From the NCBI RefSeq assembly GCF_023502235.1, contig NZ_JAMFLY010000001.1:310001-374000 (forward strand): DNA of 64,000 nucleotides, given 5' to 3'. This DNA is from Flagellimonas myxillae (GTDB taxonomy: Bacteria; Bacteroidota; Bacteroidia; Flavobacteriales; Flavobacteriaceae). The translations under genes were made by a program, and so were the position numbers. Of this stretch, positions 1 through 64,000 are shown piece by piece; within the stretch, counting starts at the first letter, position 1, and each line of letters opens with the position of its first letter. The notes beneath the pieces were generated by a model. That model was not told where the DNA came from. It did no database searches and was given only the letters and a program-made list of their open reading frames with translations.

Positions 1-1446
1 CTTCAATTGGATGCCCAAGGCGGTAAGTTCGTCCCTGATTTTATCGGAAGTGGCAAAGTCCTTATTGGCCCTTGCTTCATTCCTGAGGCCAATTAACAAC
101 TCCATTACTCCACTAAAGGTTTGGGATTTATCTTCGGAAGCTGCTTGGTTCTCAATGCCCAATATATCGTGAACAAAAACAGCCATCATGTTTTGCAGCT
201 GGTTTTTGTCGGTTTCCGTGATGGTTTCTTTTCCTTCCTTGATTAAGTTGATGTGCTTTACGGCATCAAACAAATGGGAAATAAGGATAGGGGTGTTGAA
301 ATCATCATTCATGGCGTCGTAGCACTTTTGCTGCCATGCTTTTATATCAAAATCCGAATTTGATGCAGTTTCCAATTTTGCCAGATTGTCAATGGCCTCC
401 ATTAACCGATTGTATCCTTTTTCGGAAGCCTGGAGTGCTTCATCACTCAAATCGAGAATGCTGGTATAATGGGCCTGCATCATAAAAAACCGGACAACTG
501 CCGCGGAGTAGGGCTTGCTCAAAATATCGTTCTCTCCACTCATAATTTCCGATGGGTAAATATTATTTCCCGTGGATTTGGACATTTTCTTCCCATTTAG
601 CGTAAGCATATTGGCATGTAGCCAATATTTTACCGGGGATTTCCCCGTGCTGGCTTCGGCCTGGGCTATCTCGCATTCGTGGTGGGGAAATTTCAGGTCC
701 ATTCCACCTCCGTGGATGTCGAAAGTATCGCCCAAATATTTGGTGCTCATTGCAGTACACTCCAAGTGCCATCCCGGAAAACCATCGCCCCAAGGGGAAG
801 GCCAGCGCATTATATGCTGCGGTTCGGCTTTTTTCCAAAGCGCAAAATCCTGGGGATTCCGTTTTTCGTCCTGGGCAGTGAGTTCCCGTGTATTGGCGAT
901 CATGTCCTCCAACTTTCTGCCACTCAACTTACCGTACTCATGTTTTTCATTGAATTTAACCACATCAAAATAAACCGAGCCATTGACTTCATAGGCTATG
1001 CCTTTGTCGATGATTTCCTTGATGATCTCTATTTGTTCAATGATGTGTCCCGTCGCAGTTGGTTCGATGCTGGGAGGCAAAAGGTTGAACTTTTGAAGTG
1101 TATTGTGAAAATCCACCGTATACCGCTGCACCACCTCCATAGGCTCAATCTGCTCTAGTTTGGCCTTCTTGGCAATTTTGTCCTCCCCATCATCCGCGTC
1201 ATTCTCCAAATGGCCAGCATCGGTAATGTTCCGTACATAGCGTACTTTATAGCCCAAATGCTTAAAGTACCGGAAAATCATATCAAAAGAGATGAACGTA
1301 CGACAGTTGCCCAAATGCACATTACTGTACACGGTCGGACCGCATACGTACATGCCTATATGCCCATCATTGATGGGTTGAAAAACCTCTTTTGTTCCTG
1401 AAAGTGAGTTATGTACCCGGAGTTGCTGGCTTTTGTAAAGTTGCAT
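1..1446 (-). CDS. cysS: cysteine--tRNA ligase (3' end cut by window edge)
   Basis: Class I aminoacyl-tRNA synthetase that charges tRNA-Cys in the cytoplasm. Reading leftward from the ATG at 1446, 482 codons are open to the window edge, ending in a stretch ([10 protein letters not shown]) that sits near the C-terminus of the family, so only a short tail is missing. The zinc/active-site segment CGPTVY with the HIGH-like HLGN lies at residues 35-47, and [10 protein letters not shown], the second class I signature, lies near residue 285. The gene starts 14 bp after the folE stop on the same strand, so the two are probably co-transcribed. Several open frames on the opposite strand are shadows. Identification is firm. 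Confidence 0.96.
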
Positions 1447-1460
1447 GGATTTGTTGAGGG

Positions 1461-2141
1461 TTAAAAGTCGGTATCTAGGTTGATGTAATCCAGAAATTCC
1501 CTTCTAACAGCTTCTTCCTTGAATTTTCCACCATATTCGGCCGTAACCGTGCTGCTCTCAATGTCACGGATTCCCCGTGAATTCACACATAGGTGCTTGG
1601 CATCGATAACACATGCAACGTCTTTCGTACCCAGTACTTGCTGAAGCTCCTTCACAATTTGGATGTTCATGCGTTCCTGGACTTGTGGACGTTTCGCAAA
1701 ATAGTCGACTATACGGTTCATTTTGGAAAGACCTACCACTGTTCCGTTGGAAATGTACGCGATATGGGCCCTCCCGATGATGGGTAGCAAGTGGTGCTCA
1801 CAGGTGGAATAGACCACAATGTTCTTTTCCACCAACATTTCGCCATACTTGTACTTGTTTTTAAAGGTGGAGGACTTCGGTTTTCTTTTGGGATGAAGGC
1901 CGCTAAAAATCTCCTTGACGAACATTTTCGCCACCCTTTTTGGGGTGCCGTTCAAGCTATCATCATCCAGGTCTAGACCCAAGGTCAGCATAATTTCCCG
2001 CACGCTTTTTTGGATGCGTTCAATCTTTTCTTCGTCGCTCAGTACAAAAGCATCTTCCCTGATAGGGGTCTCGGTTGAGGAACCAACATGGTCGTTGCCT
2101 CTTTCTTCATATTGCTCTTCCAAAGCCTGCTCTAGTTTCAT
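1461..2141 (-). CDS. folE: GTP cyclohydrolase I
   Basis: Converts GTP to 7,8-dihydroneopterin triphosphate, the first step of tetrahydrofolate (or pterin/queuosine precursor) synthesis. The 226-aa reading has the zinc ligands Cys114 and His117 in [13 protein letters not shown] and Cys185 in [10 protein letters not shown], plus the GTP-binding region around [18 protein letters not shown]. The frame is open further upstream to 2216, but those extra 25 residues are hydrophobic and unlike the family; the ATG at 2141 ([10 protein letters not shown]) gives the usual flavobacterial N-terminus. It is followed after 14 bp by cysS. Folate-related folP lies far away at 25 kb, so folate genes are dispersed here. 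Confidence 0.95.
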
Positions 2142-2276
2142 TTGCTTTTTCTTCAAGACAGCAAAGATATACATTAATGCCCTATTTAACATCTGGTAGC
2201 CGCGGTTTGACAACATAAATTATTGTTAAGGGAAAAGCCATTTTATTTTTAATGTGCCCTAAATCTGTTGCACATC

Positions 2277-4082
2277 ATGCTGAAATCGGCAATGAAACTA
2301 ATCGGGATTGCGATTTTTGGTCAAATGACCTATGGCCAGGTCATTCCAGACTGTGGCAGTGCCGTGCCAATTTGTAGCAATACACCCATAAATGGTGGAA
2401 CCAACGGTTTTGGAATCGACGATTTCAACGGGGCTTCGTCAAGTGGATGCCTAGAGCGGACTCCAAGTGGCAATATTGAGTCCAATTCGGCTTGGTATCG
2501 ATTTAGAACCTCCGCTGCGGGACAGCTAGGCTTCAATATTGGACATGCCAACACGGAAGACTGGGATTTTGCATTGTACCAAGCCACCGATTGCAGCAAT
2601 TTGGGCGACCCTATCCGATGTAATTTCTTCGACAACAGCGACGGTGTAGGATTTATAGGGGTAGGAGAGGACCCATCAGGGGTTTCGGACTCTGTCCATT
2701 ATGAAGACTGGCTTCAAGTGGCCCCAAATGAGGATTACATCTTGGTCATCAATAATTTTAGCAACTCAAATTCCGGCTTTTCCATCCAATTTACTGGGGA
2801 TATTTGGACAACCAACCCTACGGATGCCCTGGATTGTTCCATTATAAACAATCTTTTGGGACCTCCTGTAGCTGCTTGCGAGGGGGATACCATCACCTTG
2901 GATGCCACCACACCCGGAGCTCTTAGTTATGATTGGTTTAGCAATACTGGAAGTGGTTTTACCCCAATATCTGGAGCAACGCTGCCCACCCTGAATGTTA
3001 CTGTTTCGGCCCAATATCGCGTGGTTGTGGGAACTCCATCGGGATCAATTATCAGCGATGTGCAAGCCGTTTTTAGCCCTATTCCGATTACCAATGCAGT
3101 CAGTGATGAGGTTTTTTGCCATACTTCGAATATGGTCTATGACCTTAACGGTAAGGATGCCGAAGCTTTGGGAGTCCAAGACCCCGCAGAGTTTTTGGTT
3201 AGCTATCATACGTCACAGGCAGAGGCCTTGTCAGGATCAAATCCGTTGGATAAAATGTACAACAAAGCGCAAGGGCTTGAAAGTGTATTTGTAAGACTCG
3301 CTTCAAGGATGAACCCCGATTGCTTTGATGCTTCCGTAAGTTTTGAATTGAATGCCTTGGAAACCCCAGAACCTAGCTTTTCTACAGAGGCTACACTCTG
3401 TGGGGATTCTGCAAATGTGGTTATTGGGGAAACCATGCCCAACCCTGGCTATATGTATCAATGGAGTTCTGGGGAGACGACTCCCAGTATTACAGTTTCG
3501 CAAGCTGGTGACTACACTGTGACCGTGACCAATTCGGCATCAGGGATAAATTGTGCTATAGACAGAACGGTCAGTGTGTTTGTTTCCAATGCTCCGCAAA
3601 TTTCTGTGGACATTGAATTCGAGGATTTGAAACCCAACAATACGGTTAACGTGGAAGATTTGGTGGAAGGGGATTACGAATATCGTTTAGATGATGGCCC
3701 ATATCAGTCCAACAACGTTTTTAACGAAGTTTCACCCGGGGCCCACACAATTACAGCCCGGGACATTTACGGTTGTGCCGAAGTGGTGGAAAATTTCGTT
3801 GTGGTTGGGTTTTTGCCCATTTTTTCACCAAATGGGGACGTGCTGAACGAAACTTGGCAAATTGAAGGGCTTTCGGTGTTGGATTCCCCTGTGGTGACCA
3901 TATTTGATCGCTATGGAAAGCTCATTTGGGAGATGACCGAATTTAGTCCGGGGTGGGACGGAAGTTTTCAGGGAAAACCGCTTCCATCTACCGATTATTG
4001 GTTTAAATTGTCTTATTTGGATAGCGTAGGCAATAGAATTTATGCCAAGCATTTGCAGAGCCATTTTTCTCTTCGCCGATGA
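2277..4082 (+). CDS. secreted protein with T9SS type B (gliding motility-associated) C-terminal domain
   Basis: A large secreted protein of 601 aa. An N-terminal signal peptide (MLKSAMKLIGIAIFGQ, cleavage near TYGQ) is followed by a Cys-containing beta-sandwich-like region (CGSAVPICS, WYRFRT, DFALYQ), a PKD/Ig-like middle part, and a final ~85-residue domain with FSPNGDVLNETWQIEG, IFDRYGKLIWE and GWDGSFQGKPLPSTDYW. That end matches the gliding-motility-associated C-terminal domain, which directs export by the type IX secretion system and surface attachment or release. The frame also opens at a TTG (2268), but the ATG at 2277 is preferred. The neighbour at 4197 is a paralogue with the same architecture. 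The cargo function is unknown. Confidence 0.88.
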   Translation: MLKSAMKLIGIAIFGQMTYGQVIPDCGSAVPICSNTPINGGTNGFGIDDFNGASSSGCLERTPSGNIESNSAWYRFRTSAAGQLGFNIGHANTEDWDFALYQATDCSNLGDPIRCNFFDNSDGVGFIGVGEDPSGVSDSVHYEDWLQVAPNEDYILVINNFSNSNSGFSIQFTGDIWTTNPTDALDCSIINNLLGPPVAACEGDTITLDATTPGALSYDWFSNTGSGFTPISGATLPTLNVTVSAQYRVVVGTPSGSIISDVQAVFSPIPITNAVSDEVFCHTSNMVYDLNGKDAEALGVQDPAEFLVSYHTSQAEALSGSNPLDKMYNKAQGLESVFVRLASRMNPDCFDASVSFELNALETPEPSFSTEATLCGDSANVVIGETMPNPGYMYQWSSGETTPSITVSQAGDYTVTVTNSASGINCAIDRTVSVFVSNAPQISVDIEFEDLKPNNTVNVEDLVEGDYEYRLDDGPYQSNNVFNEVSPGAHTITARDIYGCAEVVENFVVVGFLPIFSPNGDVLNETWQIEGLSVLDSPVVTIFDRYGKLIWEMTEFSPGWDGSFQGKPLPSTDYWFKLSYLDSVGNRIYAKHLQSHFSLRR

Positions 4083-4094
4083 TTTAGATTGCAT

Positions 4095-4106
4095 TTTATC
4101 GATAAA
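4095..4106. promoter_or_regulatory. palindrome TTTATCGATAAA, candidate operator
   Basis: Perfect 12-bp palindrome 91 bp upstream of the second T9SS cargo gene. The identical palindrome occurs at 12892-12903 in front of an LruC lipoprotein gene, and near-copies occur at 15155-15187 and 15244-15255 in front of another. The role as a binding site is inferred from recurrence only. Confidence 0.4.
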
Positions 4107-4196
4107 GTGCGGTATTTTTCCGTTGAAGCATACTAAAACTTCATTTTTTGCAGTTATAGAGGTTATTATAGAATAACCCTATAGCCCCAAAATTCT

Positions 4197-5654
4197 ATGA
4201 GAGCCCTATTTTGCGCTATTTGTTGCTTTCTGTTAGGCTTCAACATTGCAACCTCCCAAAATCCTCCAAATTCTCCGGATTGTAGAACAGCAATTCCCGT
4301 TTGTGCAGATATTGATGTTGATGCCCGAACTGATGGGAGTGGTGATATTGACGATTTTGACCCCATGGTCATCACCCAGTCGGGTTGTTTAGAAAAAGGG
4401 AGTGTGGCTTCAGCCAATATAGAGAACAACACTTCATGGTTTGTTTTTAGAGCGGGGACTGATGGGCAAATAGGATTTGATATTGAGTCTTTTCCGGTTT
4501 CCGGTACCGTTGTTACCTCGGAGTTGGATTTTGCATTATATGGACCTTTTGACCAGACATCGGGGCAAAATTTTTGCACCTTGGTGGGTAATGGTTCTGC
4601 TCAGCCCATCCGATGTAATTATGAGGTCAATGATACGCATCATACCGGGATTGGCGTGAATCCAGTTGACGGAAGGGTGGGAGCGCCCTTTGTTGTAGGA
4701 AGCCAGAATACCTATGATGAATACATCGATGTAATAGCTGGGGAGATTTACTATCTGTTTATCAACAACTATAACACCAATTTTAATGGGGATCCAGAAC
4801 CTTATCAAATAAGATTTACTGGGAGTTCGGTGGATGCCGATCAGAATACCGCTTTGGACTGTACGCTAAGGGATGAATTTTTGGGCTTGGACATTATTGC
4901 CTGTGAAGGCGACCCAGACATTGTATTAAGCGCATTGAATTCACCAGCAGGGCCAAATATTACGAATATTACATGGGAGTTGGATGCCGATGATGATGGT
5001 ACCTACGAAACTACCTTGGCCTCTGGGGCTGGCCAAACGGAATTAACGGTTTCCAGTCCAAATTCTGGAAGGTACCGAGTGACTATAGAAACTACATTTG
5101 CCACGATTATAACGGATGATATCCTAATTACCTTCTTTGCTACTCCCACTGCCACAGATTTTGATATTGTGGTCTTGGACGACTTGGTCAATAGTAATCA
5201 AACAGACCCCTACAATGTGGAGTTTATTCCATTATTGGACGGAAGTTATGAATATTCCCTAAACGGAGGTGAATATCAGGACGATCCCGTGTTTTCGGAT
5301 GTACCCCCTGGTATGAACACCATGATTGTCAATGACAAGAACGGTTGTGGTACTTCAGAACCCATTCAGTTTTTAGTGGTGGGCTATCCTAAATTCTTCA
5401 CCCCGAATGGGGATGGAATCCACGACAATTGGAATGTTGAAGGGATAGAGACGCTTACAAATCCGGCAGTATATATTTTTGACCGTTTTGGCAAGCTATT
5501 AAAAGAGCTGAACACGATTGGTGGATGGGACGGTACTTTTAACGGCAGGGATATGCCCTCTTCAGATTATTGGTTTCGGTTGGATTATGATCGGGATGAC
5601 CAGGGCGTAGTGGTGGCGCGGCAGGTCAGGAGACATTTCTCCTTGGTCAGATAA
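4197..5654 (+). CDS. secreted protein with T9SS type B (gliding motility-associated) C-terminal domain
   Basis: A 485-aa paralogue of the preceding gene. It has a signal peptide (MRALFCAICCFLLGFNIATS, mature start near QNPP), the same N-terminal pattern (SPDCRTAIPVCADI, SWFVFRAG, LDFALYGPF, QPIRCNY), an Ig-like middle and the C-terminal type IX sorting domain with FFTPNGDGIHDNWNVEG, YIFDRFGKLLKE and GGWDGTFNGRDMPSSDYW. The FTPNGDG motif is closer to consensus than in the upstream copy. Export across the outer membrane by T9SS is expected from the family; the function of the passenger is not known. An imperfect hairpin follows directly, and a TTTATCGATAAA palindrome sits about 90 bp upstream. 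Confidence 0.9.
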   Translation: MRALFCAICCFLLGFNIATSQNPPNSPDCRTAIPVCADIDVDARTDGSGDIDDFDPMVITQSGCLEKGSVASANIENNTSWFVFRAGTDGQIGFDIESFPVSGTVVTSELDFALYGPFDQTSGQNFCTLVGNGSAQPIRCNYEVNDTHHTGIGVNPVDGRVGAPFVVGSQNTYDEYIDVIAGEIYYLFINNYNTNFNGDPEPYQIRFTGSSVDADQNTALDCTLRDEFLGLDIIACEGDPDIVLSALNSPAGPNITNITWELDADDDGTYETTLASGAGQTELTVSSPNSGRYRVTIETTFATIITDDILITFFATPTATDFDIVVLDDLVNSNQTDPYNVEFIPLLDGSYEYSLNGGEYQDDPVFSDVPPGMNTMIVNDKNGCGTSEPIQFLVVGYPKFFTPNGDGIHDNWNVEGIETLTNPAVYIFDRFGKLLKELNTIGGWDGTFNGRDMPSSDYWFRLDYDRDDQGVVVARQVRRHFSLVR

Positions 5655-5661
5655 ATGAAAA

Positions 5662-5690
5662 AGGCCGGATTTCTCCAGCCTCTTTTACCT
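5662..5690. terminator. bidirectional rho-independent terminator
   Basis: An 8-bp stem with one C-A mismatch (AGGCCGGA / TCTCCAGCCT region) with T-rich runs on both sides. It lies between the convergent ends of the T9SS cargo gene and the FadL-like barrel gene and can serve both. Confidence 0.65.
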
Positions 5691-5703
5691 TTTTTTATTG
5701 TTG

Positions 5704-7203
5704 TTAGAACTTTAGGGTGTATCCCAAAGTAACATGGGTATTGATACGGTTTACCAAGGCTGTGCTGTTTATTCCGGAATCGAACAGGAACTCGTTTACA
5801 TCTTGTTCGGTACGGTTAAAGGCCAAATCCAGTCTACTTCCTCCAAAATTATAGCCAATACCTCCTGAATAGCCGGTTAAATCGCCAACCATGTCCCCAT
5901 TTTCATATGGACTTTCCTCCAAGCGATACCCCGCCCGAAGGCTGATTTGCTCAATACGATATTCACCGCCCACCCTATAGGAATTAACCACTCCCAGTTC
6001 ACTGGCAATAAAATCATTCTCAGTGGCAAAACTGGGGTCGGTTGTGGGCCTCAGCTCTGCTTGGGACATATCTTGGTAGCCATAATCAAAGCTCAATAAT
6101 CCATCTTTTCCAAATATCACGGCTACACTTCCAGTAAGTTTGGAAGGGGTCTTAATCCGATATTCCTCAAAGAAATTAACCACATTAAAGTTGATAAATC
6201 CAATGTCGGACACCGCTATATTGGAATTAATGCGTTGTGCGATATCATCTGTAAGTTCGTACCAAGTAGGTGACTGATAACTTCCTCCTACCCTGATATT
6301 CTCATTCAACTTGGCGATACCTCCAACACTAAAGGAAAAGCCATAACCCTCGGTATGAAGGAAATTGTCAAAAGTGGTGAAAGATACTGTGGAATCCTGA
6401 TCGTATCCGTCCTCTTCCAAAAGGGTGAGTCGGTCGTAGATTATGGTATGGAAGTTCAGGGCCGCACCCAAATAGAGATTCTTTTGGTACTGTCCGGCGA
6501 AGTTTAAGGTAAACTTGCTATTGTAGCCTGTGGTGCTTTGCAAATATTCTTGATTGACATTGCTGTAATTGGCATTCGAAAAATATGTAGTATTGGCATC
6601 ATCGTCTTCCGTGGGTTCTATAAGACCCGCTTGAAAACCAAGAAATGCCTGTTGCGCGCCATAGCCCAAATTGGAACCAATATCCAAATAGGCATCCTCG
6701 ATAAGCTCTCCGTCCTGCACCCGCAATGGCCCGAGAGATTGTCCATCAGCAAAGTTTAGAAAATAGTTATCGATACCTTGGGAGGTATTTCCAGCTGCAA
6801 AAAACTCATTGTCAAAATTTTGAACCATATCGTAATTGAAGGCAAGGGCAATTTTTTGCCAGGGGCTATCCGATGATTTAAAGACGAATACCCCGCCCAC
6901 TTGGTTCAAATCCACGGAATTTAGCTCTGTGTTCCGAACATTACTTCCAAAGAATGCGTCGTTGTTGCGATTGTAATTGGATCCCGAAATGGAAAACAGA
7001 CTGTAGTTGAATACGGCCGACCCTGCCGGGTTTACATTTATGGAGGACATATCTCCGCCCAAGGCCCCAAATGCTCCGCCCATGGCTTGAAATCTTGCTG
7101 TTCCAAGTGTATTATCCGTACTATAGCGAACAACATCATTGATGTTTTGGGCGCTCACAAAAGCGCATGCCAATACCATTATGAAAGTTGAAATTCTTTT
7201 CAT
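5704..7203 (-). CDS. outer membrane transport protein, OmpP1/FadL/TodX family
   Basis: A 499-aa outer-membrane beta-barrel. The signal peptide MKRISTFIMVLACAFVSA precedes QNINDVVRYS, followed by the family N-terminal plug features (ARFQAMGGAFGALGGD, SSINVNPAG) and many alternating amphipathic strands ending in the aromatic terminus VTLGYTLKF. FadL-type proteins admit hydrophobic compounds such as long-chain fatty acids or aromatics; the substrate cannot be read here. Flavobacterial members are often loosely named hemin receptors. The gene starts 38 bp after the stop of a Trp/Gly-rich lipoprotein gene on the same strand, so the two probably form an operon. Confidence 0.85.
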   Translation of the reverse strand: MKRISTFIMVLACAFVSAQNINDVVRYSTDNTLGTARFQAMGGAFGALGGDMSSINVNPAGSAVFNYSLFSISGSNYNRNNDAFFGSNVRNTELNSVDLNQVGGVFVFKSSDSPWQKIALAFNYDMVQNFDNEFFAAGNTSQGIDNYFLNFADGQSLGPLRVQDGELIEDAYLDIGSNLGYGAQQAFLGFQAGLIEPTEDDDANTTYFSNANYSNVNQEYLQSTTGYNSKFTLNFAGQYQKNLYLGAALNFHTIIYDRLTLLEEDGYDQDSTVSFTTFDNFLHTEGYGFSFSVGGIAKLNENIRVGGSYQSPTWYELTDDIAQRINSNIAVSDIGFINFNVVNFFEEYRIKTPSKLTGSVAVIFGKDGLLSFDYGYQDMSQAELRPTTDPSFATENDFIASELGVVNSYRVGGEYRIEQISLRAGYRLEESPYENGDMVGDLTGYSGGIGYNFGGSRLDLAFNRTEQDVNEFLFDSGINSTALVNRINTHVTLGYTLKF

Positions 7204-7241
7204 TTCCTTGATTTAGTTTTTACAATAAAAATTTATTGGAT

Positions 7242-8615
7242 TTAATGCCTGCCACTGCTTCTACCTGCGGAAGACCTGGATGCTCCAGAAGATCTGCTGG
7301 ACCCTGAACTTCTATAGCTTCCCGAACTCCTTGAGCTGCCTCCTGAGCTTCTGTAGCTTCCAGAGCTCCTAGAGGAACTACCCGAACTTCTGTAGCTTCC
7401 GCTACTACGAGAGCTTCTGCTCGGAGCACTGCTTCGGTAAGTCCCGGAACTACGTCTAGCACTGGACGATCTGCTGTAATTGCCAGTTCTTGGAATGGCC
7501 CTTCCGGACGATTGATAGTTTCTTGTGCTTCGGCCTTGCGTTCTATATCCTGAGGAACTTCTGTTCTGGGCACCACTTCTATACGTACCACTTCTTGACG
7601 CTCCGCTTCGGTACACCCCACTGCTTCTGGTCGCAGGGTTGGTGCCATACGAACGATAGGTTCTGGAACTCCTGTAATTGGGTGTGGCGCGGGTACTTCT
7701 ACTTGTCCTAAAATTCCGATTCCTGGCGATTGCATCGGTTCCCACAGACCTTCTGGCCGTAGTACCACTTCTATAGCTTCTGGAACTTCTGCCCGTTGCA
7801 CTTCTGCTAACATTGGAACGCCCTGCGCTACTTCTATATCTTGATGCATAACCGCTTCGTCTGGCTGTTACATTGGACCTGCCCCGGATTGTTGTTCCAG
7901 GAATAACCGAGTTGGAATATCCTCTTCTACTCCTATTATAGGCATAACCATAACCACGGTTAAAACCTCTGTTGTAATAATGTCCGCCATAGCCATAATA
8001 ACCGCCCCAGCCCCAACGATTCAATCTCCAAGGGTTGTTCCAGCCCCAGCCCCAGGCGTAGCCGCCCCAGCCCCATCTGTTCCATCTCCAGGGATTATTC
8101 CATCCCCAACCCCAACCGGGACCCCAGCCCCAATTGTTCCATAGCCAAGGATCGTTCCATCCCCATCCTAAGCCCCAACCAAGACCACCCCAGGCCCAGC
8201 TGTTATCATAGACGTTGATGGATACGCTGGTCGGGTTATCTCCCCAACCGGGATTGCCATTGTATGTATTGTTGTTCGCGAAGTAATTGGTTTGCTCCCC
8301 TAGTGGAATGCTATCATTTGCTACATTGCTGCTATAGCTATCTATGTCCGTGAAAATTTCCTGATCTAAAATCTCTCCGTATTCTTGCGCCTTTTGCCCA
8401 AAATACTCTCCATAAATGTCACTTTCCTGTTGCGCCAACCTAACGCCTTCCGCATTTTGTTTCTCCACGTTAACCGCTCTGTTATTGTTCGAGTAAATGC
8501 CGTCTTCCTCGTAATAGGAAGACTGTTGGTACGAACCACAGGAGGCCAAAAGAAGAACGGCCAAAACCGATGTGGCAAGGATTTGAATTTTAGGTCGGGG
8601 TAAAGACTTTTTCAT
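7242..8615 (-). CDS. Trp/Gly/Arg/Ser-rich low-complexity lipoprotein
   Basis: A 457-aa protein not assignable to a characterised family. It begins MKKSLPRPKIQILATS and has a lipobox ending at Cys26 (LLASCGS), so it is probably lipid-anchored in the envelope. Roughly residues 120-220 are built from repeats of WGWNNPWRWNRWGWGG, followed by a Tyr/Gly segment and then about 230 residues of Arg/Ser-rich repeats (SGSYRSSG, SRSSGSYRSS) to the end. The frame is open 8 codons upstream to 8639, but the ATG at 8615 gives the cleaner lipoprotein signal. The highly basic tail suggests binding to a polyanion such as LPS or capsule, which is inference. The FadL-like barrel gene follows after 38 bp. Confidence 0.8.
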   Translation of the reverse strand: MKKSLPRPKIQILATSVLAVLLLASCGSYQQSSYYEEDGIYSNNNRAVNVEKQNAEGVRLAQQESDIYGEYFGQKAQEYGEILDQEIFTDIDSYSSNVANDSIPLGEQTNYFANNNTYNGNPGWGDNPTSVSINVYDNSWAWGGLGWGLGWGWNDPWLWNNWGWGPGWGWGWNNPWRWNRWGWGGYAWGWGWNNPWRLNRWGWGGYYGYGGHYYNRGFNRGYGYAYNRSRRGYSNSVIPGTTIRGRSNVTARRSGYASRYRSSAGRSNVSRSATGRSSRSYRSGTTARRSVGTDAIARNRNFRTSRSTRATPNYRSSRTYRSYGTNPATRSSGVYRSGASRSGTYRSGAQNRSSSGYRTQGRSTRNYQSSGRAIPRTGNYSRSSSARRSSGTYRSSAPSRSSRSSGSYRSSGSSSRSSGSYRSSGGSSRSSGSYRSSGSSRSSGASRSSAGRSSGRH

Positions 8616-8642
8616 CGTACAATTTTTATTGTTGAACATACT

Positions 8643-8673
8643 AAAAATAGTTAGTTTTACCGAACTATTTTTG
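8643..8673. promoter_or_regulatory. divergent promoter region with inverted repeat
   Basis: Ten-base arms AAAAATAGTT (8643-8652) and AACTATTTTT (8663-8672) lie between the lipoprotein gene and proS. The right arm includes TATTTTTG (8666-8673), matching the Bacteroidota -7 element TAnnTTTG for proS. The inverted repeat may simply be two opposed promoter elements. Confidence 0.35.
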
Positions 8674-8710
8674 AAGATTAAGTCACAAGTTTTGTGCCAA
8701 ACTACTGTAG

Positions 8711-10186
8711 ATGGGTAAAAAATTAACGAGTCGAAGCGAGGATTATTCCAAATGGTATAATGAACTTGTTGTAAAGGCCGATTTGGCCGAGAATTCCGGA
8801 GTAAGAGGTTGTATGGTAATCAAACCCTATGGATTTGCCATTTGGGAAAAAATGCAGGCCCAACTGGATAAGATGTTCAAGGAAACCGGACACGAAAATG
8901 CTTATTTTCCACTATTTATCCCAAAATCGTACTTAAGCAAGGAAGCCAGTCACGTTGAAGGTTTTGCCAAGGAATGTGCAGTGGTTACCCATTATAGATT
9001 AAAGAATGCGGAGGACGGTAGTGGAATTGTGGTTGATGAAAATGCAAGATTGGAAGAAGAGCTTATCGTACGACCAACCTCTGAGACCATTATATGGGAT
9101 ACATACAGAAAGTGGATACAATCGTATCGCGACCTGCCCATTTTGGTAAACCAATGGGCCAATGTAGTTCGATGGGAAATGCGAACACGTCTGTTTCTCC
9201 GTACAGCTGAGTTTTTATGGCAAGAGGGCCATACCGCCCATGCTACAGAACAGGAAGCCTTGGAAGAAGCGGAACAGATGATGCATGTATATGCGGATTT
9301 TGTGGAAAACTATATGGGCGTGCCCGTAATCAAGGGAACCAAATCAGAAAGCGAACGTTTTGCCGGTGCTGTGGAAACATATTGCATTGAAGCCTTGATG
9401 CAGGACGGGAAGGCGCTTCAGGCAGGGACATCCCATTTTTTGGGACAGAACTTTGCCAAGGCATTCGACGTAAAGTTTGCGAATAAGGAAGGGAAGCAAG
9501 AATATGTTTGGGCCACTTCTTGGGGGGTATCCACAAGATTAATGGGGGCCTTGGTCATGACGCATAGCGATGACAATGGGCTGGTACTGCCTCCTAACTT
9601 GGCACCTATCCAAGTGGTTATTGTACCTATATATAAAGGATTGGATCAATTGGATGCTATTTCCGAAAAGGTGGAGCCATTAGTGAAGGAACTTAGGGCC
9701 AAAGGAATTTCCGTTAAATATGATAAACGGGATACCCACAAACCAGGTTTCAAGTTTAATGAATATGAACTAAAAGGAGTACCAGTTCGTATTGCTGTCG
9801 GACAGCGCGATCTGGAAAACGGAACCTACGAAGTAGCCAGAAGGGACACCCTGCAAAAGGAATCGGTCAAGGCCGAGGATATCCTTGAAAAGGTAGCATC
9901 CCTTATGACGGAAATCCAGGAGAACATCTTTAAGAAGGCCCTTGATTTTAGGGAGGAACGCATCACGGCAGTGGATACTTACGAGGATTTCAAAAAAGTA
10001 ATCGAGGAAAAGGGAGGTTTTGTTTCTGCCCACTGGGATGGGACCACGGAAACCGAAGACAAAATTAAAGAGGAGACCAAAGCGACCATACGTTGCATCC
10101 CATTGAATGCCGAAACGGAAGCGGGGAGCTGTATGATATCAGGAAAACCATCGACCCAAAGAGTATTATTTGCCAAGGCCTATTAG
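8711..10186 (+). CDS. proS: proline--tRNA ligase
   Basis: A class II aminoacyl-tRNA synthetase of 491 aa that charges tRNA-Pro. The length and layout match the short, archaeal/eukaryotic-like ProS form without the editing insertion found in E. coli. Visible motifs are the Pro-binding/motif 2 region [12 protein letters not shown] with [16 protein letters not shown], motif 3 [20 protein letters not shown], and the C-terminal anticodon-binding domain ([12 protein letters not shown] onward) with the terminal segment [18 protein letters not shown]. It is monocistronic or read into the downstream tRNA region; no clear terminator follows. Confidence 0.96.
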
Positions 10187-10213
10187 GGGGAGCAAAAAAT
10201 TAAAAAATTACTG

Positions 10214-10243
10214 TTGCAAGACTTAAAAATAGTTGTATTTTTG
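10214..10243 (+). promoter_or_regulatory. promoter for tRNA-Glu (TTG-N19-TATTTTTG)
   Basis: TTG at 10214-10216, a 19-base spacer and TATTTTTG at 10236-10243 match the Bacteroidota primary sigma consensus (-33 TTG, -7 TAnnTTTG). It lies about 60 bp before the first tRNA-Glu gene. Confidence 0.6.
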
Positions 10244-10305
10244 CACCCGCCTGAATGACATTTGGTTACAGATTTCAAAAAGGCTAAACGCTCATAAAAT
10301 AAATT

Positions 10306-10377
10306 GGCCCGTTCGTCTAGGGGTTAGGACGCCAGGTTTTCATCCTGGTAACAGGGGTTCGATTCCCCTACGGGCTA
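10306..10377 (+). tRNA. tRNA-Glu (anticodon TTC), copy 1
   Basis: Complete cloverleaf: acceptor GGCCCGT pairs with ACGGGCT (first pair G-U), anticodon stem CCAGG/CCTGG around the loop TTTTCAT giving anticodon TTC, and T-arm CAGGGGTTCGATTCCCCT. The discriminator is A10377. The next bases are CTG, so the 3' CCA is not encoded and must be added enzymatically. Confidence 0.96.
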
Positions 10378-10397
10378 CTGAGTTCAATGAAAGATTG

Positions 10398-10447
10398 AAA
10401 ATGTAAAACGCTTGGTTTGATTCTTGATTTTACATTTTTTATTTTTG
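10398..10447 (+). terminator. hairpin between the two tRNA-Glu genes, with a possible -7 element
   Basis: Perfect 11-base arms AAAATGTAAAA (10398-10408) and TTTTACATTTT (10428-10438) followed by T-rich sequence form a terminator-like or processing hairpin. TATTTTTG at 10440-10447 could be a -7 promoter element for the second tRNA. Confidence 0.4.
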
Positions 10448-10455
10448 GTTGATTT

Positions 10456-10527
10456 GGCCCGTTCGTCTAGGGGTTAGGACGCCAGGTTTTCATCCTGGTA
10501 ACAGGGGTTCGATTCCCCTACGGGCTA
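10456..10527 (+). tRNA. tRNA-Glu (anticodon TTC), copy 2
   Basis: Identical over 72 bases to the copy 150 bp upstream, with anticodon TTC. Unlike copy 1, the three bases after the discriminator are CCA (10528-10530), so the 3' end is encoded in this copy. rpsT follows 86 bp later. Confidence 0.96.
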
Positions 10528-10551
10528 CCAAGAAAAATTGTAAATAATAAA

Positions 10552-10583
10552 TGAAAATTGAAAAACGGGTATGCCAATTTTCA
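10552..10583 (+). promoter_or_regulatory. hairpin in the rpsT leader
   Basis: Nine-base arms TGAAAATTG (10552-10560) and CAATTTTCA (10575-10583) with a 14-base loop lie 30 bp before the rpsT start. It may end tRNA transcription or form a leader structure in rpsT mRNA; neither is established. Confidence 0.3.
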
Positions 10584-10613
10584 ATGTTTCATTATCCATT
10601 TTAAATTTAGACA

Positions 10614-10865
10614 ATGGCAAACCATAAGTCCGCATTAAAGAGAATCAGAAGAAACGAAGCAGTTCGCTTGCGTAACAGATACCAGCACAAGACGGTTCGT
10701 AACGCTATCAAAAAGCTGAGAAATGAAGAGGATAAGAAAGCTGCTGAAACACTTCTTCCCACTGTTGTTGGAATGATTGATAAGTTGGCTAAGCGCAACA
10801 TCATCCATAACAACAAAGCGGCAAATCTTAAGAGCAAGTTGATGAGCAAGGTTGCTGCTATGTAA
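10614..10865 (+). CDS. rpsT: 30S ribosomal protein S20
   Basis: Small-subunit protein that binds 16S rRNA early in assembly. The 83-aa product starts [15 protein letters not shown] and is strongly basic and helical, as expected for S20 ([19 protein letters not shown]). A strong terminator follows 25 bp after the stop. It lies directly downstream of the two tRNA-Glu genes, a translation-related cluster together with proS. Confidence 0.97.
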
Positions 10866-10890
10866 ACCGATTCATGAAAAAGAATTAGAA

Positions 10891-10917
10891 CGCCCCTTTT
10901 TAGGGGCGTTTTTTTTG
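10891..10917 (+). terminator. rho-independent terminator after rpsT
   Basis: Stem ACGCCCC / GGGGCGT with a short TTTTTA loop, followed by a run of T. It ends rpsT before the convergent LruC gene. Confidence 0.85.
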
Positions 10918-10922
10918 TTGTT

Positions 10923-12842
10923 TTAGTTTCCTTTTAGCTTGGATTGATTCCTATAACCTGGAATGTTCTTATGCCAATCTTTTCTATTCTGTCCTCCAGA
11001 TATTGCCCACTCTTCAAAAAACAGGTACCCCTCGTTAATAGGTTCTTTTTCCAAAAGTAATGGAAAGGATTCCACTACATTAATAGCCCATGGTAGACCA
11101 TTTTCAGTAGCATAATTGCCATCGACATCTGCATTATTACCCTCTACATTGGGTTGGTTATCACCAAGGGATGTGGGTTCATGATTTGACAAATGAATTT
11201 CCTTGTCCCGTTCTCCATTAGCAACTAGAAATGGATTGAATGGTGTAGGATCTAGGATAGACTCTGTAATAGGATCGATTAAAACAATACTTACCTTATT
11301 TTCTTGATTTACGATGATGGAGTGATCATCAAATAGGGGAATTACCGAATGTGACTGCCCTAGTTCTGTTCCATTGCTATCCAGACTAAATACACTACGT
11401 TCCAAAAGTTGTCCTGAAATGGAAGCAACATTGTTTGGGTTGAGCCCTTTGATCTCAAATGCCAGGCTATTTACAAAACCAGCACCGTCTGAAGTTACCA
11501 TGTAATCTATATCTATGGCTACAACCTCATTGGAGGCATTGAAGAATTTGGTAATGGAATAATCAATAGAGGTATCATTAAAATCCCAATCACCTCTAAA
11601 TGGCCATAAATCTTCAAATACCAAAGAGGCCCTTGTACTGGCTGAAGGATAGGTTAGGGTAAAAGCCCTTGTGGCATCATTAGGAAACTCATCTACAGAA
11701 TCAACTGCCCCATCTCCATCCTGGTCATTGCATAGTTCCACCTCTGAAAAAGTGAACCAATTGGAATCATTTTGAATATTGGACCCAGGTTCATCGATTC
11801 TTCTCCAGACAATTTTATCAAATGATCCACTTGTAGCTGAAATAAGTATGGTGCCATAACCATCACGGTAGTACCTTGCCCTTGATCCAGGATTTAGGTC
11901 TCTTAAAATTCGCTCGTTTTCGTCATATGTCAATTCACTTCCACCAGATAATAAGGTTTCGGTATGTTGGTTTCCAACAAACTGATATCGAGAAACATCC
12001 ACACTTCTAACGTGCATCAACACATGCTGTATTGGTGCTTCAAAATCCATTTCAAATTCAACATAGCCATCGGGGTCGTTGTTGGTGTCGATTTTGGAAT
12101 TGATCCAAAAAATAAATCCATTAAAGGTGAAAATAGGAGTGGAAAACCATCCTCCAGCTAAAGAAAATCTGTTTTTGAATTCGGCTCCATTAAAATCGGT
12201 TGCGGTGATAATCGCCGTCACATTGTTTTTGGGAAATTGAATATTGGATAAGGTATGCAACCCTGCGCCATTGGTGTCTATAGTGTTGCCAAGTTGGACG
12301 TAGAATTTTTGACCATAAACGTTGGAACAATCCGTATTTATTTTGGATTGGGAAAGTGGCGAACTGTTTTTTCCATGCTTTCCAATTATACCATTAAAGC
12401 TATAGGAGACTGAATTTTGAATTATTCGTATAGCTATATCATCTACTGAGGAATTGGATTTTCTAACCAAGAACAATTCGTCAACATAGGAAGGTACCGC
12501 AACACTTTCCAGGATTGAACCATTGTATGGCTCGCGTTCCAATAGTTTTTGGGGTAAGGGCCCGGAGACACTATCAAGGTTTTCGGTTAAATCGTCACTT
12601 AAAGGGTAAACTTCATAAACAACATTTGGTGTATTGTCCGAAATATTGATGGACACCACTTGTTCCGTTTTAAAATCAAAATTTTCAGGAAATTTCAATT
12701 CGGTCAATACGGGGTCTTCTACCAATGTTGAATCCCTAGCAAGAGATTCAAGGTACTTGTCATATTTCTGCTTAAGACAACTTTGGTTGAGCAGACCTAC
12801 CAACAAAATGAGTGTTATATATTGAAATTTGAGCTTTTTCAT
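10923..12842 (-). CDS. LruC domain-containing lipoprotein (copy 1)
   Basis: A 639-aa envelope lipoprotein with lipobox Cys22 (LLNQSC). After a conserved N-terminal module (FPENFDFKTEQVVSINISDN, VPSYVDELFLVRK) come a beta-rich central domain, an Asp-rich calcium-binding-like segment (DQDGDGAVDSVDEFPNDATR) and a C-terminal LruC domain of roughly 230 residues beginning FEDLWPFRGDWDFNDTSIDY. LruC is named after a Leptospira surface lipoprotein; its function is unknown. The gene at 13013-15061 on the same strand shares both ends but has a different middle. A TTTATCGATAAA palindrome lies 50 bp upstream of the start. Confidence 0.87.
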   Translation of the reverse strand: MKKLKFQYITLILLVGLLNQSCLKQKYDKYLESLARDSTLVEDPVLTELKFPENFDFKTEQVVSINISDNTPNVVYEVYPLSDDLTENLDSVSGPLPQKLLEREPYNGSILESVAVPSYVDELFLVRKSNSSVDDIAIRIIQNSVSYSFNGIIGKHGKNSSPLSQSKINTDCSNVYGQKFYVQLGNTIDTNGAGLHTLSNIQFPKNNVTAIITATDFNGAEFKNRFSLAGGWFSTPIFTFNGFIFWINSKIDTNNDPDGYVEFEMDFEAPIQHVLMHVRSVDVSRYQFVGNQHTETLLSGGSELTYDENERILRDLNPGSRARYYRDGYGTILISATSGSFDKIVWRRIDEPGSNIQNDSNWFTFSEVELCNDQDGDGAVDSVDEFPNDATRAFTLTYPSASTRASLVFEDLWPFRGDWDFNDTSIDYSITKFFNASNEVVAIDIDYMVTSDGAGFVNSLAFEIKGLNPNNVASISGQLLERSVFSLDSNGTELGQSHSVIPLFDDHSIIVNQENKVSIVLIDPITESILDPTPFNPFLVANGERDKEIHLSNHEPTSLGDNQPNVEGNNADVDGNYATENGLPWAINVVESFPLLLEKEPINEGYLFFEEWAISGGQNRKDWHKNIPGYRNQSKLKGN

Positions 12843-12891
12843 CCATTATACCATTCCCTAAATGAACGAAAAAACCTACAAAATCATTGAT

Positions 12892-12903
12892 TTTATCGAT
12901 AAA
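12892..12903. promoter_or_regulatory. palindrome TTTATCGATAAA upstream of LruC copy 1
   Basis: Perfect 12-bp palindrome 50 bp upstream of the start codon, inside a block (about 12862-12950) that is recognisably similar to 15211-15298 upstream of LruC copy 2. It is a candidate regulator site, inferred from recurrence. Confidence 0.45.
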
Positions 12904-13012
12904 CTACCGCCCTAAGTTGTAAAACCCTTGAAAAGTGTTGTGAGCAAAATGTTTTGAGAATTTGATTTGCTTGCCTTCATGATTTTCACAGGGTTTTTAC
13001 CCCAGCATAGGA

Positions 13013-15061
13013 TCAATCCTTAAGCTGGGATTCATTTCTATAACCGGTTGAATCCTTATACCAATCTTGGAATAGCGTGCCCCCCGAGGTAGCCCATTGG
13101 TTAAAGTAATTATAGGCTTGGTTAACCGGGATATTTTCCTTCGGAGGCTTAAAATTATGTACAATGTTAATGGCCCATGGCAGTCCAGAATCGGTCTTGT
13201 AATTTCCGTCCAAATCTTGGTTCACACCTCCTACAGAGGTATCGTTTACACCCAAACTCGTTCTAAACCTATTGGGTAAATGAATTTCCCTACCTCTATC
13301 CTTGGCAACGATCAAAAATGGGTTGAACGGGGCAATACCCAATTGGTTTGTTGTGATGGGCGTAGTAAAATCGATGGTAACGGTACTTGGAATATTCAAC
13401 ATGGTTTCGTTATTATCAAATAATATTACCACTGCTCTGTCCTGACCCTGCTCCAATCCATTTTCGGCCACATTAATGTAACCCTCGGTTAAGACGGTTC
13501 CGGTTACGGACTCCACAAGACTTGGGGGAATACTCTCGAACTCGATGCCAAAAGCGTTGGTCAAACCGGCACCATCGGAGGTCACCTCAAAGTGGATGTC
13601 CAATTGGACTACCATATTATCGGCATTTAGAACAGCTACAAATCGGTAGTTGACAGCTGTATCGTTAAAGTCGTAATCTCCCATAAAGGGCCAAAGGTCT
13701 TCAAAAGCCACGGTTCCCCAACCATACTTACTGGGGGTGAACTGCTCAAAGGCCTTCTCGGCGTCATCCGGGAATTCGTCATTGCTATCGGTAATTCCAT
13801 CCCCGTCTGTGTCTGGATCAACCGTCACTTCATCAAAAACCCTAAAAGTGGTCAAATCATTGATGGCACGGCCAAAGCTTACTCCTGAAGTGGAATTGGG
13901 CCCATAGCGATATTCCCAACCCCCAGTTTGCGTGTCCATAACAATGAGGTTACTGTTGCTACCATTATCAGCCAGCCACAATTCGTCATTGGAGTCAAAA
14001 GTCATCGATGTTGGTGAAAAGGGTAGGTCTTCCCCACTTATTCTAATGGCGTCATAACCACCACTTCCATTGGTATCCAAGCGATAAAGCCCTGAAAAAG
14101 AGCATAAAAATAAGGTGCCGTCAGGGGCAAATGCCAAATCCCCGCCATTCTTTTTGTGCAAACCAACGATATCCCAATTGGACAATACATTAGCCGTCTG
14201 CGGGTCTATGGAATATAGCTTGTTCCCGGTGGAAAAATACAGTAAACCGTCATTTTTATTGTAGTCCAATCGAGGCCCACCCATGCCCAGGTTACCAACG
14301 GTCACCCATGAATCGGTGGCCATGTCATACTTCATTAAGGGATGCGGATTACTTCTTCCCACGGAATACAACAGCCTATTGTCTTGATCAATGGCAGCTG
14401 TCCAACTACCCATGGGCATGTCCGAAATAAAACTGTAAGCCCCTGAGATCGGATCAATCTGAAACATTTCGCCACTGCCGTTAACACAGTAAAGAAAATC
14501 ATCGACCATAGCTTTTCGGGTGGATGCGCTTTTTCCGTTATCGGGGATATGGGTATGTGTTATACTGTTTCCTGTAATATCAAGAATGGTTGAAGAAAAC
14601 TTAAACCCCTCTTTTCTTCTTAGATACAGCTTTTCGATATAGCTGGGAATCGAAAACGTTTTTTCTAAGCTACCTCCAGATGGAATACCACTAAAGATCA
14701 GATGGTTGAGATTATCCACAGAAACCTCACGACCTGTTTCCTCCTCTTCCTCTTCGTTCAGGTATACGATTTCCTCCCCAAGGATTACTTCCTGGTTGTA
14801 GGCATAAACATGGTATTTTACATTGGGGGTGTTGTCGTTGATAACCAAGCTGATTTCTCTTTCGGTATCGAAATCAAAATCTACTGGGATGTTCAATTCT
14901 GTAATTTCAAGTTCCTCAACAGGCACTTCAATGGGTGTTTCTGGTTCTCCTGTTTCAGGATTTGGGTCGATAGGACTGTCCAAACTATCCTTTACACAGG
15001 AAGAAAAAGTACAAATACAAAAAATGCCAAGGGCAGAAAACAAGATTTGGGGCGCTTTCAT
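13013..15061 (-). CDS. LruC domain-containing lipoprotein with beta-propeller-like insert (copy 2)
   Basis: A 682-aa paralogue of the downstream LruC gene, with lipobox Cys22 (TFSSCVK). The N-terminal module matches copy 1 (DFDFDTEREISLVINDNTPN, IPSYIEKLYLRRK). The centre, roughly residues 180-400, instead resembles a beta-propeller with repeated blades (LYCVNGSGEMFQIDPISGAY, LLYSVGRSNPHPLMKYDMAT, LYFSTGNKLYSIDPQT, ELWLADNGSNSNLIVMD). An Asp-rich segment (DPDTDGDGITDSNDEFPDDA) leads into the LruC domain (AFEDLWPFMGDYDFNDTAVN). A surface adhesion or binding role is plausible, not shown. It is probably transcribed separately, as 237 bp with repeated ATCGAT motifs separate it from the upstream gene. 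Confidence 0.87.
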   Translation of the reverse strand: MKAPQILFSALGIFCICTFSSCVKDSLDSPIDPNPETGEPETPIEVPVEELEITELNIPVDFDFDTEREISLVINDNTPNVKYHVYAYNQEVILGEEIVYLNEEEEEETGREVSVDNLNHLIFSGIPSGGSLEKTFSIPSYIEKLYLRRKEGFKFSSTILDITGNSITHTHIPDNGKSASTRKAMVDDFLYCVNGSGEMFQIDPISGAYSFISDMPMGSWTAAIDQDNRLLYSVGRSNPHPLMKYDMATDSWVTVGNLGMGGPRLDYNKNDGLLYFSTGNKLYSIDPQTANVLSNWDIVGLHKKNGGDLAFAPDGTLFLCSFSGLYRLDTNGSGGYDAIRISGEDLPFSPTSMTFDSNDELWLADNGSNSNLIVMDTQTGGWEYRYGPNSTSGVSFGRAINDLTTFRVFDEVTVDPDTDGDGITDSNDEFPDDAEKAFEQFTPSKYGWGTVAFEDLWPFMGDYDFNDTAVNYRFVAVLNADNMVVQLDIHFEVTSDGAGLTNAFGIEFESIPPSLVESVTGTVLTEGYINVAENGLEQGQDRAVVILFDNNETMLNIPSTVTIDFTTPITTNQLGIAPFNPFLIVAKDRGREIHLPNRFRTSLGVNDTSVGGVNQDLDGNYKTDSGLPWAINIVHNFKPPKENIPVNQAYNYFNQWATSGGTLFQDWYKDSTGYRNESQLKD

Positions 15062-15154
15062 AGCTTCTGATTTTACTATTTATTTAGTGCAATTTTCTTC
15101 TAAACTAGTTGTTGGTTCCCTTTTTAAGCCTGCGTTTTAGTTGGTTCGCAATCT

Positions 15155-15187
15155 GCTATCGATAAATGGTATGGTTTTATCGATGAA
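15155..15187. promoter_or_regulatory. paired TATCGATAAA / TTTATCGATGAA motifs upstream of LruC copy 2
   Basis: Nine-base inverted arms ATCGATAAA (15158-15166) and TTTATCGAT (15176-15184) with a 9-base spacer lie about 95-125 bp upstream of the LruC copy 2 start. Each arm is a near-copy of the TTTATCGATAAA palindrome found at 4095 and 12892. Confidence 0.45.
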
Positions 15188-15210
15188 TGATTTGAGGGGC
15201 CAAAACCATA

Positions 15211-15298
15211 GAATTGAACGAAAAAACCTACAAAACTGTATATTTTATCGATGAACGGTCGTTAGAAGTTCCGAAAGCCGTGAAAAATGTTGTGAAAA
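15211..15298. repeat. upstream block shared by the two LruC genes (includes TTTATCGATGAA at 15244)
   Basis: About 85 bp align with 12862-12950: both begin GAACGAAAAAACCTACAAAA, continue into TTTTATCGAT, and end in a similar AAAAnTGTTGTGA stretch. The block contains TTTATCGATGAA at 15244-15255. It looks like an ancestral promoter duplicated with the gene. Confidence 0.6.
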
Positions 15299-15988
15299 TT
15301 ACCTGAACGCTTGGCGCTTGCCCATGAGGAATCCAATGATAAACAAGATATACATAATAACGATGAAGCCCATTAGCCAATCGTGCAGTTGAAATCTGGC
15401 GTAGAAGCCAGGGGCATCGTAGGCGGCAATAAAAACAAAGGGGAAGAAAATATGGAAGATGGCCAATCCCAAACTGATCCAAAACAGGAGATTTCGTTTT
15501 TGGGGATATGGATTGTCCTCTGTCTTTTTCTCTTTGAAGTACATCCAAATACAAAAGAGCAATACCATCGAAGCTACGAGGTCGGCATAATATAGCCCTG
15601 TATGGAAGGGGTCCTGGAAAAACAGGCTTACCAAATAGCTTATGAGGCTAAAAAGAGCTGCATATTTTAGCCATTTTTTATGTGTATTGTTTTTTAGTAC
15701 AACCCAGTAGATGTAATAAAAGAAAGCGAAGGACACCACGGAATAGATGTTGTAGATAATCACATTATGCCAGGTATACCGGGAATCCGAAAAAAACTGA
15801 AACTCCTCATAATTCTTAACAAAATACCCGAGTAGCTCTGTTAAAAAGGTGTACATGATAAAGATGGGGAAAAACCTAAGAACAGTGTCAAAATATGACC
15901 TGTACCGATACATGGCCACAAACCATGTTATCAGGTACAGGACTATATTGTAGCTATCCTCCAGGAAATGTTGGAATTCTTCGATCAT
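15299..15988 (-). CDS. hypothetical integral membrane protein (about seven helices)
   Basis: A 229-aa protein of unknown function with about seven hydrophobic helices (for example NIVLYLITWFVAMY, FFPIFIMYTFLTELLGYF, LLFWISLGLAIFHIFFPFVF, WLMGFIVIMYILFIIGFLMG) and short loops, so it is an inner-membrane protein. It resembles the membrane halves of some flavobacterial sensor proteins but has no kinase or output domain. It begins 4 bp after the stop of the lipoprotein gene on the same strand, so the two are co-transcribed. No terminator is evident before the LruC copy 2 promoter region. Confidence 0.7.
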   Translation of the reverse strand: MIEEFQHFLEDSYNIVLYLITWFVAMYRYRSYFDTVLRFFPIFIMYTFLTELLGYFVKNYEEFQFFSDSRYTWHNVIIYNIYSVVSFAFFYYIYWVVLKNNTHKKWLKYAALFSLISYLVSLFFQDPFHTGLYYADLVASMVLLFCIWMYFKEKKTEDNPYPQKRNLLFWISLGLAIFHIFFPFVFIAAYDAPGFYARFQLHDWLMGFIVIMYILFIIGFLMGKRQAFR

Positions 15989-15992
15989 CCCA

Positions 15993-16652
15993 CTAGAAAT
16001 CAGGATTTGGCGGTGGACCTGACTGTCCTCTGTTCAGATTTAAACTTCCTCCACCTTGGAGTGCTGCCGGTGAAAAGTTTGGCGCAAAACTTGCATAAGC
16101 TTTTTGCTTTTCGGTAGTGCTTCCCATTCCTTTGGCGCCAACCGCGTCCTTGATCAATTTGGCTTTCCCATCTGCTCCAATGTAGAAACCGTAATCCTGA
16201 CCGTCAACCTTCATGGTGGGAACAATAAAGATGGAATTTTGTCTAGGGTGCACTATTTTTTTGCCATTAGGAAAATCTTCTTTATCCGGGTAGTTGGCAA
16301 AGTAAAGCCTAAGCGAAGAAATGTCGACTTCTGCGGATTTCGCCTCTTGTTCTATATAGGCCATATATTGTTGGATGGTTGCATAGTCAAAAGAACTAAA
16401 CCTGGCCGCCTCAAAACCCTCTCCGCGTTGTACTTCATAATCCTGAATGATTCCAGCGCGGTTTTCGGTATAATTATCATAAAGGGATTTGGATTCTTCC
16501 AGCGAAATAATGCCTTCCGGTGGTTTCACCATTTCCTGCGTTTCTGCTGGAGCTGGTTCCGTTTCTTGCTGTTTCTTTTGTTGTTGACATGAGGCCAGAA
16601 TCAAAAAGACAAGGGCCATTAATGGAATGGTTACTTTTTTGGTGTTTTTCAT
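15993..16652 (-). CDS. hypothetical lipoprotein
   Basis: A 219-aa lipoprotein of unknown function. The signal MKNTKKVTIPLMALVFLILA ends at Cys22 (LASCQQQ), followed by a Gln/Glu/Pro-rich linker and a soluble domain with LEESKSLYDNYTENRAG, MAYIEQEAKSAEVD and LRLYFANYPDK, the last part typical of a conserved Bacteroidota family of unknown role. The tail is Gly/Asn/Pro-rich. The frame is open 25 codons further to 16727, but the ATG at 16652 gives the lipoprotein signal. It forms a tight pair with the seven-helix protein gene (4-bp gap). Confidence 0.72.
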   Translation of the reverse strand: MKNTKKVTIPLMALVFLILASCQQQKKQQETEPAPAETQEMVKPPEGIISLEESKSLYDNYTENRAGIIQDYEVQRGEGFEAARFSSFDYATIQQYMAYIEQEAKSAEVDISSLRLYFANYPDKEDFPNGKKIVHPRQNSIFIVPTMKVDGQDYGFYIGADGKAKLIKDAVGAKGMGSTTEKQKAYASFAPNFSPAALQGGGSLNLNRGQSGPPPNPDF

Positions 16653-16724
16653 TTGTAAGGATTTTAAGTATTCATAGTATGGGGAAACTTTACTAAAGAT
16701 ATGTTTTTTCCCTAAATGAAATAA

Positions 16725-16754
16725 CAAAAAAACCTTTGGGACTTCCCAAAGGTT
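16725..16754 (-). terminator. rho-independent terminator after rho
   Basis: Perfect 11-base stem AACCTTTGGGA (16731-16741) / TCCCAAAGGTT (16744-16754) with a run of T on the leftward-transcribed strand. It lies 38 bp after the rho stop. Confidence 0.85.
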
Positions 16755-16791
16755 CTTTAATATGTTGTGGAATAAATTGTGCTTGTGAACC

Positions 16792-18363
16792 TTATTCGTT
16801 CATGGTCAACAAAAACTCCTCGTTGTTTTTGGTTTGTTTAATGCGCTGCTCCATGAACTCCATGGCCTCAACCGGATTCATATCCGCAAGGTACTTGCGC
16901 ATGATCCACATACGTTGGATTGTTGTCTCGTCCAACAATAGATCGTCTCTACGGGTGGAGGAAGTAACTAAATCAATGGCAGGGAAAATTCTTCTGTTGG
17001 AAATTCTTCTATCCAATTGAAGCTCCATGTTACCGGTACCTTTAAATTCTTCAAAAATCACCTCGTCCATTTTAGAGCCTGTCTCTGTCAGTGCGGTGGC
17101 AATAATGGAAAGCGAACCTCCATTTTCAATATTCCTGGCCGCCCCAAAGAATCTTTTGGGCTTGTGCAAGGCGTTGGCGTCCACACCTCCACTTAATACC
17201 TTTCCTGAGGCAGGTTGAACGGTGTTATAGGCTCTTGCAAGACGGGTAATGGAATCCAGAAGAATCACTACATCGTGTCCGCATTCCACCAAACGCTTGG
17301 CTTTTTCCAATACAATATTGGCGACCCGAACGTGCTCCGTGGCTTCCTTGTCAAAGGTGGACGCTACCACTTCGCCACGAACGTTACGTTGCATATCGGT
17401 AACTTCCTCCGGGCGCTCATCGATCAAAAGAATAATTTGGTATACCTCGGGATGGTTGGCTGCAATCGCATTCGCAATATCCTTGAGCAACATGGTTTTA
17501 CCCGTTTTGGGCTGGGAAACAATCATTCCCCTTTGGCCTTTTCCTATTGGCGAGAACAAATCCATGATCCTGGTGGACAAGGTGCTCTGCCGTTCGGCCA
17601 ATTTAAACTTCTCCTTGGGGAAAAGTGGTGTTAGGTGTTCAAAGGAAACACGGTCCCGGACCACTTGTGGATCCAAACCGTTTATTTTGGTAACCTTGAT
17701 AAGCGGGAAGTACTTTTCACCTTCCTTGGGAGGTCTTACATTTCCGAGTACAGTATCACCAGTTTTTAGACCGAACAATCGGATCTGTGATTGGGATACA
17801 TAAATATCGTCAGGGGAGGATAGGTAATTATAGTCGGAAGAGCGCAAAAAGCCATATCCGTCCTGCATAATATCCAAAACTCCTTCACTTTCTATTATGC
17901 TGTCAAACTCAAATTCCGGCTCCTTGTATCTGTTTTTCAGGTCCTTGTCAAAATTGCTGCTCTTCTTTTCTTGACCGTTCCTGTGGTGCTGGTTGTTCTT
18001 TTTGTGCTGATTTTTTTGGTGGGCGTGCTGCTTCTGATGCTCTTTTTTGGGAACTGGGTTTTCAGCGGTTTCAGCAGGCTCCTTGATTTCTTTTTCGGCC
18101 GGAGCTTCCTTAGTGGCTACGGCTACCTCTTTTTGCTCTTTTTGAGGTCGTGGCATTCTAGCCCTTTTGGGTTTCTGGGGAGTGTTTTCCTTGGCTGGTG
18201 CGGCTTTTTCCTTTACCGCCTGTGGGTTGGATGCCTGTACATCCAAAATCTGGTAGACCAAGTCCAGTTTTTTTAAGGTCTTGAATTTAGGGACATTAAG
18301 TCCTTTTGCAATTTCTTGCAATTCAGGAAGCTTTTTAGCTTTTAGATCTGAAATCTCGAACAT
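16792..18363 (-). CDS. rho: transcription termination factor Rho
   Basis: RNA-dependent ATPase that terminates transcription; works as a cytoplasmic hexamer. The 523-aa product has the N-terminal helical Rho domain ([20 protein letters not shown]), a long charged, Lys/Gln/His/Pro-rich insertion (roughly residues 55-145) typical of Bacteroidota Rho, the cold-shock-like RNA-binding domain ([20 protein letters not shown]), and the ATPase core with Walker A in [11 protein letters not shown] and Walker B in [16 protein letters not shown]. The Q-loop region [20 protein letters not shown] is intact. It is followed by a strong hairpin. Confidence 0.97.
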
Positions 18364-18526
18364 TAAATAATGAATAAATTAAACTTGTCTAACGTAAATA
18401 ATCTTGAAGTAAAAGTTATTGGGGTACTACGATAGGAAAGAATCCTGGGGCGAGTGCTTTGCTAATAACGACACAATAATACAAATTATTTTTCAACATA
18501 ACAGCGTCTTTTACCGAAAAGACACC

Positions 18527-18534
18527 TATTTTTG
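18527..18534 (+). promoter_or_regulatory. -7 element TATTTTTG for the DUF4293 gene
   Basis: Matches TAnnTTTG, 23 bp upstream of the chosen ATG. No TTG is seen at the usual -33 spacing, so support is partial. Confidence 0.35.
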
Positions 18535-18556
18535 CCTTCCGAAATCGATTTGGGCA

Positions 18557-18967
18557 ATGATTCAAAGAATTCAGACATTTTTTTTGGTCTTGGTGGCACT
18601 AATTGCGGGAGTACTTCCGTTATTGGTACACTTGTGGCTCGATGAAAATGGAGCTGAGGTTTTTGCCAAAAATATCCTTTGGATCAGCTTGGCTCTTTAT
18701 GCTTCGGCTTTACTGGCCTTGGTATCGATTTTTATGTATAAGAACAGACAAAATCAATTTGTTGTGAACAGATTGAATATGATATTGAACCTTTTTTTAC
18801 TAGGATTTTTCGTTTACCGATCGCTAAACTTATCCGGAGAAACCATGGTTTCTGAGAAGGGTATTGGGATGCTGATTCCTGTATTTTCTATCGTTTTTCT
18901 GGTTCTGGCCAACAGAGCTATCAAAAAGGATGAAGATCTTGTAAAATCTGTTGATCGCTTACGTTAA
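18557..18967 (+). CDS. DUF4293 family membrane protein
   Basis: A 136-aa inner-membrane protein with four hydrophobic helices (FFLVLVALIAGVLPLLVHLW, NILWISLALYASALLALVSI, LNMILNLFLLGFFVYRSL, GMLIPVFSIVFLVLANRAI) and a short basic tail, matching the DUF4293 family common next to rho in Flavobacteriia. The function is unknown. The frame is open upstream to 18419, but the preceding codons cover the promoter region and are not membrane-like; the ATG at 18557 (MIQRIQTFF) is the family start. A terminator follows. Confidence 0.85.
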   Translation: MIQRIQTFFLVLVALIAGVLPLLVHLWLDENGAEVFAKNILWISLALYASALLALVSIFMYKNRQNQFVVNRLNMILNLFLLGFFVYRSLNLSGETMVSEKGIGMLIPVFSIVFLVLANRAIKKDEDLVKSVDRLR

Positions 18968-18996
18968 ACCTAACATCTTAGTAGTATTAGTGCGAG

Positions 18997-19023
18997 AAAA
19001 CCCCGGTATTCACCGGGGTTTTT
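18997..19023. terminator. rho-independent terminator (bidirectional)
   Basis: Stem AAAACCCCGGT / ACCGGGGTTTT with an ATTC loop and a T run on both strands. It separates the convergent DUF4293 gene and the MBL-fold lipoprotein gene. Confidence 0.88.
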
Positions 19024-19040
19024 GTTTCCGGTAACTTTGG

Positions 19041-19979
19041 TTATAATCCAAATTGCTGCTGAAATTGCCCAATTTTAAATCCGTTCTTCAGTACAGAATC
19101 CCGCGCGGCACTTTCTTTTTTCAATAGTGGATTGGTATGGTTAAAATGGATAAAGTGGATTTTTTCTTTTTCCGATGGGGGTAGGGACTTAAAGAGTTCC
19201 ATGCTCTCCACTACAAAAGGATGGGGAATTTCCGATATGTCCCGGCTGTTTATTTCCTCAGCATCAAAAAATGAGGCATCTAAAAAGGCGTAGTCCACCT
19301 TGCCCACTTCTTTGGAAATACTGGTTTCCCATTTTGCCCATTTATCAATATCTGGAATAAAAAGGGCACTTTTATTTGGGCCAATGATCTTAAAGCCCAC
19401 GGTTTCGGAAAACTCATCCCTGTGGGGTACGGTAAAGGGCACTACTTTTAAGTTGGGGGTAAGTTCGACTTCTTGTAAATCCTCCATCTCATTTAATAAG
19501 ATGTTATTTAGGTCCACTAACTGGCTCCATGGACCGTTACTTTCCAAAAAATGTTTCATTTTGGGCATGGCATAAACGGGGACTTGATTACTGCCTAATG
19601 CCTCACGTCCCAAGAACATGAGACCCGTATAATGCCCAATATGGGCATGGGTCAAAAAAATTCCGTTTGGTGTTTCCGGTTCCAATCCCGAAAAAGTTTT
19701 TAGCAGTTTCAACTGTGTGGGCATATCGGGAGTGGCCTCAAACAAATAGGATTTCTTGAACTCCTGGTCCACAACCCCCAAGGATACTACTTTGCGATTG
19801 GCATCTGGGTTTATGAACAATTCTGCACAACAATCACGTTTGCACCCAATATGGGGACTGCCGCCATCTTGAACGGTGCCCAAAACGATCAAAGAAACCT
19901 TACCCGTACTTTGGGAATTGCCATTGTGGTTTCCACAGGAAAAGAGCAATAGGCCAAAACAAATTATCCAGTATTTCAT
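19041..19979 (-). CDS. PqqB-like metallo-beta-lactamase-fold lipoprotein
   Basis: A 312-aa lipoprotein (lipobox Cys15 in LLFSCGN) with an MBL fold resembling PqqB: VLGTVQDGGSPHIGC at the N-terminus, a Cys46/Cys50/Cys51 cluster (CKRDCC), and THAHIGHYTGL at 110-120. The usual metal motif is HxHxDH; here the Asp position is Gly115. A second His (VPHRDEFSETVG) and FIPDIDKW follow, and the C-terminal HFIHFNHTNPLL is present. PqqB is cytoplasmic and sits in pqq operons; no other pqq gene is here and this copy is lipid-anchored. The function is therefore unknown, with hydrolase or oxygenase-like activity possible. It starts 3 bp after the phosphoesterase stop. Confidence 0.8.
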   Translation of the reverse strand: MKYWIICFGLLLFSCGNHNGNSQSTGKVSLIVLGTVQDGGSPHIGCKRDCCAELFINPDANRKVVSLGVVDQEFKKSYLFEATPDMPTQLKLLKTFSGLEPETPNGIFLTHAHIGHYTGLMFLGREALGSNQVPVYAMPKMKHFLESNGPWSQLVDLNNILLNEMEDLQEVELTPNLKVVPFTVPHRDEFSETVGFKIIGPNKSALFIPDIDKWAKWETSISKEVGKVDYAFLDASFFDAEEINSRDISEIPHPFVVESMELFKSLPPSEKEKIHFIHFNHTNPLLKKESAARDSVLKNGFKIGQFQQQFGL

Positions 19980-19982
19980 AAA

Positions 19983-20477
19983 TTATCGTTTTCCCAATTC
20001 AATTACTTCCAAATCCGATATTTTATCACCATCGATTACAAAACGTAACATCGTGCGCACCTGATGGAATCCATACTTTCCACAGGCTCCTGGATTCATG
20101 TGCAGGAGGTTTAGTTTTTTATCGTGCATCACCTTCAAGATATGGGAGTGTCCGCAGATAAAGATTTTGGGAGGCCGTTTTTTGATTTCCTCCTTCACCC
20201 TGCGGTCATATCTATTGGGATATCCTCCAATATGGGTGATCCAAACATCCACCTCTTCACAATAAAACCGATTATGCTCTGGGAATTCCTTTTGTATCAC
20301 ATGGTCATCTATATTCCCATGTACGCCTCGTAAAGGTTTTAACTCCTGGATTTTGTCCGTAACCCCCAAATTTCCAATATCCCCGGCATGCCACACTTCA
20401 TCAGCCTGGGCCACGTATTTTAGAATGGTGTCGTCCAAATGCCCATGGGTGTCGGAAAGCAACAATATTTTGGTCAT
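19983..20477 (-). CDS. YfcE/MJ0936-family metallophosphoesterase
   Basis: A 164-aa cytoplasmic calcineurin-like phosphoesterase. The di-metal motifs are present in order: LLLSDTHGHLDD (D-x-H), WHAGDIGNLG (GD), GVHGNIDD (GN-x-D), THIGGYPNRYD, and FICGHSHILK (GHxH) with LLHMNPGACG near the end. The physiological substrate, probably a small phosphodiester, is unknown. It lies upstream of and tightly spaced with the PqqB-like lipoprotein gene; truA is divergent. Confidence 0.9.
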   Translation of the reverse strand: MTKILLLSDTHGHLDDTILKYVAQADEVWHAGDIGNLGVTDKIQELKPLRGVHGNIDDHVIQKEFPEHNRFYCEEVDVWITHIGGYPNRYDRRVKEEIKKRPPKIFICGHSHILKVMHDKKLNLLHMNPGACGKYGFHQVRTMLRFVIDGDKISDLEVIELGKR

Positions 20478-20565
20478 TACGCTAAAAATATGCTAAAAAT
20501 CAAAAGCAGGATTTCTTTTGGAGGGGATTAAAGTATCTTTAACAACTTAAAAGTAGGGAATCCCA

Positions 20566-21318
20566 TTGAGATATTTTATCCGATTTTCTTATTTCGGAAA
20601 GCCGTACCACGGCTGGCAAAACCAACCCAATGCCATTACCGTCCAGGAGGTGCTGGAAAAGGCACTTTCCACCCTTTTGCGTGAAAAAGTGGAGGTTGTA
20701 GGTGCAGGAAGGACGGATGCCGGGGTACATGCCAAAGAAATGTACGCCCATTTTGATGTTGGGCCCATTGCCGACCCTGGTGAGCTGGTATATCGATTGA
20801 ATGCTTTTCTACCCGAGGCGATTGCCATACAGGAAATAAGAGTGGTTAAGATGGATGCTCATGCCAGGTTTGATGCCGTTGAACGAACCTACGAATATTG
20901 GCTGGTCCAGGAAAAAAATCCGTTTTACGCCGAATATGCCCATTTTGTTTTCCAACCCTTGGATGTACAAGCAATGAACGAGGCTGCCAAGTACTTGCTG
21001 GCACATACCGACTTTGAATGCTTTTCCAAGTCCAATTCTGATGTGAAGACCTTTAATTGTGATGTGCGAAAGGCCATCTGGGAAAGCAGGGAGGACAAAT
21101 TGGTTTTTACCATTACCGCGGATAGATTTCTGAGAAATATGGTCCGTGCGGTTGTGGGTACCCTATTGGATGTGGGCTTGGGCAAAATGGAAACTGGGAA
21201 AATAAACGACATACTTGCAAGCAAAGACCGCGGCCAGGCCGGAGTCTCCGTACCTGCAAAAGGATTATATTTGACAGCCGTCTCCTATCCTAAAAATATT
21301 TTTGATGAGCAAAAGTGA
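20566..21318 (+). CDS. truA: tRNA pseudouridine(38-40) synthase TruA
   Basis: Isomerises uridines 38-40 in the anticodon stem-loop of many tRNAs. The 250-aa product has the catalytic Asp51 in GAGRTDAGVHA, the FSYFGKPYHGWQNQ start region, and the RFLRNMVRAVVGTLLDVG motif. The start codon read here is TTG (MRYFIRFSYFG), as no ATG lies at the right place. The 3' end overlaps the start of the ABC transporter gene, implying co-translation. Confidence 0.95.
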   Translation: MRYFIRFSYFGKPYHGWQNQPNAITVQEVLEKALSTLLREKVEVVGAGRTDAGVHAKEMYAHFDVGPIADPGELVYRLNAFLPEAIAIQEIRVVKMDAHARFDAVERTYEYWLVQEKNPFYAEYAHFVFQPLDVQAMNEAAKYLLAHTDFECFSKSNSDVKTFNCDVRKAIWESREDKLVFTITADRFLRNMVRAVVGTLLDVGLGKMETGKINDILASKDRGQAGVSVPAKGLYLTAVSYPKNIFDEQK

Positions 21319-23077
21319 CGAAATAGGCAAAGCGTTTGATTTTGGTTTGTTCAAAAGGGTGTTTGCCCATACCAAACCCTATAGGGGCATATTTTGGTTG
21401 GTGGCATTTGTGGCCATTTTGTCTGCCGGTTTTGCCGTATTAACCCCTGTTCTTGTTCGGGACGTTATCAATAAGGCCCTTACCGCCAAAGATGGTGGTT
21501 TATTGGAGTTTTTGGTATTGGCCATGTTGGGGGTGCTCGTAGGGCAGGTAATCTGCCAGCTTTTGTTTAACTACTACGCCAATTTGTTGGGAGAATCCGT
21601 GATTAAGGATATCCGGGTAAACCTGTTCCAACGGATGATGGGCTTTAAAATGACCTATTTTGACAATTCCTCTATCGGGGTTTTGGTGACCCGTGCAGTC
21701 GCTGATATGCAGCGTATTGGTGAAATTTTCAGCCAAGGGTTCTTTGTGATAGTGGCTGATACGCTCAAAATGCTGTCCGCGGCGGCGATTATGCTCATCA
21801 TCAATTGGAAATTGGCCTTGATTGTGTTTGCCATTCTACCGGTGATTCTTATTGCTACCCGCTTGTTTCAGCAAGCCATGAAAGTTGCGTTTATAGAAGT
21901 GCGGGCCCAAGTGGCCAACTTAAATTCCTTTGTGCAGGAGCGCATTGCCGGTATGAAGATTGTACAACTTTTTAACCGGGAAGAAATTGAAAAGGAAAAA
22001 TTCCGGAACATCAATGAAAAACATCAAAATGCGTGGTTACGTACGGTTTGGTACAACTCTATATTTTTCCCCATAGCAGAGATATCCTATTCAATAGGAA
22101 TAGGATTGGTGGTGTATTTTGGGGTTATCCAGAATATAGAAAATGTTGGATTAAACGATACAGGTTCCATTTTTGCTTTCTTTTTCTTGATGGATTTACT
22201 GTTCCGTCCCCTTCGACAAATTGCCGATAAGTTCAATACCCTACAGATGGGGATGGTGGCTGCCAATAGGGTGTTTGGAATCTTGGATACCGACAGCAAG
22301 ATTGCGGACGATGGAACACTCGAAAGGGAAAATGTAAAGGGAGACATCGTTTTCTCGGACGTTCGTTTTGGTTATTTGGAAAATGAAGAAGTGCTCCATG
22401 GAATCTCTTTTGATGTAAAGGCTGGGGAAACCGTTGCCATTGTGGGCGCCACGGGGGCCGGAAAATCCACGATCATTAATTTGCTCAATCGGTTTTATGA
22501 AATTAATTCAGGCGCTATTCTGATAGATGGGCACAATATTAAGGACTTCACTTTGAGGTCGCTCCGCTCCCACATTGCCATTGTGCTGCAAGATGTCTTT
22601 TTGTTTGCGGATTCCATTGCCAACAACATCTCCTTACGCGATGTGTCGGTGACTTTGGAGCATATCGAAAATGCGGCCAAACAAATTGGGGTGCACGAAT
22701 TTATTTCCAGCCTTCCGAAAGGGTATCAATACAATGTGAAGGAAAGGGGAACCATGCTATCCAGCGGACAACGGCAGCTAATTGCCTTTTTGCGAGCCTA
22801 TGTTAGTAATCCCAGCATCCTGATTTTGGATGAGGCCACCTCGTCCGTTGACACTTATTCGGAACAATTGATACAACAGGCTACGGACAAAATAACTGAG
22901 GGCAGGACTTCCATTATTATAGCGCACCGTCTGGCCACAATTAAAAAAGCGGACAAAATCATCGTTATGGATGCAGGTCAAATTGTGGAAATAGGCAACC
23001 ATCAGGAGCTGCTGAAAAAAGGCGGATACTACAGCGATTTGTACGAAGCACAATTTTTGGCGGAGGAAGTAGCCTAG
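21305..23077 (+). CDS. ABC transporter, fused permease and ATPase (MsbA/exporter type)
   Basis: A 590-aa half-transporter of the exporter class; it would dimerise in the inner membrane. Six transmembrane helices occupy about residues 20-310, followed by the nucleotide-binding domain with Walker A GATGAGKST, Q-loop IVLQDVFLF, signature LSSGQRQ, Walker B ILILDEATSSVDT and the His switch IIAHRLAT. The substrate (lipid, drug or peptide) cannot be read. The frame also has a TTG one codon earlier; the ATG at 21305 is preferred. It overlaps the truA 3' end by 14 bp. Confidence 0.93.
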   Translation: MSKSDEIGKAFDFGLFKRVFAHTKPYRGIFWLVAFVAILSAGFAVLTPVLVRDVINKALTAKDGGLLEFLVLAMLGVLVGQVICQLLFNYYANLLGESVIKDIRVNLFQRMMGFKMTYFDNSSIGVLVTRAVADMQRIGEIFSQGFFVIVADTLKMLSAAAIMLIINWKLALIVFAILPVILIATRLFQQAMKVAFIEVRAQVANLNSFVQERIAGMKIVQLFNREEIEKEKFRNINEKHQNAWLRTVWYNSIFFPIAEISYSIGIGLVVYFGVIQNIENVGLNDTGSIFAFFFLMDLLFRPLRQIADKFNTLQMGMVAANRVFGILDTDSKIADDGTLERENVKGDIVFSDVRFGYLENEEVLHGISFDVKAGETVAIVGATGAGKSTIINLLNRFYEINSGAILIDGHNIKDFTLRSLRSHIAIVLQDVFLFADSIANNISLRDVSVTLEHIENAAKQIGVHEFISSLPKGYQYNVKERGTMLSSGQRQLIAFLRAYVSNPSILILDEATSSVDTYSEQLIQQATDKITEGRTSIIIAHRLATIKKADKIIVMDAGQIVEIGNHQELLKKGGYYSDLYEAQFLAEEVA

Positions 23078-23085
23078 ACTATTGA

Positions 23086-23850
23086 CTATTTAGGAGCTAA
23101 ATCCTCAATGGAAACTAATCCGGTCATCAAAGAAATGATGACAATGACGGCCCCAATTCCCATCATAACTATTATTAAGAGGACAAAATAAACCAGACCT
23201 CTCCAAAAGGTACCCCAAAATCGCAATTGGTGCATTCGCGCCAAAGCATAGAACTGGTATATGACCAGAAATATTAGAAACCCAAAATTGAACACATCAA
23301 ATTTGATGGGGAACAGGCCTAAAAACAGGATGTAGGTAACAACCTGAACGTAAGAAGCTTGTCCGATGATATAGGCATTGGCCACCAAATGTTCGGTGTA
23401 ATTGAATTTCTTGGTCCCGCTAAAGAGCATCCAAGTCATAAGTGCGTAAAGCGGCATGCTCATGTAGGCCAAAAGAGCCTGAAAATCGAATATAAAGTTT
23501 AATTGGGGAGCTGCTTCGTTGTTGAAACTGCTCTCGGTAAGGTTGATGTGATACACATCCCGAAGCACAAAAAACATTATCCCGGACAGGGTAATGGCAA
23601 TGGCAAAATAGCCCACGGGGTTCATATATCTCCTACGAGTCCCTGAAATGTAGGAAAGAATAACTTCTTCGGGCTTGGAGCACAGTTTTTTAAAGGTTTT
23701 CAGGAAGGTATTGTCCATGTTGAATACCTGAAAACTAACATCCTGCCAAACATTTTTTAAGGTAAGTCGGTTCCGAATGACCTTGGCGCCACAGGCGTTG
23801 CAATAGCGGTCCGTGGGTTGCAGTGCATTATTGCAATTTTTGCACTCCAT
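23086..23850 (-). CDS. DUF3667 family membrane protein with zinc ribbon
   Basis: A 254-aa protein. The N-terminus has a zinc-ribbon (CKNCNNALQPTDRYCNACG), then a conserved segment (TLKNVWQDVSFQVFNMDN) and about four to five transmembrane helices (YFAIAITLSGIMFFVL, LLAYMSMPLYALMTWML, YVQVVTYILFLGLF, LVYFVLLIIVMMGIGAVIVI). This matches DUF3667; the function is unknown. Its ATG follows the cdaA stop with no gap, so the two are translationally coupled, hinting at a link with c-di-AMP signalling, which is inference. Confidence 0.85.
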   Translation of the reverse strand: MECKNCNNALQPTDRYCNACGAKVIRNRLTLKNVWQDVSFQVFNMDNTFLKTFKKLCSKPEEVILSYISGTRRRYMNPVGYFAIAITLSGIMFFVLRDVYHINLTESSFNNEAAPQLNFIFDFQALLAYMSMPLYALMTWMLFSGTKKFNYTEHLVANAYIIGQASYVQVVTYILFLGLFPIKFDVFNFGFLIFLVIYQFYALARMHQLRFWGTFWRGLVYFVLLIIVMMGIGAVIVIISLMTGLVSIEDLAPK

Positions 23851-24636
23851 TTATTCCAAATCCTTTTTGATAAGGGCCGTAAGCTGATCAAGTCCCTTAT
23901 ATGGAACAAACTCTCCATTTTTGATATAGGAAATGGAGCCTGTTTCCTCACTGACCACCAAACAGATAGCATCTGTTTTTTCCGTAATTCCAACGGCGGC
24001 CCTATGTCGCAATCCAAATCGTAATGGGATGTTTCTGTCATTGGAAACAGGAAGTATCACCCGTGTTGCCGTAATGTAATTGTCCTGGATTATGGCCGCC
24101 CCATCATGAAGGGGGCTGTTTTTAAAGAAGATGCTTTCGAGGATGGGTTGGGTAATCTCAATATTCATGCTGTCACCAGAAGACTTGAAGAAGTCAAGTG
24201 GATTTGTACGTTCCAAAACCAAAATCGCTCCTGTTTTCGACATTCCCATTTTTTCACAGGCTGCAATAACTGCCTCCACGTTGGTGTCGGTGGGCATAGC
24301 TTCCTGTTTTAGGAACTTGAAGTGACGCGTAAAATTCCTTTTGGCGGCAAAATTGGTAGAACCGATCATCAACAAAAACTTCCTGATTTCTTGTTGAAAT
24401 ACGATGATCAAGGCTATAAGTCCGATATTCATAAAACCGCCGACCATGCTGCTGATCATTTTCATTTGTAGTAGTTCGGTGAGCTTCCAAAGCGCCCACA
24501 CGATAACGATGCCAATGAAAATATTGATGGCCACAGTTCCTTTGACCAATTTGTAAATGTAGTAGAGTAGCGCGGCCACTAGCACGATGTCGATGACATC
24601 GGTAATTTTGAATTCAATAAAATTTAGGAAATCCAA
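23851..24636 (-). CDS. cdaA: diadenylate cyclase CdaA
   Basis: Makes the second messenger c-di-AMP from two ATP at the inner membrane. The protein has three N-terminal helices (ITDVIDIVLVAALLYYIYKL, AINIFIGIVIVWALWKL, GGFMNIGLIALIIVFQQEIR) and the DAC domain with LVLERTNPLDFF, FFKNSPLHDGAAIIQ and LRFGLRHRAAVGITE, the DGA and RHR catalytic motifs. The family N-terminus MDFLNFIEFK corresponds here to a TTG at 24636 (261 aa). An ATG at 24723 would add 29 residues and overlap folP, which is less likely. It is downstream of folP and coupled to the DUF3667 gene. Confidence 0.92.
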   Translation of the reverse strand: MDFLNFIEFKITDVIDIVLVAALLYYIYKLVKGTVAINIFIGIVIVWALWKLTELLQMKMISSMVGGFMNIGLIALIIVFQQEIRKFLLMIGSTNFAAKRNFTRHFKFLKQEAMPTDTNVEAVIAACEKMGMSKTGAILVLERTNPLDFFKSSGDSMNIEITQPILESIFFKNSPLHDGAAIIQDNYITATRVILPVSNDRNIPLRFGLRHRAAVGITEKTDAICLVVSEETGSISYIKNGEFVPYKGLDQLTALIKKDLE

Positions 24637-24680
24637 CCGCAGTGTTTTTGTAAAATTAGAAAAAAAAGCAGAACCTGAAA

Positions 24681-25514
24681 TTAGAGTGAATTGGCTTTCA
24701 ATTCTTGAACCAAGGTAACACATTCCATAGCTTCCCGAACATCATGTGCCCTCAATATATTGGCTCCCTTTAGGAGCGCTATGGTATGGAGGGAGGTTGT
24801 GCCGTTCAAGGCTTCTTTGGACGATGCTCCCAAAATCTTGTAGATCATGGATTTTCTACTTAGACCTACGAGCAGGGGCAAACCAAAGGTTTGAAACAAA
24901 TCCAAATGGTTCAGTAGCGTATAATTTTGATTCGTGGTCTTTGCAAAACCAAAGCCTGGGTCAATAATAATATCGTTGATTTTTAAGGAAGCAGCCGCTT
25001 TTATCTTCTCGGCAAAGTACAATTTAAGGTCTTGGATCAGGTCGTCGTAAACCGTCTGTTTTTGCATAGATTGGGGAGTGCCTTTTAAGTGCATCATGAT
25101 ATAAGGAACCTGATGCTTTGCAACAGTATTGAACATTTCTTCATCCAGGTTTCCCGCAGAGATATCGTTGATTATTGCGGCACCGGCCTCGATGCTCAAT
25201 GTAGCGACCTTGCTTCTAAAAGTATCGATGGAGATTAAGGTGTCGGGAAAATTCTTAAGGATCAATTCCACTATCGGGAGCATGCGTTGTAGTTCCACAT
25301 CTTCAGGAACATGCTCCGCCCCGGGTCTGGAACTATAGGCACCCATGTCGATAAAAGTTGCTCCATCGGACAACATGTTTTCGACCCGTTTCAAAATGGC
25401 ATTTTCATCCTTGTACCGGCCTCCGTCATAAAATGAGTCTGGGGTGAGGTTTAGAATCCCCATCACTTTCGGTTGGCCAAGGTCAATAAGCTTTCCCTTG
25501 CAGTTTATCGTCAT
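24681..25514 (-). CDS. folP: dihydropteroate synthase
   Basis: Joins p-aminobenzoate to dihydropterin pyrophosphate in folate synthesis; the sulfonamide target. The 277-aa TIM barrel shows GILNLTPDSFYDGG, IDMGAYSSRPGAE, IDTFRSKVA, NDISAGN, MMHLKGTPQSMQ, DPGFGFAKT, GLSRKS and RAHDVREA. It starts the leftward set folP-cdaA-DUF3667; 44 bp separate it from the chosen cdaA start. Confidence 0.96.
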   Translation of the reverse strand: MTINCKGKLIDLGQPKVMGILNLTPDSFYDGGRYKDENAILKRVENMLSDGATFIDMGAYSSRPGAEHVPEDVELQRMLPIVELILKNFPDTLISIDTFRSKVATLSIEAGAAIINDISAGNLDEEMFNTVAKHQVPYIMMHLKGTPQSMQKQTVYDDLIQDLKLYFAEKIKAAASLKINDIIIDPGFGFAKTTNQNYTLLNHLDLFQTFGLPLLVGLSRKSMIYKILGASSKEALNGTTSLHTIALLKGANILRAHDVREAMECVTLVQELKANSL

Positions 25515-25542
25515 AAAAAATAGGTGCTTTGTTGGGTTTGAT

Positions 25543-25550
25543 TATCTTTG
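25543..25550 (+). promoter_or_regulatory. -7 element TATCTTTG for the DUF1599 gene
   Basis: Matches TAnnTTTG, 60 bp before the DUF1599 start in the divergent gap with folP. No TTG lies at 19-base spacing. Confidence 0.3.
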
Positions 25551-25609
25551 GCAAGGTGCTATTGTGCGCCTTATGTTTGGACGAAATTTACGCAAATTAG
25601 CAAGAATAG

Positions 25610-26155
25610 ATGCAGCAGACCTCCCAACAATTCGATGCAGTGATCAACACCTGCAGGGAACTCTTTTTAAAAAAGACAAAAGATTATGGAACGGCATGGC
25701 GCATTTTGCGACTTCCATCGCTGACCGACCAAATTTTTATCAAAGCCCAACGCATTCGAAGTTTGCAGCAAAATGAAGTCCGAAAGGTGGATGAAGGGGA
25801 ACAATCTGAATTTGTCGGGATTATTAATTACGCCATTATGGCCTTGATCCAATTGCAAAAAGGCGTTGCCGAACAACCCGATCTGGACGAAGCAGAGGCC
25901 ATTGCACTTTACGATAAGGAGGTACTGACCGCCAAAACGCTGATGGAAAACAAGAACCACGATTATGGCGAAGCATGGCGCGATATGCGGGTTAGCTCAC
26001 TTACGGACCTGATTCTCCAAAAACTGCTTCGCGTTAAGCAAATTGAGGATAATCAAGGGGAAACCTTGGTTAGCGAAGGTATTGATGCCAATTATCAGGA
26101 CATTATCAATTATGCGGTTTTTGCACTGATACACCTAAGTCAAAATTCCAAATAA
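25610..26155 (+). CDS. DUF1599 family protein
   Basis: A 181-aa cytoplasmic protein with two tandem copies of one motif: KTKDYGTAWRILRLPSLTDQ near residue 23 and NKNHDYGEAWRDMRVSSLTD near 113, each followed by a helical segment (IIKAQRIRSLQ-type and LLRVKQIE) and an IINYAIMALIQL/IINYAVFALIHL helix. This internal duplication is characteristic of DUF1599, which belongs to the nucleotide-modification-associated group by annotation; no activity is established. It is oriented divergently from folP. Confidence 0.88.
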   Translation: MQQTSQQFDAVINTCRELFLKKTKDYGTAWRILRLPSLTDQIFIKAQRIRSLQQNEVRKVDEGEQSEFVGIINYAIMALIQLQKGVAEQPDLDEAEAIALYDKEVLTAKTLMENKNHDYGEAWRDMRVSSLTDLILQKLLRVKQIEDNQGETLVSEGIDANYQDIINYAVFALIHLSQNSK

Positions 26156-26179
26156 CAATTCCCAAATCACAACTTATGC

Positions 26180-26533
26180 ATGGTAAACGACAAAATTTAT
26201 GATTTAGAAGAACGGACGTTTAAATTTGCAAAAGCCTGTAGAAAATTTGTAAAATCCCTCAACCAAACCATTGGAAATGTTGAGGATGGAAAGCAGTTGA
26301 TTCGTTCGTCTGGATCTGTAGGTGCAAATTATATTGAAGCAAATGAAAAGCTTGGGGACAAGGATTTTTATTTCAGGCTTAAAATTGCAAGAAAGGAAGC
26401 TAAGGAATCTGGGTTTTGGTTACGACTTTTGTAGGATGGTAATCGGGATAAAGAAACTGTAATCCAAGAATTAATCGATGAATCCATAGCATTAAGGAAG
26501 ATTTTGTCTTCTATAATAAATAGAGCCAAATAA
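26180..26533 (+). pseudogene. four-helix bundle (23S rRNA IVP-like) gene with in-frame TAG
   Basis: The first 84 codons (MVNDKIYDLEERTFKFAKAC, RSSGSVGANYIEANE, FYFRLKIARKEAKESGFWLR) match the four-helix-bundle family often named 23S rRNA intervening sequence proteins or S23, usually about 115-120 aa. A TAG at 26432-26434 interrupts it, but the same frame continues without shift (DGNRDKETVIQELIDESIAL) to a TAA at 26531-26533, giving the expected full length of 117 positions. So a single nonsense change separates it from an intact gene. It may be a decaying copy, or the short form may be stable. Low-complexity repeats flank both sides. Confidence 0.8.
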
Positions 26534-26556
26534 CCCTTTTTTCCATCTAATTCTAA

Positions 26557-26617
26557 ATTTGGAATTTGGAATTTGGAGCTTGGAATTTGGAATTTGGAGC
26601 TTGGGGCTTGGAATTTG
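26557..26617 (+). repeat. tandem repeat of GGAATTTGG / GGAGCTT units
   Basis: Two exact 21-bp copies (26561-26581 and 26582-26602), each made of two GGAATTTGG-type units plus GGAGCTT, followed by a partial copy. It lies directly after the interrupted IVP-like gene. Related CCAAATTCC-like sequence appears before that gene (about 26143-26170). Confidence 0.8.
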
Positions 26618-26648
26618 CCCATAGAATGGAATTATACTTTAAAGAAAT

Positions 26649-27746
26649 ATGAAATACTTGGTTTGGATATCCCGCATAATAGTTGGGATTTTATTTATTA
26701 TCAGTGGCCTAATCAAGCTAAACGACCCCGTCGGTTTTTCCTTTAAACTTGAAGAATACTTTAGTCAAGGGGTTTTGGACCTTCCTTTTTTGATGCCCAT
26801 GGCTTTGGCAATATCCATTTTTGTGGTAATTGTTGAAGTACTGCTGGGGGTGTTGCTTTTGATAGGTTTTAAACCCAAGTTTACAGTTTGGAGTCTTTTG
26901 CTAATGATTGTCTTTTTTACCTTTTTGACATTCTATTCCGCTTACTTTAACAAGGTTACGGATTGCGGTTGTTTTGGGGATGCCATCAAACTAACTCCTT
27001 GGGAGTCATTTACAAAGGATGTGATATTATTGGGGTTGATTTTGATTCTATTTTTCGGACGGAATTATATCAAACCGCTTTTTAATGATAAAACCAATTG
27101 GATAGTGGGTGGGGCCTCATTGCTTGCCTGCATACTTTTTGCAAATCAGGTGTTGAATCATCTCCCTTCGGTAGATTTTAGGCCCTATAAAATAGGGGCC
27201 AACATTCAAGAAGGAATGTCGGTGCCCGAAGATGCGCCCAAACCTCTTTACGAATATGCCTGGAGGTTCAAGGTGAATGGGGAGGATAAAATTGTGGTCA
27301 CCCATGGGGAATATCCCTCCGTTGACGGTGAGTTTGTAGACGTGGAAACCACCGAAATCCAAAAAGGGTATGAACCTCCCGTTCATGACTTCACGATAGA
27401 ACAACAAGGAGTTGATTTTGCCGCCGAACTTTTGGAGGAGGAAAAACTGTTGATGGTAGTTGCCTACGATTTGGCCAAGAGCAAAAAGGACTACTTTGCC
27501 GAAGTGGCAGAAATAGCCCAAAATGCCGCCGCCAAAGGTTTTAAGGTAATAGGGATGTCAGCTTCCAGCGACAATCAGTCCAAGGAACTGAAAAACAAAT
27601 ACAATCTTGGATTCGATTTTTATTTTACCGACGAAACCACATTGAAAACAATCGTGCGTTCCAATCCAGCTGTGCTGGTAGTAAGCAGGGGTACAATTTT
27701 GCAAAAGGTACACCACAACGATTTGGACGAGCTAAAACTTGATTGA
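26649..27746 (+). CDS. BT_3928-like DoxX/MauE-type membrane protein
   Basis: A 365-aa inner-membrane protein. The N-terminal half has four to five helices of the DoxX/MauE type (SRIIVGILFIISGLIKLNDP, FVVIVEVLLGVLLLIGF) with the motif DCGCFGD carrying Cys106 and Cys108. A fifth helix precedes a soluble C-terminal domain with thioredoxin-like secondary structure (KGFKVIGMSASSDNQSKEL, NLGFDFYFTDETTLKTIVR, NPAVLVVSRGTI) but no CxxC. A redox partner role is suggested by family; the function is not shown. tpiA follows 88 bp downstream. Confidence 0.82.
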   Translation: MKYLVWISRIIVGILFIISGLIKLNDPVGFSFKLEEYFSQGVLDLPFLMPMALAISIFVVIVEVLLGVLLLIGFKPKFTVWSLLLMIVFFTFLTFYSAYFNKVTDCGCFGDAIKLTPWESFTKDVILLGLILILFFGRNYIKPLFNDKTNWIVGGASLLACILFANQVLNHLPSVDFRPYKIGANIQEGMSVPEDAPKPLYEYAWRFKVNGEDKIVVTHGEYPSVDGEFVDVETTEIQKGYEPPVHDFTIEQQGVDFAAELLEEEKLLMVVAYDLAKSKKDYFAEVAEIAQNAAAKGFKVIGMSASSDNQSKELKNKYNLGFDFYFTDETTLKTIVRSNPAVLVVSRGTILQKVHHNDLDELKLD

Positions 27747-27834
27747 TGACCAATGACCAATTATCAATAAACAATTATCAATTAGCTATACCTAACAACT
27801 GAAAACTAATAACCGATAACTAAAAACCACTACT
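27747..27834 (+). repeat. degenerate AT-rich repeat before tpiA
   Basis: Short gap made of imperfect copies of CAATTATCAATAAA and ACTAATAACCGATAACTAAA. No gene or clear promoter can be read in it. Confidence 0.5.
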
Positions 27835-28584
27835 ATGAGAAAGCAAATTGTCGCCGGAAACTGGAAAATGAATAAAAACCTGGAAGAAACCGAGAGCTTG
27901 TTGTCCGAGCTTTCCGCAAAACTACCCAATACCCATGCAGAGGTTGTTGTGGCACCTACTTTTGTGAATTTGGCCATGGCCCAAAGAAATCTGCAATCCT
28001 CAGCCATTAAGGTGGCCGCGCAAAACATGCATTTTGCGGAAAATGGTGCCTATACTGGTGAGATTTCAGCAGATATGTTGCTGAACATCCATGTGGATAC
28101 TGTAATCCTAGGGCACTCCGAAAGACGTTCCTATTTTGGGGAGGATGATGCCTTGTTGGCCAAAAAGGTCGAAGCTGCCCTGGACAAGAATATGACTATT
28201 ATCTTCTGCTTTGGGGAAGAATTGGATGAACGAAAGTCCAATAACCACTTTTCTGTAGTCGAAAGTCAACTTAAAAATGCATTGTTCCAATTGGATAGCT
28301 CTGCTTGGAAGAACATAGTTTTGGCCTACGAGCCCGTTTGGGCCATTGGAACTGGGGAAACTGCAAGCCCGGAGCAGGCTCAGGAGATGCATGCTTTCAT
28401 TAGAAAGACCATTGCCGATGCTTATGGGTCCGCAATTGCAGATGAAGTTTCAATTCTTTATGGAGGTAGCGTTAAACCTGCTAATGCCGAAGATATTTTT
28501 GGAAAACCGGATGTGGATGGTGGACTTATAGGAGGCGCCTCTTTAATAGCGGACGATTTTATAGCCATTATCAAAGCGATTTAA
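27835..28584 (+). CDS. tpiA: triosephosphate isomerase
   Basis: Interconverts dihydroxyacetone phosphate and glyceraldehyde 3-phosphate in glycolysis. The 249-aa barrel has Lys13-type GNWKMNK, the catalytic His in VILGHSERRSYFGE, catalytic Glu in AYEPVWAIGTGETAS and the phosphate loop YGGSVKPANA ... GGLIGGASL. It is followed 8 bp later by prmA. Confidence 0.97.
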   Translation: MRKQIVAGNWKMNKNLEETESLLSELSAKLPNTHAEVVVAPTFVNLAMAQRNLQSSAIKVAAQNMHFAENGAYTGEISADMLLNIHVDTVILGHSERRSYFGEDDALLAKKVEAALDKNMTIIFCFGEELDERKSNNHFSVVESQLKNALFQLDSSAWKNIVLAYEPVWAIGTGETASPEQAQEMHAFIRKTIADAYGSAIADEVSILYGGSVKPANAEDIFGKPDVDGGLIGGASLIADDFIAIIKAI

Positions 28585-28592
28585 TACCAATT

Positions 28593-29423
28593 GTGGCATC
28601 GGTCTATATCGAATACCAATTTGAAATTGAGCCTGCTGTTCCGTGGACTGAGATTCTGATTGCGGAATTGGGGGAAGCGGGATTCGAAAGTTTTGTGGAG
28701 GGAGATACCGGTTTGTTGGCCTATATCCTAAAGACTGAATGGCGGGAAGATATGCTGCAAGATGTTGGCACTCTAAATAACCCGGAGGTTAATACCACGT
28801 TCACATTCAAGGAAATCGAGCAACAAAATTGGAATGCGGAATGGGAAAAAAACTTTCATCCCATACGTGTTGGGGAACAATGTGTGGTTCGCGCACCCTT
28901 TCATGAACCGGGGAAGGTTACCTACGATATTGTCATCGAACCCAAAATGAGTTTTGGCACTGGGCATCATGAAACCACCCACATGATGCTCCAGCATATT
29001 CTGGATATGGAGTTTAAAAATAAATCCGTTCTCGATATGGGTTGTGGAACAGGGGTCTTGGCAATTTTGGCCAAAATGAAGGGCGCTTCCACCGTTGATG
29101 CCATAGATATTGATGAATGGTGCTACCTGAATTCCTTGGAAAATTCGCAACGGAACAGTTGTCAAATTGAAGTCTCTCAAGGGGATAGTTCCTTGCTTGC
29201 AGGAAAGAAATATGATATTATCCTGGCCAACATCAACCGCAACATACTTTTGGAAGATATCCCCATCTATGCCGAATGCCTTAAATCTGGCGGAGCCCTT
29301 TTGCTAAGTGGTTTTTATTTAGAGGATTTGGATGCAATTTCCTCAAAATGTGGAGGGCATGGTTTACAATTTGAAAAAAAACTGCAAAAGAATAATTGGG
29401 TTTCGGCAAAATATGTAAATTAG
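28593..29423 (+). CDS. prmA: ribosomal protein L11 methyltransferase
   Basis: SAM-dependent enzyme that methylates L11. The 276-aa product reads from a GTG (MASVYIEYQFEIEP) 8 bp after the tpiA stop. The N-terminal substrate domain precedes the Rossmann methyltransferase core with MSFGTGHHETTHMML, VLDMGCGTGVLAILAKM and the catalytic-site ILANINRNILLEDI. It is upstream of clpS. Confidence 0.94.
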   Translation: MASVYIEYQFEIEPAVPWTEILIAELGEAGFESFVEGDTGLLAYILKTEWREDMLQDVGTLNNPEVNTTFTFKEIEQQNWNAEWEKNFHPIRVGEQCVVRAPFHEPGKVTYDIVIEPKMSFGTGHHETTHMMLQHILDMEFKNKSVLDMGCGTGVLAILAKMKGASTVDAIDIDEWCYLNSLENSQRNSCQIEVSQGDSSLLAGKKYDIILANINRNILLEDIPIYAECLKSGGALLLSGFYLEDLDAISSKCGGHGLQFEKKLQKNNWVSAKYVN

Positions 29424-29443
29424 GTAGTACTAATTCCAAATGT

Positions 29444-29719
29444 ATGGGAATCAAGGAAAAGGAATCAGAGGAGCTATTACTGGAAGAGAAGGTGATCAAG
29501 CAAAGCGAGATTGTCTTGTTCAATGACGATGTGAATACCTTTGACCACGTTATTGAGACCTTGATTGCTGTCTGCGACCATACCCCTGAACAAGCCGAGC
29601 AATGTTCCCTCATTGTGCATTATAATGGAAAATGTACCGTAAAAACAGGCGAGTACAACGAATTAAAACCAAGATGCACCAAATTGCTTCAAGCTGGGTT
29701 GAGCGCGGAAATTATCTAA
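29444..29719 (+). CDS. clpS: ATP-dependent Clp protease adaptor ClpS
   Basis: Delivers N-degron substrates to ClpAP-type proteases. The 91-aa reading from the ATG at 29444 (MGIKEKESEELLLEE) contains the core IVLFNDDVNTFDHVIETL, the ClpS N-degron pocket, and the C-terminal helix and strand with EYNELKPRCTKLLQAGLSAE. The frame opens earlier at a TTG inside prmA, but the extra residues are not family-like. Confidence 0.93.
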   Translation: MGIKEKESEELLLEEKVIKQSEIVLFNDDVNTFDHVIETLIAVCDHTPEQAEQCSLIVHYNGKCTVKTGEYNELKPRCTKLLQAGLSAEII

Positions 29720-29873
29720 ATTCCTAATTGTACTAACGCAGTCATAATCGGATTTTAATGCTTGTTGAAATATCACGAATTCTTTACATATCAACCATTG
29801 ACCACCACCGTACTATATCTTAATTTTACCAACACAGACCAATTTATCGAACCAATAATCCGCTGGACCTGAA

Positions 29874-30479
29874 ATGGGCGAATTTTTTAAGGCAGAATTA
29901 AAAGACCGTTTCTTGGAATATGCCCTAGAGCGACGAGATTATTTTGAAGTCCGGGTATTGTATGATGAGTTTTTGCGGCCCAATTACAGTCTGGCTTTTG
30001 TGGAAAAGTTGATTCGTGAGATTGAAGAATACGATTCAGGCTTATTGGATGTCATGGCTGGCAATGGGGTGGAATGGTTCATGTTGGCCTCCACACCCAA
30101 AACACAGGATTTTCTTCACGAGGGGGGATTTATGGAAATGCATGTGATGGAAGAGGAGAAGTGGGACACCTTTTTGGACCAACTCTCCGGGCATAGAAAA
30201 CTGACCAAAGACGAAAAACAACTTTTAAAGGAAAACTCCCCCGAACTTAAACGGGAAAAAAAACTATTGATTTCCCTGATTTCGGCAGTGGTCATAAGCT
30301 TTTTATTTACCCTTTACAGTCTTATAAAGGGGGCATTCCTTGAACCCGAATATGTACCTGCGGACGAGTTTGAAAGAAAAATGGAAGCTTTACGTTCCCA
30401 GTATTCAGAGGAAAACCAACGGTTGGAAGCAGCACTGGAACAGGCAAAGACCACAATCGATTCCCTGTCAGGAAACTGA
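29874..30479 (+). CDS. hypothetical protein with one membrane helix and coiled coil
   Basis: A 201-aa protein not assigned to any family. Residues 1-130 are soluble and acidic (FLEYALERRDYFEVRVLYDE, HVMEEEKWDTFLDQLSG). One helix (LLISLISAVVISFLFTLYSL) lies near 145-164, followed by a short charged, heptad-like tail (DEFERKMEALRSQYSEENQ, LEAALEQAKTTIDSL). It is probably anchored by that helix with a coiled coil on one side. The 153 bp before it hold no other gene. Confidence 0.65.
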   Translation: MGEFFKAELKDRFLEYALERRDYFEVRVLYDEFLRPNYSLAFVEKLIREIEEYDSGLLDVMAGNGVEWFMLASTPKTQDFLHEGGFMEMHVMEEEKWDTFLDQLSGHRKLTKDEKQLLKENSPELKREKKLLISLISAVVISFLFTLYSLIKGAFLEPEYVPADEFERKMEALRSQYSEENQRLEAALEQAKTTIDSLSGN

Positions 30480-30494
30480 GCAACGCACCTAGGA

Positions 30495-31700
30495 TTAGAG
30501 ATCGTAATGATCAAATACTTCCTCTAGGATTTCATTGACCAATTCATAGCGCAACAAAGGACCGTCATCAGATCTACTTTGGTTGTTCAACATGGCAATA
30601 CTGACCTTGCTGGTCGGCTCAAAGAACATATAGGCCCCGTAACCCCGCATCCCCCCTGTGTGACCGTAGGTAGAACGCCCATGAAAAATTACCTCCCGGG
30701 TACCCAGACCGTAGCTCACGAAAATATCGTCAGGAATATCAAAATGGGCGGTCGTCATATTGGTTCTTGATGCTTCGGAAACTGCATCGCCATTATACAG
30801 GTGTTGCGCCCACATGGAAAGGTCGGAGGCTGTTGCAAAAACATCGGCAGCACAATAGAAAATACTATGAAAAGCGGGGCCAAAGTCAGCTTCAATGTCT
30901 TCCAAGACCCCATCATCATCACTATCCCGCCATGGTGTGGCCCATGTGCCTTCAATGGGTTCGTTGGTGCCAAAATACATATGGTCCAGCTCCAAGGGAG
31001 TCCAAAACTTTTCGCGCATTACTTCCCCGACCGTTTTTTCGGTAGCAGCTTCAATGATCAACCCTAGAATAAGGTAATTGGAATTGGAATATTCGTGCCC
31101 AAACCCTGGTTCACCTACAGGGGGTCCTATAAAGCCATAAAGTGTCTCTTGTGGAATTGGAGTGTCAAGGTCTGCTTCGGCCATGGCCCAAAGATCATTG
31201 TACATATAACCAAACAGTCCGGAGGAGTGGGTCAACAACTGATAAATGGTAATGGAACTGTCCACGTTTTCCGAAGTCAATTCCAGCCAATCTGCTATGG
31301 TATCTTCCAGATCTAGAATGCCTTCATCCACGAGCTTCATAACCGTGGCGGCCACCACAGTTTTTGTAATGCTTCCAACCCCAAAACGCATGTTCTCCGT
31401 TATAGTAACGCCTAATTTGGAAATCCCTCCGGTTAAACTGAGATGTTCTTGGTCTCCAATTCGTACGGAAACGGATACCCCAACCAATTTGTCGGCATCG
31501 GTACCTACTTTTTCATCAATAATGTCCTGTAACTTTTCTTCGATGGTCAATTCGGGGGTCGGATTTGGATCTGGGTCAGGATTGGGATTGGAGTTCGGGT
31601 CTGGAGAGGTGTCGTCCCCGCCCGAAGAACAGGCCATTTGACAAATAATGAATATCAAACTTAGAATGCGGAGGGCATAGCTGGTAATACTGGATAACAT
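30495..31700 (-). CDS. serine hydrolase, beta-lactamase (class C)-like lipoprotein
   Basis: A 401-aa envelope lipoprotein candidate (Cys24 in CQMACSSGG) with a Pro/Asp/Asn-rich linker (residues 30-50). The serine hydrolase motifs are S110-I-T-K113 in FGVGSITKTVVAATV, the Tyr motif in EYSNSNYLIL and HTGG near the end. This fold includes esterases, DD-peptidases and beta-lactamases; the substrate is unknown. A second, differently associated member lies at 53679-54749. Confidence 0.87.
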   Translation of the reverse strand: MLSSITSYALRILSLIFIICQMACSSGGDDTSPDPNSNPNPDPDPNPTPELTIEEKLQDIIDEKVGTDADKLVGVSVSVRIGDQEHLSLTGGISKLGVTITENMRFGVGSITKTVVAATVMKLVDEGILDLEDTIADWLELTSENVDSSITIYQLLTHSSGLFGYMYNDLWAMAEADLDTPIPQETLYGFIGPPVGEPGFGHEYSNSNYLILGLIIEAATEKTVGEVMREKFWTPLELDHMYFGTNEPIEGTWATPWRDSDDDGVLEDIEADFGPAFHSIFYCAADVFATASDLSMWAQHLYNGDAVSEASRTNMTTAHFDIPDDIFVSYGLGTREVIFHGRSTYGHTGGMRGYGAYMFFEPTSKVSIAMLNNQSRSDDGPLLRYELVNEILEEVFDHYDL

Positions 31701-31841
31701 CGGAAATGGGTTTTGATCGATGGTTAGCGAAACTCAATATACAGAATATTAAACAATTACAGTTTTGGAGACACTTACGAGGTATTCTTTGGAGGTTTAT
31801 TGTTTATTTTGCGTTCGTTTCAAACTAAAAGACTGTAGGTC

Positions 31842-32387
31842 ATGTATAAGTTTACCAATAGAAATTTACATAGGGATTTTGCTTACTTCTACGTAGGCTT
31901 GATCATTGCATTTTCATTTTCTGGTATCATATTAAACCATAGGCAGGATTGGTACCCCATGGATTACACTTTTGAAAGTGAGGAGGTATCCCTGGCCTTG
32001 GAGGCCAAAACCACGGACTTTTCCAAAGAACAGATTGAAGATTTTTCCAAGGATTGGGATGTGGAATATGACAGTCATAGGGTTCGCGATAATTCCCTGC
32101 GGGTATACTACAAGGACAATGTGATTCTGGACGCAGACCTGAAAACTGGCAAAGGGGTTTTGGAGTACAAGCGCAAGGTGCCATTTATTGGGCATACCAT
32201 GTTCCTACACAAATCGACCAACTCCTTTTGGATTTGGTACTCGGATATTTTCGGGGCGGCAATGTTACTGATTGCCATCACGGGGATTTTGATTCCCAAT
32301 GGAAAAAATGGCTTTAAAAGCAGGGGCTGGAAATTTGCAGTTGCCGGAATTTTATTTCCACTGCTGTTTTTGATACTTTACTCTTAG
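31842..32387 (+). CDS. PepSY-associated membrane protein
   Basis: A 181-aa protein with an N-terminal helix (FAYFYVGLIIAFSFSGIILNH), a periplasmic PepSY-like domain (residues 40-115), a motif FIGHTMFLHKSTNSFWIWYS typical of PepSY-associated helices, and two further helices (IFGAAMLLIAITGIL, FAVAGILFPLLFLILYS). Such proteins accompany iron uptake or reductase systems, but no partner is adjacent. Identification is by pattern only. Confidence 0.78.
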   Translation: MYKFTNRNLHRDFAYFYVGLIIAFSFSGIILNHRQDWYPMDYTFESEEVSLALEAKTTDFSKEQIEDFSKDWDVEYDSHRVRDNSLRVYYKDNVILDADLKTGKGVLEYKRKVPFIGHTMFLHKSTNSFWIWYSDIFGAAMLLIAITGILIPNGKNGFKSRGWKFAVAGILFPLLFLILYS

Positions 32388-32537
32388 TTCGTTTTTCACG
32401 GGGTAGTGGAAATTATGGTTATGCCTTTAAAAATGAGAATGACTAAATTTTTTGGACTTGGTTGGATATTTAGTGACATGGACGTGTTTTCATAAGATAT
32501 GATCTTGTAACTAGGGAGAACTAAAGAAATTTCTAAT

Positions 32538-32927
32538 ATGAATTTAAACTCGAAAGAAATTGAAAGCGTTTCAAAATTAGAGCCTTTTAAGAGGTATAAT
32601 TATTTTATTAAAAAGATTGCTGATTTTGAAGAAATCTGGACGATTGTTGATAAACACGGCGAATTAGCTTTATCCGACATAGAAGAAAACACCCTTATAT
32701 CATTTTGGACAGCAGAAGCTTTTATTAAAAGTAATCTTTATGGCAATTGGGAAAACTGCATTCCATTCAAAATTACGTTAGATGATTTTGAAGACATTTT
32801 TGCCCCTTTAATTGTGGATAATAATTATTTGATAAATGTTTTTCCTGTGAATGGAAAATCTGGCTTTGTTGTTAATCTAGATGAATTCATAAGAGATTTG
32901 AATGATGAATTGGAAAAATATCAATAG
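32538..32927 (+). CDS. DUF2750 family protein
   Basis: A 129-aa soluble acidic protein with family-like segments RYNYFIKKIADFEEIW, ISFWTAEAFIKSNLYGNWE and IPFKITLDDFEDIFAPLI. DUF2750 is of unknown function. The gene is clearly more AT-rich than its neighbours and sits in an accessory patch beside a gene remnant, which fits acquisition by transfer. Confidence 0.75.
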   Translation: MNLNSKEIESVSKLEPFKRYNYFIKKIADFEEIWTIVDKHGELALSDIEENTLISFWTAEAFIKSNLYGNWENCIPFKITLDDFEDIFAPLIVDNNYLINVFPVNGKSGFVVNLDEFIRDLNDELEKYQ

Positions 32928-33062
32928 ACCCTGCTCTATGTTACTGCTGGATTATATCTAATGGTTCTAACTAAAGCTGATGATTTCAAGCAGTTTTTTT
33001 AGAAACTGACTATTTTTTTGCAAGGTTTATCTAAGTGATTTTAGGGTGCCTGGCCCAATATC

Positions 33063-33701
33063 TCAATAATCCAGTGCAAAAACATCCATCACCTCCTCAT
33101 AAGTCATTTTTTGAAGTGCTTTTTTGGAATAACCCGAATTTTTACCAATTAAAGTGCCTTGAATTATGACGTATTTAAAGGTGTATTCAGCAATCGTAAA
33201 AGATTGCAAATTTCCTGGCGTTGATCCTTGGACGGGTGTCCAAAAATAATGTAATCTAATATTGCCCACATTTGATTCGTGAACAATTTGCGTCTCATAG
33301 TCGGAACCAAATGCTGTAAATTTAAAGGGCAATGAATACCAGCCGTTTGATCCCCTCCTAAAGTAGACCAAAATCAATCCGTTTTCGTTAATATCTTCGT
33401 CGATTTCAGGGATACTCAAGTCCACATAGCGCGTGAACCAGGATGTAGAGGATGCTCCACCTTCTCCCGTATTAAAGGTGTAGCTGGCATTCCAAAGCCA
33501 ATCTGCATTGGCTAAATCAACTGTTCCTGTTCGGACGTTGGCATTACCGTCCACACCGTCTTGCCCCGCAGCTCCTTGTTCTCCTTGTGGTCCTTGTGGG
33601 CCAGGAGCTCCGTCTTGTCCATCTTCCGGAGAACAAGCAGCAAGACCAATTAACAAGATTGTGAGGAAGGTTGATTGTGTAGTTTTCAATAAAAACTTCA
33701 T
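33063..33701 (-). CDS. collagen-like lipoprotein
   Basis: A 212-aa lipoprotein (Cys23 in GLAACSPED) whose residues 27-50 are Gly-X-Y collagen-like triplets (GQDGAPGPQGPQGEQGAAG). The remainder is a beta-rich domain with aromatic strands (WLWNASYTFNTGEGGASS, GLILVYFRRGSNGWYSLPF, IRLHYFWTPVQGSTPG). This architecture is frequent in Flavobacteriaceae with unknown role, probably surface exposed. It is AT-rich and transcribed toward the DUF2750 gene. Confidence 0.78.
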   Translation of the reverse strand: MKFLLKTTQSTFLTILLIGLAACSPEDGQDGAPGPQGPQGEQGAAGQDGVDGNANVRTGTVDLANADWLWNASYTFNTGEGGASSTSWFTRYVDLSIPEIDEDINENGLILVYFRRGSNGWYSLPFKFTAFGSDYETQIVHESNVGNIRLHYFWTPVQGSTPGNLQSFTIAEYTFKYVIIQGTLIGKNSGYSKKALQKMTYEEVMDVFALDY

Positions 33702-34117
33702 GATATGTGATTTAGATTATGGGGGAATCAACTATAATATAGACGTTAAGGAGTTGATTATTAGATATATATGTGTGTTCGGTTCTAGTTGATGTGTATA
33801 AGGAATACGAAGCTGTATATTCTGCGCAGAAGGATTATTTTACTACTTTTCGATAGGCAAAAGGTTCAATTCCATTAGGTAAATCTTCAACACCAAAACC
33901 AGATAAAGACAATTGCGGAGGTTCTACTACCACACTAAATTCCAATAATTGGATACTATTTCATTGTAATAGGATGTACAATCATGCACTCAAAATGCCT
34001 TGATGGGCAAAAAGAGTATAGGTATATGTGCATTTTCTGGTGGAGAAAAGAATTTGGTCATACTACATTTAAGCTTTTTACGGAAATTATATTAGCTGGA
34101 AGGAAAAATCACTGCAA
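33702..34117. other. 416-bp intergenic region before the FAH/sulfatase arm
   Basis: Holds the remnant reading frame at 33835-33960 and AT-rich sequence that must contain the promoters of the collagen-like lipoprotein (leftward) and of the FAH/sulfatase operon (rightward). No intact gene was found. Confidence 0.6.
33835..33960 (-). pseudogene. C-terminal remnant of an unidentified gene
   Basis: A leftward frame without ATG reads QLLEFSVVVEPPQLS then LSGFGVEDLPNGIEPFAYRK and VVK before a TAA at 33835-33837. The composition is protein-like, but an upstream in-frame TGA (33961-33963) closes it. It looks like the tail of a deleted gene. The family was not recognised. Confidence 0.4.
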
Positions 34118-34957
34118 ATGAAAATTTATAAGTTAGGAACAACCGCATTTATAGATAACGAAGGCCAATATCACAGAAAGGAAATTGTTAATTGGACAAC
34201 TTTTCTTAATCGGGATGGACTTTACCAATCCCTTATCAATGAAATTTCGAATTGGGAAGAGACCGATGGTTCTTTTTTATCGGAAGATCGTTTTGATGCC
34301 CCAATGGGGAACCAGGAAATTTGGGCAGCGGGAGTTACTTACGAACGTAGTAAAGCAGCACGGATGGATGAAGCCAAGGAATCTGGAGGCGCTGTTTTTT
34401 ATGATATGGTGTATGATGCGGAAAGGCCGGAGCTGTTCTTCAAGGCAACCTCACAACGATGTGTGGGTTCTGGGGATGAGGTCTATATACGAAAAGATTC
34501 CACTTGGAATGTTCCCGAACCTGAACTCACCTTGCTGATTAGTTCCAACGGGTCTATTGAAGGATATACGGCCGGTAACGATATGAGCTCAAGAAGTATA
34601 GAAGGAGAAAATCCCTTGTATTTGCCCCAGGCAAAGGTATATGAGAAGTGCGCGGCGATTGGCCCATGTATCTATGTGCCCAAAGAACCCCTTCCCGAAA
34701 CTACCAAAATTCATATTTGCATAAAAAGAAGGGCCTCGGAGATGTATAATGAAGATGTTGCCATATCAAAGATCAAGCGGGAGTTTAAAGAATTAATATC
34801 TTTTCTATTCAGAGAATGTGATTTTCCACAGGGTGTCTTTTTAATGACAGGAACTTGTTTGGTACCTCCTGATGATTTTACCCTGGAAATTGGGGATGAG
34901 ATAACCATTAACATTGACGGGATTGGTACTTTGACCAATCATGTTGGTTGTAAATAA
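34118..34957 (+). CDS. fumarylacetoacetate hydrolase family protein (KdaD-like sugar-acid dehydratase candidate)
   Basis: A 279-aa soluble enzyme of the FAH superfamily. Visible are EIWAAGVTYERSKAARMDEA, VYDAERPELFFKATSQRCVG, the metal ligands around VPEPELTLLISSNGSIEGYT and AGNDMSSRSIEGENPLYLPQ, and GVFLMTGTCLVPPDDFTLE. Length and layout resemble 2-keto-3-deoxy-sugar-acid dehydratases such as KdaD. Beside sulfatases, conversion of a 2-keto-3-deoxy acid derived from the glycan is likely, but this is inference. It is the first gene of the rightward arm, 37 bp ahead of the first sulfatase. Confidence 0.82.
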   Translation: MKIYKLGTTAFIDNEGQYHRKEIVNWTTFLNRDGLYQSLINEISNWEETDGSFLSEDRFDAPMGNQEIWAAGVTYERSKAARMDEAKESGGAVFYDMVYDAERPELFFKATSQRCVGSGDEVYIRKDSTWNVPEPELTLLISSNGSIEGYTAGNDMSSRSIEGENPLYLPQAKVYEKCAAIGPCIYVPKEPLPETTKIHICIKRRASEMYNEDVAISKIKREFKELISFLFRECDFPQGVFLMTGTCLVPPDDFTLEIGDEITINIDGIGTLTNHVGCK

Positions 34958-34994
34958 ATAAAATTACCCACAGAGATAGTAGAATTTCCATAAA

Positions 34995-36524
34995 ATGAAA
35001 TTAACACCAAGTTACAAATCAACAGTGCGGTATGCTTTGGTACTCCTATTGTGTACAGGGTTGCTTTCCTGTAACACAAGCTCCAAGGAACAAAAACCAC
35101 CCAATATCGTTTTCTTTTTTGTGGATGACATGGGCTGGCAGGATACCTCTGTTCCTTTTCATACCGAAGTGACCCAACTGAACAAACAATACCATACCCC
35201 AAATATGGAACAACTGGCAAATGAGGGCATGAAGTTTACCCAAGCCTATGCTTCGGCTGTTTGTTCGCCATCGCGAATTAGTCTTATGACCGGGATGAAC
35301 GCTGCAAGGCATCGGGTCACCAACTGGACCTTGTTCCCTGATAAAACCACAGATTCCAATCACGATAAAGTGGTAGCTCCAGCCTGGAACGTCAATGGAC
35401 TTAGTGCCCAACCAGGAATAAATAAAACGGTTTATGCCAATACGCTACCACAGTTACTGCAAAAGGCGGGATACAAAACAATTCATGCCGGTAAAGCCCA
35501 TTTTGGGGCAAAGGATACCCCAGGGGAAAGTCCTTTAAATCTTGGGTTTGATGTGAACATAGCGGGGCATGCTGCCGGAGGACCCGGGAGTTATTTGGGG
35601 AAATACAATTTTAGCGGTGCTTGGAGAAATGCAATGCGCGTTTGGGATGTCCCGGGACTGGAAAAGTATCATGGACAAGATATTTTTCTAACTGAGGCCC
35701 TGACCATGGAAGCCAACGAAGCAGTCAATCAAGCTGTGGCGGAAGACAAGCCATTTTATCTGTATATGTCCCATTACGCCATTCATGCACCTTGGGAAAA
35801 AGACGACCGTTTTTACCAAAAGTATATCGATGCAGGCCTGAATGAATGGGAGGCCACCTATGCAGCAATGATAGAAGGCATGGACAAATCCTTGGGAGAT
35901 ATTAGGGCAAATCTAAAACGATTGGGGGTTTCCGAAAATACCATTATCGTCTTTATGTCGGATAACGGGTCCCCTAAACAAGCCCCCCGAAACCTACCGC
36001 TACGAGGACATAAACTTACACCCTACGAAGGTGGGGTTAGGGTTCCCCTTCTGGTTAATTGGCCGGGGGTGACCAAAGCCGCCTCAATCAATGACCAATA
36101 CCTCATTATTGAAGATATTTTCCCAACCTTTTTGGAACTGGCGGGATTGTATGAAGAAGCCAAATTGAGTTCGGATGGTATCAGTTTTTTGCCTTTGCTT
36201 TCTGAAATGGGAGCGTATCCAGAGGAACGGCCTATCTACTGGCATTTTCCTAATACCTATGACCAACCCCCCTATAGTGCCGTACGAAAAGGGCCATGGA
36301 AATTGATATACCATCATATTGATAGAAAAATAGAACTTTTCAATCTTGATGAAGATATAGGTGAAACTACAAATTTGGCCGAGGAAAACAGCGCGAAAAC
36401 ATTCGAATTGGCTCAGTTGCTTTCTGACCATTTAGTAACTGTTGAGGCCCAAATGCCCTTGGACAAATCCACAGAAAATCCTGTTGAATATCCGAACGAA
36501 ATAACCAAAAACCATAAAAAATGA
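34995..36524 (+). CDS. sulfatase (type I, CSPSR), lipoprotein
   Basis: A 509-aa formylglycine-dependent sulfatase. The lipobox is at Cys26 (LLSCNTS), the metal-binding start is FFVDDMGWQD, and C90-S-P-S-R94 in AVCSPSRISLMTG is the canonical site where Cys becomes formylglycine. The second metal site VFMSDNGSPKQAPRN and RGHKLTPYEGGVRVP are intact, and the C-terminal subdomain ends near 509. It would desulfate a glycan at the cell surface or in the periplasm. The substrate is unknown. It overlaps the next sulfatase by 4 bp (ATGA). Confidence 0.93.
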   Translation: MKLTPSYKSTVRYALVLLLCTGLLSCNTSSKEQKPPNIVFFFVDDMGWQDTSVPFHTEVTQLNKQYHTPNMEQLANEGMKFTQAYASAVCSPSRISLMTGMNAARHRVTNWTLFPDKTTDSNHDKVVAPAWNVNGLSAQPGINKTVYANTLPQLLQKAGYKTIHAGKAHFGAKDTPGESPLNLGFDVNIAGHAAGGPGSYLGKYNFSGAWRNAMRVWDVPGLEKYHGQDIFLTEALTMEANEAVNQAVAEDKPFYLYMSHYAIHAPWEKDDRFYQKYIDAGLNEWEATYAAMIEGMDKSLGDIRANLKRLGVSENTIIVFMSDNGSPKQAPRNLPLRGHKLTPYEGGVRVPLLVNWPGVTKAASINDQYLIIEDIFPTFLELAGLYEEAKLSSDGISFLPLLSEMGAYPEERPIYWHFPNTYDQPPYSAVRKGPWKLIYHHIDRKIELFNLDEDIGETTNLAEENSAKTFELAQLLSDHLVTVEAQMPLDKSTENPVEYPNEITKNHKK

Positions 36525-38050
36525 TTTACAAAAAAATTGCGAGTCTTCTTATTGCAGCATTGTTGTTGGGAGCTTGCCAAGAGAAATCAAAAGAGGAAAA
36601 AGAAGCTCCCAATATTCTCTTTCTTTTTGCTGACGATTATACTTATGAAGCCATTCATGCATTGGGCAATAGTGTGATTGAAACTCCAAATCTGGACCGT
36701 CTTGTTAGTGAGGGCACCACCTTTACCCACGCTTATAACATGGGTGGTTGGAACGGGGCAATATGCGTTGCCTCCAGGGCCATGATTATTTCAGGCAGTT
36801 ACATTTGGAATGCACATGGCACCACCACCAAATGGAGAGAAAAAGATTCCACTGCCCTAAGAAACACATGGGGTCGCTTAATGGCGTCGCAGGGTTACAA
36901 TACCTATATGACAGGGAAATGGCACGTAAATGCTCCCGCCGATTATGTTTTTGATACGGCAAGGCACATTCGACCAGGGATGCCAGACGATCTAAGAAGT
37001 CAAGCAAACTGGAAGGAGATACGCCAAGCTTATAAAGAAGGTAAGGATGTGAAGCCTATAATGCCTCCGGCTTATTTTAGACCCGTTGATGAAAATGATA
37101 CATTATGGTCTCCTTCCGACCCCAAACACAAAGGTTTTTGGGAAGGCGGTAAACATTGGAGCGAGGTCATCAAAGATGATGCGCTTGATTATTTGGAAGA
37201 CGCAACCCAAAAGGAAGACCCCTTCTTTATGTACTTGGCATTTAACGCACCACATGATCCAAGACAGTCGCCCCAGTCATTCTTGGATAAATATGATATC
37301 GAAAACATTCCAGTACCCGAAAATTGGCTGCCCGTGTACCCATACCGGGACGCCATGAACAGTAACTTTCATATGAGGGATGAAGCCTTGGCACCTTTTC
37401 CAAGAACACCCTTCGCGATCAAGACCCATTTGAAGGAATATTATGCGATCATAACACATTTGGATGAGCAAGTGGGTAAGATTCTGGATGCCTTGGAAGC
37501 TTCGGGGAAATTGGATAACACCTATATTTTCTTCACAGGAGATCACGGTTTATCTGTTGGACATCATGGGCTTTTGGGCAAGCAAAGCATGTTTGACCAT
37601 AGTATACGGGTGCCCTTAATGGTGGTAGGTCCGGATATCCCCAAAGGTCAAAAGATCAATACAGATGTTTACCTCCAGGATATTATGGCGACCAGTCTCG
37701 AGTTGGCCGATATTGAAAAACCAACATATGTGGAGTTTAATAGCCTGTTGCCTTTGGCAAAGGGGGAAACCACCAATGGGCATTTGCAGGATGGTGTTTA
37801 CGGGGCCTTTGAAAAGGAATCCCAACGGATGATCCGTAAAGATGGATTCAAGCTTATAGTATATCCCAAAATCGACAAGGTCTTGTTGTTCAATATGGAA
37901 GAAGATCCAATGGAAATGCACGATTTGGCCGGGATGCCTGAAAATCAAAGCCGCGTAAAATCCTTGTTTTCTGATTTGATGGCATTGCAAAAGAAAATGA
38001 ACGATCCGCTGGATCTGAATGAACTTTATGCAAACCTAAATCAGCTGTAG
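36521..38050 (+). CDS. sulfatase (type I, CVASR), lipoprotein
   Basis: A second 509-aa sulfatase, lipid-anchored at Cys19 (LLGACQE). FLFADDYTYE is the first metal motif. The formylglycine site is C82-V-A-S-R86 (AICVASRAMIISGSY), with Ala in place of the common Pro; this form occurs in some S1 subfamilies. FFTGDHGLSVGHHGLLGKQ is the second metal site. Its sequence differs clearly from the first sulfatase, so the two probably act on different linkages of one glycan. Translationally coupled to it by an ATGA overlap. Confidence 0.92.
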   Translation: MIYKKIASLLIAALLLGACQEKSKEEKEAPNILFLFADDYTYEAIHALGNSVIETPNLDRLVSEGTTFTHAYNMGGWNGAICVASRAMIISGSYIWNAHGTTTKWREKDSTALRNTWGRLMASQGYNTYMTGKWHVNAPADYVFDTARHIRPGMPDDLRSQANWKEIRQAYKEGKDVKPIMPPAYFRPVDENDTLWSPSDPKHKGFWEGGKHWSEVIKDDALDYLEDATQKEDPFFMYLAFNAPHDPRQSPQSFLDKYDIENIPVPENWLPVYPYRDAMNSNFHMRDEALAPFPRTPFAIKTHLKEYYAIITHLDEQVGKILDALEASGKLDNTYIFFTGDHGLSVGHHGLLGKQSMFDHSIRVPLMVVGPDIPKGQKINTDVYLQDIMATSLELADIEKPTYVEFNSLLPLAKGETTNGHLQDGVYGAFEKESQRMIRKDGFKLIVYPKIDKVLLFNMEEDPMEMHDLAGMPENQSRVKSLFSDLMALQKKMNDPLDLNELYANLNQL

Positions 38051-38228
38051 GAGACTGGATTTTGCTTTTTTGTGCTCGTGTGGGGTTTTGACTGCATGGA
38101 TAGGAAACAAGGTCGATTTCTTTGACAAGAATGCATAAATTAGTTCCATCAATTAGCTTGTAGGATAACAGGCATTTAACCGAGGTATTTGGAATAGGGG
38201 AATAATCGGGTCAAACGATGGAATTGAA

Positions 38229-39104
38229 ATGAAACCACAACTTGTAGATAGAACGAACCGTCTTAACAGAACACTATCTGAGCAACTACATTCCTTTCCT
38301 TACTTTCTAAAAGTTTGGCACTATCACCCGGAGATTGAGCTAGTCGCTGTTAAAAAGAGTACTGGAGTCATCTTTTTGGGCAATGATATGGAACGGTTTC
38401 AACCGGGCGATATTTTTTTGATTGGCAGCAATGTACCCCATATGCTATTGAATGACCCAAAATACTTTAAACCCTCCTCCAAACTAAAGGCAGAGTCCCA
38501 GGTGATTCATTTTGATAAGGCCTTACTTGAAAGTGACATTTTTAAGTTTCCCGAAGCCTCTGAAATGGTATCTTTTTTGGACGATGCACGGTACACGATA
38601 AAATTTGATTCAGCTATTCACGGAGTAGTTGAAAAGAAAGTTAGGAAAATGTTCGAAGTGGGGAATTTTGAGAAAATTATACTCCTGCTGCAATTGATGA
38701 TTTTTTTGGGGACGGATGCGAAATATAAGGTGATAAGCAAGGGAGATGTCGCCAAGACCTCCATGCAGGCAGGAACGAGTCATAATATGGATAAGGTATA
38801 TGACTATATCTATTGTAATTTTAGGGAATCCGTGGAACTGGATAAGTTGGTGGACATAGCATGCATGAACAAATCCTCGTTTTGCCGGTATTTTAAACGG
38901 ATGAACAATAAAACGGTCTCAAGGTTTGTCAATGAGCTGCGTATCGGATATGCCTGCCAACTGTTACAGGAAAACAAGTTTAGTATCACCACAATTTGCT
39001 ACGAAAGTGGGTTTAACAACATTTCCAACTTCAATAGACAGTTCAGGAATATAATGGACCTCTCGCCCTCAGATTATGTTAAAAAACTCAATTTTGGAAA
39101 GTAA
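38229..39104 (+). CDS. AraC family transcriptional regulator
   Basis: A 291-aa regulator with an N-terminal cupin-type sensing domain (FPYFLKVWHYHPEIELVAVK, FQPGDIFLIGSNVPHML) and a C-terminal double helix-turn-helix (VDIACMNKSSFCRYFKRMNN, ITTICYESGFNNISNFNRQF, SPSDYVKKLNF). It follows the sulfatases after 178 bp and probably controls this locus in response to a breakdown product. Confidence 0.9.
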   Translation: MKPQLVDRTNRLNRTLSEQLHSFPYFLKVWHYHPEIELVAVKKSTGVIFLGNDMERFQPGDIFLIGSNVPHMLLNDPKYFKPSSKLKAESQVIHFDKALLESDIFKFPEASEMVSFLDDARYTIKFDSAIHGVVEKKVRKMFEVGNFEKIILLLQLMIFLGTDAKYKVISKGDVAKTSMQAGTSHNMDKVYDYIYCNFRESVELDKLVDIACMNKSSFCRYFKRMNNKTVSRFVNELRIGYACQLLQENKFSITTICYESGFNNISNFNRQFRNIMDLSPSDYVKKLNFGK

Positions 39105-39184
39105 AATTTCCAATTATGAATCCTATCTCGAAAGCTATCGATAACCGGAGAAGGGATTGACAAGCATATTTAGATGCTATATGA

Positions 39185-40369
39185 TCAATACAACTTTATA
39201 TTAATAAATTGTTGCCTGTAATCGCTTAGATTTTCTAAGGAACCAAGGCTTTCCATATCACCGTTTTTCTCTATCCAATGGCGAACTTTGTCCGTCCCGT
39301 TAATGACATCTATCGGATTTTGTGTGTAACTGTATTCGTACGGGGGATTTTTCCATTGGAAATCATTACCCAACAGATGATACAGCTCACGCATAATAAA
39401 TTGCCCGACTCGCCAAGGCCTAAACGTTGACCGATGGGTCACATGGATTTGAAACCCGCCACAAACGGTATTTCCATGTTTTTGAAAAGTAGGAAGAAAG
39501 GTTATTGGCCTTAAAACGAAACCTTTGAGTTTCGATGTCTTTATTTTGGAGGCAAAATGGTTTTTATACAAGGAAAAGGGTTCAATTTTTGGATGCCCTA
39601 CAATTTCCAGAGGTTGGGAGGTTCCTCTACCTTCACTAAGTTGGGTTCCTTCAAAAAAAACGGTTGCAGGAAAAGTAATTGTGCTTTCGGCCCTCGCAAG
39701 GTTTGGGGAGGGCAAAAGCCACGGAAGACCCGTATCTTCGAAGAACATTTCTCTTTTCCAACCTTGCATTTTAATGATTTTGAGCATTGCTTTTTCCTCA
39801 GCCCAAATTTTTTGATGCATTAGCGCGACTTCCCCGATGGTCATCCCATGGCGAATGGGCAAGGGATGTAGGCCAACAAATGATTCAAATTCAGGTTCGA
39901 CCAAATTCCCTTCGATATCAATTCCGTTTATAGGATTGGGACGATCCAAAACAACGACCTGAATATCTTTATCGGCACATTTGTCCAACAATAGGGTAAG
40001 GGTGTATATGTAGGTATATATCCTACATCCCACATCTTGTAAATCCACAAAAATATGGTCTATATCCGCTAACATTTCATCGGTAGGTATGCGCGTTTCG
40101 GAATACAGGGAATACACCGGTATATTGAAGTGTGGATGTACCACATGATCGGTTTCAACCATATTGTCCTGGACATCTGTGGAAAAACCATGCTGGGGAC
40201 CAAATAGTTTAATAAATCTTGGACCGAACATTTCCTGAAATCGAATCGTAGCATGCGTTAGCGTACCGTCCACGGAGGCATTGTGACAAAGTAAGGCCAC
40301 ATTTCCTGTGAATTCTTTTTGAAGGGCTTTATCCTTTGTTAAAACATCGAGGCCAGTTAAGACTTTCAT
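39185..40369 (-). CDS. DUF1343 / NamZ-type exo-beta-N-acetylmuramidase-like protein
   Basis: A 394-aa protein of the DUF1343 family, which includes NamZ (exo-lytic N-acetylmuramidase, GH171). Motifs are LFGPQHGFSTDVQDN, VFVDLQDVGCRIYTYIYTL-type sequence, VLDRPNPINGIDIEGN, RHGMTIGEVALM and PSPNLARAESTITFPATV followed by GTQLSEGRGTSQPLE. No signal peptide is present (MKVLTGLDVLTKDK), although secreted family members are common, so a cytoplasmic role on imported saccharide is suggested. It is the last gene of the leftward arm, downstream of susD, and faces the AraC gene. Confidence 0.87.
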   Translation of the reverse strand: MKVLTGLDVLTKDKALQKEFTGNVALLCHNASVDGTLTHATIRFQEMFGPRFIKLFGPQHGFSTDVQDNMVETDHVVHPHFNIPVYSLYSETRIPTDEMLADIDHIFVDLQDVGCRIYTYIYTLTLLLDKCADKDIQVVVLDRPNPINGIDIEGNLVEPEFESFVGLHPLPIRHGMTIGEVALMHQKIWAEEKAMLKIIKMQGWKREMFFEDTGLPWLLPSPNLARAESTITFPATVFFEGTQLSEGRGTSQPLEIVGHPKIEPFSLYKNHFASKIKTSKLKGFVLRPITFLPTFQKHGNTVCGGFQIHVTHRSTFRPWRVGQFIMRELYHLLGNDFQWKNPPYEYSYTQNPIDVINGTDKVRHWIEKNGDMESLGSLENLSDYRQQFINIKLY

Positions 40370-40507
40370 TTAAATATGTTTTTCGTTAGAAATTAATCAG
40401 TACAGAAAAAAGATCATTCTGTTTGGCGCTATAGGATGATTGATTGTATAGGGACAACTATGCTGTTGCCCCCATACAATAACAACTAACCAACTCAAAA
40501 CTTGCCT

Positions 40508-41854
40508 TTATATCGAAGGGTTTGCGGGTGTATTTGGGTTATTTTCCCGTTCTATCGTGGGATACGGATAAAAATTCCTATTCCTTTGATTGGTGGTGTT
40601 AGCCTCCAAGGGAACCACAAAATCTGGATAGAATCGCCTATTGTCTCCCCATCTCAAACCCGTTAGGAACAGTTCAATCGACCTATTCCTATAAATCTCA
40701 TCCAAAACATCGGCCTGACTTGCAGCATCGCCCGTCCAAACCGGGAGATTTGCGTTCACCCCAAGCGGATCATCATTTTTTTGCCTCACCAAATCGATTT
40801 GAGCCACTGCATCGTCCAGTTGATTTTGTCTAGCATAGGCTTCAGCTTTGTTCAACATCATTTCACCAGGAAGGTAAATGGGTATCGAAGCAGTGTTTGT
40901 AGCCGCAAACCCCAACATTTCACTAATGGCCTGCCCCCCGGCATCCGCATTGGCGAAACCAGCATCGGCGCCTAGATAAAAGGCGATTCGTCCGTCTCCT
41001 ACATCCGGAACCAAGGGCCCGAGTAGACCAAAGTTGGTCTGTGGCTTTAGGTCGGTGGAATTAACGGTTCTGTTCCATAAGGGATTTTGGTTATTTGCGT
41101 CATAAATCCACATGGAATTCGTAGCATCACTATCATTTAAAACAGCGTCTGCGGCAGCAATTGCCTCCGCATAATTCCCTGCCAACAAATGATATCTTGA
41201 AAGGAAGGCATTGATGGTTTTTGGCAAACTAATCTCCGTCCACAAAACTGTCGAAGCAAACTCCTCCGACATGGGTGTCCCGGCCAATTCATCCCGAGCA
41301 CTCTGTAAAAGTGAGATGCACTCCGCCAATACGGCGGCCCGATCACTAAACGGGGCATCCCCATCAATCGAGTTGTTGATGGGAGCTTGCTCGAACATCT
41401 GAATCATGGACCCCAAAGAGATAGCCTTGAACAAATTGCCATAAGCCAAAAGACCACTTCGAGTACCGGCGGTAAGATCCACGGTATTGGCCCCCTCAAT
41501 CAAGGATTCGGCCATGCCTTTTGCCTTCAAAAGATTTACCCATGGATTGGTGATACCCCCACTTTCGGGTGGTAGTTCGGCACCTCCTTTGGCCAATTCG
41601 TTGATATTCAAAAAGGTATTGGTCACCCCAAGTTCCCTAGTCGTAATTCCTGGTGCTTCAATTACCTGTCTCAGTGCTGTCACCGAATAGTATTGTCTAA
41701 TACCCGTTGCCAGGGCGAAAAGTCCATCCTTCGTTTTTAAAACAACATCTTCGGTGGGATTGTTGGGGTTTTCAAACTCAGTTTCACAAGCGATAAATAA
41801 TCCGCTGATCATAAGGAAAACACCTATTATGCTATATATTTTAATATTTTTCAT
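40508..41854 (-). CDS. SusD/RagB family outer-membrane lipoprotein
   Basis: Surface glycan- or nutrient-binding partner of the SusC channel. The 448-aa product has a lipobox at Cys23 (GLFIACETEFENPNNP), helical TPR-like content and the C-terminal signature RSIELFLTGLRWGDNRRFYP common in SusD proteins. It begins 11 bp after the susC stop. At 448 aa it is at the short end of the family, similar to RagB members tied to small oligomers. Confidence 0.92.
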   Translation of the reverse strand: MKNIKIYSIIGVFLMISGLFIACETEFENPNNPTEDVVLKTKDGLFALATGIRQYYSVTALRQVIEAPGITTRELGVTNTFLNINELAKGGAELPPESGGITNPWVNLLKAKGMAESLIEGANTVDLTAGTRSGLLAYGNLFKAISLGSMIQMFEQAPINNSIDGDAPFSDRAAVLAECISLLQSARDELAGTPMSEEFASTVLWTEISLPKTINAFLSRYHLLAGNYAEAIAAADAVLNDSDATNSMWIYDANNQNPLWNRTVNSTDLKPQTNFGLLGPLVPDVGDGRIAFYLGADAGFANADAGGQAISEMLGFAATNTASIPIYLPGEMMLNKAEAYARQNQLDDAVAQIDLVRQKNDDPLGVNANLPVWTGDAASQADVLDEIYRNRSIELFLTGLRWGDNRRFYPDFVVPLEANTTNQRNRNFYPYPTIERENNPNTPANPSI

Positions 41855-41865
41855 CTTGATTTTTT

Positions 41866-44800
41866 TTAGAATGTAGCCGTTACACCAACTTTGATTACTC
41901 CGGGAATGGGAATAAGTCCCATTACCCCTCCTCTGGACCCATTGCTTTGTGCATCAATGTTCACTTCTGGGTCATAACTGGAAAAATTGTCGATGGAAAA
42001 CAGGTTTCGACCTGTTAAAAAGAACTTGAAACTATCGACACCTTTAAACGGTTCCCTGAGCAGATAGCTAAAGGATATCTCCCGCAACTTAATGTAGGAG
42101 CCATCTTCTATATAGGATTCGGCTATGCCAAAATTGGCGCTTCCTGTTCCCCGAACCTGGTCTCCCCGAAGTTCGCTGGCAGTTGCCGGACCGCCTCCAA
42201 ATCGATAGAACATTCGTTGGTCCCAGCTCAAAATGTCAACACCTTGAACCGCATCCAATTGCATTCTAAATGAAAAATCCTTGTATGTGAGTTCGTTTAT
42301 TACGGAGGCTATAAAATCGGGATTTGGATCACCGATAACCTTACTTAAATTGGCGCCAGTCGGTTGTCCCGAGGCATCTCTTTCCGGCACCGGATTACCG
42401 TTGGCATCAAAACTACCCTTCTCCCTTTGCGGAAGGCCTGCAGGGGTAAGAAGTAAACTTCCATCTGGGTTCCTGGCATAATATCCCTGGTAAAAAACAC
42501 CTAAAGGTTGACCATTTTTGGCAACGGAAAATCCGAAGTTCCCAATCCCGAACTGTTCCCCAGCAATATTGTTCACCTCGTTTCTATTTGAGGAATACGT
42601 CCCGGTAACCGACCAGTTAAAATTATTGGTTTGGACAGGGGTAGCGGTGATCATGGCCTCAAAACCTTTGTTGGTCATCGTTCCAATGTTTTCTACCCTG
42701 GAGCCTGCTCCGGTTGAGGGCGATAAAGTCCGTGCCAACAACAAATCTTCAATGTCTTGGGAATAATAGGTAAGTTCAACACCCAAACGGTTATCGAACA
42801 GGGCCATATCAACCCCAAATTCCAATTCGGTTTGTCTTTCGGGTTTTAAATCCGGATTTCCCAATTGCGTAGGGGCGATCAAACCAGAATTACCATCAAT
42901 GCTTATGGCGGCGTAATTGGACAACCTGTCAAAAGGGCCAATTGCCGTGAGGTTTCCTGCTTGTCCCCAAGCAGCCCTCAATTTAAAGCTGTTGATGGCA
43001 TCTCCAAGATTATCCTTCCAAAAATCCTCTTCGGACATGAGGTATGAAGCACTGGCCTTTGGATAAAATTGGTTCCTTTCATCGGCTCCAAACACAGAAG
43101 ACCCATCCAATCGGATTGCACCGGTGAGGAAAAGTTTGTTGTCATACCCGAAAGTTTGCTGCAAAAATCCACCCCAAAATGTTCGTTCGCTCCTGTTTTC
43201 ATTTGTGGTGATGGAAGCCGCTCCATTTGTGGTTCTAACACCCAAAGCCAATCCAGTACCTGAAATGGACCGAAGGATGTTTTCATCGGCCTGCCATGAA
43301 AACCCGGCTGTTGTAGTTGACTTTATGTCCTCAGAGAGCATTTTATTGTAGGAGGCATTTAGATCACTGTTCAACAATTTGGTGCTGATGGTAGTTGTAC
43401 TAGCGCTGCCCAATGGAACCGTGGTAGTACCTATTGGCACATATCTTGTTCCCCTGGATTCCGCATTGTCGTACCCTAGGGTGTAGTTTATCTTTAAATC
43501 GTTGGTTGGGGATAAGTTGATCTGAAGATCACTGATCGTTCTATTGTTCTCCTGCTGAAAATCAAATGTCTCAATGTACTCGAGAATATTTGGGTAAAAG
43601 GTCATTTGAGGATAGTTGCCATTTTCATCAGGAACGGGATTGATCGTATTGTTCGTAAATAGGATCGTCTGTAACACTCCAAATCCATAACCCCCATTGG
43701 GAACATCGTTGCTATGACTTGTTGAAAAGTACATTCCGGCAGAAGCGGAGGCCCAATCATTGATTTTTTGGTTGACCCTTATCCGTCCACCTTCCCTTTC
43801 GTAGTCCGTGGATTTCATGATTCCTTCATTCTTCAAATAAGAAATGGAAGCGAAATAATCGGTATTTTCCGATCCTCCCGATATGGATACATAGTTGTCC
43901 GTTCCCATCGAATTCTGAAACACCATATCTTGGTAATCATATCTGGTGACGGACTCTGTATCGAGGACGGTGATATCCGATGAAGTCCAGTCCAAGGGCA
44001 CTTGGTTAAAATCCCGTTTCTTTCTTAAGAAATTCATGTTGGCACTTGTTGATACCGTGATGACAGGCTTTCCAGAACGTCCCTTTTTGGTAAAAATCTG
44101 CACGACCCCGTTACTTGCCCGGGAACCATAAATGGCCGCTGCGGCAGCACCTTTGATTACCTCAATTCTGTCGATGTCCTGGGGATTGATATCCGAGAGC
44201 CTGTTCTGGACCACACTGGTGACGTTCAAAACATTTGTGGAATTGTTGTTTACGATTACCCCATCGATTATGTACAGCGGGTCCGAACTTCCATTTACTG
44301 TACTTGCACTACGCAATCTTACGCTAATTCCCCCGGCAGGATCCCCCGAGTTTTGCGATACTTGGATACCGGCCAACTTACCGGACAGAGCTGCAGAAAT
44401 ATCAACCGCTCCCGATTGTGCAATTTCTGTTCCTTCAACACTTGAAATGGTATTTCCAATTTGTTTTTTCGCAGTCAGTGCGCCGACCCCGGTAATCACC
44501 ACCTGGTCAAGGCCCAAAATATCAGTGGCCATAACCACATTATTTTCAATCGTTGTCTGACTTCCGAAGGTTACCGAGACTTCTTGTGTGGTAAAGCCCA
44601 ATGAGCGAAAAATAAACACATAATCTCCGGGATCCAGGTCTGCCTGCAAAACATAGTTTCCTGAAAAATCTGTGATCACGCCTTGGTTGGTGCCTTCTAT
44701 TTGAACCGTAACGCCTGGAAGTGGGTCTCCAATTTCATCGGTGACCGTCCCTGAGACGACATAAGTTTCCTGAATATCGACCTTATTAACCGGGATTTCC

Positions 44801-45183
44801 TTTTTAGGGACGTCCGATTTGTTCAGGGTAAGCACAATCTGCCGATCGATTATTTTATACTTGATTGTGCCATCGGGAAAGAGTTTTCTAAGAACCTTTT
44901 GTATTTCTTGTTTTTTGACCTGGATGCTGACTTTTCGCTCCAAATCCAATTCCTCCTTACTATAGAAGAATTTAAACTCTGTTTTGGACTCTATTTCCTC
45001 AATAATTTTGGAAATAGTGACATTTTCAACATCTAAATCAATCTTGGTTTTTTGAGCATACCCCGATGACGCTTGAAGCTGAAAAAGGGTCACCATAAAA
45101 AACAAGAGTGAAAATTTCATTTTTAGATCAAGTTCCGGAAAGATGCGGGAACACCTTGCCAATGAGTTCATTAGTTTTTTCAT
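41866..45183 (-). CDS. SusC/RagA family TonB-dependent receptor with STN domain
   Basis: An 1105-aa outer-membrane importer. After a pre-signal extension (MKKLMNSLARCSRIFPELDL) and a signal peptide ending near SGYAQ come an STN domain (DVENVTISKIIEEIESKTEF, about 47-118), a carboxypeptidase-regulatory-like domain (VSGTVTDEIGDPLPGVTVQI, 133-215), the plug (VVITGVGALTAKKQIGNTIS; SDPLYIIDGVIV; IEVIKGAAAAAIYGSRASNG) and the barrel to a terminal VGVTATF. The STN domain is the signal-transfer part that contacts FecR, matching the adjacent fecR and sigma genes. A partial copy of its 5' coding sequence lies in its leader. Confidence 0.95.
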   Translation of the reverse strand: MKKLMNSLARCSRIFPELDLKMKFSLLFFMVTLFQLQASSGYAQKTKIDLDVENVTISKIIEEIESKTEFKFFYSKEELDLERKVSIQVKKQEIQKVLRKLFPDGTIKYKIIDRQIVLTLNKSDVPKKEIPVNKVDIQETYVVSGTVTDEIGDPLPGVTVQIEGTNQGVITDFSGNYVLQADLDPGDYVFIFRSLGFTTQEVSVTFGSQTTIENNVVMATDILGLDQVVITGVGALTAKKQIGNTISSVEGTEIAQSGAVDISAALSGKLAGIQVSQNSGDPAGGISVRLRSASTVNGSSDPLYIIDGVIVNNNSTNVLNVTSVVQNRLSDINPQDIDRIEVIKGAAAAAIYGSRASNGVVQIFTKKGRSGKPVITVSTSANMNFLRKKRDFNQVPLDWTSSDITVLDTESVTRYDYQDMVFQNSMGTDNYVSISGGSENTDYFASISYLKNEGIMKSTDYEREGGRIRVNQKINDWASASAGMYFSTSHSNDVPNGGYGFGVLQTILFTNNTINPVPDENGNYPQMTFYPNILEYIETFDFQQENNRTISDLQINLSPTNDLKINYTLGYDNAESRGTRYVPIGTTTVPLGSASTTTISTKLLNSDLNASYNKMLSEDIKSTTTAGFSWQADENILRSISGTGLALGVRTTNGAASITTNENRSERTFWGGFLQQTFGYDNKLFLTGAIRLDGSSVFGADERNQFYPKASASYLMSEEDFWKDNLGDAINSFKLRAAWGQAGNLTAIGPFDRLSNYAAISIDGNSGLIAPTQLGNPDLKPERQTELEFGVDMALFDNRLGVELTYYSQDIEDLLLARTLSPSTGAGSRVENIGTMTNKGFEAMITATPVQTNNFNWSVTGTYSSNRNEVNNIAGEQFGIGNFGFSVAKNGQPLGVFYQGYYARNPDGSLLLTPAGLPQREKGSFDANGNPVPERDASGQPTGANLSKVIGDPNPDFIASVINELTYKDFSFRMQLDAVQGVDILSWDQRMFYRFGGGPATASELRGDQVRGTGSANFGIAESYIEDGSYIKLREISFSYLLREPFKGVDSFKFFLTGRNLFSIDNFSSYDPEVNIDAQSNGSRGGVMGLIPIPGVIKVGVTATF

Positions 45184-45231
45184 AATTTTGTTTTGATTTT
45201 TGTTGATTCGTACGACTTAGATCAAATCTGT

Positions 45232-45266
45232 AATCGGAAAGTGCGGGAACACTTTCCGATTTTTTA
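45232..45266. promoter_or_regulatory. intercistronic hairpin in the susC leader
   Basis: Perfect 12-base arms AATCGGAAAGTG (45232-45243) and CACTTTCCGATT (45250-45261) with a CGGGAA loop, between fecR and susC. The T run lies on the opposite strand from the operon, so it is more likely a processing, stabilising or leader structure than a terminator of fecR. Confidence 0.5.
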
Positions 45267-45371
45267 TTTTCGGTGGTGTTCAATTCATATAGCTTTTGTT
45301 TTTAGTTGCCTCCACAAACCAGGATTTTTTTTTCAAAATCCCTATGGTGATTCAGCTCGGTTATATAGTTT

Positions 45372-46586
45372 TTAATTTTCCATATTTACTATGGTTATGG
45401 TGTCATTGTCCACGGAATAGTCAAATGCCGTGTGTTCCTGAAAGACCCTTAGTATTTGATCTAAGGATTCTTTGGTGAAGGTTCCGGTGAACCGCTTTCC
45501 GTTCAGTTGATAAAACTGGTTGTCGATGGTTACATTAAAATGTCTTTCCAGTTCCTTTAAGATCAATTCAAAACGATCGTCTACGAAAAAGAGTTTGCCT
45601 TGGGTCCAAGCGGTAAACTTTGCCACGTTCACTTGGTCCACGGCTATAGTCCCCTCTTTAAACACGGCACGCTCGCCTATTTCCAAAACAATGGGCTTTT
45701 GGCCATCCGAATTGTTCGATTTGTAAACCCCTACACTACCTTCCACCAATACGGTAGAAGTGTTGTTTTCATTCTTATAACTGGAGACATTGAATTCTGT
45801 TCCGTAAACACTGGTATTCATATCGTCAGTAATTACGGTGAAGGCACGCTCCTTGTCTTTTTCCACAGAAAAATAGGCCTCCCCATCCAAATAGACTTCC
45901 CTGGGTTTCCCACTTAAAAAGGTTACGGGGTATCGTAGTTTTGATCCTGAATTAAGGAAGACATGAGTTCCATCCGACAATATCAGCTCAAACTTTTTAC
46001 CATAGGGGATGGACAACTGGTTATAGGAAATATTCCCAGGTTCCGCCTCATTCTCACCGTGGTACAGCAAGGTATTTTCCTTCTGGTTTACTATTTGATG
46101 TCCATCGGCATTGGTAATGGTGCCTGTGGATGTTTCGTCCAATACCTTGATTGTTCCATCCTCTAATTCCAATGTTATTTGCGGGCTGTCCATTACAACT
46201 GAAGATTCCTTTGCAGTGAAAGCGCCTGTTTGGAATATAATGTAGGCCGTACCGATCAAACCGATAAAAAGGGCAGCAAACTTTAGCAGCTGCTTTCTTT
46301 TTAAACCATTTGACTTTCCGGGTATATAGATGTTGTTTCCAACTTCCTTTCTCCGTTGAATAATATCTTGCCACATGGTGTTGAAATCGGAATCGGAAAG
46401 TTCATCAACATCAAAGTCCATAAGTCGGATAAAACGGGCTGCATTTTGCACGACCTCCCTTTTGTCCGGATTTGAGGTAATCCAGTTTTCCCAAAAGTTT
46501 TTGGTCATATCGTCTGGGTTCAAGACCCATTTTTGAAAATATTCATCCTTGATAAAATCTTCTTCCGTGTAGTGGGTGTACTTCAT
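45372..46586 (-). CDS. FecR family anti-sigma factor
   Basis: Membrane anti-sigma/sigma regulator of 404 aa from the ATG at 46586 (MKYTHYTEEDFIKDEYFQKW). The cytoplasmic N-terminus binds sigma; one helix (LLKFAALFIGLIGTAYIIFQ) spans the inner membrane; the periplasmic part has the FecR domain (LSIPYGKKFELILSDGTHVF, LNSGSKLRYPVTF, REVYLDGEAYFSVEKD) and the C-terminal DUF4974-like domain (FFVDDRFELILKELERHFNV). An earlier in-frame ATG (46640) would add 18 residues. It relays the state of the SusC STN domain to the ECF sigma encoded upstream. Confidence 0.92.
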   Translation of the reverse strand: MKYTHYTEEDFIKDEYFQKWVLNPDDMTKNFWENWITSNPDKREVVQNAARFIRLMDFDVDELSDSDFNTMWQDIIQRRKEVGNNIYIPGKSNGLKRKQLLKFAALFIGLIGTAYIIFQTGAFTAKESSVVMDSPQITLELEDGTIKVLDETSTGTITNADGHQIVNQKENTLLYHGENEAEPGNISYNQLSIPYGKKFELILSDGTHVFLNSGSKLRYPVTFLSGKPREVYLDGEAYFSVEKDKERAFTVITDDMNTSVYGTEFNVSSYKNENNTSTVLVEGSVGVYKSNNSDGQKPIVLEIGERAVFKEGTIAVDQVNVAKFTAWTQGKLFFVDDRFELILKELERHFNVTIDNQFYQLNGKRFTGTFTKESLDQILRVFQEHTAFDYSVDNDTITIVNMEN

Positions 46587-46688
46587 CCTGCTTATGCCGA
46601 GATCAATTGTGTTGTTATCTACTAAGAGGGAGAATTTCAATTTTTACCCCAAAATATTTTGCCTTTTTTCAAAAAATAAAATTTGACT

Positions 46689-46710
46689 CTGTTAATCATT
46701 TGATTAACAG
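46689..46710. promoter_or_regulatory. perfect palindrome between sigma and fecR genes
   Basis: Ten-base arms CTGTTAATCA and TGATTAACAG with a TT centre, between the ECF sigma stop and the fecR start. It may be an operator, or a weak terminator since loose T runs follow leftward. Confidence 0.45.
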
Positions 46711-46785
46711 GATATTATTTTGCTATCCTAAAAGAGAAAAGAAGGCGGGTAAGCCTAAAAAAGATGGGAATTCAATTTGAAGTCG

Positions 46786-47445
46786 TTACGGAAGCAAAAG
46801 GGGAATGGTAAACAAGGGAGCTGCTCCCATATATTTTCTTAGGAAACCAATGGTCCTTCCCATTAGTTTATAGGTGCCTTTTTTGCTCAGGGACATAATT
46901 TCGGCAATTTCAATATAACTCAAAAAGGCATAGTATTTAAGGTAGATTATTTCCTTTTGACGATCTGTAAGTTTGTTTATGGCTTCTTTGAGCTTTACTT
47001 GCTGTTGGTCGAATTCTTGTTTTTCAATCAAGCTGTGTTCCAAGGAATGTGACGCGGTGTTTGCGGTCATAAAAAACTTTGCACCATGGACTGTTTTTCT
47101 ACCTAAAACAGATTCTGAAATCAACTTTCTTCTTAGGGATTTAAAGAGGTAGGATTTTATGGATTTAACTTTGCCTAGTCGATGTTTGGAATCCCATAGT
47201 TCAACAAAGAGGTCTTGAATACAATCTTTGACAAGGTTTTTGTCGTTGACAATCTTCAACCCATAATTATATAGCACAAAGACGTTGTTTCTATAGATTG
47301 AGGCATAGGCCGCCTCATTACCGGATTGGAATTCGCTCCAAAGCTGGGAGTCTTCTATTTTAGTCCCACCAATTGGGTTCGAGGCCAGCTTGTTTTTGGT
47401 GTCCTCGGTAAAAGTTTTGGGTTGATGGATTGGTTTGATTGACAA
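46786..47445 (-). CDS. ECF RNA polymerase sigma factor
   Basis: A 219-aa sigma-70 family factor of the ECF group. Region 2 is LWSEFQSGNEAAYASIYRNN with LVKDCIQDLFVELW, and region 4 is KLTDRQKEIIYLKYYAFLSY with IEIAEIMSLSKKGTYKLMGR. The neighbouring fecR, susC and susD genes make a cell-surface-signalling unit in which this sigma drives the susCD operon when the ligand binds. It heads the leftward arm. Confidence 0.93.
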   Translation of the reverse strand: MSIKPIHQPKTFTEDTKNKLASNPIGGTKIEDSQLWSEFQSGNEAAYASIYRNNVFVLYNYGLKIVNDKNLVKDCIQDLFVELWDSKHRLGKVKSIKSYLFKSLRRKLISESVLGRKTVHGAKFFMTANTASHSLEHSLIEKQEFDQQQVKLKEAINKLTDRQKEIIYLKYYAFLSYIEIAEIMSLSKKGTYKLMGRTIGFLRKYMGAAPLFTIPLLLP

Positions 47446-47726
47446 AATGACTGACGATACAGGATTTTTATACCGTCAAGTTACAAAATTAATCAAGGAT
47501 GATTGTTCTAGAAAATGTAGATGGTATTGTTCGTTTACATTTTACATGTGTTTCGTGAAGTTGTCTCTGTAGGATTGTTTCACCTCCTTTGTATTCCCTC
47601 CTGAAAATGCAAACAAGCATCGCTATCGCACTGCAGTTTTGTATTTCCTGCTCACTTATGAAAACAAAGTTTTCAATGTTAGCAAAAAATACAAAACCCT
47701 GCATTTTCATACAGGGTTTGCGCTTT

Positions 47727-47745
47727 AAGTGACCGCGGCAGGATT
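47727..47745 (-). repeat. detached copy of the tRNA-Arg 3' end
   Basis: The 19 bases AAGTGACCGCGGCAGGATT are identical to 47901-47919, the 3' acceptor/T-arm end of tRNA-Arg, then the match stops. The spacing is 174 bp. Such a copy is what an att site of an integrative element or a deleted tandem tRNA would leave. Confidence 0.6.
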
Positions 47746-47866
47746 ACCTTACATTGTTCGGTTTTCCTTTGCGCTGCGTAGTCTAAATGAAAAGCACTAA
47801 ATCCTTGATTTGGCTGCTTTTTTATTTTCACTTCGCTTCTTGAACAAGTTCAAAGCTCGTTCAAAT

Positions 47867-47893
47867 AAAAAAGCCCGCCATAGGCGAGCTTTT
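47867..47893 (-). terminator. terminator-like hairpin after tRNA-Arg
   Basis: AAAAGC...GCC / GGC...GCTTTT arms with an ATA loop and one mismatch, ending in T run on the leftward strand, 11 bp beyond the tRNA-Arg 3' end. Confidence 0.6.
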
Positions 47894-47903
47894 CATTCTT
47901 AAG

Positions 47904-47977
47904 TGACCGCGGCAGGATTCAAACCTGCAACCTTCTGAGCCGTAATCAGATGCGCTATTCAGTTGCGCCACGCGGCC
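47904..47977 (-). tRNA. tRNA-Arg (anticodon ACG)
   Basis: Leftward cloverleaf: acceptor GGCCGCG pairs with CGCGGTC, D-stem GCGC/GCGC, anticodon stem TCTGA/TCAGA with loop TTACGGC giving anticodon ACG, T-arm around GGTTTGAATCC. The discriminator is A; the next bases are CTT, so CCA is not encoded. The A34 would be deaminated to inosine. Confidence 0.95.
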
Positions 47978-47989
47978 GTAAATGGGGTG

Positions 47990-48019
47990 CAAATATATTT
48001 CTTTTTACCTTTACAACAA
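47990..48019 (-). promoter_or_regulatory. promoter for tRNA-Arg (TTG-N19-TATATTTG)
   Basis: On the leftward strand TTG (48019-48017), a 19-base spacer and TATATTTG (47997-47990) exactly match the Bacteroidota consensus, 13 bp before the tRNA 5' end. Confidence 0.7.
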
Positions 48020-48042
48020 AACCGCTTTATCCAAAAAAACCT

Positions 48043-48555
48043 ATGGATTTTCAGGCCTTTATCCGGGATGTGGAAGATTTCCCAAAGCCCGGTGTTACCT
48101 TTAAGGATATTACCCCCTTACTAAATCATCCCGAAGCATTGAACCAAGCTTGCGAAGCCCTGTTTTCCATGTTGGAGGGCTTGTCCATCAACAAGGTTGT
48201 TGGAGTGGATAGCCGAGGCTTCATTTTCGCACCAATGCTTGCCTCCAAGCTGGGCGCCGGATTTGTCCCGGTCAGAAAAAAGGGAAAACTTCCTTACAAA
48301 ATCATATCCGAATCCTACCAGCTAGAGTATGGCGAGGATATTTTGGAAATGCACACGGATGCCATTAAACCCGGTGAAAAAGTTTTGGTGCACGATGATG
48401 TGTTGGCAACGGGAGGTACGGCGAGTGCTGTGTGCAAGTTGGTCGAAAAATTGGGTGGGGAAGTGGTTCAATGCAACTTTTTGATTCAGCTCACCTTTCT
48501 TAATGGGGCCGAAAAACTGGGTGATTACCCTATCAAATCCTTACTGCGCTATTAA
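48043..48555 (+). CDS. apt: adenine phosphoribosyltransferase
   Basis: Salvages adenine to AMP using PRPP. The 170-aa product begins MDFQAFIRDVEDFPKPGVTF; the frame extends upstream across the tRNA-Arg gene on the other strand, so that longer reading is rejected. Signatures are FKDITPLLNHPEAL, VVGVDSRGFIFAPML, RKKGKLPYKI and the PRPP loop VLVHDDVLATGGTASA. Its TAA overlaps the stop of a small convergent gene. Confidence 0.95.
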   Translation: MDFQAFIRDVEDFPKPGVTFKDITPLLNHPEALNQACEALFSMLEGLSINKVVGVDSRGFIFAPMLASKLGAGFVPVRKKGKLPYKIISESYQLEYGEDILEMHTDAIKPGEKVLVHDDVLATGGTASAVCKLVEKLGGEVVQCNFLIQLTFLNGAEKLGDYPIKSLLRY

Positions 48556-48695
48556 TCCAGCGCCCTTGTGGTCACAAAATACCGCCAACCTATAATGGCC
48601 AACTGCAGTTTGGATGCCTTGGCTGGATCCAGACCCTTTTTGGTATAGGAGGGAAGCACAGCCTTGTTGATTTTGGCAAGAATTTTGTAAAACAT
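48552..48695 (-). CDS. small conserved basic protein (47 aa)
   Basis: A 47-aa leftward gene: MFYKILAKINKAVLPSY, TKKGLDPAKASKLQLAI, then IGWRYFVTTRALD. It is Lys/Arg-rich and resembles a short flavobacterial protein family that is sometimes mislabelled SsrA-binding protein; it lacks an SmpB fold. The function is unknown. Its stop codon shares bases with the apt stop (convergent TTAA). No recognisable promoter was picked out in the 100 bp upstream; a terminator for the neighbouring DUF885 gene lies beyond. Confidence 0.7.
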   Translation of the reverse strand: MFYKILAKINKAVLPSYTKKGLDPAKASKLQLAIIGWRYFVTTRALD

Positions 48696-48750
48696 GCTTT
48701 AAGTGTTGGTTATGCAAATATAATCAACCTTGTCCGACCTGTTGAATAAC

Positions 48751-48776
48751 AAAAAAGGGGCCGATCACTCGGCCCC
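48751..48776 (-). terminator. rho-independent terminator after the DUF885 gene
   Basis: Eight-base stem GGGGCCGA / TCGGCCCC with a TCAC loop; a six-T run follows on the leftward strand. Confidence 0.88.
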
Positions 48777-48796
48777 TAGGAAAATATACCTAACAA

Positions 48797-50575
48797 TTAA
48801 CTATTTTCCTTGATCCATCTATTGATTTTATCTTCCAGCAAGGCTAATGGAACACAACCTGTTTCCAGCACTTGGTTGTGGAATTGTCGGATGTCGAATT
48901 TATCTCCCAAGGCTTCGGACGCTTTTTTGCGCAATTCTTGAATCTTTAGCTGTCCTATTTTATAGGATAAAGCTTGCCCAGGGTTGGCCATATAGCGTTC
49001 AATTTCGGAAATGATGGAAGCTTCGGATTCCGCTTCATTGTCCAAAGAATACTGGATGGCCTGTTCACGGGTCCAGCCTTTGGAATGCAGTCCGGTATCC
49101 ACTACCAATCGAATGGCCCTGTGCATTTCGGCACCCAACATTCCAAAAAGTTGATAAGGGTCGGTATACAGTCCAAGCTCTGTTCCCAAAGATTCGCTAT
49201 ACAATGCCCAGCCTTCGCCGTAGCCACTGTACCACAATAGCTTTCTAAATTTGGGAAGCACTTCGCTCTCCTGGGTCAATGAAATTTGATAATGATGCCC
49301 AGGAATGGCCTCGTGGAGGAAAAGAGATTCATCGGAATAAACATTGTAGCGGGTTACCTCCGGAATCGGGGTATAGAAAATTCCGGGTCGGGTACCATCC
49401 AACGAACCTGGATTGTACTCGGCACTAGCGGATTTTTCCCTAAAAGCCTCCGTTCTTCTAACTTCAAAAGGCGTTTTGGGTTTCACATCGAAGAGCTTCT
49501 CTATCTGAGGTTTCATGCGGTCATGAATGGCATTGAAATTTTCAATAACCTGTTGTGGGTCCGTAAAGGGCATCAAATCCTTGTTATTTCTTACGTAATC
49601 AAAAAAGGATTTTAAGTCTCCCTCAAATCCAACCTGCTCCTTGATTTTTTCCATTTCGGACCTTATTCGCGCCACTTCACTTAAGCCCAATTCATGGATT
49701 TCGGCCGCCGTCATGTTGGTGGTGGTGTATTTTTTGATTTGGTGGGCGTAATAGGCATCACCGTTGGGTTCTCCTTGTATCCCGCTGGACTCGCGACCAG
49801 CATCCATATACTCATTGGCCATAAAAGCATGGAGCTTTTCGTAGGCGGGAATAATCTTGTTCTCGACCATATCCTGATAAGCTTTGGTCAACTTGGTCTT
49901 GTCCTCTTCTGAAAAATTATCTGGTATGTTATTAATTGGGGAATAAAATAGGTGCTTCTCCAAATCCTTTCCTGTTTGGGATTCCAGTTGTGGTAAAACC
50001 TTTTTGATCAGGGATTTGGGGAGTACATGACCTTTTTCCATTCCTTCCCGCATTTTGTCTTCCGCGCTGGCCAACCAGTCCAAGAAGCCGTCCACTCTTT
50101 TCATCCATTTTTCGTAATCCTCGACCGTGTTGAAGGGCTGTGCACTGGAACCGCTGGCCAATTGTCCCATGAATAGATTGGGAGACCACATTTGGTCAAT
50201 GGGGGTAAGATTGGCATTGTGGTTAAACTCGTTTAAGTTGATATCGCATTCCCAGGCTAGGATAGCCTTGCTCATTTGCTCGCTCTCTGTTAGACTTTCA
50301 TCTGGAAAATTGTCCAATTGGGCCTTAAAATTTTGAAAGTGGGCCTTTGACTTGGCAATGTGATCATCGGATAACTGATTTGCGAAACTGTCATCATATC
50401 TGTGGTCACCTGCAGTGGTGGCATTTATCGGGTTCAGTTTCAGACCATCTTCGTAATAGCTGTCCAAAACAGCAGCAAATTCTTCACTTAGGTTGGGGGA
50501 TTCTTCTTTTTTAGCTTCCTGTTTACAGGATTGTAATCCAACGAGGACTGCTAAAACAATTGTTATTTTTTTCAT
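48797..50575 (-). CDS. DUF885 family lipoprotein, putative metallopeptidase
   Basis: A 592-aa envelope lipoprotein (Cys17 in GLQSCKQE). It belongs to the DUF885 family, related in fold to M32/M3-like helical peptidases; the candidate zinc site is FLHEAIPGHHYQISL with a downstream Glu in YGEGWALYSESLG. Many Bacteroidota carry several copies with unknown substrates. A TTG lies one codon before the chosen ATG. A terminator follows the stop. Confidence 0.88.
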   Translation of the reverse strand: MKKITIVLAVLVGLQSCKQEAKKEESPNLSEEFAAVLDSYYEDGLKLNPINATTAGDHRYDDSFANQLSDDHIAKSKAHFQNFKAQLDNFPDESLTESEQMSKAILAWECDINLNEFNHNANLTPIDQMWSPNLFMGQLASGSSAQPFNTVEDYEKWMKRVDGFLDWLASAEDKMREGMEKGHVLPKSLIKKVLPQLESQTGKDLEKHLFYSPINNIPDNFSEEDKTKLTKAYQDMVENKIIPAYEKLHAFMANEYMDAGRESSGIQGEPNGDAYYAHQIKKYTTTNMTAAEIHELGLSEVARIRSEMEKIKEQVGFEGDLKSFFDYVRNNKDLMPFTDPQQVIENFNAIHDRMKPQIEKLFDVKPKTPFEVRRTEAFREKSASAEYNPGSLDGTRPGIFYTPIPEVTRYNVYSDESLFLHEAIPGHHYQISLTQESEVLPKFRKLLWYSGYGEGWALYSESLGTELGLYTDPYQLFGMLGAEMHRAIRLVVDTGLHSKGWTREQAIQYSLDNEAESEASIISEIERYMANPGQALSYKIGQLKIQELRKKASEALGDKFDIRQFHNQVLETGCVPLALLEDKINRWIKENS

Positions 50576-50654
50576 CAATTTAGGTGTGATTTGTTATAAA
50601 AATGTAAAATACTGAAATCAACCTGATTGCTGTGCAAGGGAATTGCTAAAGTTT

Positions 50655-50683
50655 TCTAAAAAATAGTCCCGCTATTGCGGGAC
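50655..50683 (-). terminator. rho-independent terminator (leftward)
   Basis: Seven-base stem GTCCCGC / GCGGGAC around TATT (50666-50683) with TATTTTTTAG following on the leftward strand. It lies just after the small candidate frame at 50689, implying a transcript from the right. Confidence 0.8.
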
Positions 50684-50688
50684 CGGTT

Positions 50689-50796
50689 CTAAAAGAAATG
50701 AGAACCTTCCATGGAAATGTTGGATTTGATAATGGGCTTGGTAACCAGGGTAACAATTCCTAAGCGTAAGATCGGTATTACAAACAAAGTAAGCAT
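50689..50796 (-). CDS. candidate small membrane peptide (35 aa)
   Basis: Leftward frame MLTLFVIPILRLGIVTLVTK then PIIKSNISMEGSHFF, hydrophobic at the start and ending 6 bp before a strong terminator. A second frame just upstream reads MITIVKFLVMLVIQLLTVIF and stops; the two together look like one roughly 65-aa two-helix protein split by a frameshift. Real expression is uncertain; a pseudogene is equally possible. Confidence 0.35.
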   Translation of the reverse strand: MLTLFVIPILRLGIVTLVTKPIIKSNISMEGSHFF

Positions 50797-51195
50797 GGCA
50801 ATTGGTTTTAAATGGTTAGACAAAAATGACGGTGAGAAGTTGGATGACCAACATCACCAAAAATTTTACGATTGTGATCATTGTTTAATTGAATTTTAAG
50901 GGTTGAAAATGGTGTTGTTAACCGGTTACTTTTTTTAAGATAAAATGACCGAAATCATGTTTCCAAATTTTTAGGGCAAAATCAATACAATTGCATACAA
51001 AATTGTAGTTAAAAAAATGAGAATGAATATAAAATTGATGTGACCTTCTACGATGAAGTATAAAATTGTAATATTAAATAACCCAAACAGTTTCAAATAT
51101 TAACAATTGTAGGGGTGTTTTGGAGCATTTTTTGAAAACGTAGGGAGATTTTTTACGAAAAAGGGTCATTTTGGGCAATTTCGTTTCTTTTCAAA

Positions 51196-51223
51196 TAAAA
51201 AAACCGACCACAAATGGGTCGGT
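51196..51223 (-). terminator. rho-independent terminator after the BlaR1-like gene
   Basis: Seven-base stem ACCGACC / GGTCGGT with a T run on the leftward strand, 88 bp after the stop. Confidence 0.8.
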
Positions 51224-51310
51224 AAAAATTAACTATTTATGAATATTTGGGATTAGTTTTCCACGCTCAATCATGGGTTTGCTGGTTGGTCGAAACCTGA
51301 AATTCCTTCT

Positions 51311-53305
51311 CTAAAATTTAACGGGATGTCCAATGGTGGCGGAAAGCTTTTTGGTGCTAACACTTATATAACCATTTTTGGTCTTATCGCCATATAAGGA
51401 TGTCATAAAAGGTTTTTTGTTAACCGATATGGACGTGATATTTTCGGGTTTTAAGGCAATAAACTCTTGATAGGAAATCTCTTTGCCATTCAAAAGAATC
51501 AATCTATTTGATTCCAAGGTTTTTGGGGACATGTTGTTTTTCGCCTGATTAAAGGCCGCGATGTTATTTAGATCAATCGGGGATAGTTTGCTTGTTAAAA
51601 CAACTTTATCATCATTTGGAGTATGCTCATGGGTTTCGCCATCTGAATGTGATTTCTCTTCTTTTTCCCCTTTTTTGGATTGTATTTTTTTACCACTATT
51701 CGAGGATTTATTGTAATTGGATTTGGTGATGATTTCAATCGCTCCGTTTTTAGCTTTGTTACCATACTTTTTTATCGCTCCCTCTCCTTTGTATACGCTT
51801 ATGGATTGGATGGCATCCGGAGATAGTTTTTTTACTTCCTTTTCTTGAACTTTCTTGCCATCCAGAAAATATATGGGCTCCCCATTCGAATTACTGTTCC
51901 TGAACAATAGTCCATTGCTTCCAGGGATTGCTTCTAACCCATCATGACTATCAGATGCTATTGAAACGTGTACTTCCTCATCAAGTTTTTCATTTTCGTG
52001 TTGTTCGCCGTTATGGCCCGAATCAATATGCACTTCAACATCCCCTTCTTTGTGCTCATGTTCAACATCTATCGATACCTCATGATTGCTATCCGAATGG
52101 ATACTTATGGTTTTGTCGTGGGAATTCCCAAAGGAAATTGTATTGGTGGTATCGTCGTAATGGATGGTAAGGGGTTTAATGGGTTCGCTCGAACTGGAAT
52201 TGTAGTTTCCGCTAAAGGTTTCTCCATCCGAGTTTTTTCCACTGATATGGATTGCAATATCAATGATTTCCATTTTGTCGTTATGCACAACGGTATAGGA
52301 AAGGTCAATGCCATCTTTGGCAAATTTCTCTTTTATGTTTTTCAACTCTTCGTTCGAGGTGTCCTTGTTGATGGTGACCGATATAGAACGACCTTGTTCG
52401 AGATTTACTCCCGCCTCAAATGCTGAAGGGTCGGTAACATATATAGTTTTGGTGTTAAAACTCATTAGAAATATTGTCACAACGGGAATGATCAGTAGCA
52501 TTTTGAGCATTCTGCTTTTTTTGGAATGATTTTGATTTAACATGACTATTCGTTTTTTGATCAATGAATTGTAAAAGGGGTTCGCCAAGGTCAAACGGTG
52601 CGGTCCAAGAACCTGTTTGAGCATTAGGTATTGATAGAATTTTTTGCCTTCACCTTCCGAGCAGCTTTTGGCGTCTGCCAAAAACTCCAAATTTTGTTTT
52701 AAACAGTTCCTGTACCACCAAATAAATGGATTGAACCAGAACAAGACCATCACCGCTTCCATAATAAGGATGTCCACCGAATGGTATTCCCTTGCATGTA
52801 CTTTTTCATGTGCGATTACGGATTTAAGCTCGCTTGGGTCGAAAGTTTCTTTGTGATAAAAGATGTATCGGAAAAAAGAAAAGGGCGATACGTCTCGAAG
52901 CGTGCGAACGTGATAAAAGGGATGGTCCTTGTACAACATTCCGGACTTGATCAATTTCTTAATGGCCAAAAACTGTAAAAGCAGGCGGCCTCCAAAAAAG
53001 AGAACGCCCAGTAAATACGCAAGTAATACAGCTGTTTCCCAATCTAAAAAATCAAAAATACCCTTTGAATTTGATACTTCAGTTGGAACAACACTATAGG
53101 TAGATTGGTACACATTGAGCGGGGCAACCAAAACAGTTTCTGTGATAGGGGCGAAAGGTGCCAGCAAGGCCAGACCGATTCCGCCAAGCAAAAACCAACG
53201 ATTCCCGTTAAAGAAGGTCTCATTTCTCAACAATAGGAGGTAGCAGCCCAAAAAGAGGAGCATAACTCCGGATGACTTCAAAAGATGTAAAAAAAACGGT
53301 TCCAT
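51311..53305 (-). CDS. M56 (BlaR1-like) membrane metallopeptidase sensor with His-rich, plug-like tail
   Basis: A 664-aa antirepressor-type sensor. Four membrane helices flank the cytoplasmic zinc peptidase with HEKVH at 166-170 and downstream Glu/Asp (LEFLADAKSCSEGEG); a helix at 268-283 leads to a long periplasmic part. That part has an acidic, His-rich segment (395-455: HDKTISIH, NHEVSIDVEHEHKEGD, HIDSGHNGEQHENE) and two plug-like motifs, YFLDGKKVQ...VYKGEGAIKKYGNKAKNGA (478-523) and LLNGKEI...SVNKKPF...YGDKTKNGYISVS (604-650). It has no penicillin-binding domain. It overlaps blaI by 1 bp and probably cleaves that repressor on sensing an envelope signal, by family analogy. Confidence 0.88.
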   Translation of the reverse strand: MEPFFLHLLKSSGVMLLFLGCYLLLLRNETFFNGNRWFLLGGIGLALLAPFAPITETVLVAPLNVYQSTYSVVPTEVSNSKGIFDFLDWETAVLLAYLLGVLFFGGRLLLQFLAIKKLIKSGMLYKDHPFYHVRTLRDVSPFSFFRYIFYHKETFDPSELKSVIAHEKVHAREYHSVDILIMEAVMVLFWFNPFIWWYRNCLKQNLEFLADAKSCSEGEGKKFYQYLMLKQVLGPHRLTLANPFYNSLIKKRIVMLNQNHSKKSRMLKMLLIIPVVTIFLMSFNTKTIYVTDPSAFEAGVNLEQGRSISVTINKDTSNEELKNIKEKFAKDGIDLSYTVVHNDKMEIIDIAIHISGKNSDGETFSGNYNSSSSEPIKPLTIHYDDTTNTISFGNSHDKTISIHSDSNHEVSIDVEHEHKEGDVEVHIDSGHNGEQHENEKLDEEVHVSIASDSHDGLEAIPGSNGLLFRNSNSNGEPIYFLDGKKVQEKEVKKLSPDAIQSISVYKGEGAIKKYGNKAKNGAIEIITKSNYNKSSNSGKKIQSKKGEKEEKSHSDGETHEHTPNDDKVVLTSKLSPIDLNNIAAFNQAKNNMSPKTLESNRLILLNGKEISYQEFIALKPENITSISVNKKPFMTSLYGDKTKNGYISVSTKKLSATIGHPVKF

Positions 53306-53664
53306 TATTTCTTCTTTTCGATAAGATCAATAATCTCTTTTAGTTCTTCAACAGATATTTTCTCCTCCTTGGCAAAAAAGGAAACAAGGCTTTTATAGGA
53401 GTTGTCGTAAAAATCGGCGATGGTGGAGTTGATAAATTTTTTACGGTAAGCCTCCATGGTCACCAAGGGATAATATCTATGGGTATTCCCAAAAGCTTCA
53501 TGACCCACATAATTTTTCTCTTGCAGATTTCTAATTATGGTAGAAAGCGTGTTGTAATGGGGTTTGTTGCCCTCCATTTGTTCCAAAACCTCCTTGACAA
53601 AGGCTTTTTTGAGCTTCCATAGGATCTTCATTACTTCCTCTTCCTTGTTCGTTAATTTTTGCAT
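53305..53664 (-). CDS. BlaI/MecI family transcriptional repressor
   Basis: A 119-aa winged-helix repressor: MQKLTNKEEEVMKILWKLKK, EGNKPHYNTLSTIIRNLQEK (recognition helix) and the dimerisation helices ending SVEELKEIIDLIEKKK. BlaI proteins are inactivated by a BlaR1-type peptidase, and that gene overlaps by 1 bp downstream. It probably represses its own operon at the palindrome near 54800, 14 bp downstream of the serine hydrolase stop. Confidence 0.93.
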   Translation of the reverse strand: MQKLTNKEEEVMKILWKLKKAFVKEVLEQMEGNKPHYNTLSTIIRNLQEKNYVGHEAFGNTHRYYPLVTMEAYRKKFINSTIADFYDNSYKSLVSFFAKEEKISVEELKEIIDLIEKKK

Positions 53665-53678
53665 GATATAGGTGCTAT

Positions 53679-54749
53679 TTAATTCAATAAAATCCGGGCC
53701 ACATTTACGGCGAGGTCCACCGTAAAATCATTGGCTTTGTTGGACATCAGAATAATTGTTAATTCCTCCTCCAGAAGTCGCCAGAAATCGGCAAAGAACA
53801 CTCCATTACCACCGTTATGTGTTATCAGGTCTGTTTCTCCGCCGGTTGGAATAATGACCCAACCATATCCGTAATAAGAGGGGTCTCCCGGTGCTTCTTC
53901 AATATGTTTTCCATAGTACTTGGATTTAGCTTCTTTGGACAAAATTTCATCCCCAAGAAGGGCCAAATGCCAAGCAAACAAATCTTCAACGGTGGATAAT
54001 ATCCCGCCATTTCCCTTTAAATGTAAATAGGGTCCATCAGAATCCCAAGGTTTTTCATTGGGTTTGCCCCATACTTTTTTCTTGGAATACCCGTAGGCTA
54101 TGTTTTGTTCGTCCCAGTTGGGCAATAGATAGCCTGTATTTTTCATACCTGCTGGATTAAAAAGGTTTTCCCGCAAAAAGGTTTCATAATTTTCACCGGA
54201 AACTTTTTCGATGATTATGGACAGTAGGGCATATCCGACATTGGAGTACTCATGTTCCGAACCAGGTTCTATATGCTTGGCAGAGGCAAATGCTTTGGTA
54301 ATGTATTCTTCTTCGGAGATTTTATCATAATCGCTGCCAATAGCTACTGGAAATCCAGCCGAATGGGTCAATAAATGATGGATTTCAATACCTGAAAGTG
54401 CTGCAGGAACTTTAGAAAAGTACTTGGAGATTTTGTCCTGTACCAAAAGTTTGCCTTGCATTTCGAGTTTCAGGATGGCGGCAGCGGTAAACTGTTTTGT
54501 GAGGGACCCGGTTCCAAAAATGGTAGTGACGGTGTTGGACTTTTTTTGTTCCAAATTGCGATACCCGTAACCATCGGCATGTAAAATACTGTCACCATGC
54601 GCGATAAGGATGGTCCCGGAAAATCCTTTGGAATCCAGTTTGGCCATGTACTCATCCAATTTCTCAAGGTTAGCTGCACTTGGTTTGGTGGATTGTGCTC
54701 TGCACAAACCGATTGCCATTATGAGTATTACTAGGATATAGTTTCGCAT
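53679..54749 (-). CDS. serine hydrolase, beta-lactamase/DD-peptidase-like
   Basis: A 356-aa secreted enzyme. Signal peptide MRNYILVILIMAIGLCRAQ; catalytic S82-L-T-K85 in GTGSLTKQFTAAAILKL; Tyr motif EYSNVGYALLS; C-terminal THNGGNGVFFADF. The family covers class C beta-lactamases, esterases and DD-peptidases. Being the first gene of a BlaI/BlaR1-like operon suggests it is the regulated output, but beta-lactam hydrolysis is not shown. Confidence 0.9.
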   Translation of the reverse strand: MRNYILVILIMAIGLCRAQSTKPSAANLEKLDEYMAKLDSKGFSGTILIAHGDSILHADGYGYRNLEQKKSNTVTTIFGTGSLTKQFTAAAILKLEMQGKLLVQDKISKYFSKVPAALSGIEIHHLLTHSAGFPVAIGSDYDKISEEEYITKAFASAKHIEPGSEHEYSNVGYALLSIIIEKVSGENYETFLRENLFNPAGMKNTGYLLPNWDEQNIAYGYSKKKVWGKPNEKPWDSDGPYLHLKGNGGILSTVEDLFAWHLALLGDEILSKEAKSKYYGKHIEEAPGDPSYYGYGWVIIPTGGETDLITHNGGNGVFFADFWRLLEEELTIILMSNKANDFTVDLAVNVARILLN

Positions 54750-54787
54750 AATTCAAAGATTTGCATCAAACATAGTATTATAAATTT

Positions 54788-54821
54788 AGTTATACAACTA
54801 TAACTATAGTTATTTAACTAT
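54788..54821. promoter_or_regulatory. palindrome upstream of the serine hydrolase-blaI-blaR operon
   Basis: Perfect arms AACTATA (54796-54802) and TATAGTT (54805-54811) around AC, nested in an outer TAGTTA / TAACTA pair spanning 34 bp. It lies 39-72 bp upstream of the operon start and is the best operator candidate for the BlaI-like repressor. Confidence 0.55.
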
Positions 54822-54897
54822 TTATTTAGTTTTTATTTTGATGGGAATAGCCTTTTTATCATCAAATCTTCATCTATATTTACGGCAAAATTGACAC

Positions 54898-55836
54898 TTG
54901 GGAAATCTACTATTTATTGTATTAGGCCTTGTTTTGCTTATCATTGGCGGAAATTGGTTGTTGAAAGCTGCGGTGGCCTTGTCACTTAGATTGGCCATTC
55001 CCAAAATTGTGATTGGGATGACGGTGGTATCTTTTGCTACCTCGGCCCCAGAATTGATCGTTAGTGTAAATGCTGCCCTGGAAGGATTGCCCGATTTGTC
55101 CCTGGGGAATGTGGTTGGGTCCAACATTGCCAACTTGGGATTGGTTTTGGCCATTACCATACTCATGGGGCCTATCCAAGTCCGTAAGAGTTTTTACACT
55201 ACGGATTGGCCGGTAATGATGTTTGCTTCACTATTGTTTGTTGGGTTTATCTATTTCGATGGAAGACTTGAGCAATACGAGGGAATCATCTTTGTGGTTT
55301 TGCTGTTTTTGTTTTTGGTGTACCTGCTTCGGTTTCAAAAGACCGCAGTTGTGGATGAAATGCCGGAGGATGATGAAGTTCTTCCGCTTTACAAAACGGT
55401 CCTTTACTTAGGACTGGGCGGAACGGCATTGTGGGGCGGTTCGGAACTGTTGATCTACGGAGCGGAAAATATGGCCTTGGCCCTTGGGGTTAGTGATCGT
55501 ATTATTGGTATAACCATAGTATCGGTGGGAACAAGCATCCCCGAACTTGCAGCATCTATTATTGCCGTTATGAAAAAGGAAAAAGCAATTTCCCTCGGTA
55601 ATTTAATTGGTTCCAACATTTTCAACCTCTTCGCTGTGTTGGGGATTACCTCCATAATTACCCCCATAACAGTTGTAGATCAAGGACTCTTGACCAGCGA
55701 TGTTTTCTGGATGCTCGGAATCTCTTTCCTGATTTTGCCCTTGGTCTTTTTCCCCAAAGGCTTACGATTGGGCTGGAGGGATGGCATTGTACTATTGATA
55801 GGATATGCTGCCTTCCTGTATTTTACGGTGAGTTAG
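54898..55836 (+). CDS. calcium/sodium antiporter (CaCA, YrbG type)
   Basis: A 312-aa inner-membrane exchanger with about ten helices and the two inverted alpha repeats: FATSAPELIVSVNAAL with LGNVVGSNIANLGLVL, and VGTSIPELAASIIAVM with LGNLIGSNIFNLFAVLG. The start read here is TTG (MGNLLFIVLGLVLLIIGG) because no suitable ATG exists. It moves Ca2+ out against Na+ or H+. The serine hydrolase operon is divergent. Confidence 0.92.
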   Translation: MGNLLFIVLGLVLLIIGGNWLLKAAVALSLRLAIPKIVIGMTVVSFATSAPELIVSVNAALEGLPDLSLGNVVGSNIANLGLVLAITILMGPIQVRKSFYTTDWPVMMFASLLFVGFIYFDGRLEQYEGIIFVVLLFLFLVYLLRFQKTAVVDEMPEDDEVLPLYKTVLYLGLGGTALWGGSELLIYGAENMALALGVSDRIIGITIVSVGTSIPELAASIIAVMKKEKAISLGNLIGSNIFNLFAVLGITSIITPITVVDQGLLTSDVFWMLGISFLILPLVFFPKGLRLGWRDGIVLLIGYAAFLYFTVS

Positions 55837-55925
55837 TGGTTTTAGTGGAATAGTGATTTGGAGTGAGATAGTGATTTAGTGCGGGCGAGTGTTGTAAGTG
55901 GGTTAGTGTTTTAGTGTGGACTAGT
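55837..55925 (+). repeat. degenerate repeat of GTGATTTAGTG / GTTAGTG units
   Basis: Imperfect copies of AGTGATTTAGTG and GGGTTAGTGTTTTAGTG directly follow the antiporter stop. No gene is seen. Confidence 0.6.
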
Positions 55926-55974
55926 GGACGTTAAAACGTTGTAGGTATATGATCTATTCCATTCATAAATTACC

Positions 55975-56122
55975 AAATCGATACATTTTCACATTGATTC
56001 AATCCCAATTTCCACATTGGTTCATTCCCACATTGGTCCATTCCCAAATTCCCACATTGATCAATTCCCACATTGATAAATTATCACATTGACTCATTGC
56101 CAAATTCCCACATTGATACAAA
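55975..56122. repeat. degenerate array of CACATTG units
   Basis: Seven CACATTG cores at irregular spacing, embedded in ATTCCCACATTGATTCATT-like units that vary in spacer. It is not a CRISPR, since units are short, unequal and degenerate. It fills the 362-bp gap between the antiporter and the GSII gene together with the repeat at 55837 and the GSII terminator. Confidence 0.75.
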
Positions 56123-56139
56123 ACCTGTATCTCCAAAAC

Positions 56140-56164
56140 AAAAAAACCGCCCCTAGTGGGACGG
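56140..56164 (-). terminator. terminator after the GSII gene
   Basis: CCGCCCC / GGGACGG stem with one mismatch and a TAGT loop, followed leftward by a run of seven or more T. Confidence 0.7.
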
Positions 56165-56198
56165 CTTATAATTGATAAACAACAACTAATTTTATAAA

Positions 56199-57209
56199 CT
56201 ATACGGCTGCGGACTTAACAGTTTTAATGATTCTTCCCGCAATTTTGTATGGATCTCCATTTGAAGCTGGTCTTCTGTCCTCCAACCATCCTTTCCATCC
56301 TTTTTCCACTGTAATAATAGGAATTCTGATAGATGCACCACGGTCAGATACACCATAAGAGAAATCCGATACATGGGCAGTCTCGTGCAATCCGGTCAAA
56401 CGTTCGTCATTAAACTCTCCATAAACGTCAATATGTTCTTCGGTAACAGGTCTAAATGCTTCACATATTTTTTCGTAAATCTCCTTAGATCCACAAGTTC
56501 TTAAAGTAGTATTGGAGAAATTGGCGTGCATTCCGGAACCGTTCCAATCTCCTTTTACTGGCTTGGGGTGGTATTCAATATAGTAGCCATACTTTTCAGT
56601 AAGTCTGTCCAAAAGGTAACGAGCAATCCAAATTTCGTCACCCGCCTTTTTGGCTCCTTTGGCAAATAATTGGAATTCCCATTGCCCAGGCGCAACCTCT
56701 TGGTTGATCCCTTCAAAGTTCAATCCTGCCTCAATACATAAATCGGCATGTTCTTCAACCAAATCCCTGCCCCAAGTGTATCTACCACCAACAGAGCAAT
56801 AGTATTTACCTTGTGGACCAGGGAACCCTCCGCGAGGAAATCCTAAAGGTAAATCGGTTTTGGTATCCATTAAAAAATACTCTTGTTCAAAGCCAAACCA
56901 GAAGTCATTATCATCATCATCAATGGTTGCCCTGGCGTTGGAAGTGTGTGGTGTACCATCGGCATTTAAAACTTCTGCCATGACCAACCAGCCGTTCTTT
57001 CGTACGGGGTCAGGGTAAATAGCAACAGGCTTTAACAAACAATCAGAAGAACCTCCAGATGCTTGTTCAGTGGAAGAACCATCAAAGGACCATAAAGGAC
57101 AATCTTCCAGTTTACCACTAAAATCGTCTTCAATTTTAGTTTTGCTCCTCATGTTTTGAGTTGGTTGATGGCCATCCAACCAGATGTATTCTAATTTAGA
57201 TTTGCTCAT
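56199..57209 (-). CDS. glutamine synthetase, type II (eukaryotic-like)
   Basis: Forms glutamine from glutamate, ammonia and ATP. At 336 aa it is the short GSII type, not the usual bacterial GSI. The beta-grasp start (LEYIWLDGHQPTQNMRSKTK), WSFDGSSTEQASGGSSDCLL, metal-binding FGFEQEYFLMD, NQEVAPGQWEFQL, WNGSGMHANFSNT and DRGASIRIPI are intact. It is divergent from a GSIII gene; a TACTTTTG -7 element lies at 57250-57257. Confidence 0.95.
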   Translation of the reverse strand: MSKSKLEYIWLDGHQPTQNMRSKTKIEDDFSGKLEDCPLWSFDGSSTEQASGGSSDCLLKPVAIYPDPVRKNGWLVMAEVLNADGTPHTSNARATIDDDDNDFWFGFEQEYFLMDTKTDLPLGFPRGGFPGPQGKYYCSVGGRYTWGRDLVEEHADLCIEAGLNFEGINQEVAPGQWEFQLFAKGAKKAGDEIWIARYLLDRLTEKYGYYIEYHPKPVKGDWNGSGMHANFSNTTLRTCGSKEIYEKICEAFRPVTEEHIDVYGEFNDERLTGLHETAHVSDFSYGVSDRGASIRIPIITVEKGWKGWLEDRRPASNGDPYKIAGRIIKTVKSAAV

Positions 57210-57249
57210 AATTGCGGTCGTTATTTTGTTCTCAAAAAATTTAAAGAAA

Positions 57250-57257
57250 CAAAAGTA
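57250..57257 (-). promoter_or_regulatory. -7 element TACTTTTG for the GSII gene
   Basis: Matches TAnnTTTG on the leftward strand, 41 bp upstream of the GSII ATG. No TTG at the standard -33 spacing was seen. Confidence 0.4.
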
Positions 57258-57396
57258 TGTTTTTCAGTTGATAATACGCATTTTAAAGGGTTAAAATCGC
57301 TATTACATCAATATGTTTTATCGAACCCCCAATTTTGAGGGGGTTAAACATAAAAAAAAGTAATTTTTGCAACATATATTATTAAATTGATAATCG

Positions 57397-57404
57397 TAGT
57401 TTTG
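57397..57404 (+). promoter_or_regulatory. -7 element TAGTTTTG for the GSIII gene
   Basis: Matches TAnnTTTG, 21 bp before the GSIII ATG in the shared divergent region. Confidence 0.4.
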
Positions 57405-57424
57405 TGTTTTAAAAGAAATAACCA

Positions 57425-59611
57425 ATGGCAAACACCAGATTTGGGGCAATAACAGAAAGCGGAAAAAGAAGTCACTCCAAAATAGAAGAAACTGGAAGAC
57501 GATCACAATTGTTCGGACAACAAGTGTTCAATGAGGAGAAAATGCTTCAATTTTTAACCAAGGAAGCTTTGGAAAAGGTCAAATCGGCCATTTTTCAGGG
57601 CAGCAAAATAGACCGTAAGATTGCGGATCAGGTTGCGGAGGGAATGAAGGCTTGGGCATTGTCCATGGGGGCGACCCACTATACCCACTGGTTCCAGCCC
57701 TTAACGGGGTCCACAGCAGAAAAGCACGATGCATTTTTTGATATCCTACCGGACGGTAGGGCTATGGAAAAGTTTGGGGGCGCACAACTGGTACAGCAAG
57801 AACCGGATGCATCCAGTTTTCCAAGTGGGGGAATCCGAAATACCTTTGAGGCCAGAGGATATACCGCATGGGATCCCACCTCTCCGGCTTTCATTTACAA
57901 AACAACGCTTTGTATCCCCACGATTTTTGTTGCCTATACGGGAGAGGCACTGGACAACAAGGCCCCTTTGCTTCGAGCTTTGCACGCCATAGATGAGGCG
58001 GCTACCGGTGTGGCCCAATATTTCGACAAAAATGTGCGGAAAGTATACGCTACCCTGGGCTGGGAACAAGAATATTTTCTGATAGATAAGGCATTGGCAA
58101 AGTCCCGATTGGATTTGGTCCTGACCGGTAGAACCATGGTCGGAAACGCAGCAGCTAAGGGACAACAGTTGGATGACCATTATTTTGGCGTGATACCCGC
58201 CCGGGCCTTGAGCTTTATGAGCGATTTGGAAAAGCAGTGCACCAAATTGGGCATTCCCGTAAAAACAAGGCACAACGAGGTGGCGCCCAACCAGTTTGAG
58301 CTGGCGCCTGTTTTTGAGGAGGCCAACCTTTCTGTGGACCACAACCTGTTACTTATGGATGTGATGGAGGAAATTGCCGACCGCCATAATTTTACGGTAC
58401 TGTTCCATGAAAAACCTTTTGCCGGGGTTAATGGTTCAGGGAAACACAACAATTGGTCATTGGCTACAGATACAGGGGTCAATCTGTTGAGTCCAGGTTC
58501 CACACCCATGAAAAATCTACAGTTCCTGACCTTTTTTGTAAATACCATTAAAGCGGTGGATACGTACGAGGAACTTTTGCGTTCGTCCATAGCCTCGGCC
58601 AGCAATGACCATCGTTTGGGTGCAAATGAAGCTCCACCGGCCATCCTTTCCATATTTATTGGGAAGCAGCTGAGCGATGTGCTCGACGAACTGGAAGGAG
58701 TGTCGCAAGGAAAGCTGTCTCCGCAGGAGAAAACGGAGCTAAAGCTCAACGTGGTAGGGAAGATCCCAGAAATCCTTTTGGACAATACGGATAGGAATAG
58801 AACCTCCCCCTTTGCCTTTACCGGGAACAAATTTGAGATGCGTGGCGTTGGGTCCAAGACCAATTGCGCAAAACCCATGACCATTCTAAATACAATTGTG
58901 GCCAAACAACTGTCCGACTTCAAAAAAGAAGTGGATGCACTGATTGGTAAAAAGAATCTAAAGAAAGATGAAGCCGTGTTCAATGTGCTTCGGGAATACA
59001 TAAAAACTTCAAAAAGAATTCGGTTCGATGGCGATGGCTATGGCGACGAATGGCAGGATGAGGCACGCAAGCGAAAACTGAGCAATAACAAAAACACCCC
59101 AGAGGCGCTTCAAGTGCTTACCTCCAAAGATAGTATTGCCTTGTTCAAGGAGATGGGAGTGCTGAGCGAGGTGGAGTTAAAGGCCCACCAGGAAGTGGAA
59201 TTGGATGCCTATGTGCTGCACATGCAGATTGAGGGCAGGGTGTTGAGTGAAATGGTCTATAACCATATTATTCCAGCAGCGATTGGCTATCAGAATGCCT
59301 TATTGGAGAACGTAAGGGGACTAAAGGAGGTTTATGGCGCAGTGTATAACAAGGTGGCCGAAAGTCAGCTCAATATATTGGAACAGATTGGGGAGCACCT
59401 TGGCGAAATTAAAAAACAAACGGATGAAATGAACGCTGCACGCCGTCGTGCCAATGCACTCTCCACCGTGAACAAAAAAGCACAGGCCTATTGCGACAAT
59501 GTAAAACCTTTCTTTGAATCGATTAGGGAACAATCCGATAAACTGGAAAAATTGATTTCGGACGAACTCTGGCCCTTTACGAAGTATAGGGAACTTCTCT
59601 TTGCAAAATAA
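57425..59611 (+). CDS. glnN: glutamine synthetase, type III
   Basis: A 728-aa glutamine synthetase of the large GSIII class. The N-terminal signature region FGAITESGKRSHSKIEETG is followed by THYTHWFQPLTGSTAEKHDAFF, SSFPSGGIRNTFEARGYTAW, YATLGWEQEYFLIDKALA, RHNEVAPNQFELAPVFEEAN and FAGVNGSGKHNNWSLATDTG. It is a separate family from the divergent GSII, so the strain keeps two unlike enzymes for ammonia assimilation. The following dehydratase gene begins 6 bp after the stop. Confidence 0.96.
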   Translation: MANTRFGAITESGKRSHSKIEETGRRSQLFGQQVFNEEKMLQFLTKEALEKVKSAIFQGSKIDRKIADQVAEGMKAWALSMGATHYTHWFQPLTGSTAEKHDAFFDILPDGRAMEKFGGAQLVQQEPDASSFPSGGIRNTFEARGYTAWDPTSPAFIYKTTLCIPTIFVAYTGEALDNKAPLLRALHAIDEAATGVAQYFDKNVRKVYATLGWEQEYFLIDKALAKSRLDLVLTGRTMVGNAAAKGQQLDDHYFGVIPARALSFMSDLEKQCTKLGIPVKTRHNEVAPNQFELAPVFEEANLSVDHNLLLMDVMEEIADRHNFTVLFHEKPFAGVNGSGKHNNWSLATDTGVNLLSPGSTPMKNLQFLTFFVNTIKAVDTYEELLRSSIASASNDHRLGANEAPPAILSIFIGKQLSDVLDELEGVSQGKLSPQEKTELKLNVVGKIPEILLDNTDRNRTSPFAFTGNKFEMRGVGSKTNCAKPMTILNTIVAKQLSDFKKEVDALIGKKNLKKDEAVFNVLREYIKTSKRIRFDGDGYGDEWQDEARKRKLSNNKNTPEALQVLTSKDSIALFKEMGVLSEVELKAHQEVELDAYVLHMQIEGRVLSEMVYNHIIPAAIGYQNALLENVRGLKEVYGAVYNKVAESQLNILEQIGEHLGEIKKQTDEMNAARRRANALSTVNKKAQAYCDNVKPFFESIREQSDKLEKLISDELWPFTKYRELLFAK

Positions 59612-59616
59612 TCGCC

Positions 59617-60609
59617 ATGGCATTGGAAATTAAGCAGGTTGAAAAGGCGAGGACCCGTATTGCCAAATTTGTCCACAATACCCCTGTGCTCACCTCATCT
59701 ATATTAAATCAATGGCTGGGGCACGAGATATATTTCAAAGCTGAAAACTTTCAGAAAATTGGGGCCTTTAAGGTTAGGGGAGCTTGCAATACCCTGGCTT
59801 GGTTAAAGGAGCGTGGTCAAAGCCCGAACCATATAGTGGCCAATAGTTCCGGTAACCATGCCCAAGCAGTAGCATTTGCAGCAAAACGTTTTGGGTTGTC
59901 CGCCACTATTTTTATGCCGGAATACTCTTCCCAAGTGAAAATACAAGCCACAAAATCCTATGGTGCAGAGGTAGTACTAAGCAAAACCCGGGATATCACC
60001 GATGAAAAAGTTCGGGAGGCCGCCCAAAAGGAAGGGACCTATTGGATTCCCCCCTATAATCATGAGCAAGTTGTTTACGGGCAGGGCACTGCGGCCTATG
60101 AAGCGCTATCTGATGTATCCGAAGTAGATGCGGTTTTTGCACCTTGTGGAGGGGGCGGTTTGCTTTCCGGAACCCTAATTGCAGCAAGGGGGCTCTACCC
60201 AAAAACAGAAGTCCATGGTGTGGAACCCTTACTGGCAAACGATGCAGCCCAGTCGTTACAAACAGGGAAAATCCAGAGATTGTCCGGAATTCCGGATACC
60301 TTGGCCGACGGGGCCATGACGATGGCCGTGGGGGATATAACCTTTGAATATTTAAAGCAATTGGACGGTTTTCATGAAGTTTCCGAGGAAAAAATGAAAT
60401 ACTGGACGCAATGGCTGACACATCTCCTAAAATGCCGAATTGAACCGACCAGCGCGATGACCATGGGTGGGGTTTGTCAATGGTTAAAGGGGGTATCCGG
60501 CAGGAAAAAAGTTCTTGTAATACTCTCGGGAGGCAATCTTGATCAGCAAACCACCAACAAAATTTGGGCAGAAGACCATTTAGGCAACCCTCCACTCGAT
60601 TTGTTGTAA
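59617..60609 (+). CDS. threonine/serine dehydratase-like PLP enzyme (or serine racemase)
   Basis: A 330-aa fold type II PLP enzyme. The PLP lysine is K52 in KIGAFKVRGACN, with SSGNHAQAVAFAAKRFG and the glycine loop CGGGGLLSGTLIAA, and the final ILSGGNLD. The size and absence of a regulatory ACT domain fit a catabolic threonine ammonia-lyase or serine racemase. It starts 6 bp after the GSIII stop, so both may be co-transcribed; ammonia released by deamination could feed glutamine synthetase, which is inference. Confidence 0.9.
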   Translation: MALEIKQVEKARTRIAKFVHNTPVLTSSILNQWLGHEIYFKAENFQKIGAFKVRGACNTLAWLKERGQSPNHIVANSSGNHAQAVAFAAKRFGLSATIFMPEYSSQVKIQATKSYGAEVVLSKTRDITDEKVREAAQKEGTYWIPPYNHEQVVYGQGTAAYEALSDVSEVDAVFAPCGGGGLLSGTLIAARGLYPKTEVHGVEPLLANDAAQSLQTGKIQRLSGIPDTLADGAMTMAVGDITFEYLKQLDGFHEVSEEKMKYWTQWLTHLLKCRIEPTSAMTMGGVCQWLKGVSGRKKVLVILSGGNLDQQTTNKIWAEDHLGNPPLDLL

Positions 60610-60640
60610 AACAAGGGTGCCAAATAAAGGGTAGTTTCCC

Positions 60641-60648
60641 TATTTTTG
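60641..60648 (+). promoter_or_regulatory. -7 element TATTTTTG for purM
   Basis: Matches TAnnTTTG, 15 bp before the chosen purM ATG. Confidence 0.35.
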
Positions 60649-60662
60649 CCCAAAATCCACCT

Positions 60663-61841
60663 ATGTCCTCAGAAACCAGTAAAAGATATGCCCAAAGAGG
60701 GGTTTCAGCTTCCAAGGAAGATGTGCACAATGCAATAAAGAACATTGATAAAGGACTCTTTCCCAAGGCATTTTGCAAGATTGTACCCGATTACTTAACG
60801 GGCAGCGAGGACCATTGTTTGGTGATGCATGCCGACGGGGCCGGGACCAAATCTTCCTTGGCTTATATGTACTGGAAAGAAACCGGCGATGTTTCAGTGT
60901 GGAAGGGTATTGCACAAGATGCGCTGATTATGAACGTCGATGACCTTATCTGCGTTGGGGCTACCGATAACATCATGCTGTCCTCCACGATAGGGCGGAA
61001 CAAAAATCTGATTCCTGGAGAAGTAATTTCAGCCATTATTAATGGCGCGGAAGCGTTGATTTCCGATTTGGCGGAACACGGAATTGTTATCCATTCCACA
61101 GGGGGTGAAACTGCCGATGTGGGCGATTTGGTTCGGACCATTATTGTGGATTCCACCGTAACAGCTAGGATGAGGAGAGATCAGGTTATTGACAATGCCA
61201 ATATTAAAGCTGGTGATGTTATTGTTGGATTGGCCTCTTATGGGCAGTCCACCTATGAGTCCGAATACAACGGCGGAATGGGAAGTAATGGTCTTACCTC
61301 GGCCCGCCATGATGTTTTTGCCAAATATTTGGCGGAAAAATACCCGGAAAGCTTTGATGCTTCTGTACCTGAGGAATTGGTATATGCTGGGAATACCAAA
61401 TTGACGGATGCTGTGGCAGATGCACCTTTGGATGCCGGAAAATTGGTGCTTTCCCCAACACGGACTTATGCACCAATCATTAAAAGGGTTTTAGGGCAAT
61501 TTTCATCCAAGGAAATTCATGGAATGGTGCATTGCAGCGGAGGTGCGCAAACCAAAATTCTGCATTTTGTCGATAAGCTTCACATTGTCAAGGACAATCT
61601 TTTTCCAATTCCCCCACTGTTTAAATTGATTCAGGAGCAATCTGCTACGGATTGGAAAGAAATGTACCAAGTGTTCAACTGTGGGCACCGTATGGAACTT
61701 TATGTGGATGAAGCTGTGGTGAATGATATCATTTCAATTTCAAAGAGCTTCAACGTGGAAGCTCAGGTTATTGGAAGGGTAGAAGCGGGGCAGACGAAAA
61801 AATTGACCATCCAAAGTGAGTTCGGGAAGTTTGAATATTAG
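60663..61841 (+). CDS. purM: phosphoribosylformylglycinamidine cyclo-ligase (AIR synthase)
   Basis: Closes the imidazole ring in purine synthesis. The 392-aa product begins MSSETSKRYAQRGVSASKED; the frame opens upstream inside the preceding gene, but the ATG at 60663 follows a promoter-like TATTTTTG. Characteristic segments are VMHADGAGTKSSLAYMYWKE, MNVDDLICVGATDNIMLSST, HSTGGETADVGDLVRTIIVD, GLASYGQSTYESEYNGGMGS and HCSGGAQTKILHF. It is somewhat longer than E. coli PurM, as is usual in Bacteroidota. Confidence 0.9.
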   Translation: MSSETSKRYAQRGVSASKEDVHNAIKNIDKGLFPKAFCKIVPDYLTGSEDHCLVMHADGAGTKSSLAYMYWKETGDVSVWKGIAQDALIMNVDDLICVGATDNIMLSSTIGRNKNLIPGEVISAIINGAEALISDLAEHGIVIHSTGGETADVGDLVRTIIVDSTVTARMRRDQVIDNANIKAGDVIVGLASYGQSTYESEYNGGMGSNGLTSARHDVFAKYLAEKYPESFDASVPEELVYAGNTKLTDAVADAPLDAGKLVLSPTRTYAPIIKRVLGQFSSKEIHGMVHCSGGAQTKILHFVDKLHIVKDNLFPIPPLFKLIQEQSATDWKEMYQVFNCGHRMELYVDEAVVNDIISISKSFNVEAQVIGRVEAGQTKKLTIQSEFGKFEY

Positions 61842-61887
61842 CATACGAATCCTATCAAAATAGCGTTCTCTCTATAAACCCCACGCT

Positions 61888-62352
61888 ATGGAAAGAAAAA
61901 AGTTTCTAAGGAGTTTAGGCGCCGGTGCCGCATTTGCCCTTACTTTTCCCTGTTTAAATGGTTGTTCAAAAGATGCTGAAGGTGGCAATAGAATTGTGCC
62001 TTCGGGAGTGGACTTTACCATTGACCTATCTGCACCCTCGGCTGCTGCTTTGGGCAATAATGGTGGCTTCATAGAAGTTGCATCAAACGTTGCCGAAAAC
62101 GGATTGACCGATATTGTTATAGCCCGTAATTTGGAGGGTGAATTGGTGGCCGCAAGTTTAATATGCAGTCATCAAGGATATGCTGAAGTGGAATTTTCAA
62201 GCCAAGATGACGGTATTTTTTATTGCGATGTGCACGGTTCCCGCTTTAGTCAGAACGGAGCCCCTTTAAATCAAGTGGACAGCAATCCAGCGCGAGCTTT
62301 GAAAGTGTTTATGACCGAATTAGAGGGTACCACCTTAAGGATTTTCGAATAG
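61888..62352 (+). CDS. Rieske [2Fe-2S] lipoprotein
   Basis: A 154-aa electron carrier. Signal MERKKFLRSLGAGAAFALTF ends in a lipobox (LNGC, Cys26), so the protein is probably lipid-anchored outside the inner membrane. The Rieske ligands are Cys93 and His95 (CSHQG) and Cys113 and His116 (YCDVHGSRF). Two-Cys, two-His spacing is intact. It starts a group with a thioredoxin-like protein, ApbE and DUF4266, 46 bp after purM, and likely joins an extracytoplasmic electron-transfer path. Confidence 0.9.
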   Translation: MERKKFLRSLGAGAAFALTFPCLNGCSKDAEGGNRIVPSGVDFTIDLSAPSAAALGNNGGFIEVASNVAENGLTDIVIARNLEGELVAASLICSHQGYAEVEFSSQDDGIFYCDVHGSRFSQNGAPLNQVDSNPARALKVFMTELEGTTLRIFE

Positions 62353-62375
62353 TACAAACATTTTAGATTGGACCT

Positions 62376-62813
62376 ATGAGGCAATTGTTGATCATATTGG
62401 GCTGTATGTTTATGGGTTCCCTACAAGCCCAGAATTGGCAAGATAGTTTTGAGGATGCCTTGGCCTTGGCTAAAGATCAAGATAAACCCATTGTTTTGGT
62501 GTTTTCCGGGTCGGATTGGTGTGGTCCCTGCATTCGCTTAAAGCGTTCCATTCTGGAGACGGAGGACTTTATCAGCTATGCGGATAGCCATTATGTATTA
62601 TACAATGCCGATTTTCCCAGGAAAAAGAAAAACCAACTGTCGGAAGACAAGTTAAACAACAACAAATCCCTTTTTGCGGAATACAATCCCAAAGGATATT
62701 TTCCTTTGGTCGTGGTGTTGGACAAGGACCAAATGGTGCTTGGAAAAACAGGTTTCGATAGACGAGCCTCCCCAAAAGACTATATTGATTTGTTGGATGG
62801 ATTCATAAAATGA
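62376..62813 (+). CDS. thioredoxin-like protein, periplasmic
   Basis: A 145-aa thioredoxin-fold protein with a signal peptide (MRQLLIILGCMFMGSLQAQ) and the redox motif W48-C49-G50-P51-C52 in FSGSDWCGPCIRLKR. The insertion FPRKKKNQLSEDKLNNNK and the cis-Pro segment GYFPLVVVLDKD are visible. It is probably a periplasmic disulfide reductase or chaperone for the neighbouring redox proteins. It overlaps apbE by 4 bp (ATGA). Confidence 0.9.
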   Translation: MRQLLIILGCMFMGSLQAQNWQDSFEDALALAKDQDKPIVLVFSGSDWCGPCIRLKRSILETEDFISYADSHYVLYNADFPRKKKNQLSEDKLNNNKSLFAEYNPKGYFPLVVVLDKDQMVLGKTGFDRRASPKDYIDLLDGFIK

Positions 62814-63805
62814 AAAGGTTACTGGTCCTTTCTTGGGTACTGATGGGTTCCCTGTCCTTTGGACAGTCGGAAAAGGATGTGACCGTCAAAAGGACCCTAA
62901 AACTTATGGGCACGCGGTTTGAAATTACCGTGGTCGCCCCGAATGAGGAAATTGGTTATATCAATATTAATGAGGCCGTTTCTGAAATCAAACGCATTGA
63001 AAAAATTATTTCTTCCTGGGACGAAACCTCAGAAACTTCCCTAGTGAACAATAACGCCGGAATACAGCCGGTAAAGGTGAGCTCCGAACTCTTTGGTCTG
63101 GTGGAACGGGCAAAGAAAATATCTGAAATTACCGATGGGGCATTTGATATCTCCTATGCCTCCATGGATAGGATTTGGAAGTTTGATGGCACCATGGACC
63201 GCGCTCCTTCCGAAAAAGCGATCCAACTTTCCATATCGAAAATTGGCCATGAAAAAATTATCCTGGACTATAACGAACGGACCATTTTTTTATCGGAAAC
63301 CGGTATGCGGATTGGCTTTGGGGCTATAGGAAAAGGATATGCAGCCGATAGGGCCAAGGAACTCTTGGTGTCCAAACAGGTAAAAGGTGGCATTATCAAC
63401 GCCTCTGGTGACTTGACTACCTGGGGGACCAAGACCACTGGTGAAAAATGGTTGGTGGGTATTGCCAATCCATTGAGCAAGGAGAAGGTTTTTAGTTGGC
63501 TTCCTGTGGTGGAATCGTCGGTGGCAACATCGGGCAACTATGAAAAGTACATTGTCTTGAATGGGAAAAAGTATTCCCACATTATCGACCCTCGCTCTGG
63601 CTATCCCACTTCCGGAGTGCACAGTGTTTCGGTATTTGCAAAATATGCCGAACTCTGCGATGCCTTGGCCACGGCAGTTTTTATTATGGGAAAGGACAGC
63701 GGTATCCATTTGATCAATCAAATTGATGGCGTGGAAGTGGTGGTCGTGGATTCGGATAATAAGATCCATAAGAGCTCTGGAATCATGTTCAACAATAATC
63801 CCTAA
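62810..63805 (+). CDS. apbE: FAD:protein FMN transferase ApbE
   Basis: Attaches FMN covalently to a Thr or Ser of periplasmic redox proteins. The 331-aa product has a signal peptide (MKRLLVLSWVLMGSLSFGQ), the family motifs RTLKLMGTRFEITVVAPN, FGAIGKGYAADRAKELL, GIINASGDLTTWG and HIIDPRSGYPTSGVHSVSVF, and a terminal ADALATA-like segment (CDALATAVFIMG). Its flavinylated target is not in the window; it may be the next genes or elsewhere. Translation is coupled to the thioredoxin gene. Confidence 0.94.
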   Translation: MKRLLVLSWVLMGSLSFGQSEKDVTVKRTLKLMGTRFEITVVAPNEEIGYININEAVSEIKRIEKIISSWDETSETSLVNNNAGIQPVKVSSELFGLVERAKKISEITDGAFDISYASMDRIWKFDGTMDRAPSEKAIQLSISKIGHEKIILDYNERTIFLSETGMRIGFGAIGKGYAADRAKELLVSKQVKGGIINASGDLTTWGTKTTGEKWLVGIANPLSKEKVFSWLPVVESSVATSGNYEKYIVLNGKKYSHIIDPRSGYPTSGVHSVSVFAKYAELCDALATAVFIMGKDSGIHLINQIDGVEVVVVDSDNKIHKSSGIMFNNNP

Positions 63806-63813
63806 TTTTAAGT

Positions 63814-64000
63814 ATGCGCAAATTGCTTTTCCTTTTTATGCTTTTGATTTTTACAAGCTCCTGTGTTGTGGTTCGTGAGTACGACAAGGTGTACCTAAGC
63901 GATGCAGAAATGCTTTTGGGAGCTCGACCCTGCGAAAAATTTGAGACCAACTTTCAGATTTTTAGGGAAGCATCGGCCGGAGCAAATGGCGGAAAATCGG
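63814..64000 (+). CDS. DUF4266 family small lipoprotein (cut by window edge)
   Basis: The frame starts MRKLLFLFMLLIFTSSCVVV and continues REYDKVYLSDAEMLLGARPC to the window edge (62 codons). The lipobox TSSC and the VREYDKVYLSDAEM region match DUF4266, small lipoproteins usually encoded with thioredoxin, ApbE and a DUF3570 outer-membrane protein. The function is unknown. The gene starts 8 bp after apbE. Confidence 0.8.
   Translation, partial: MRKLLFLFMLLIFTSSCVVVREYDKVYLSDAEMLLGARPCEKFETNFQIFREASAGANGGKS

Follow-up and report, generated by a model that had tools for sequence, protein, structure and literature searches.

The window, the whole 64,000-nucleotide stretch of Flagellimonas myxillae DNA analysed here, holds two gene arms that face each other tail to tail; the AraC gene closing the rightward arm ends at 39104 and the stop of the NamZ gene closing the leftward arm lies at 39185. 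An earlier note, made from the letters of this DNA, described nine genes in these convergent arms, and for each of them an ORF is present at the coordinates and on the strand claimed. Domains were called with Pfam and NCBIfam profiles at their curated cut-offs; the ten proteins submitted to Pfam were the products of the nine genes and a DUF885 protein. The features are as follows.

34118..34957, + strand: FAH-superfamily enzyme, predicted 2-keto-3-deoxypentonate dehydratase (Pfam FAA_hydrolase, 60.6 bits; cut-off 23.9)
34995..36524, + strand: sulfatase 1, S1 formylglycine type, S1_16-like (PF00884, 167 bits)
36521..38050, + strand: sulfatase 2, S1 formylglycine type (PF00884, 166 bits, and SGSH_C)
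38229..39104, + strand: AraC-type regulator (HTH_18, 65 bits)
39185..40369, - strand: NamZ (formerly DUF1343), cytosolic type (NamZ_N, 247 bits, cut-off 26.9; NamZ_C, 131 bits, cut-off 25)
40508..41854, - strand: SusD-like protein (PF07980, 40.6 bits; cut-off 23.1)
41866..45183, - strand: SusC-like TonB-dependent transporter (TIGR04056, 579 bits; cut-off 368)
44773..45183, - strand: N-terminal SusC extension with STN domain, residues 1-137, a putative graft
45372..46640 (likely start 46586), - strand: FecR anti-sigma factor (PF04773 and PF16344; 56.5 bits, cut-off 24)
46786..47445, - strand: ECF sigma factor (TIGR02937, 66.6 bits; cut-off 42.9)

NamZ is, as the note also had it, the only glycosidase-like gene of the locus: Pfam found no polysaccharide lyase or other glycoside hydrolase among the ten proteins scanned. 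Only 37 bp separate FAH from sulfatase 1, and the two sulfatase genes overlap by 4 bp, a spacing that suggests a single transcript on the right arm. The annotated start of FecR is a TTG that is probably 18 codons too early, as the two closest orthologues (L167 and L168) use a matching ATG.

The right arm and sulfated-fucan clusters

Judged by eye, both sulfatases have a lipoprotein-like N terminus and a sulfatase motif, CSPSR in sulfatase 1 and CVASR in sulfatase 2. The five best solved relatives of sulfatase 1 are 6uss, 7oza, 9s8f, 7oz9 and 9fo1, the last of which is AMOR_S1_16A by its structure title. Assignment to a subfamily by solved relatives, which had been proposed as a check, was productive for this enzyme, which appears S1_16-like from 7oza, 7oz9, 9fo1 and a conserved tryptophan (Trp111, aligned with Trp79 of 9fo1). 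It failed for sulfatase 2, for which no close solved relative was found and a subfamily call was therefore rejected. Relatives of sulfatase 2 at E 1e-60 or better occur in 79 of 397 family genomes, F. myxillae included, and the best of the others is 71% identical. Sulfatase homologues at 51-57% identity are found at L129-L132, L136 and L137.

The FAH protein has as its best solved relative an archaeal dehydratase (2q18, E 5e-53), with which it has the stretches PEPEL and NPLYLPQ in common, presumably parts of the active site. This relationship and the retained stretches predict a 2-keto-3-deoxypentonate dehydratase; the solved enzyme is archaeal (PMC9795676). Assignment as a fumarylacetoacetase or other hydrolase was rejected on two grounds: the best solved relative is this dehydratase, and L198 and L199 encode the FAH protein of fucose/rhamnose hydrolase type in a gene of its own, in tandem.

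Within the genus, FAH occurs in 13 genomes including that of F. myxillae, and nine loci in eight of the others were read (those of G411, G415, G433 and G461 were not). FAH orthologues at large lie beside IlvD, GntP and KGSA-dehydrogenase-like genes (L095, L096, L098, L204 and L205) or within fucan-type clusters. GH95- or GH29-like genes share the FAH stretch in seven of the nine congener loci, and sulfatase 1 or 2 does so in only four. Three congeners carry orthologues of FAH and both sulfatases together, among GH95/GH29 and fucose-type genes; the three genes are adjacent in L199 and lie in the same stretch in L197 and L198. A fourth fucan-type cluster, L201, also contains a sulfatase orthologue. 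The right arm itself has neither a fucosidase or fucanase nor a SusCD pair: GH95 and GH29 queries had no match among the 52 ORFs of the window, and the SusCD pair next to it is part of the left arm. Related fucose genes are found elsewhere in the F. myxillae genome, and the AraC protein is 42% identical to the AraC that precedes a cluster of fuconate-dehydratase-like and FAH284 genes there (L207).

Judged from these neighborhoods, the right arm most likely represents a detached fragment of a cluster for the use of sulfated fucan. The two surface sulfatases would remove sulfate from fucan oligosaccharides, FAH would dehydrate 2-keto-3-deoxypentonate, perhaps derived from fucan xylose, and AraC probably regulates the arm. 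The fucoidan polysaccharide utilization loci (PULs) of Wenyingzhuangia fucanilytica combine S1 sulfatases with GH29 and GH95 (PMC6315715), and the congener orthologues of right-arm genes sit in clusters of this kind; in the window, by contrast, the set is limited to FAH, two sulfatases and AraC, and neither sulfatase is assigned to S1_17 or S1_25.

An alternative, which we regard as rather unlikely, is that FAH serves a pentonate (Weimberg-type) pathway, that its adjacency to the sulfatases is secondary and that only the two sulfatases act on fucan. The five pentonate-type settings listed above speak for it, two of which (L204 and L205) have no sulfatases, as does a KGSA-dehydrogenase-like gene of F. 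myxillae itself, at the start of contig C13. However, the alternative does not sit well with the joint occurrence of FAH and both sulfatases in L197-L199, or with the GH95- and GH29-like genes that accompany FAH in most congener loci.

The putative regulatory switch of the left arm

The leftward operon carries a FecIRA-type gene set, consisting of an ECF sigma factor, FecR and a TonB-dependent transporter bearing an STN domain. The STN domain scores just below the Pfam cut-off (27.8 versus 28.4 bits) and was called from its E value of 2e-6 and its homology to other STN regions. A similar row of sigma factor, FecR, SusC and SusD is described for a xylan PUL of Rhodothermus marinus, where trans-envelope signalling has been proposed; that PUL differs in its xylan enzymes, and its locus table contains no NamZ (PMC6987092).

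We compared 14 distinct informative SusC rows, counting L230 and L168 once, and L244 and L101 once, because each pair comes from a single genome, omitting the truncated L234 and including L240, which has just 1.2 kb of DNA upstream. Three have an STN domain, and the same three have ECF and FecR; the other 11 lack all three, and DeoR adjoins SusC in eight of these. SusC orthologues from other genera are 75-78% identical to the window protein over the body and have no STN domain. The STN region of the window SusC shares 52-61% identity with the STN regions of SusCs that reach just 26-34% in the body (the bodies of L310-L314 and L200 were covered partly), and the FecR and ECF proteins of the Flagellimonas branch, like STN, most resemble those of unrelated SusCs. 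In a midpoint-rooted SusC tree, the STN clade (100/100) is nested within STN-less rows (99/99, the 5'-truncated L234 and L249 being scored as lacking STN; two rows, L170 and L255, are identical), and relatives at 39-49% identity are also without STN.

SusC is thus a mosaic, and its switch, the STN domain with ECF and FecR, looks new for a left arm of this kind and may have been borrowed from another transporter. We infer a direction of the graft and a mode of signalling. Binding of substrate would cause the STN domain of SusC to signal to FecR, the ECF sigma factor would be freed and the operon turned on, an arrangement that would have taken the place of a DeoR-linked one. It is in our judgment an even chance that a complete surface-signalling cassette was moved, within Flagellimonas, to a transporter for peptidoglycan fragments, where it displaced intracellular DeoR-type control and allows foreign cell-wall fragments to be sensed outside the cell during import. 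If so, SusC signalling domains would be modules exchangeable between PULs, and the graft would be a natural experiment in the exchange of switches among PUL transporters and in the way STN specificity is transmitted.

Alternatively, STN, ECF and FecR could be ancestral and have been lost repeatedly in DeoR-linked lineages, with no graft at all. Losses are easy, and the root of the tree was placed at its midpoint. We find this improbable, however, given the position of the STN clade inside STN-less rows, the STN-less relatives at 39-49% identity and an N terminus, FecR and ECF that are far closer to unrelated Flagellimonas systems than the SusC bodies are.

NamZ and the probable substrate of the left arm

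Both NamZ domains exceed their curated cut-offs, placing the protein in NamZ/GH171; GH171, the CAZy family of NamZ, is a family of exo-beta-N-acetylmuramidases. NamZ1 and NamZ2 are reportedly known from Tannerella forsythia. An in-frame stop lies immediately 5' of the NamZ ATG, and therefore no upstream signal peptide was overlooked. SusD has a lipoprotein-like N terminus, judged by eye, and its orthologues (74-86% identity) adjoin SusC and NamZ in all five stretches read (L099, L100, L101, L167 and L168). The window thus has what would mark a murein PUL, an adjacent SusC/SusD pair with a murein-active gene beside it. No MurQ gene is present in the window operon, and neither MurQ nor a symporter gene adjoins its SusCD; the MurQ gene of F. 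myxillae is at C1:595755, in a salvage cluster with genes for AnmK, a NagZ-like GH3, AmpG-like, GHL10, NagB-like and DeoR-like proteins.

We retained 80 of 139 NamZ relatives and read 51 non-Bacteriovoracia loci, several of which belong to the same genomes as the genus loci (e.g., L230, L231 and L255). Of these 51, 35 have SusC or SusD matches upstream of NamZ, 29 have MurQ nearby, 29 have a sodium symporter nearby, and 26 combine SusC/D with MurQ; 13 loci have neither SusC/D nor MurQ. These partner counts are lower bounds, since contig ends break many loci. Dipeptide epimerases were counted near NamZ ten times, including four matches of 28-29% (L254, L259, L260 and L264). Among neighbor examples, MurQ, AnmK and NagB exceed their NCBIfam cut-offs and the symporter and a GH3-beta-lactamase protein exceed those of Pfam, whereas AmpG and the dipeptide epimerase were identified as best matches below cut-off. 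Some of the 35 SusC matches have only 25-30% identity, and differing SusCs therefore partner NamZ. Nor is NamZ bound to import, as it stands alone in five congeners (L173-L177) and is without its SusCD in G436 (L169). Among distant SusCD relatives, L102 adjoins MurQ-like and AnmK genes and L103 adjoins epimerase-like and NagB genes; the L103 contig stops 0.9 kb past SusD, and NamZ could lie beyond.

MurQ and AnmK function in MurNAc salvage, and cell-wall fragments should be a common food in the sea. The left arm (ECF sigma, FecR, SusC, SusD and NamZ) most likely serves uptake of peptidoglycan (MurNAc) fragments. SusD would bind a MurNAc-containing saccharide at the surface and SusC would import it across the outer membrane, energized by TonB; an inner-membrane carrier encoded elsewhere, either the AmpG-like protein of F. 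myxillae or a MurT-like symporter, would deliver it to the cytosol, where the signal-less NamZ would remove MurNAc. Salvage would be completed by MurQ, AnmK, the NagZ-like GH3 and the NagB-like protein from the separate cluster. It is quite improbable that the arm imports another amino-sugar oligosaccharide or a glycopeptide, such as chitin-like GlcNAc oligomers, with NamZ as a side activity. NagB, DeoR and the GH3-beta-lactamase protein would be compatible with GlcNAc use, and SusD specificity is not revealed by sequence; however, MurQ and AnmK recur next to SusCD of this type or next to NamZ, and chitinase and GH20 are absent from the ten scanned window proteins.

In our searches of the open-licence literature, the one description we met of a murein locus containing SusCD pairs was that of the PUL of the Flavobacteriaceae symbiont Urechidicola, with susCD pairs, GH171, murQ, nagB, ampG, deoR, a sodium co-transporter, a dipeptide epimerase and GH3 (PMC10199937). 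It resembles the window left arm in pairing susCD with GH171 and differs in having deoR where the window has ECF/FecR and an STN-type SusC; the murQ, ampG-like and nagB-like genes of F. myxillae, moreover, are located elsewhere in its genome (PMC10199937). The ampG-murTKQ locus of T. forsythia scavenges MurNAc and muropeptides with MurQ and MurT, a member of the sodium-symporter superfamily; the passages concerned describe inner-membrane import and, unlike the window, name no SusCD partner (PMC5388701, PMC5790795, PMC7670621, PMC10465942). NanOU of T. forsythia and Bacteroides fragilis is likewise a SusCD-type pair for a cell-surface amino sugar, but its substrate is sialic acid and sialic acid genes are described in place of NamZ and MurQ (PMC3969230).

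Linkage of the two arms

The earlier note had joined the arms into one undescribed pathway for a sulfated amino-sugar or peptidoglycan-like substrate, to be abandoned if conserved neighborhoods showed the arms to be unrelated, and this is what we found. All four other congeners that have both FAH and a NamZ of the window type carry them on different contigs, with a separation of at least 56 kb. Their co-occurrence in four genomes, against 1.9 expected among 59, is slightly above chance (P 0.08), yet they are linked in none of the four (NamZ was searched in 60 genus genomes, G460 and G461 not among them). The complete left operon is kept in G416 and G428, and sulfatase 1, sulfatase 2 and FAH are absent from the 20 kb read there. 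Flagellimonas algicola is a species that carries the complete left operon as well as FAH-sulfatase genes. A co-occurrence check suggested for DUF1343 bore out its SusC/SusD half in the 35 loci above and not its sulfatase half: with three sulfatase queries at E 1e-12, matches lay near NamZ in only two of the 51 loci (36% and 27% identity at best), and the FAH query had none.

Across 149 family genomes, strong orthologues elsewhere occur in 12 genomes for FAH and six for SusD with no overlap. This proves little alone, because an overlap of about 0.5 is expected by chance and 60% of draws give zero; we dropped it as proof of independence and used linkage within the genus instead.

From linkage, the two arms look like separate, independent operons that converge by chance, and not one pathway. 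We consider it highly probable, on sequence evidence, that the left arm takes up murein under a replaced switch and that the right is a detached sulfated-fucan piece. The peptidoglycan guess thus survives for the left arm, from its SusCD, NamZ and MurQ neighborhoods, and falls for the right, which recurs in sulfated-fucan-type clusters. Nor does the locus amount to an undescribed pathway, since a murein PUL (PMC10199937) and sulfatase-bearing fucoidan PULs (PMC6315715) are already published. A joint pathway, in which SusCD would import the substrate, the sulfatases desulfate it and NamZ and FAH finish it, is barely credible: the adjacency of the arms, the slight excess of co-occurrence, an FAH284-type gene near one NamZ locus (L256) and the G436 arrangement described below speak for it, and the separate contigs, the scarcity of sulfatases and FAH near NamZ and the recurrence of right-arm genes alongside fucose-type genes speak against it. 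A false lead is thereby removed, and two testable assignments take its place.

The nearest relatives of the window ECF and FecR proteins (58% identity, in G436) adjoin a fucan-type cluster that contains FAH (L200), a possible regulatory link between both themes.

Independence of the two arms

ORF calls and Pfam/NCBIfam matches confirmed the coordinates and strands of the nine genes that the earlier note had placed in two converging arms:

34118-34957, plus strand: FAH, a predicted 2-keto-3-deoxypentonate dehydratase
34995-36524, plus strand: first sulfatase (S1)
36521-38050, plus strand: second sulfatase (S2)
38229-39104, plus strand: AraC regulator
Left arm, minus strand: ECF sigma factor, FecR, SusC with an STN domain, SusD and NamZ (DUF1343; GH171)

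The tail-to-tail junction of the arms falls between positions 39104 and 39185. Across 149 family genomes, the window's own set aside, strong FAH orthologues (E below 1e-80) occur in 12 and strong SusD orthologues (E below 1e-70) in 6, with no genome holding both. Because just ~0.5 such genomes would be expected by chance, this pointer to separate arms is only suggestive. Within the genus, FAH is found at E 1e-30 or better in 13 of 71 genomes and the window-type NamZ at ≥65% identity in 12 of 60, own genome included in each. Four other congeners (G416, Flagellimonas algicola, Flagellimonas onchidii and Allomuricauda spongiicola) hold both genes, a co-occurrence slightly above chance that runs counter to separation (1.9 expected, P 0.08). 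In all four, FAH and NamZ lie on different contigs, at least 56 kb apart as judged from contig-end distances, which refutes the proposal of one joint pathway. The whole left operon is present in two of the four, G416 and F. algicola, where the ECF-FecR-SusC-SusD-NamZ order is kept at 66-88% identity and the 20 kb read contains no match to S1, S2 or FAH. A. spongiicola carries a DeoR-type version (SusC 42%, SusD 38% identity), F. onchidii has NamZ without its SusCD, and neither sulfatase lies within the stretch read around the G416 FAH. Given this genus-level separation and the conservation of the left operon without right-arm genes, we conclude that the arms are independent. Nor was the suggestion of a candidate undescribed pathway borne out, both halves being of known kinds.

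A predicted peptidoglycan locus and its NamZ

The substrates, signalling and enzyme activities of both arms are predicted here from gene neighbourhoods. At locus L102, a distant relative of the window SusCD adjoins AnmK and a MurQ-like gene that shares 65% identity with the window genome's confirmed MurQ, with no NamZ between; at L103, another adjoins epimerase-like and NagB genes, the contig ending just past SusD. These murein-type neighbours point to peptidoglycan as the putative substrate of the transporter itself, beyond NamZ alone. The window operon lacks MurQ and an inner-membrane carrier. One MurQ above the family cut-off is found in the window genome, whose MurQ cluster (L206) includes AnmK, a NagZ-like GH3, an AmpG-like carrier, GHL10, and NagB-like and DeoR-like genes. 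A murein-type locus like the left arm is not new, since, according to excerpts of PMC10199937, a Urechidicola symbiont carries two susCD pairs accompanied by murQ, nagB, ampG, deoR, a sodium co-transporter, a dipeptide epimerase and GH families 3, 10, 18 and 171, mostly for murein metabolism. Excerpts of PMC5790795 and PMC5388701 describe the T. forsythia ampG-murTKQ operon, in which MurT belongs to the sodium-symporter superfamily.

A contig scan with alignment of the window-type NamZ yielded 139 loci, of which the best 80 were kept: 51 mostly from Flavobacteriaceae (L227-L277) and 29 Bacteriovoracia-type records (L278-L306). Among the 51, a SusC or SusD query matched upstream of NamZ in 35; MurQ and a sodium:solute symporter each lay within 10 kb in 29; and SusC/D and MurQ occurred jointly in 26, DeoR in 25 and a GH3-type protein in 18. 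Sulfatase queries matched at just 2 of the 51 and the FAH query at none. HMM checks placed examples of MurQ, AnmK and NagB over NCBIfam cut-offs, and of the symporter and a GH3-plus-beta-lactamase protein over Pfam cut-offs; AmpG-like and dipeptide-epimerase-like examples had best matches under cut-off. As some of the SusC matches are only 25-30% identical, NamZ is partnered by differing SusC families. Against a tie to import, NamZ stands alone at some loci, and 13 of the 51 have neither SusC/D nor MurQ.

A second DUF1343 gene (C1:194856) has, by eye, a lipoprotein-like N-terminus. Lipoprotein-type DUF1343 genes 36-42% identical to the window NamZ occur in 59 of 60 genus genomes, so the window gene is the accessory, signal-less copy. 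The 29 Bacteriovoracia-type records among the best 80 (by title, 25 Bacteriovoracia/Bdellovibrio-type and 4 Proteobacteria only) hold relatives of the signal-less window NamZ at 56-60% identity, beside which Bacteroidota partner-gene queries found no match. These groups prey on bacteria, and perhaps NamZ was transferred between wall-eating lineages.

A putative grafted ECF-FecR-STN switch

At ≥60% body identity we recovered 17 SusC rows, 14 of them distinct and informative. The N-terminal extension, ECF and FecR occur together in three (the window, G416 and F. algicola); the other 11 lack all three, their open frames leaving no room for the extension (≤71 codons), and in 8 of these a DeoR gene lies no more than 3 kb away. 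Residues 1-137 of the window SusC are 52-61% identical to the STN regions of other Flagellimonas SusCs (L310-L314, L337). Where covered, the bodies of those SusCs match the window's at only 26-34%, as against 75-78% for STN-less orthologues in other genera. The FecRs of these Flagellimonas loci are 55-59% identical to the window's, as are their ECFs at 58% where the locus reaches that gene, and the remaining genus STN regions reach at most 50% among the matches listed. In a maximum-likelihood tree of 32 rows, two of the STN-less ones truncated, the three STN rows group as a single clade (100/100) that falls within the STN-less rows (99/99); SusC relatives at 39-49% likewise lack STN. Given the donor-like N-terminus, FecR and ECF, the distant bodies and the nested clade, the simplest reading is that an ECF-FecR-STN cassette was grafted onto a murein transporter inside the genus. 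We met no such graft in the open-licence literature, in searches not aimed at grafts, and regard it as the new element of the finding.

In F. onchidii (L200/L337), an ECF-FecR-STN-SusC system closely related to the presumed donor sits beside a fucan-type cluster holding FAH, a KGSA-dehydrogenase-like gene and GH95-like pieces; its ECF and FecR are that genome's nearest relatives of the window's (58%). This switch family may thus be linked in regulation to fucan, though such a link says nothing on the window's substrates.

The right arm and a putative scattered fucan-type system

An FAH-related enzyme is described in excerpts of PMC9795676. FAH orthologues occur in two settings: with an IlvD/Edd dehydratase, GntP permease and KGSA-dehydrogenase-like gene (L095, L096, L098, L204, L205), or in fucan-type clusters. 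GH95- or GH29-like genes share the same 20 kb with FAH in 7 of the 9 congener loci read, one of each being confirmed by Pfam. In the congener clusters FucP scored over cut-off; fuconolactonase-like, sugar-acid-dehydratase-like and rhamnonate/fuconate hydrolase-like FAH-superfamily genes all scored under it.

Orthologues of S1 and S2 (71-87%) both occur in three loci (L197-L199), and S2 alone (69%) in L201. Across the wider family, homologues of S1, S2 or both (51-57%) accompany GH95-, GH29- and fucose-type genes (L129-L132, L136/L137; named from similarity and sequence reading). The first sulfatase is predicted to be S1_16-like, being related to 7OZA and 7OZ9, which excerpts of PMC11760155 assign to S1_16, and retaining in alignment the tryptophan conserved there. 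The window genome has 26 PF00884 matches in 3.94 Mb, two of which belong to a single open frame. Beyond S1 and S2, the F. algicola cluster (L197) contains three more sulfatases, whose orthologues in this genome occupy two further sites, L212 (82%, 72%) and L211 (73%). GH95/GH29-like genes lie at L223, and the fuconate-dehydratase-like cluster at L207 has in front of it an AraC that shares 42% identity with the window's. The right arm itself has neither a fucosidase nor a transporter and, with these related genes elsewhere, reads as one fragment of a putative scattered fucan system.

The sulfatases of the single F. algicola cluster are dispersed over at least three places in the window genome, a dispersed PUL. 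Two fucan-type clusters (L198, L199) carry FAH-superfamily genes in tandem, one of rhamnonate/fuconate hydrolase and one of pentonate dehydratase type, and L198 adds a KGSA-dehydrogenase-like gene; such clusters may also burn a pentose. In the window genome, another KGSA-dehydrogenase-like gene (L225, C13:242-1828) begins 241 bases from a contig end, and some flanking genes resemble neighbours of the IlvD-GntP-FAH-KGSADH locus in L204/L205. Because of these flanks and the contig end, the assembly gap could conceal a second FAH.

Seven genes upstream of the right arm (24681-30479) are also found, with their order unchanged, next to an FAH-containing fucan-type cluster of the congener G460 (L202), a sign that such clusters may favour this site. 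On the opposite strand, just ahead of the right arm, is a gene (33063-33701) whose product looks by eye like a lipoprotein and has a short Gly-X-Y stretch resembling collagen close to the N-terminus.
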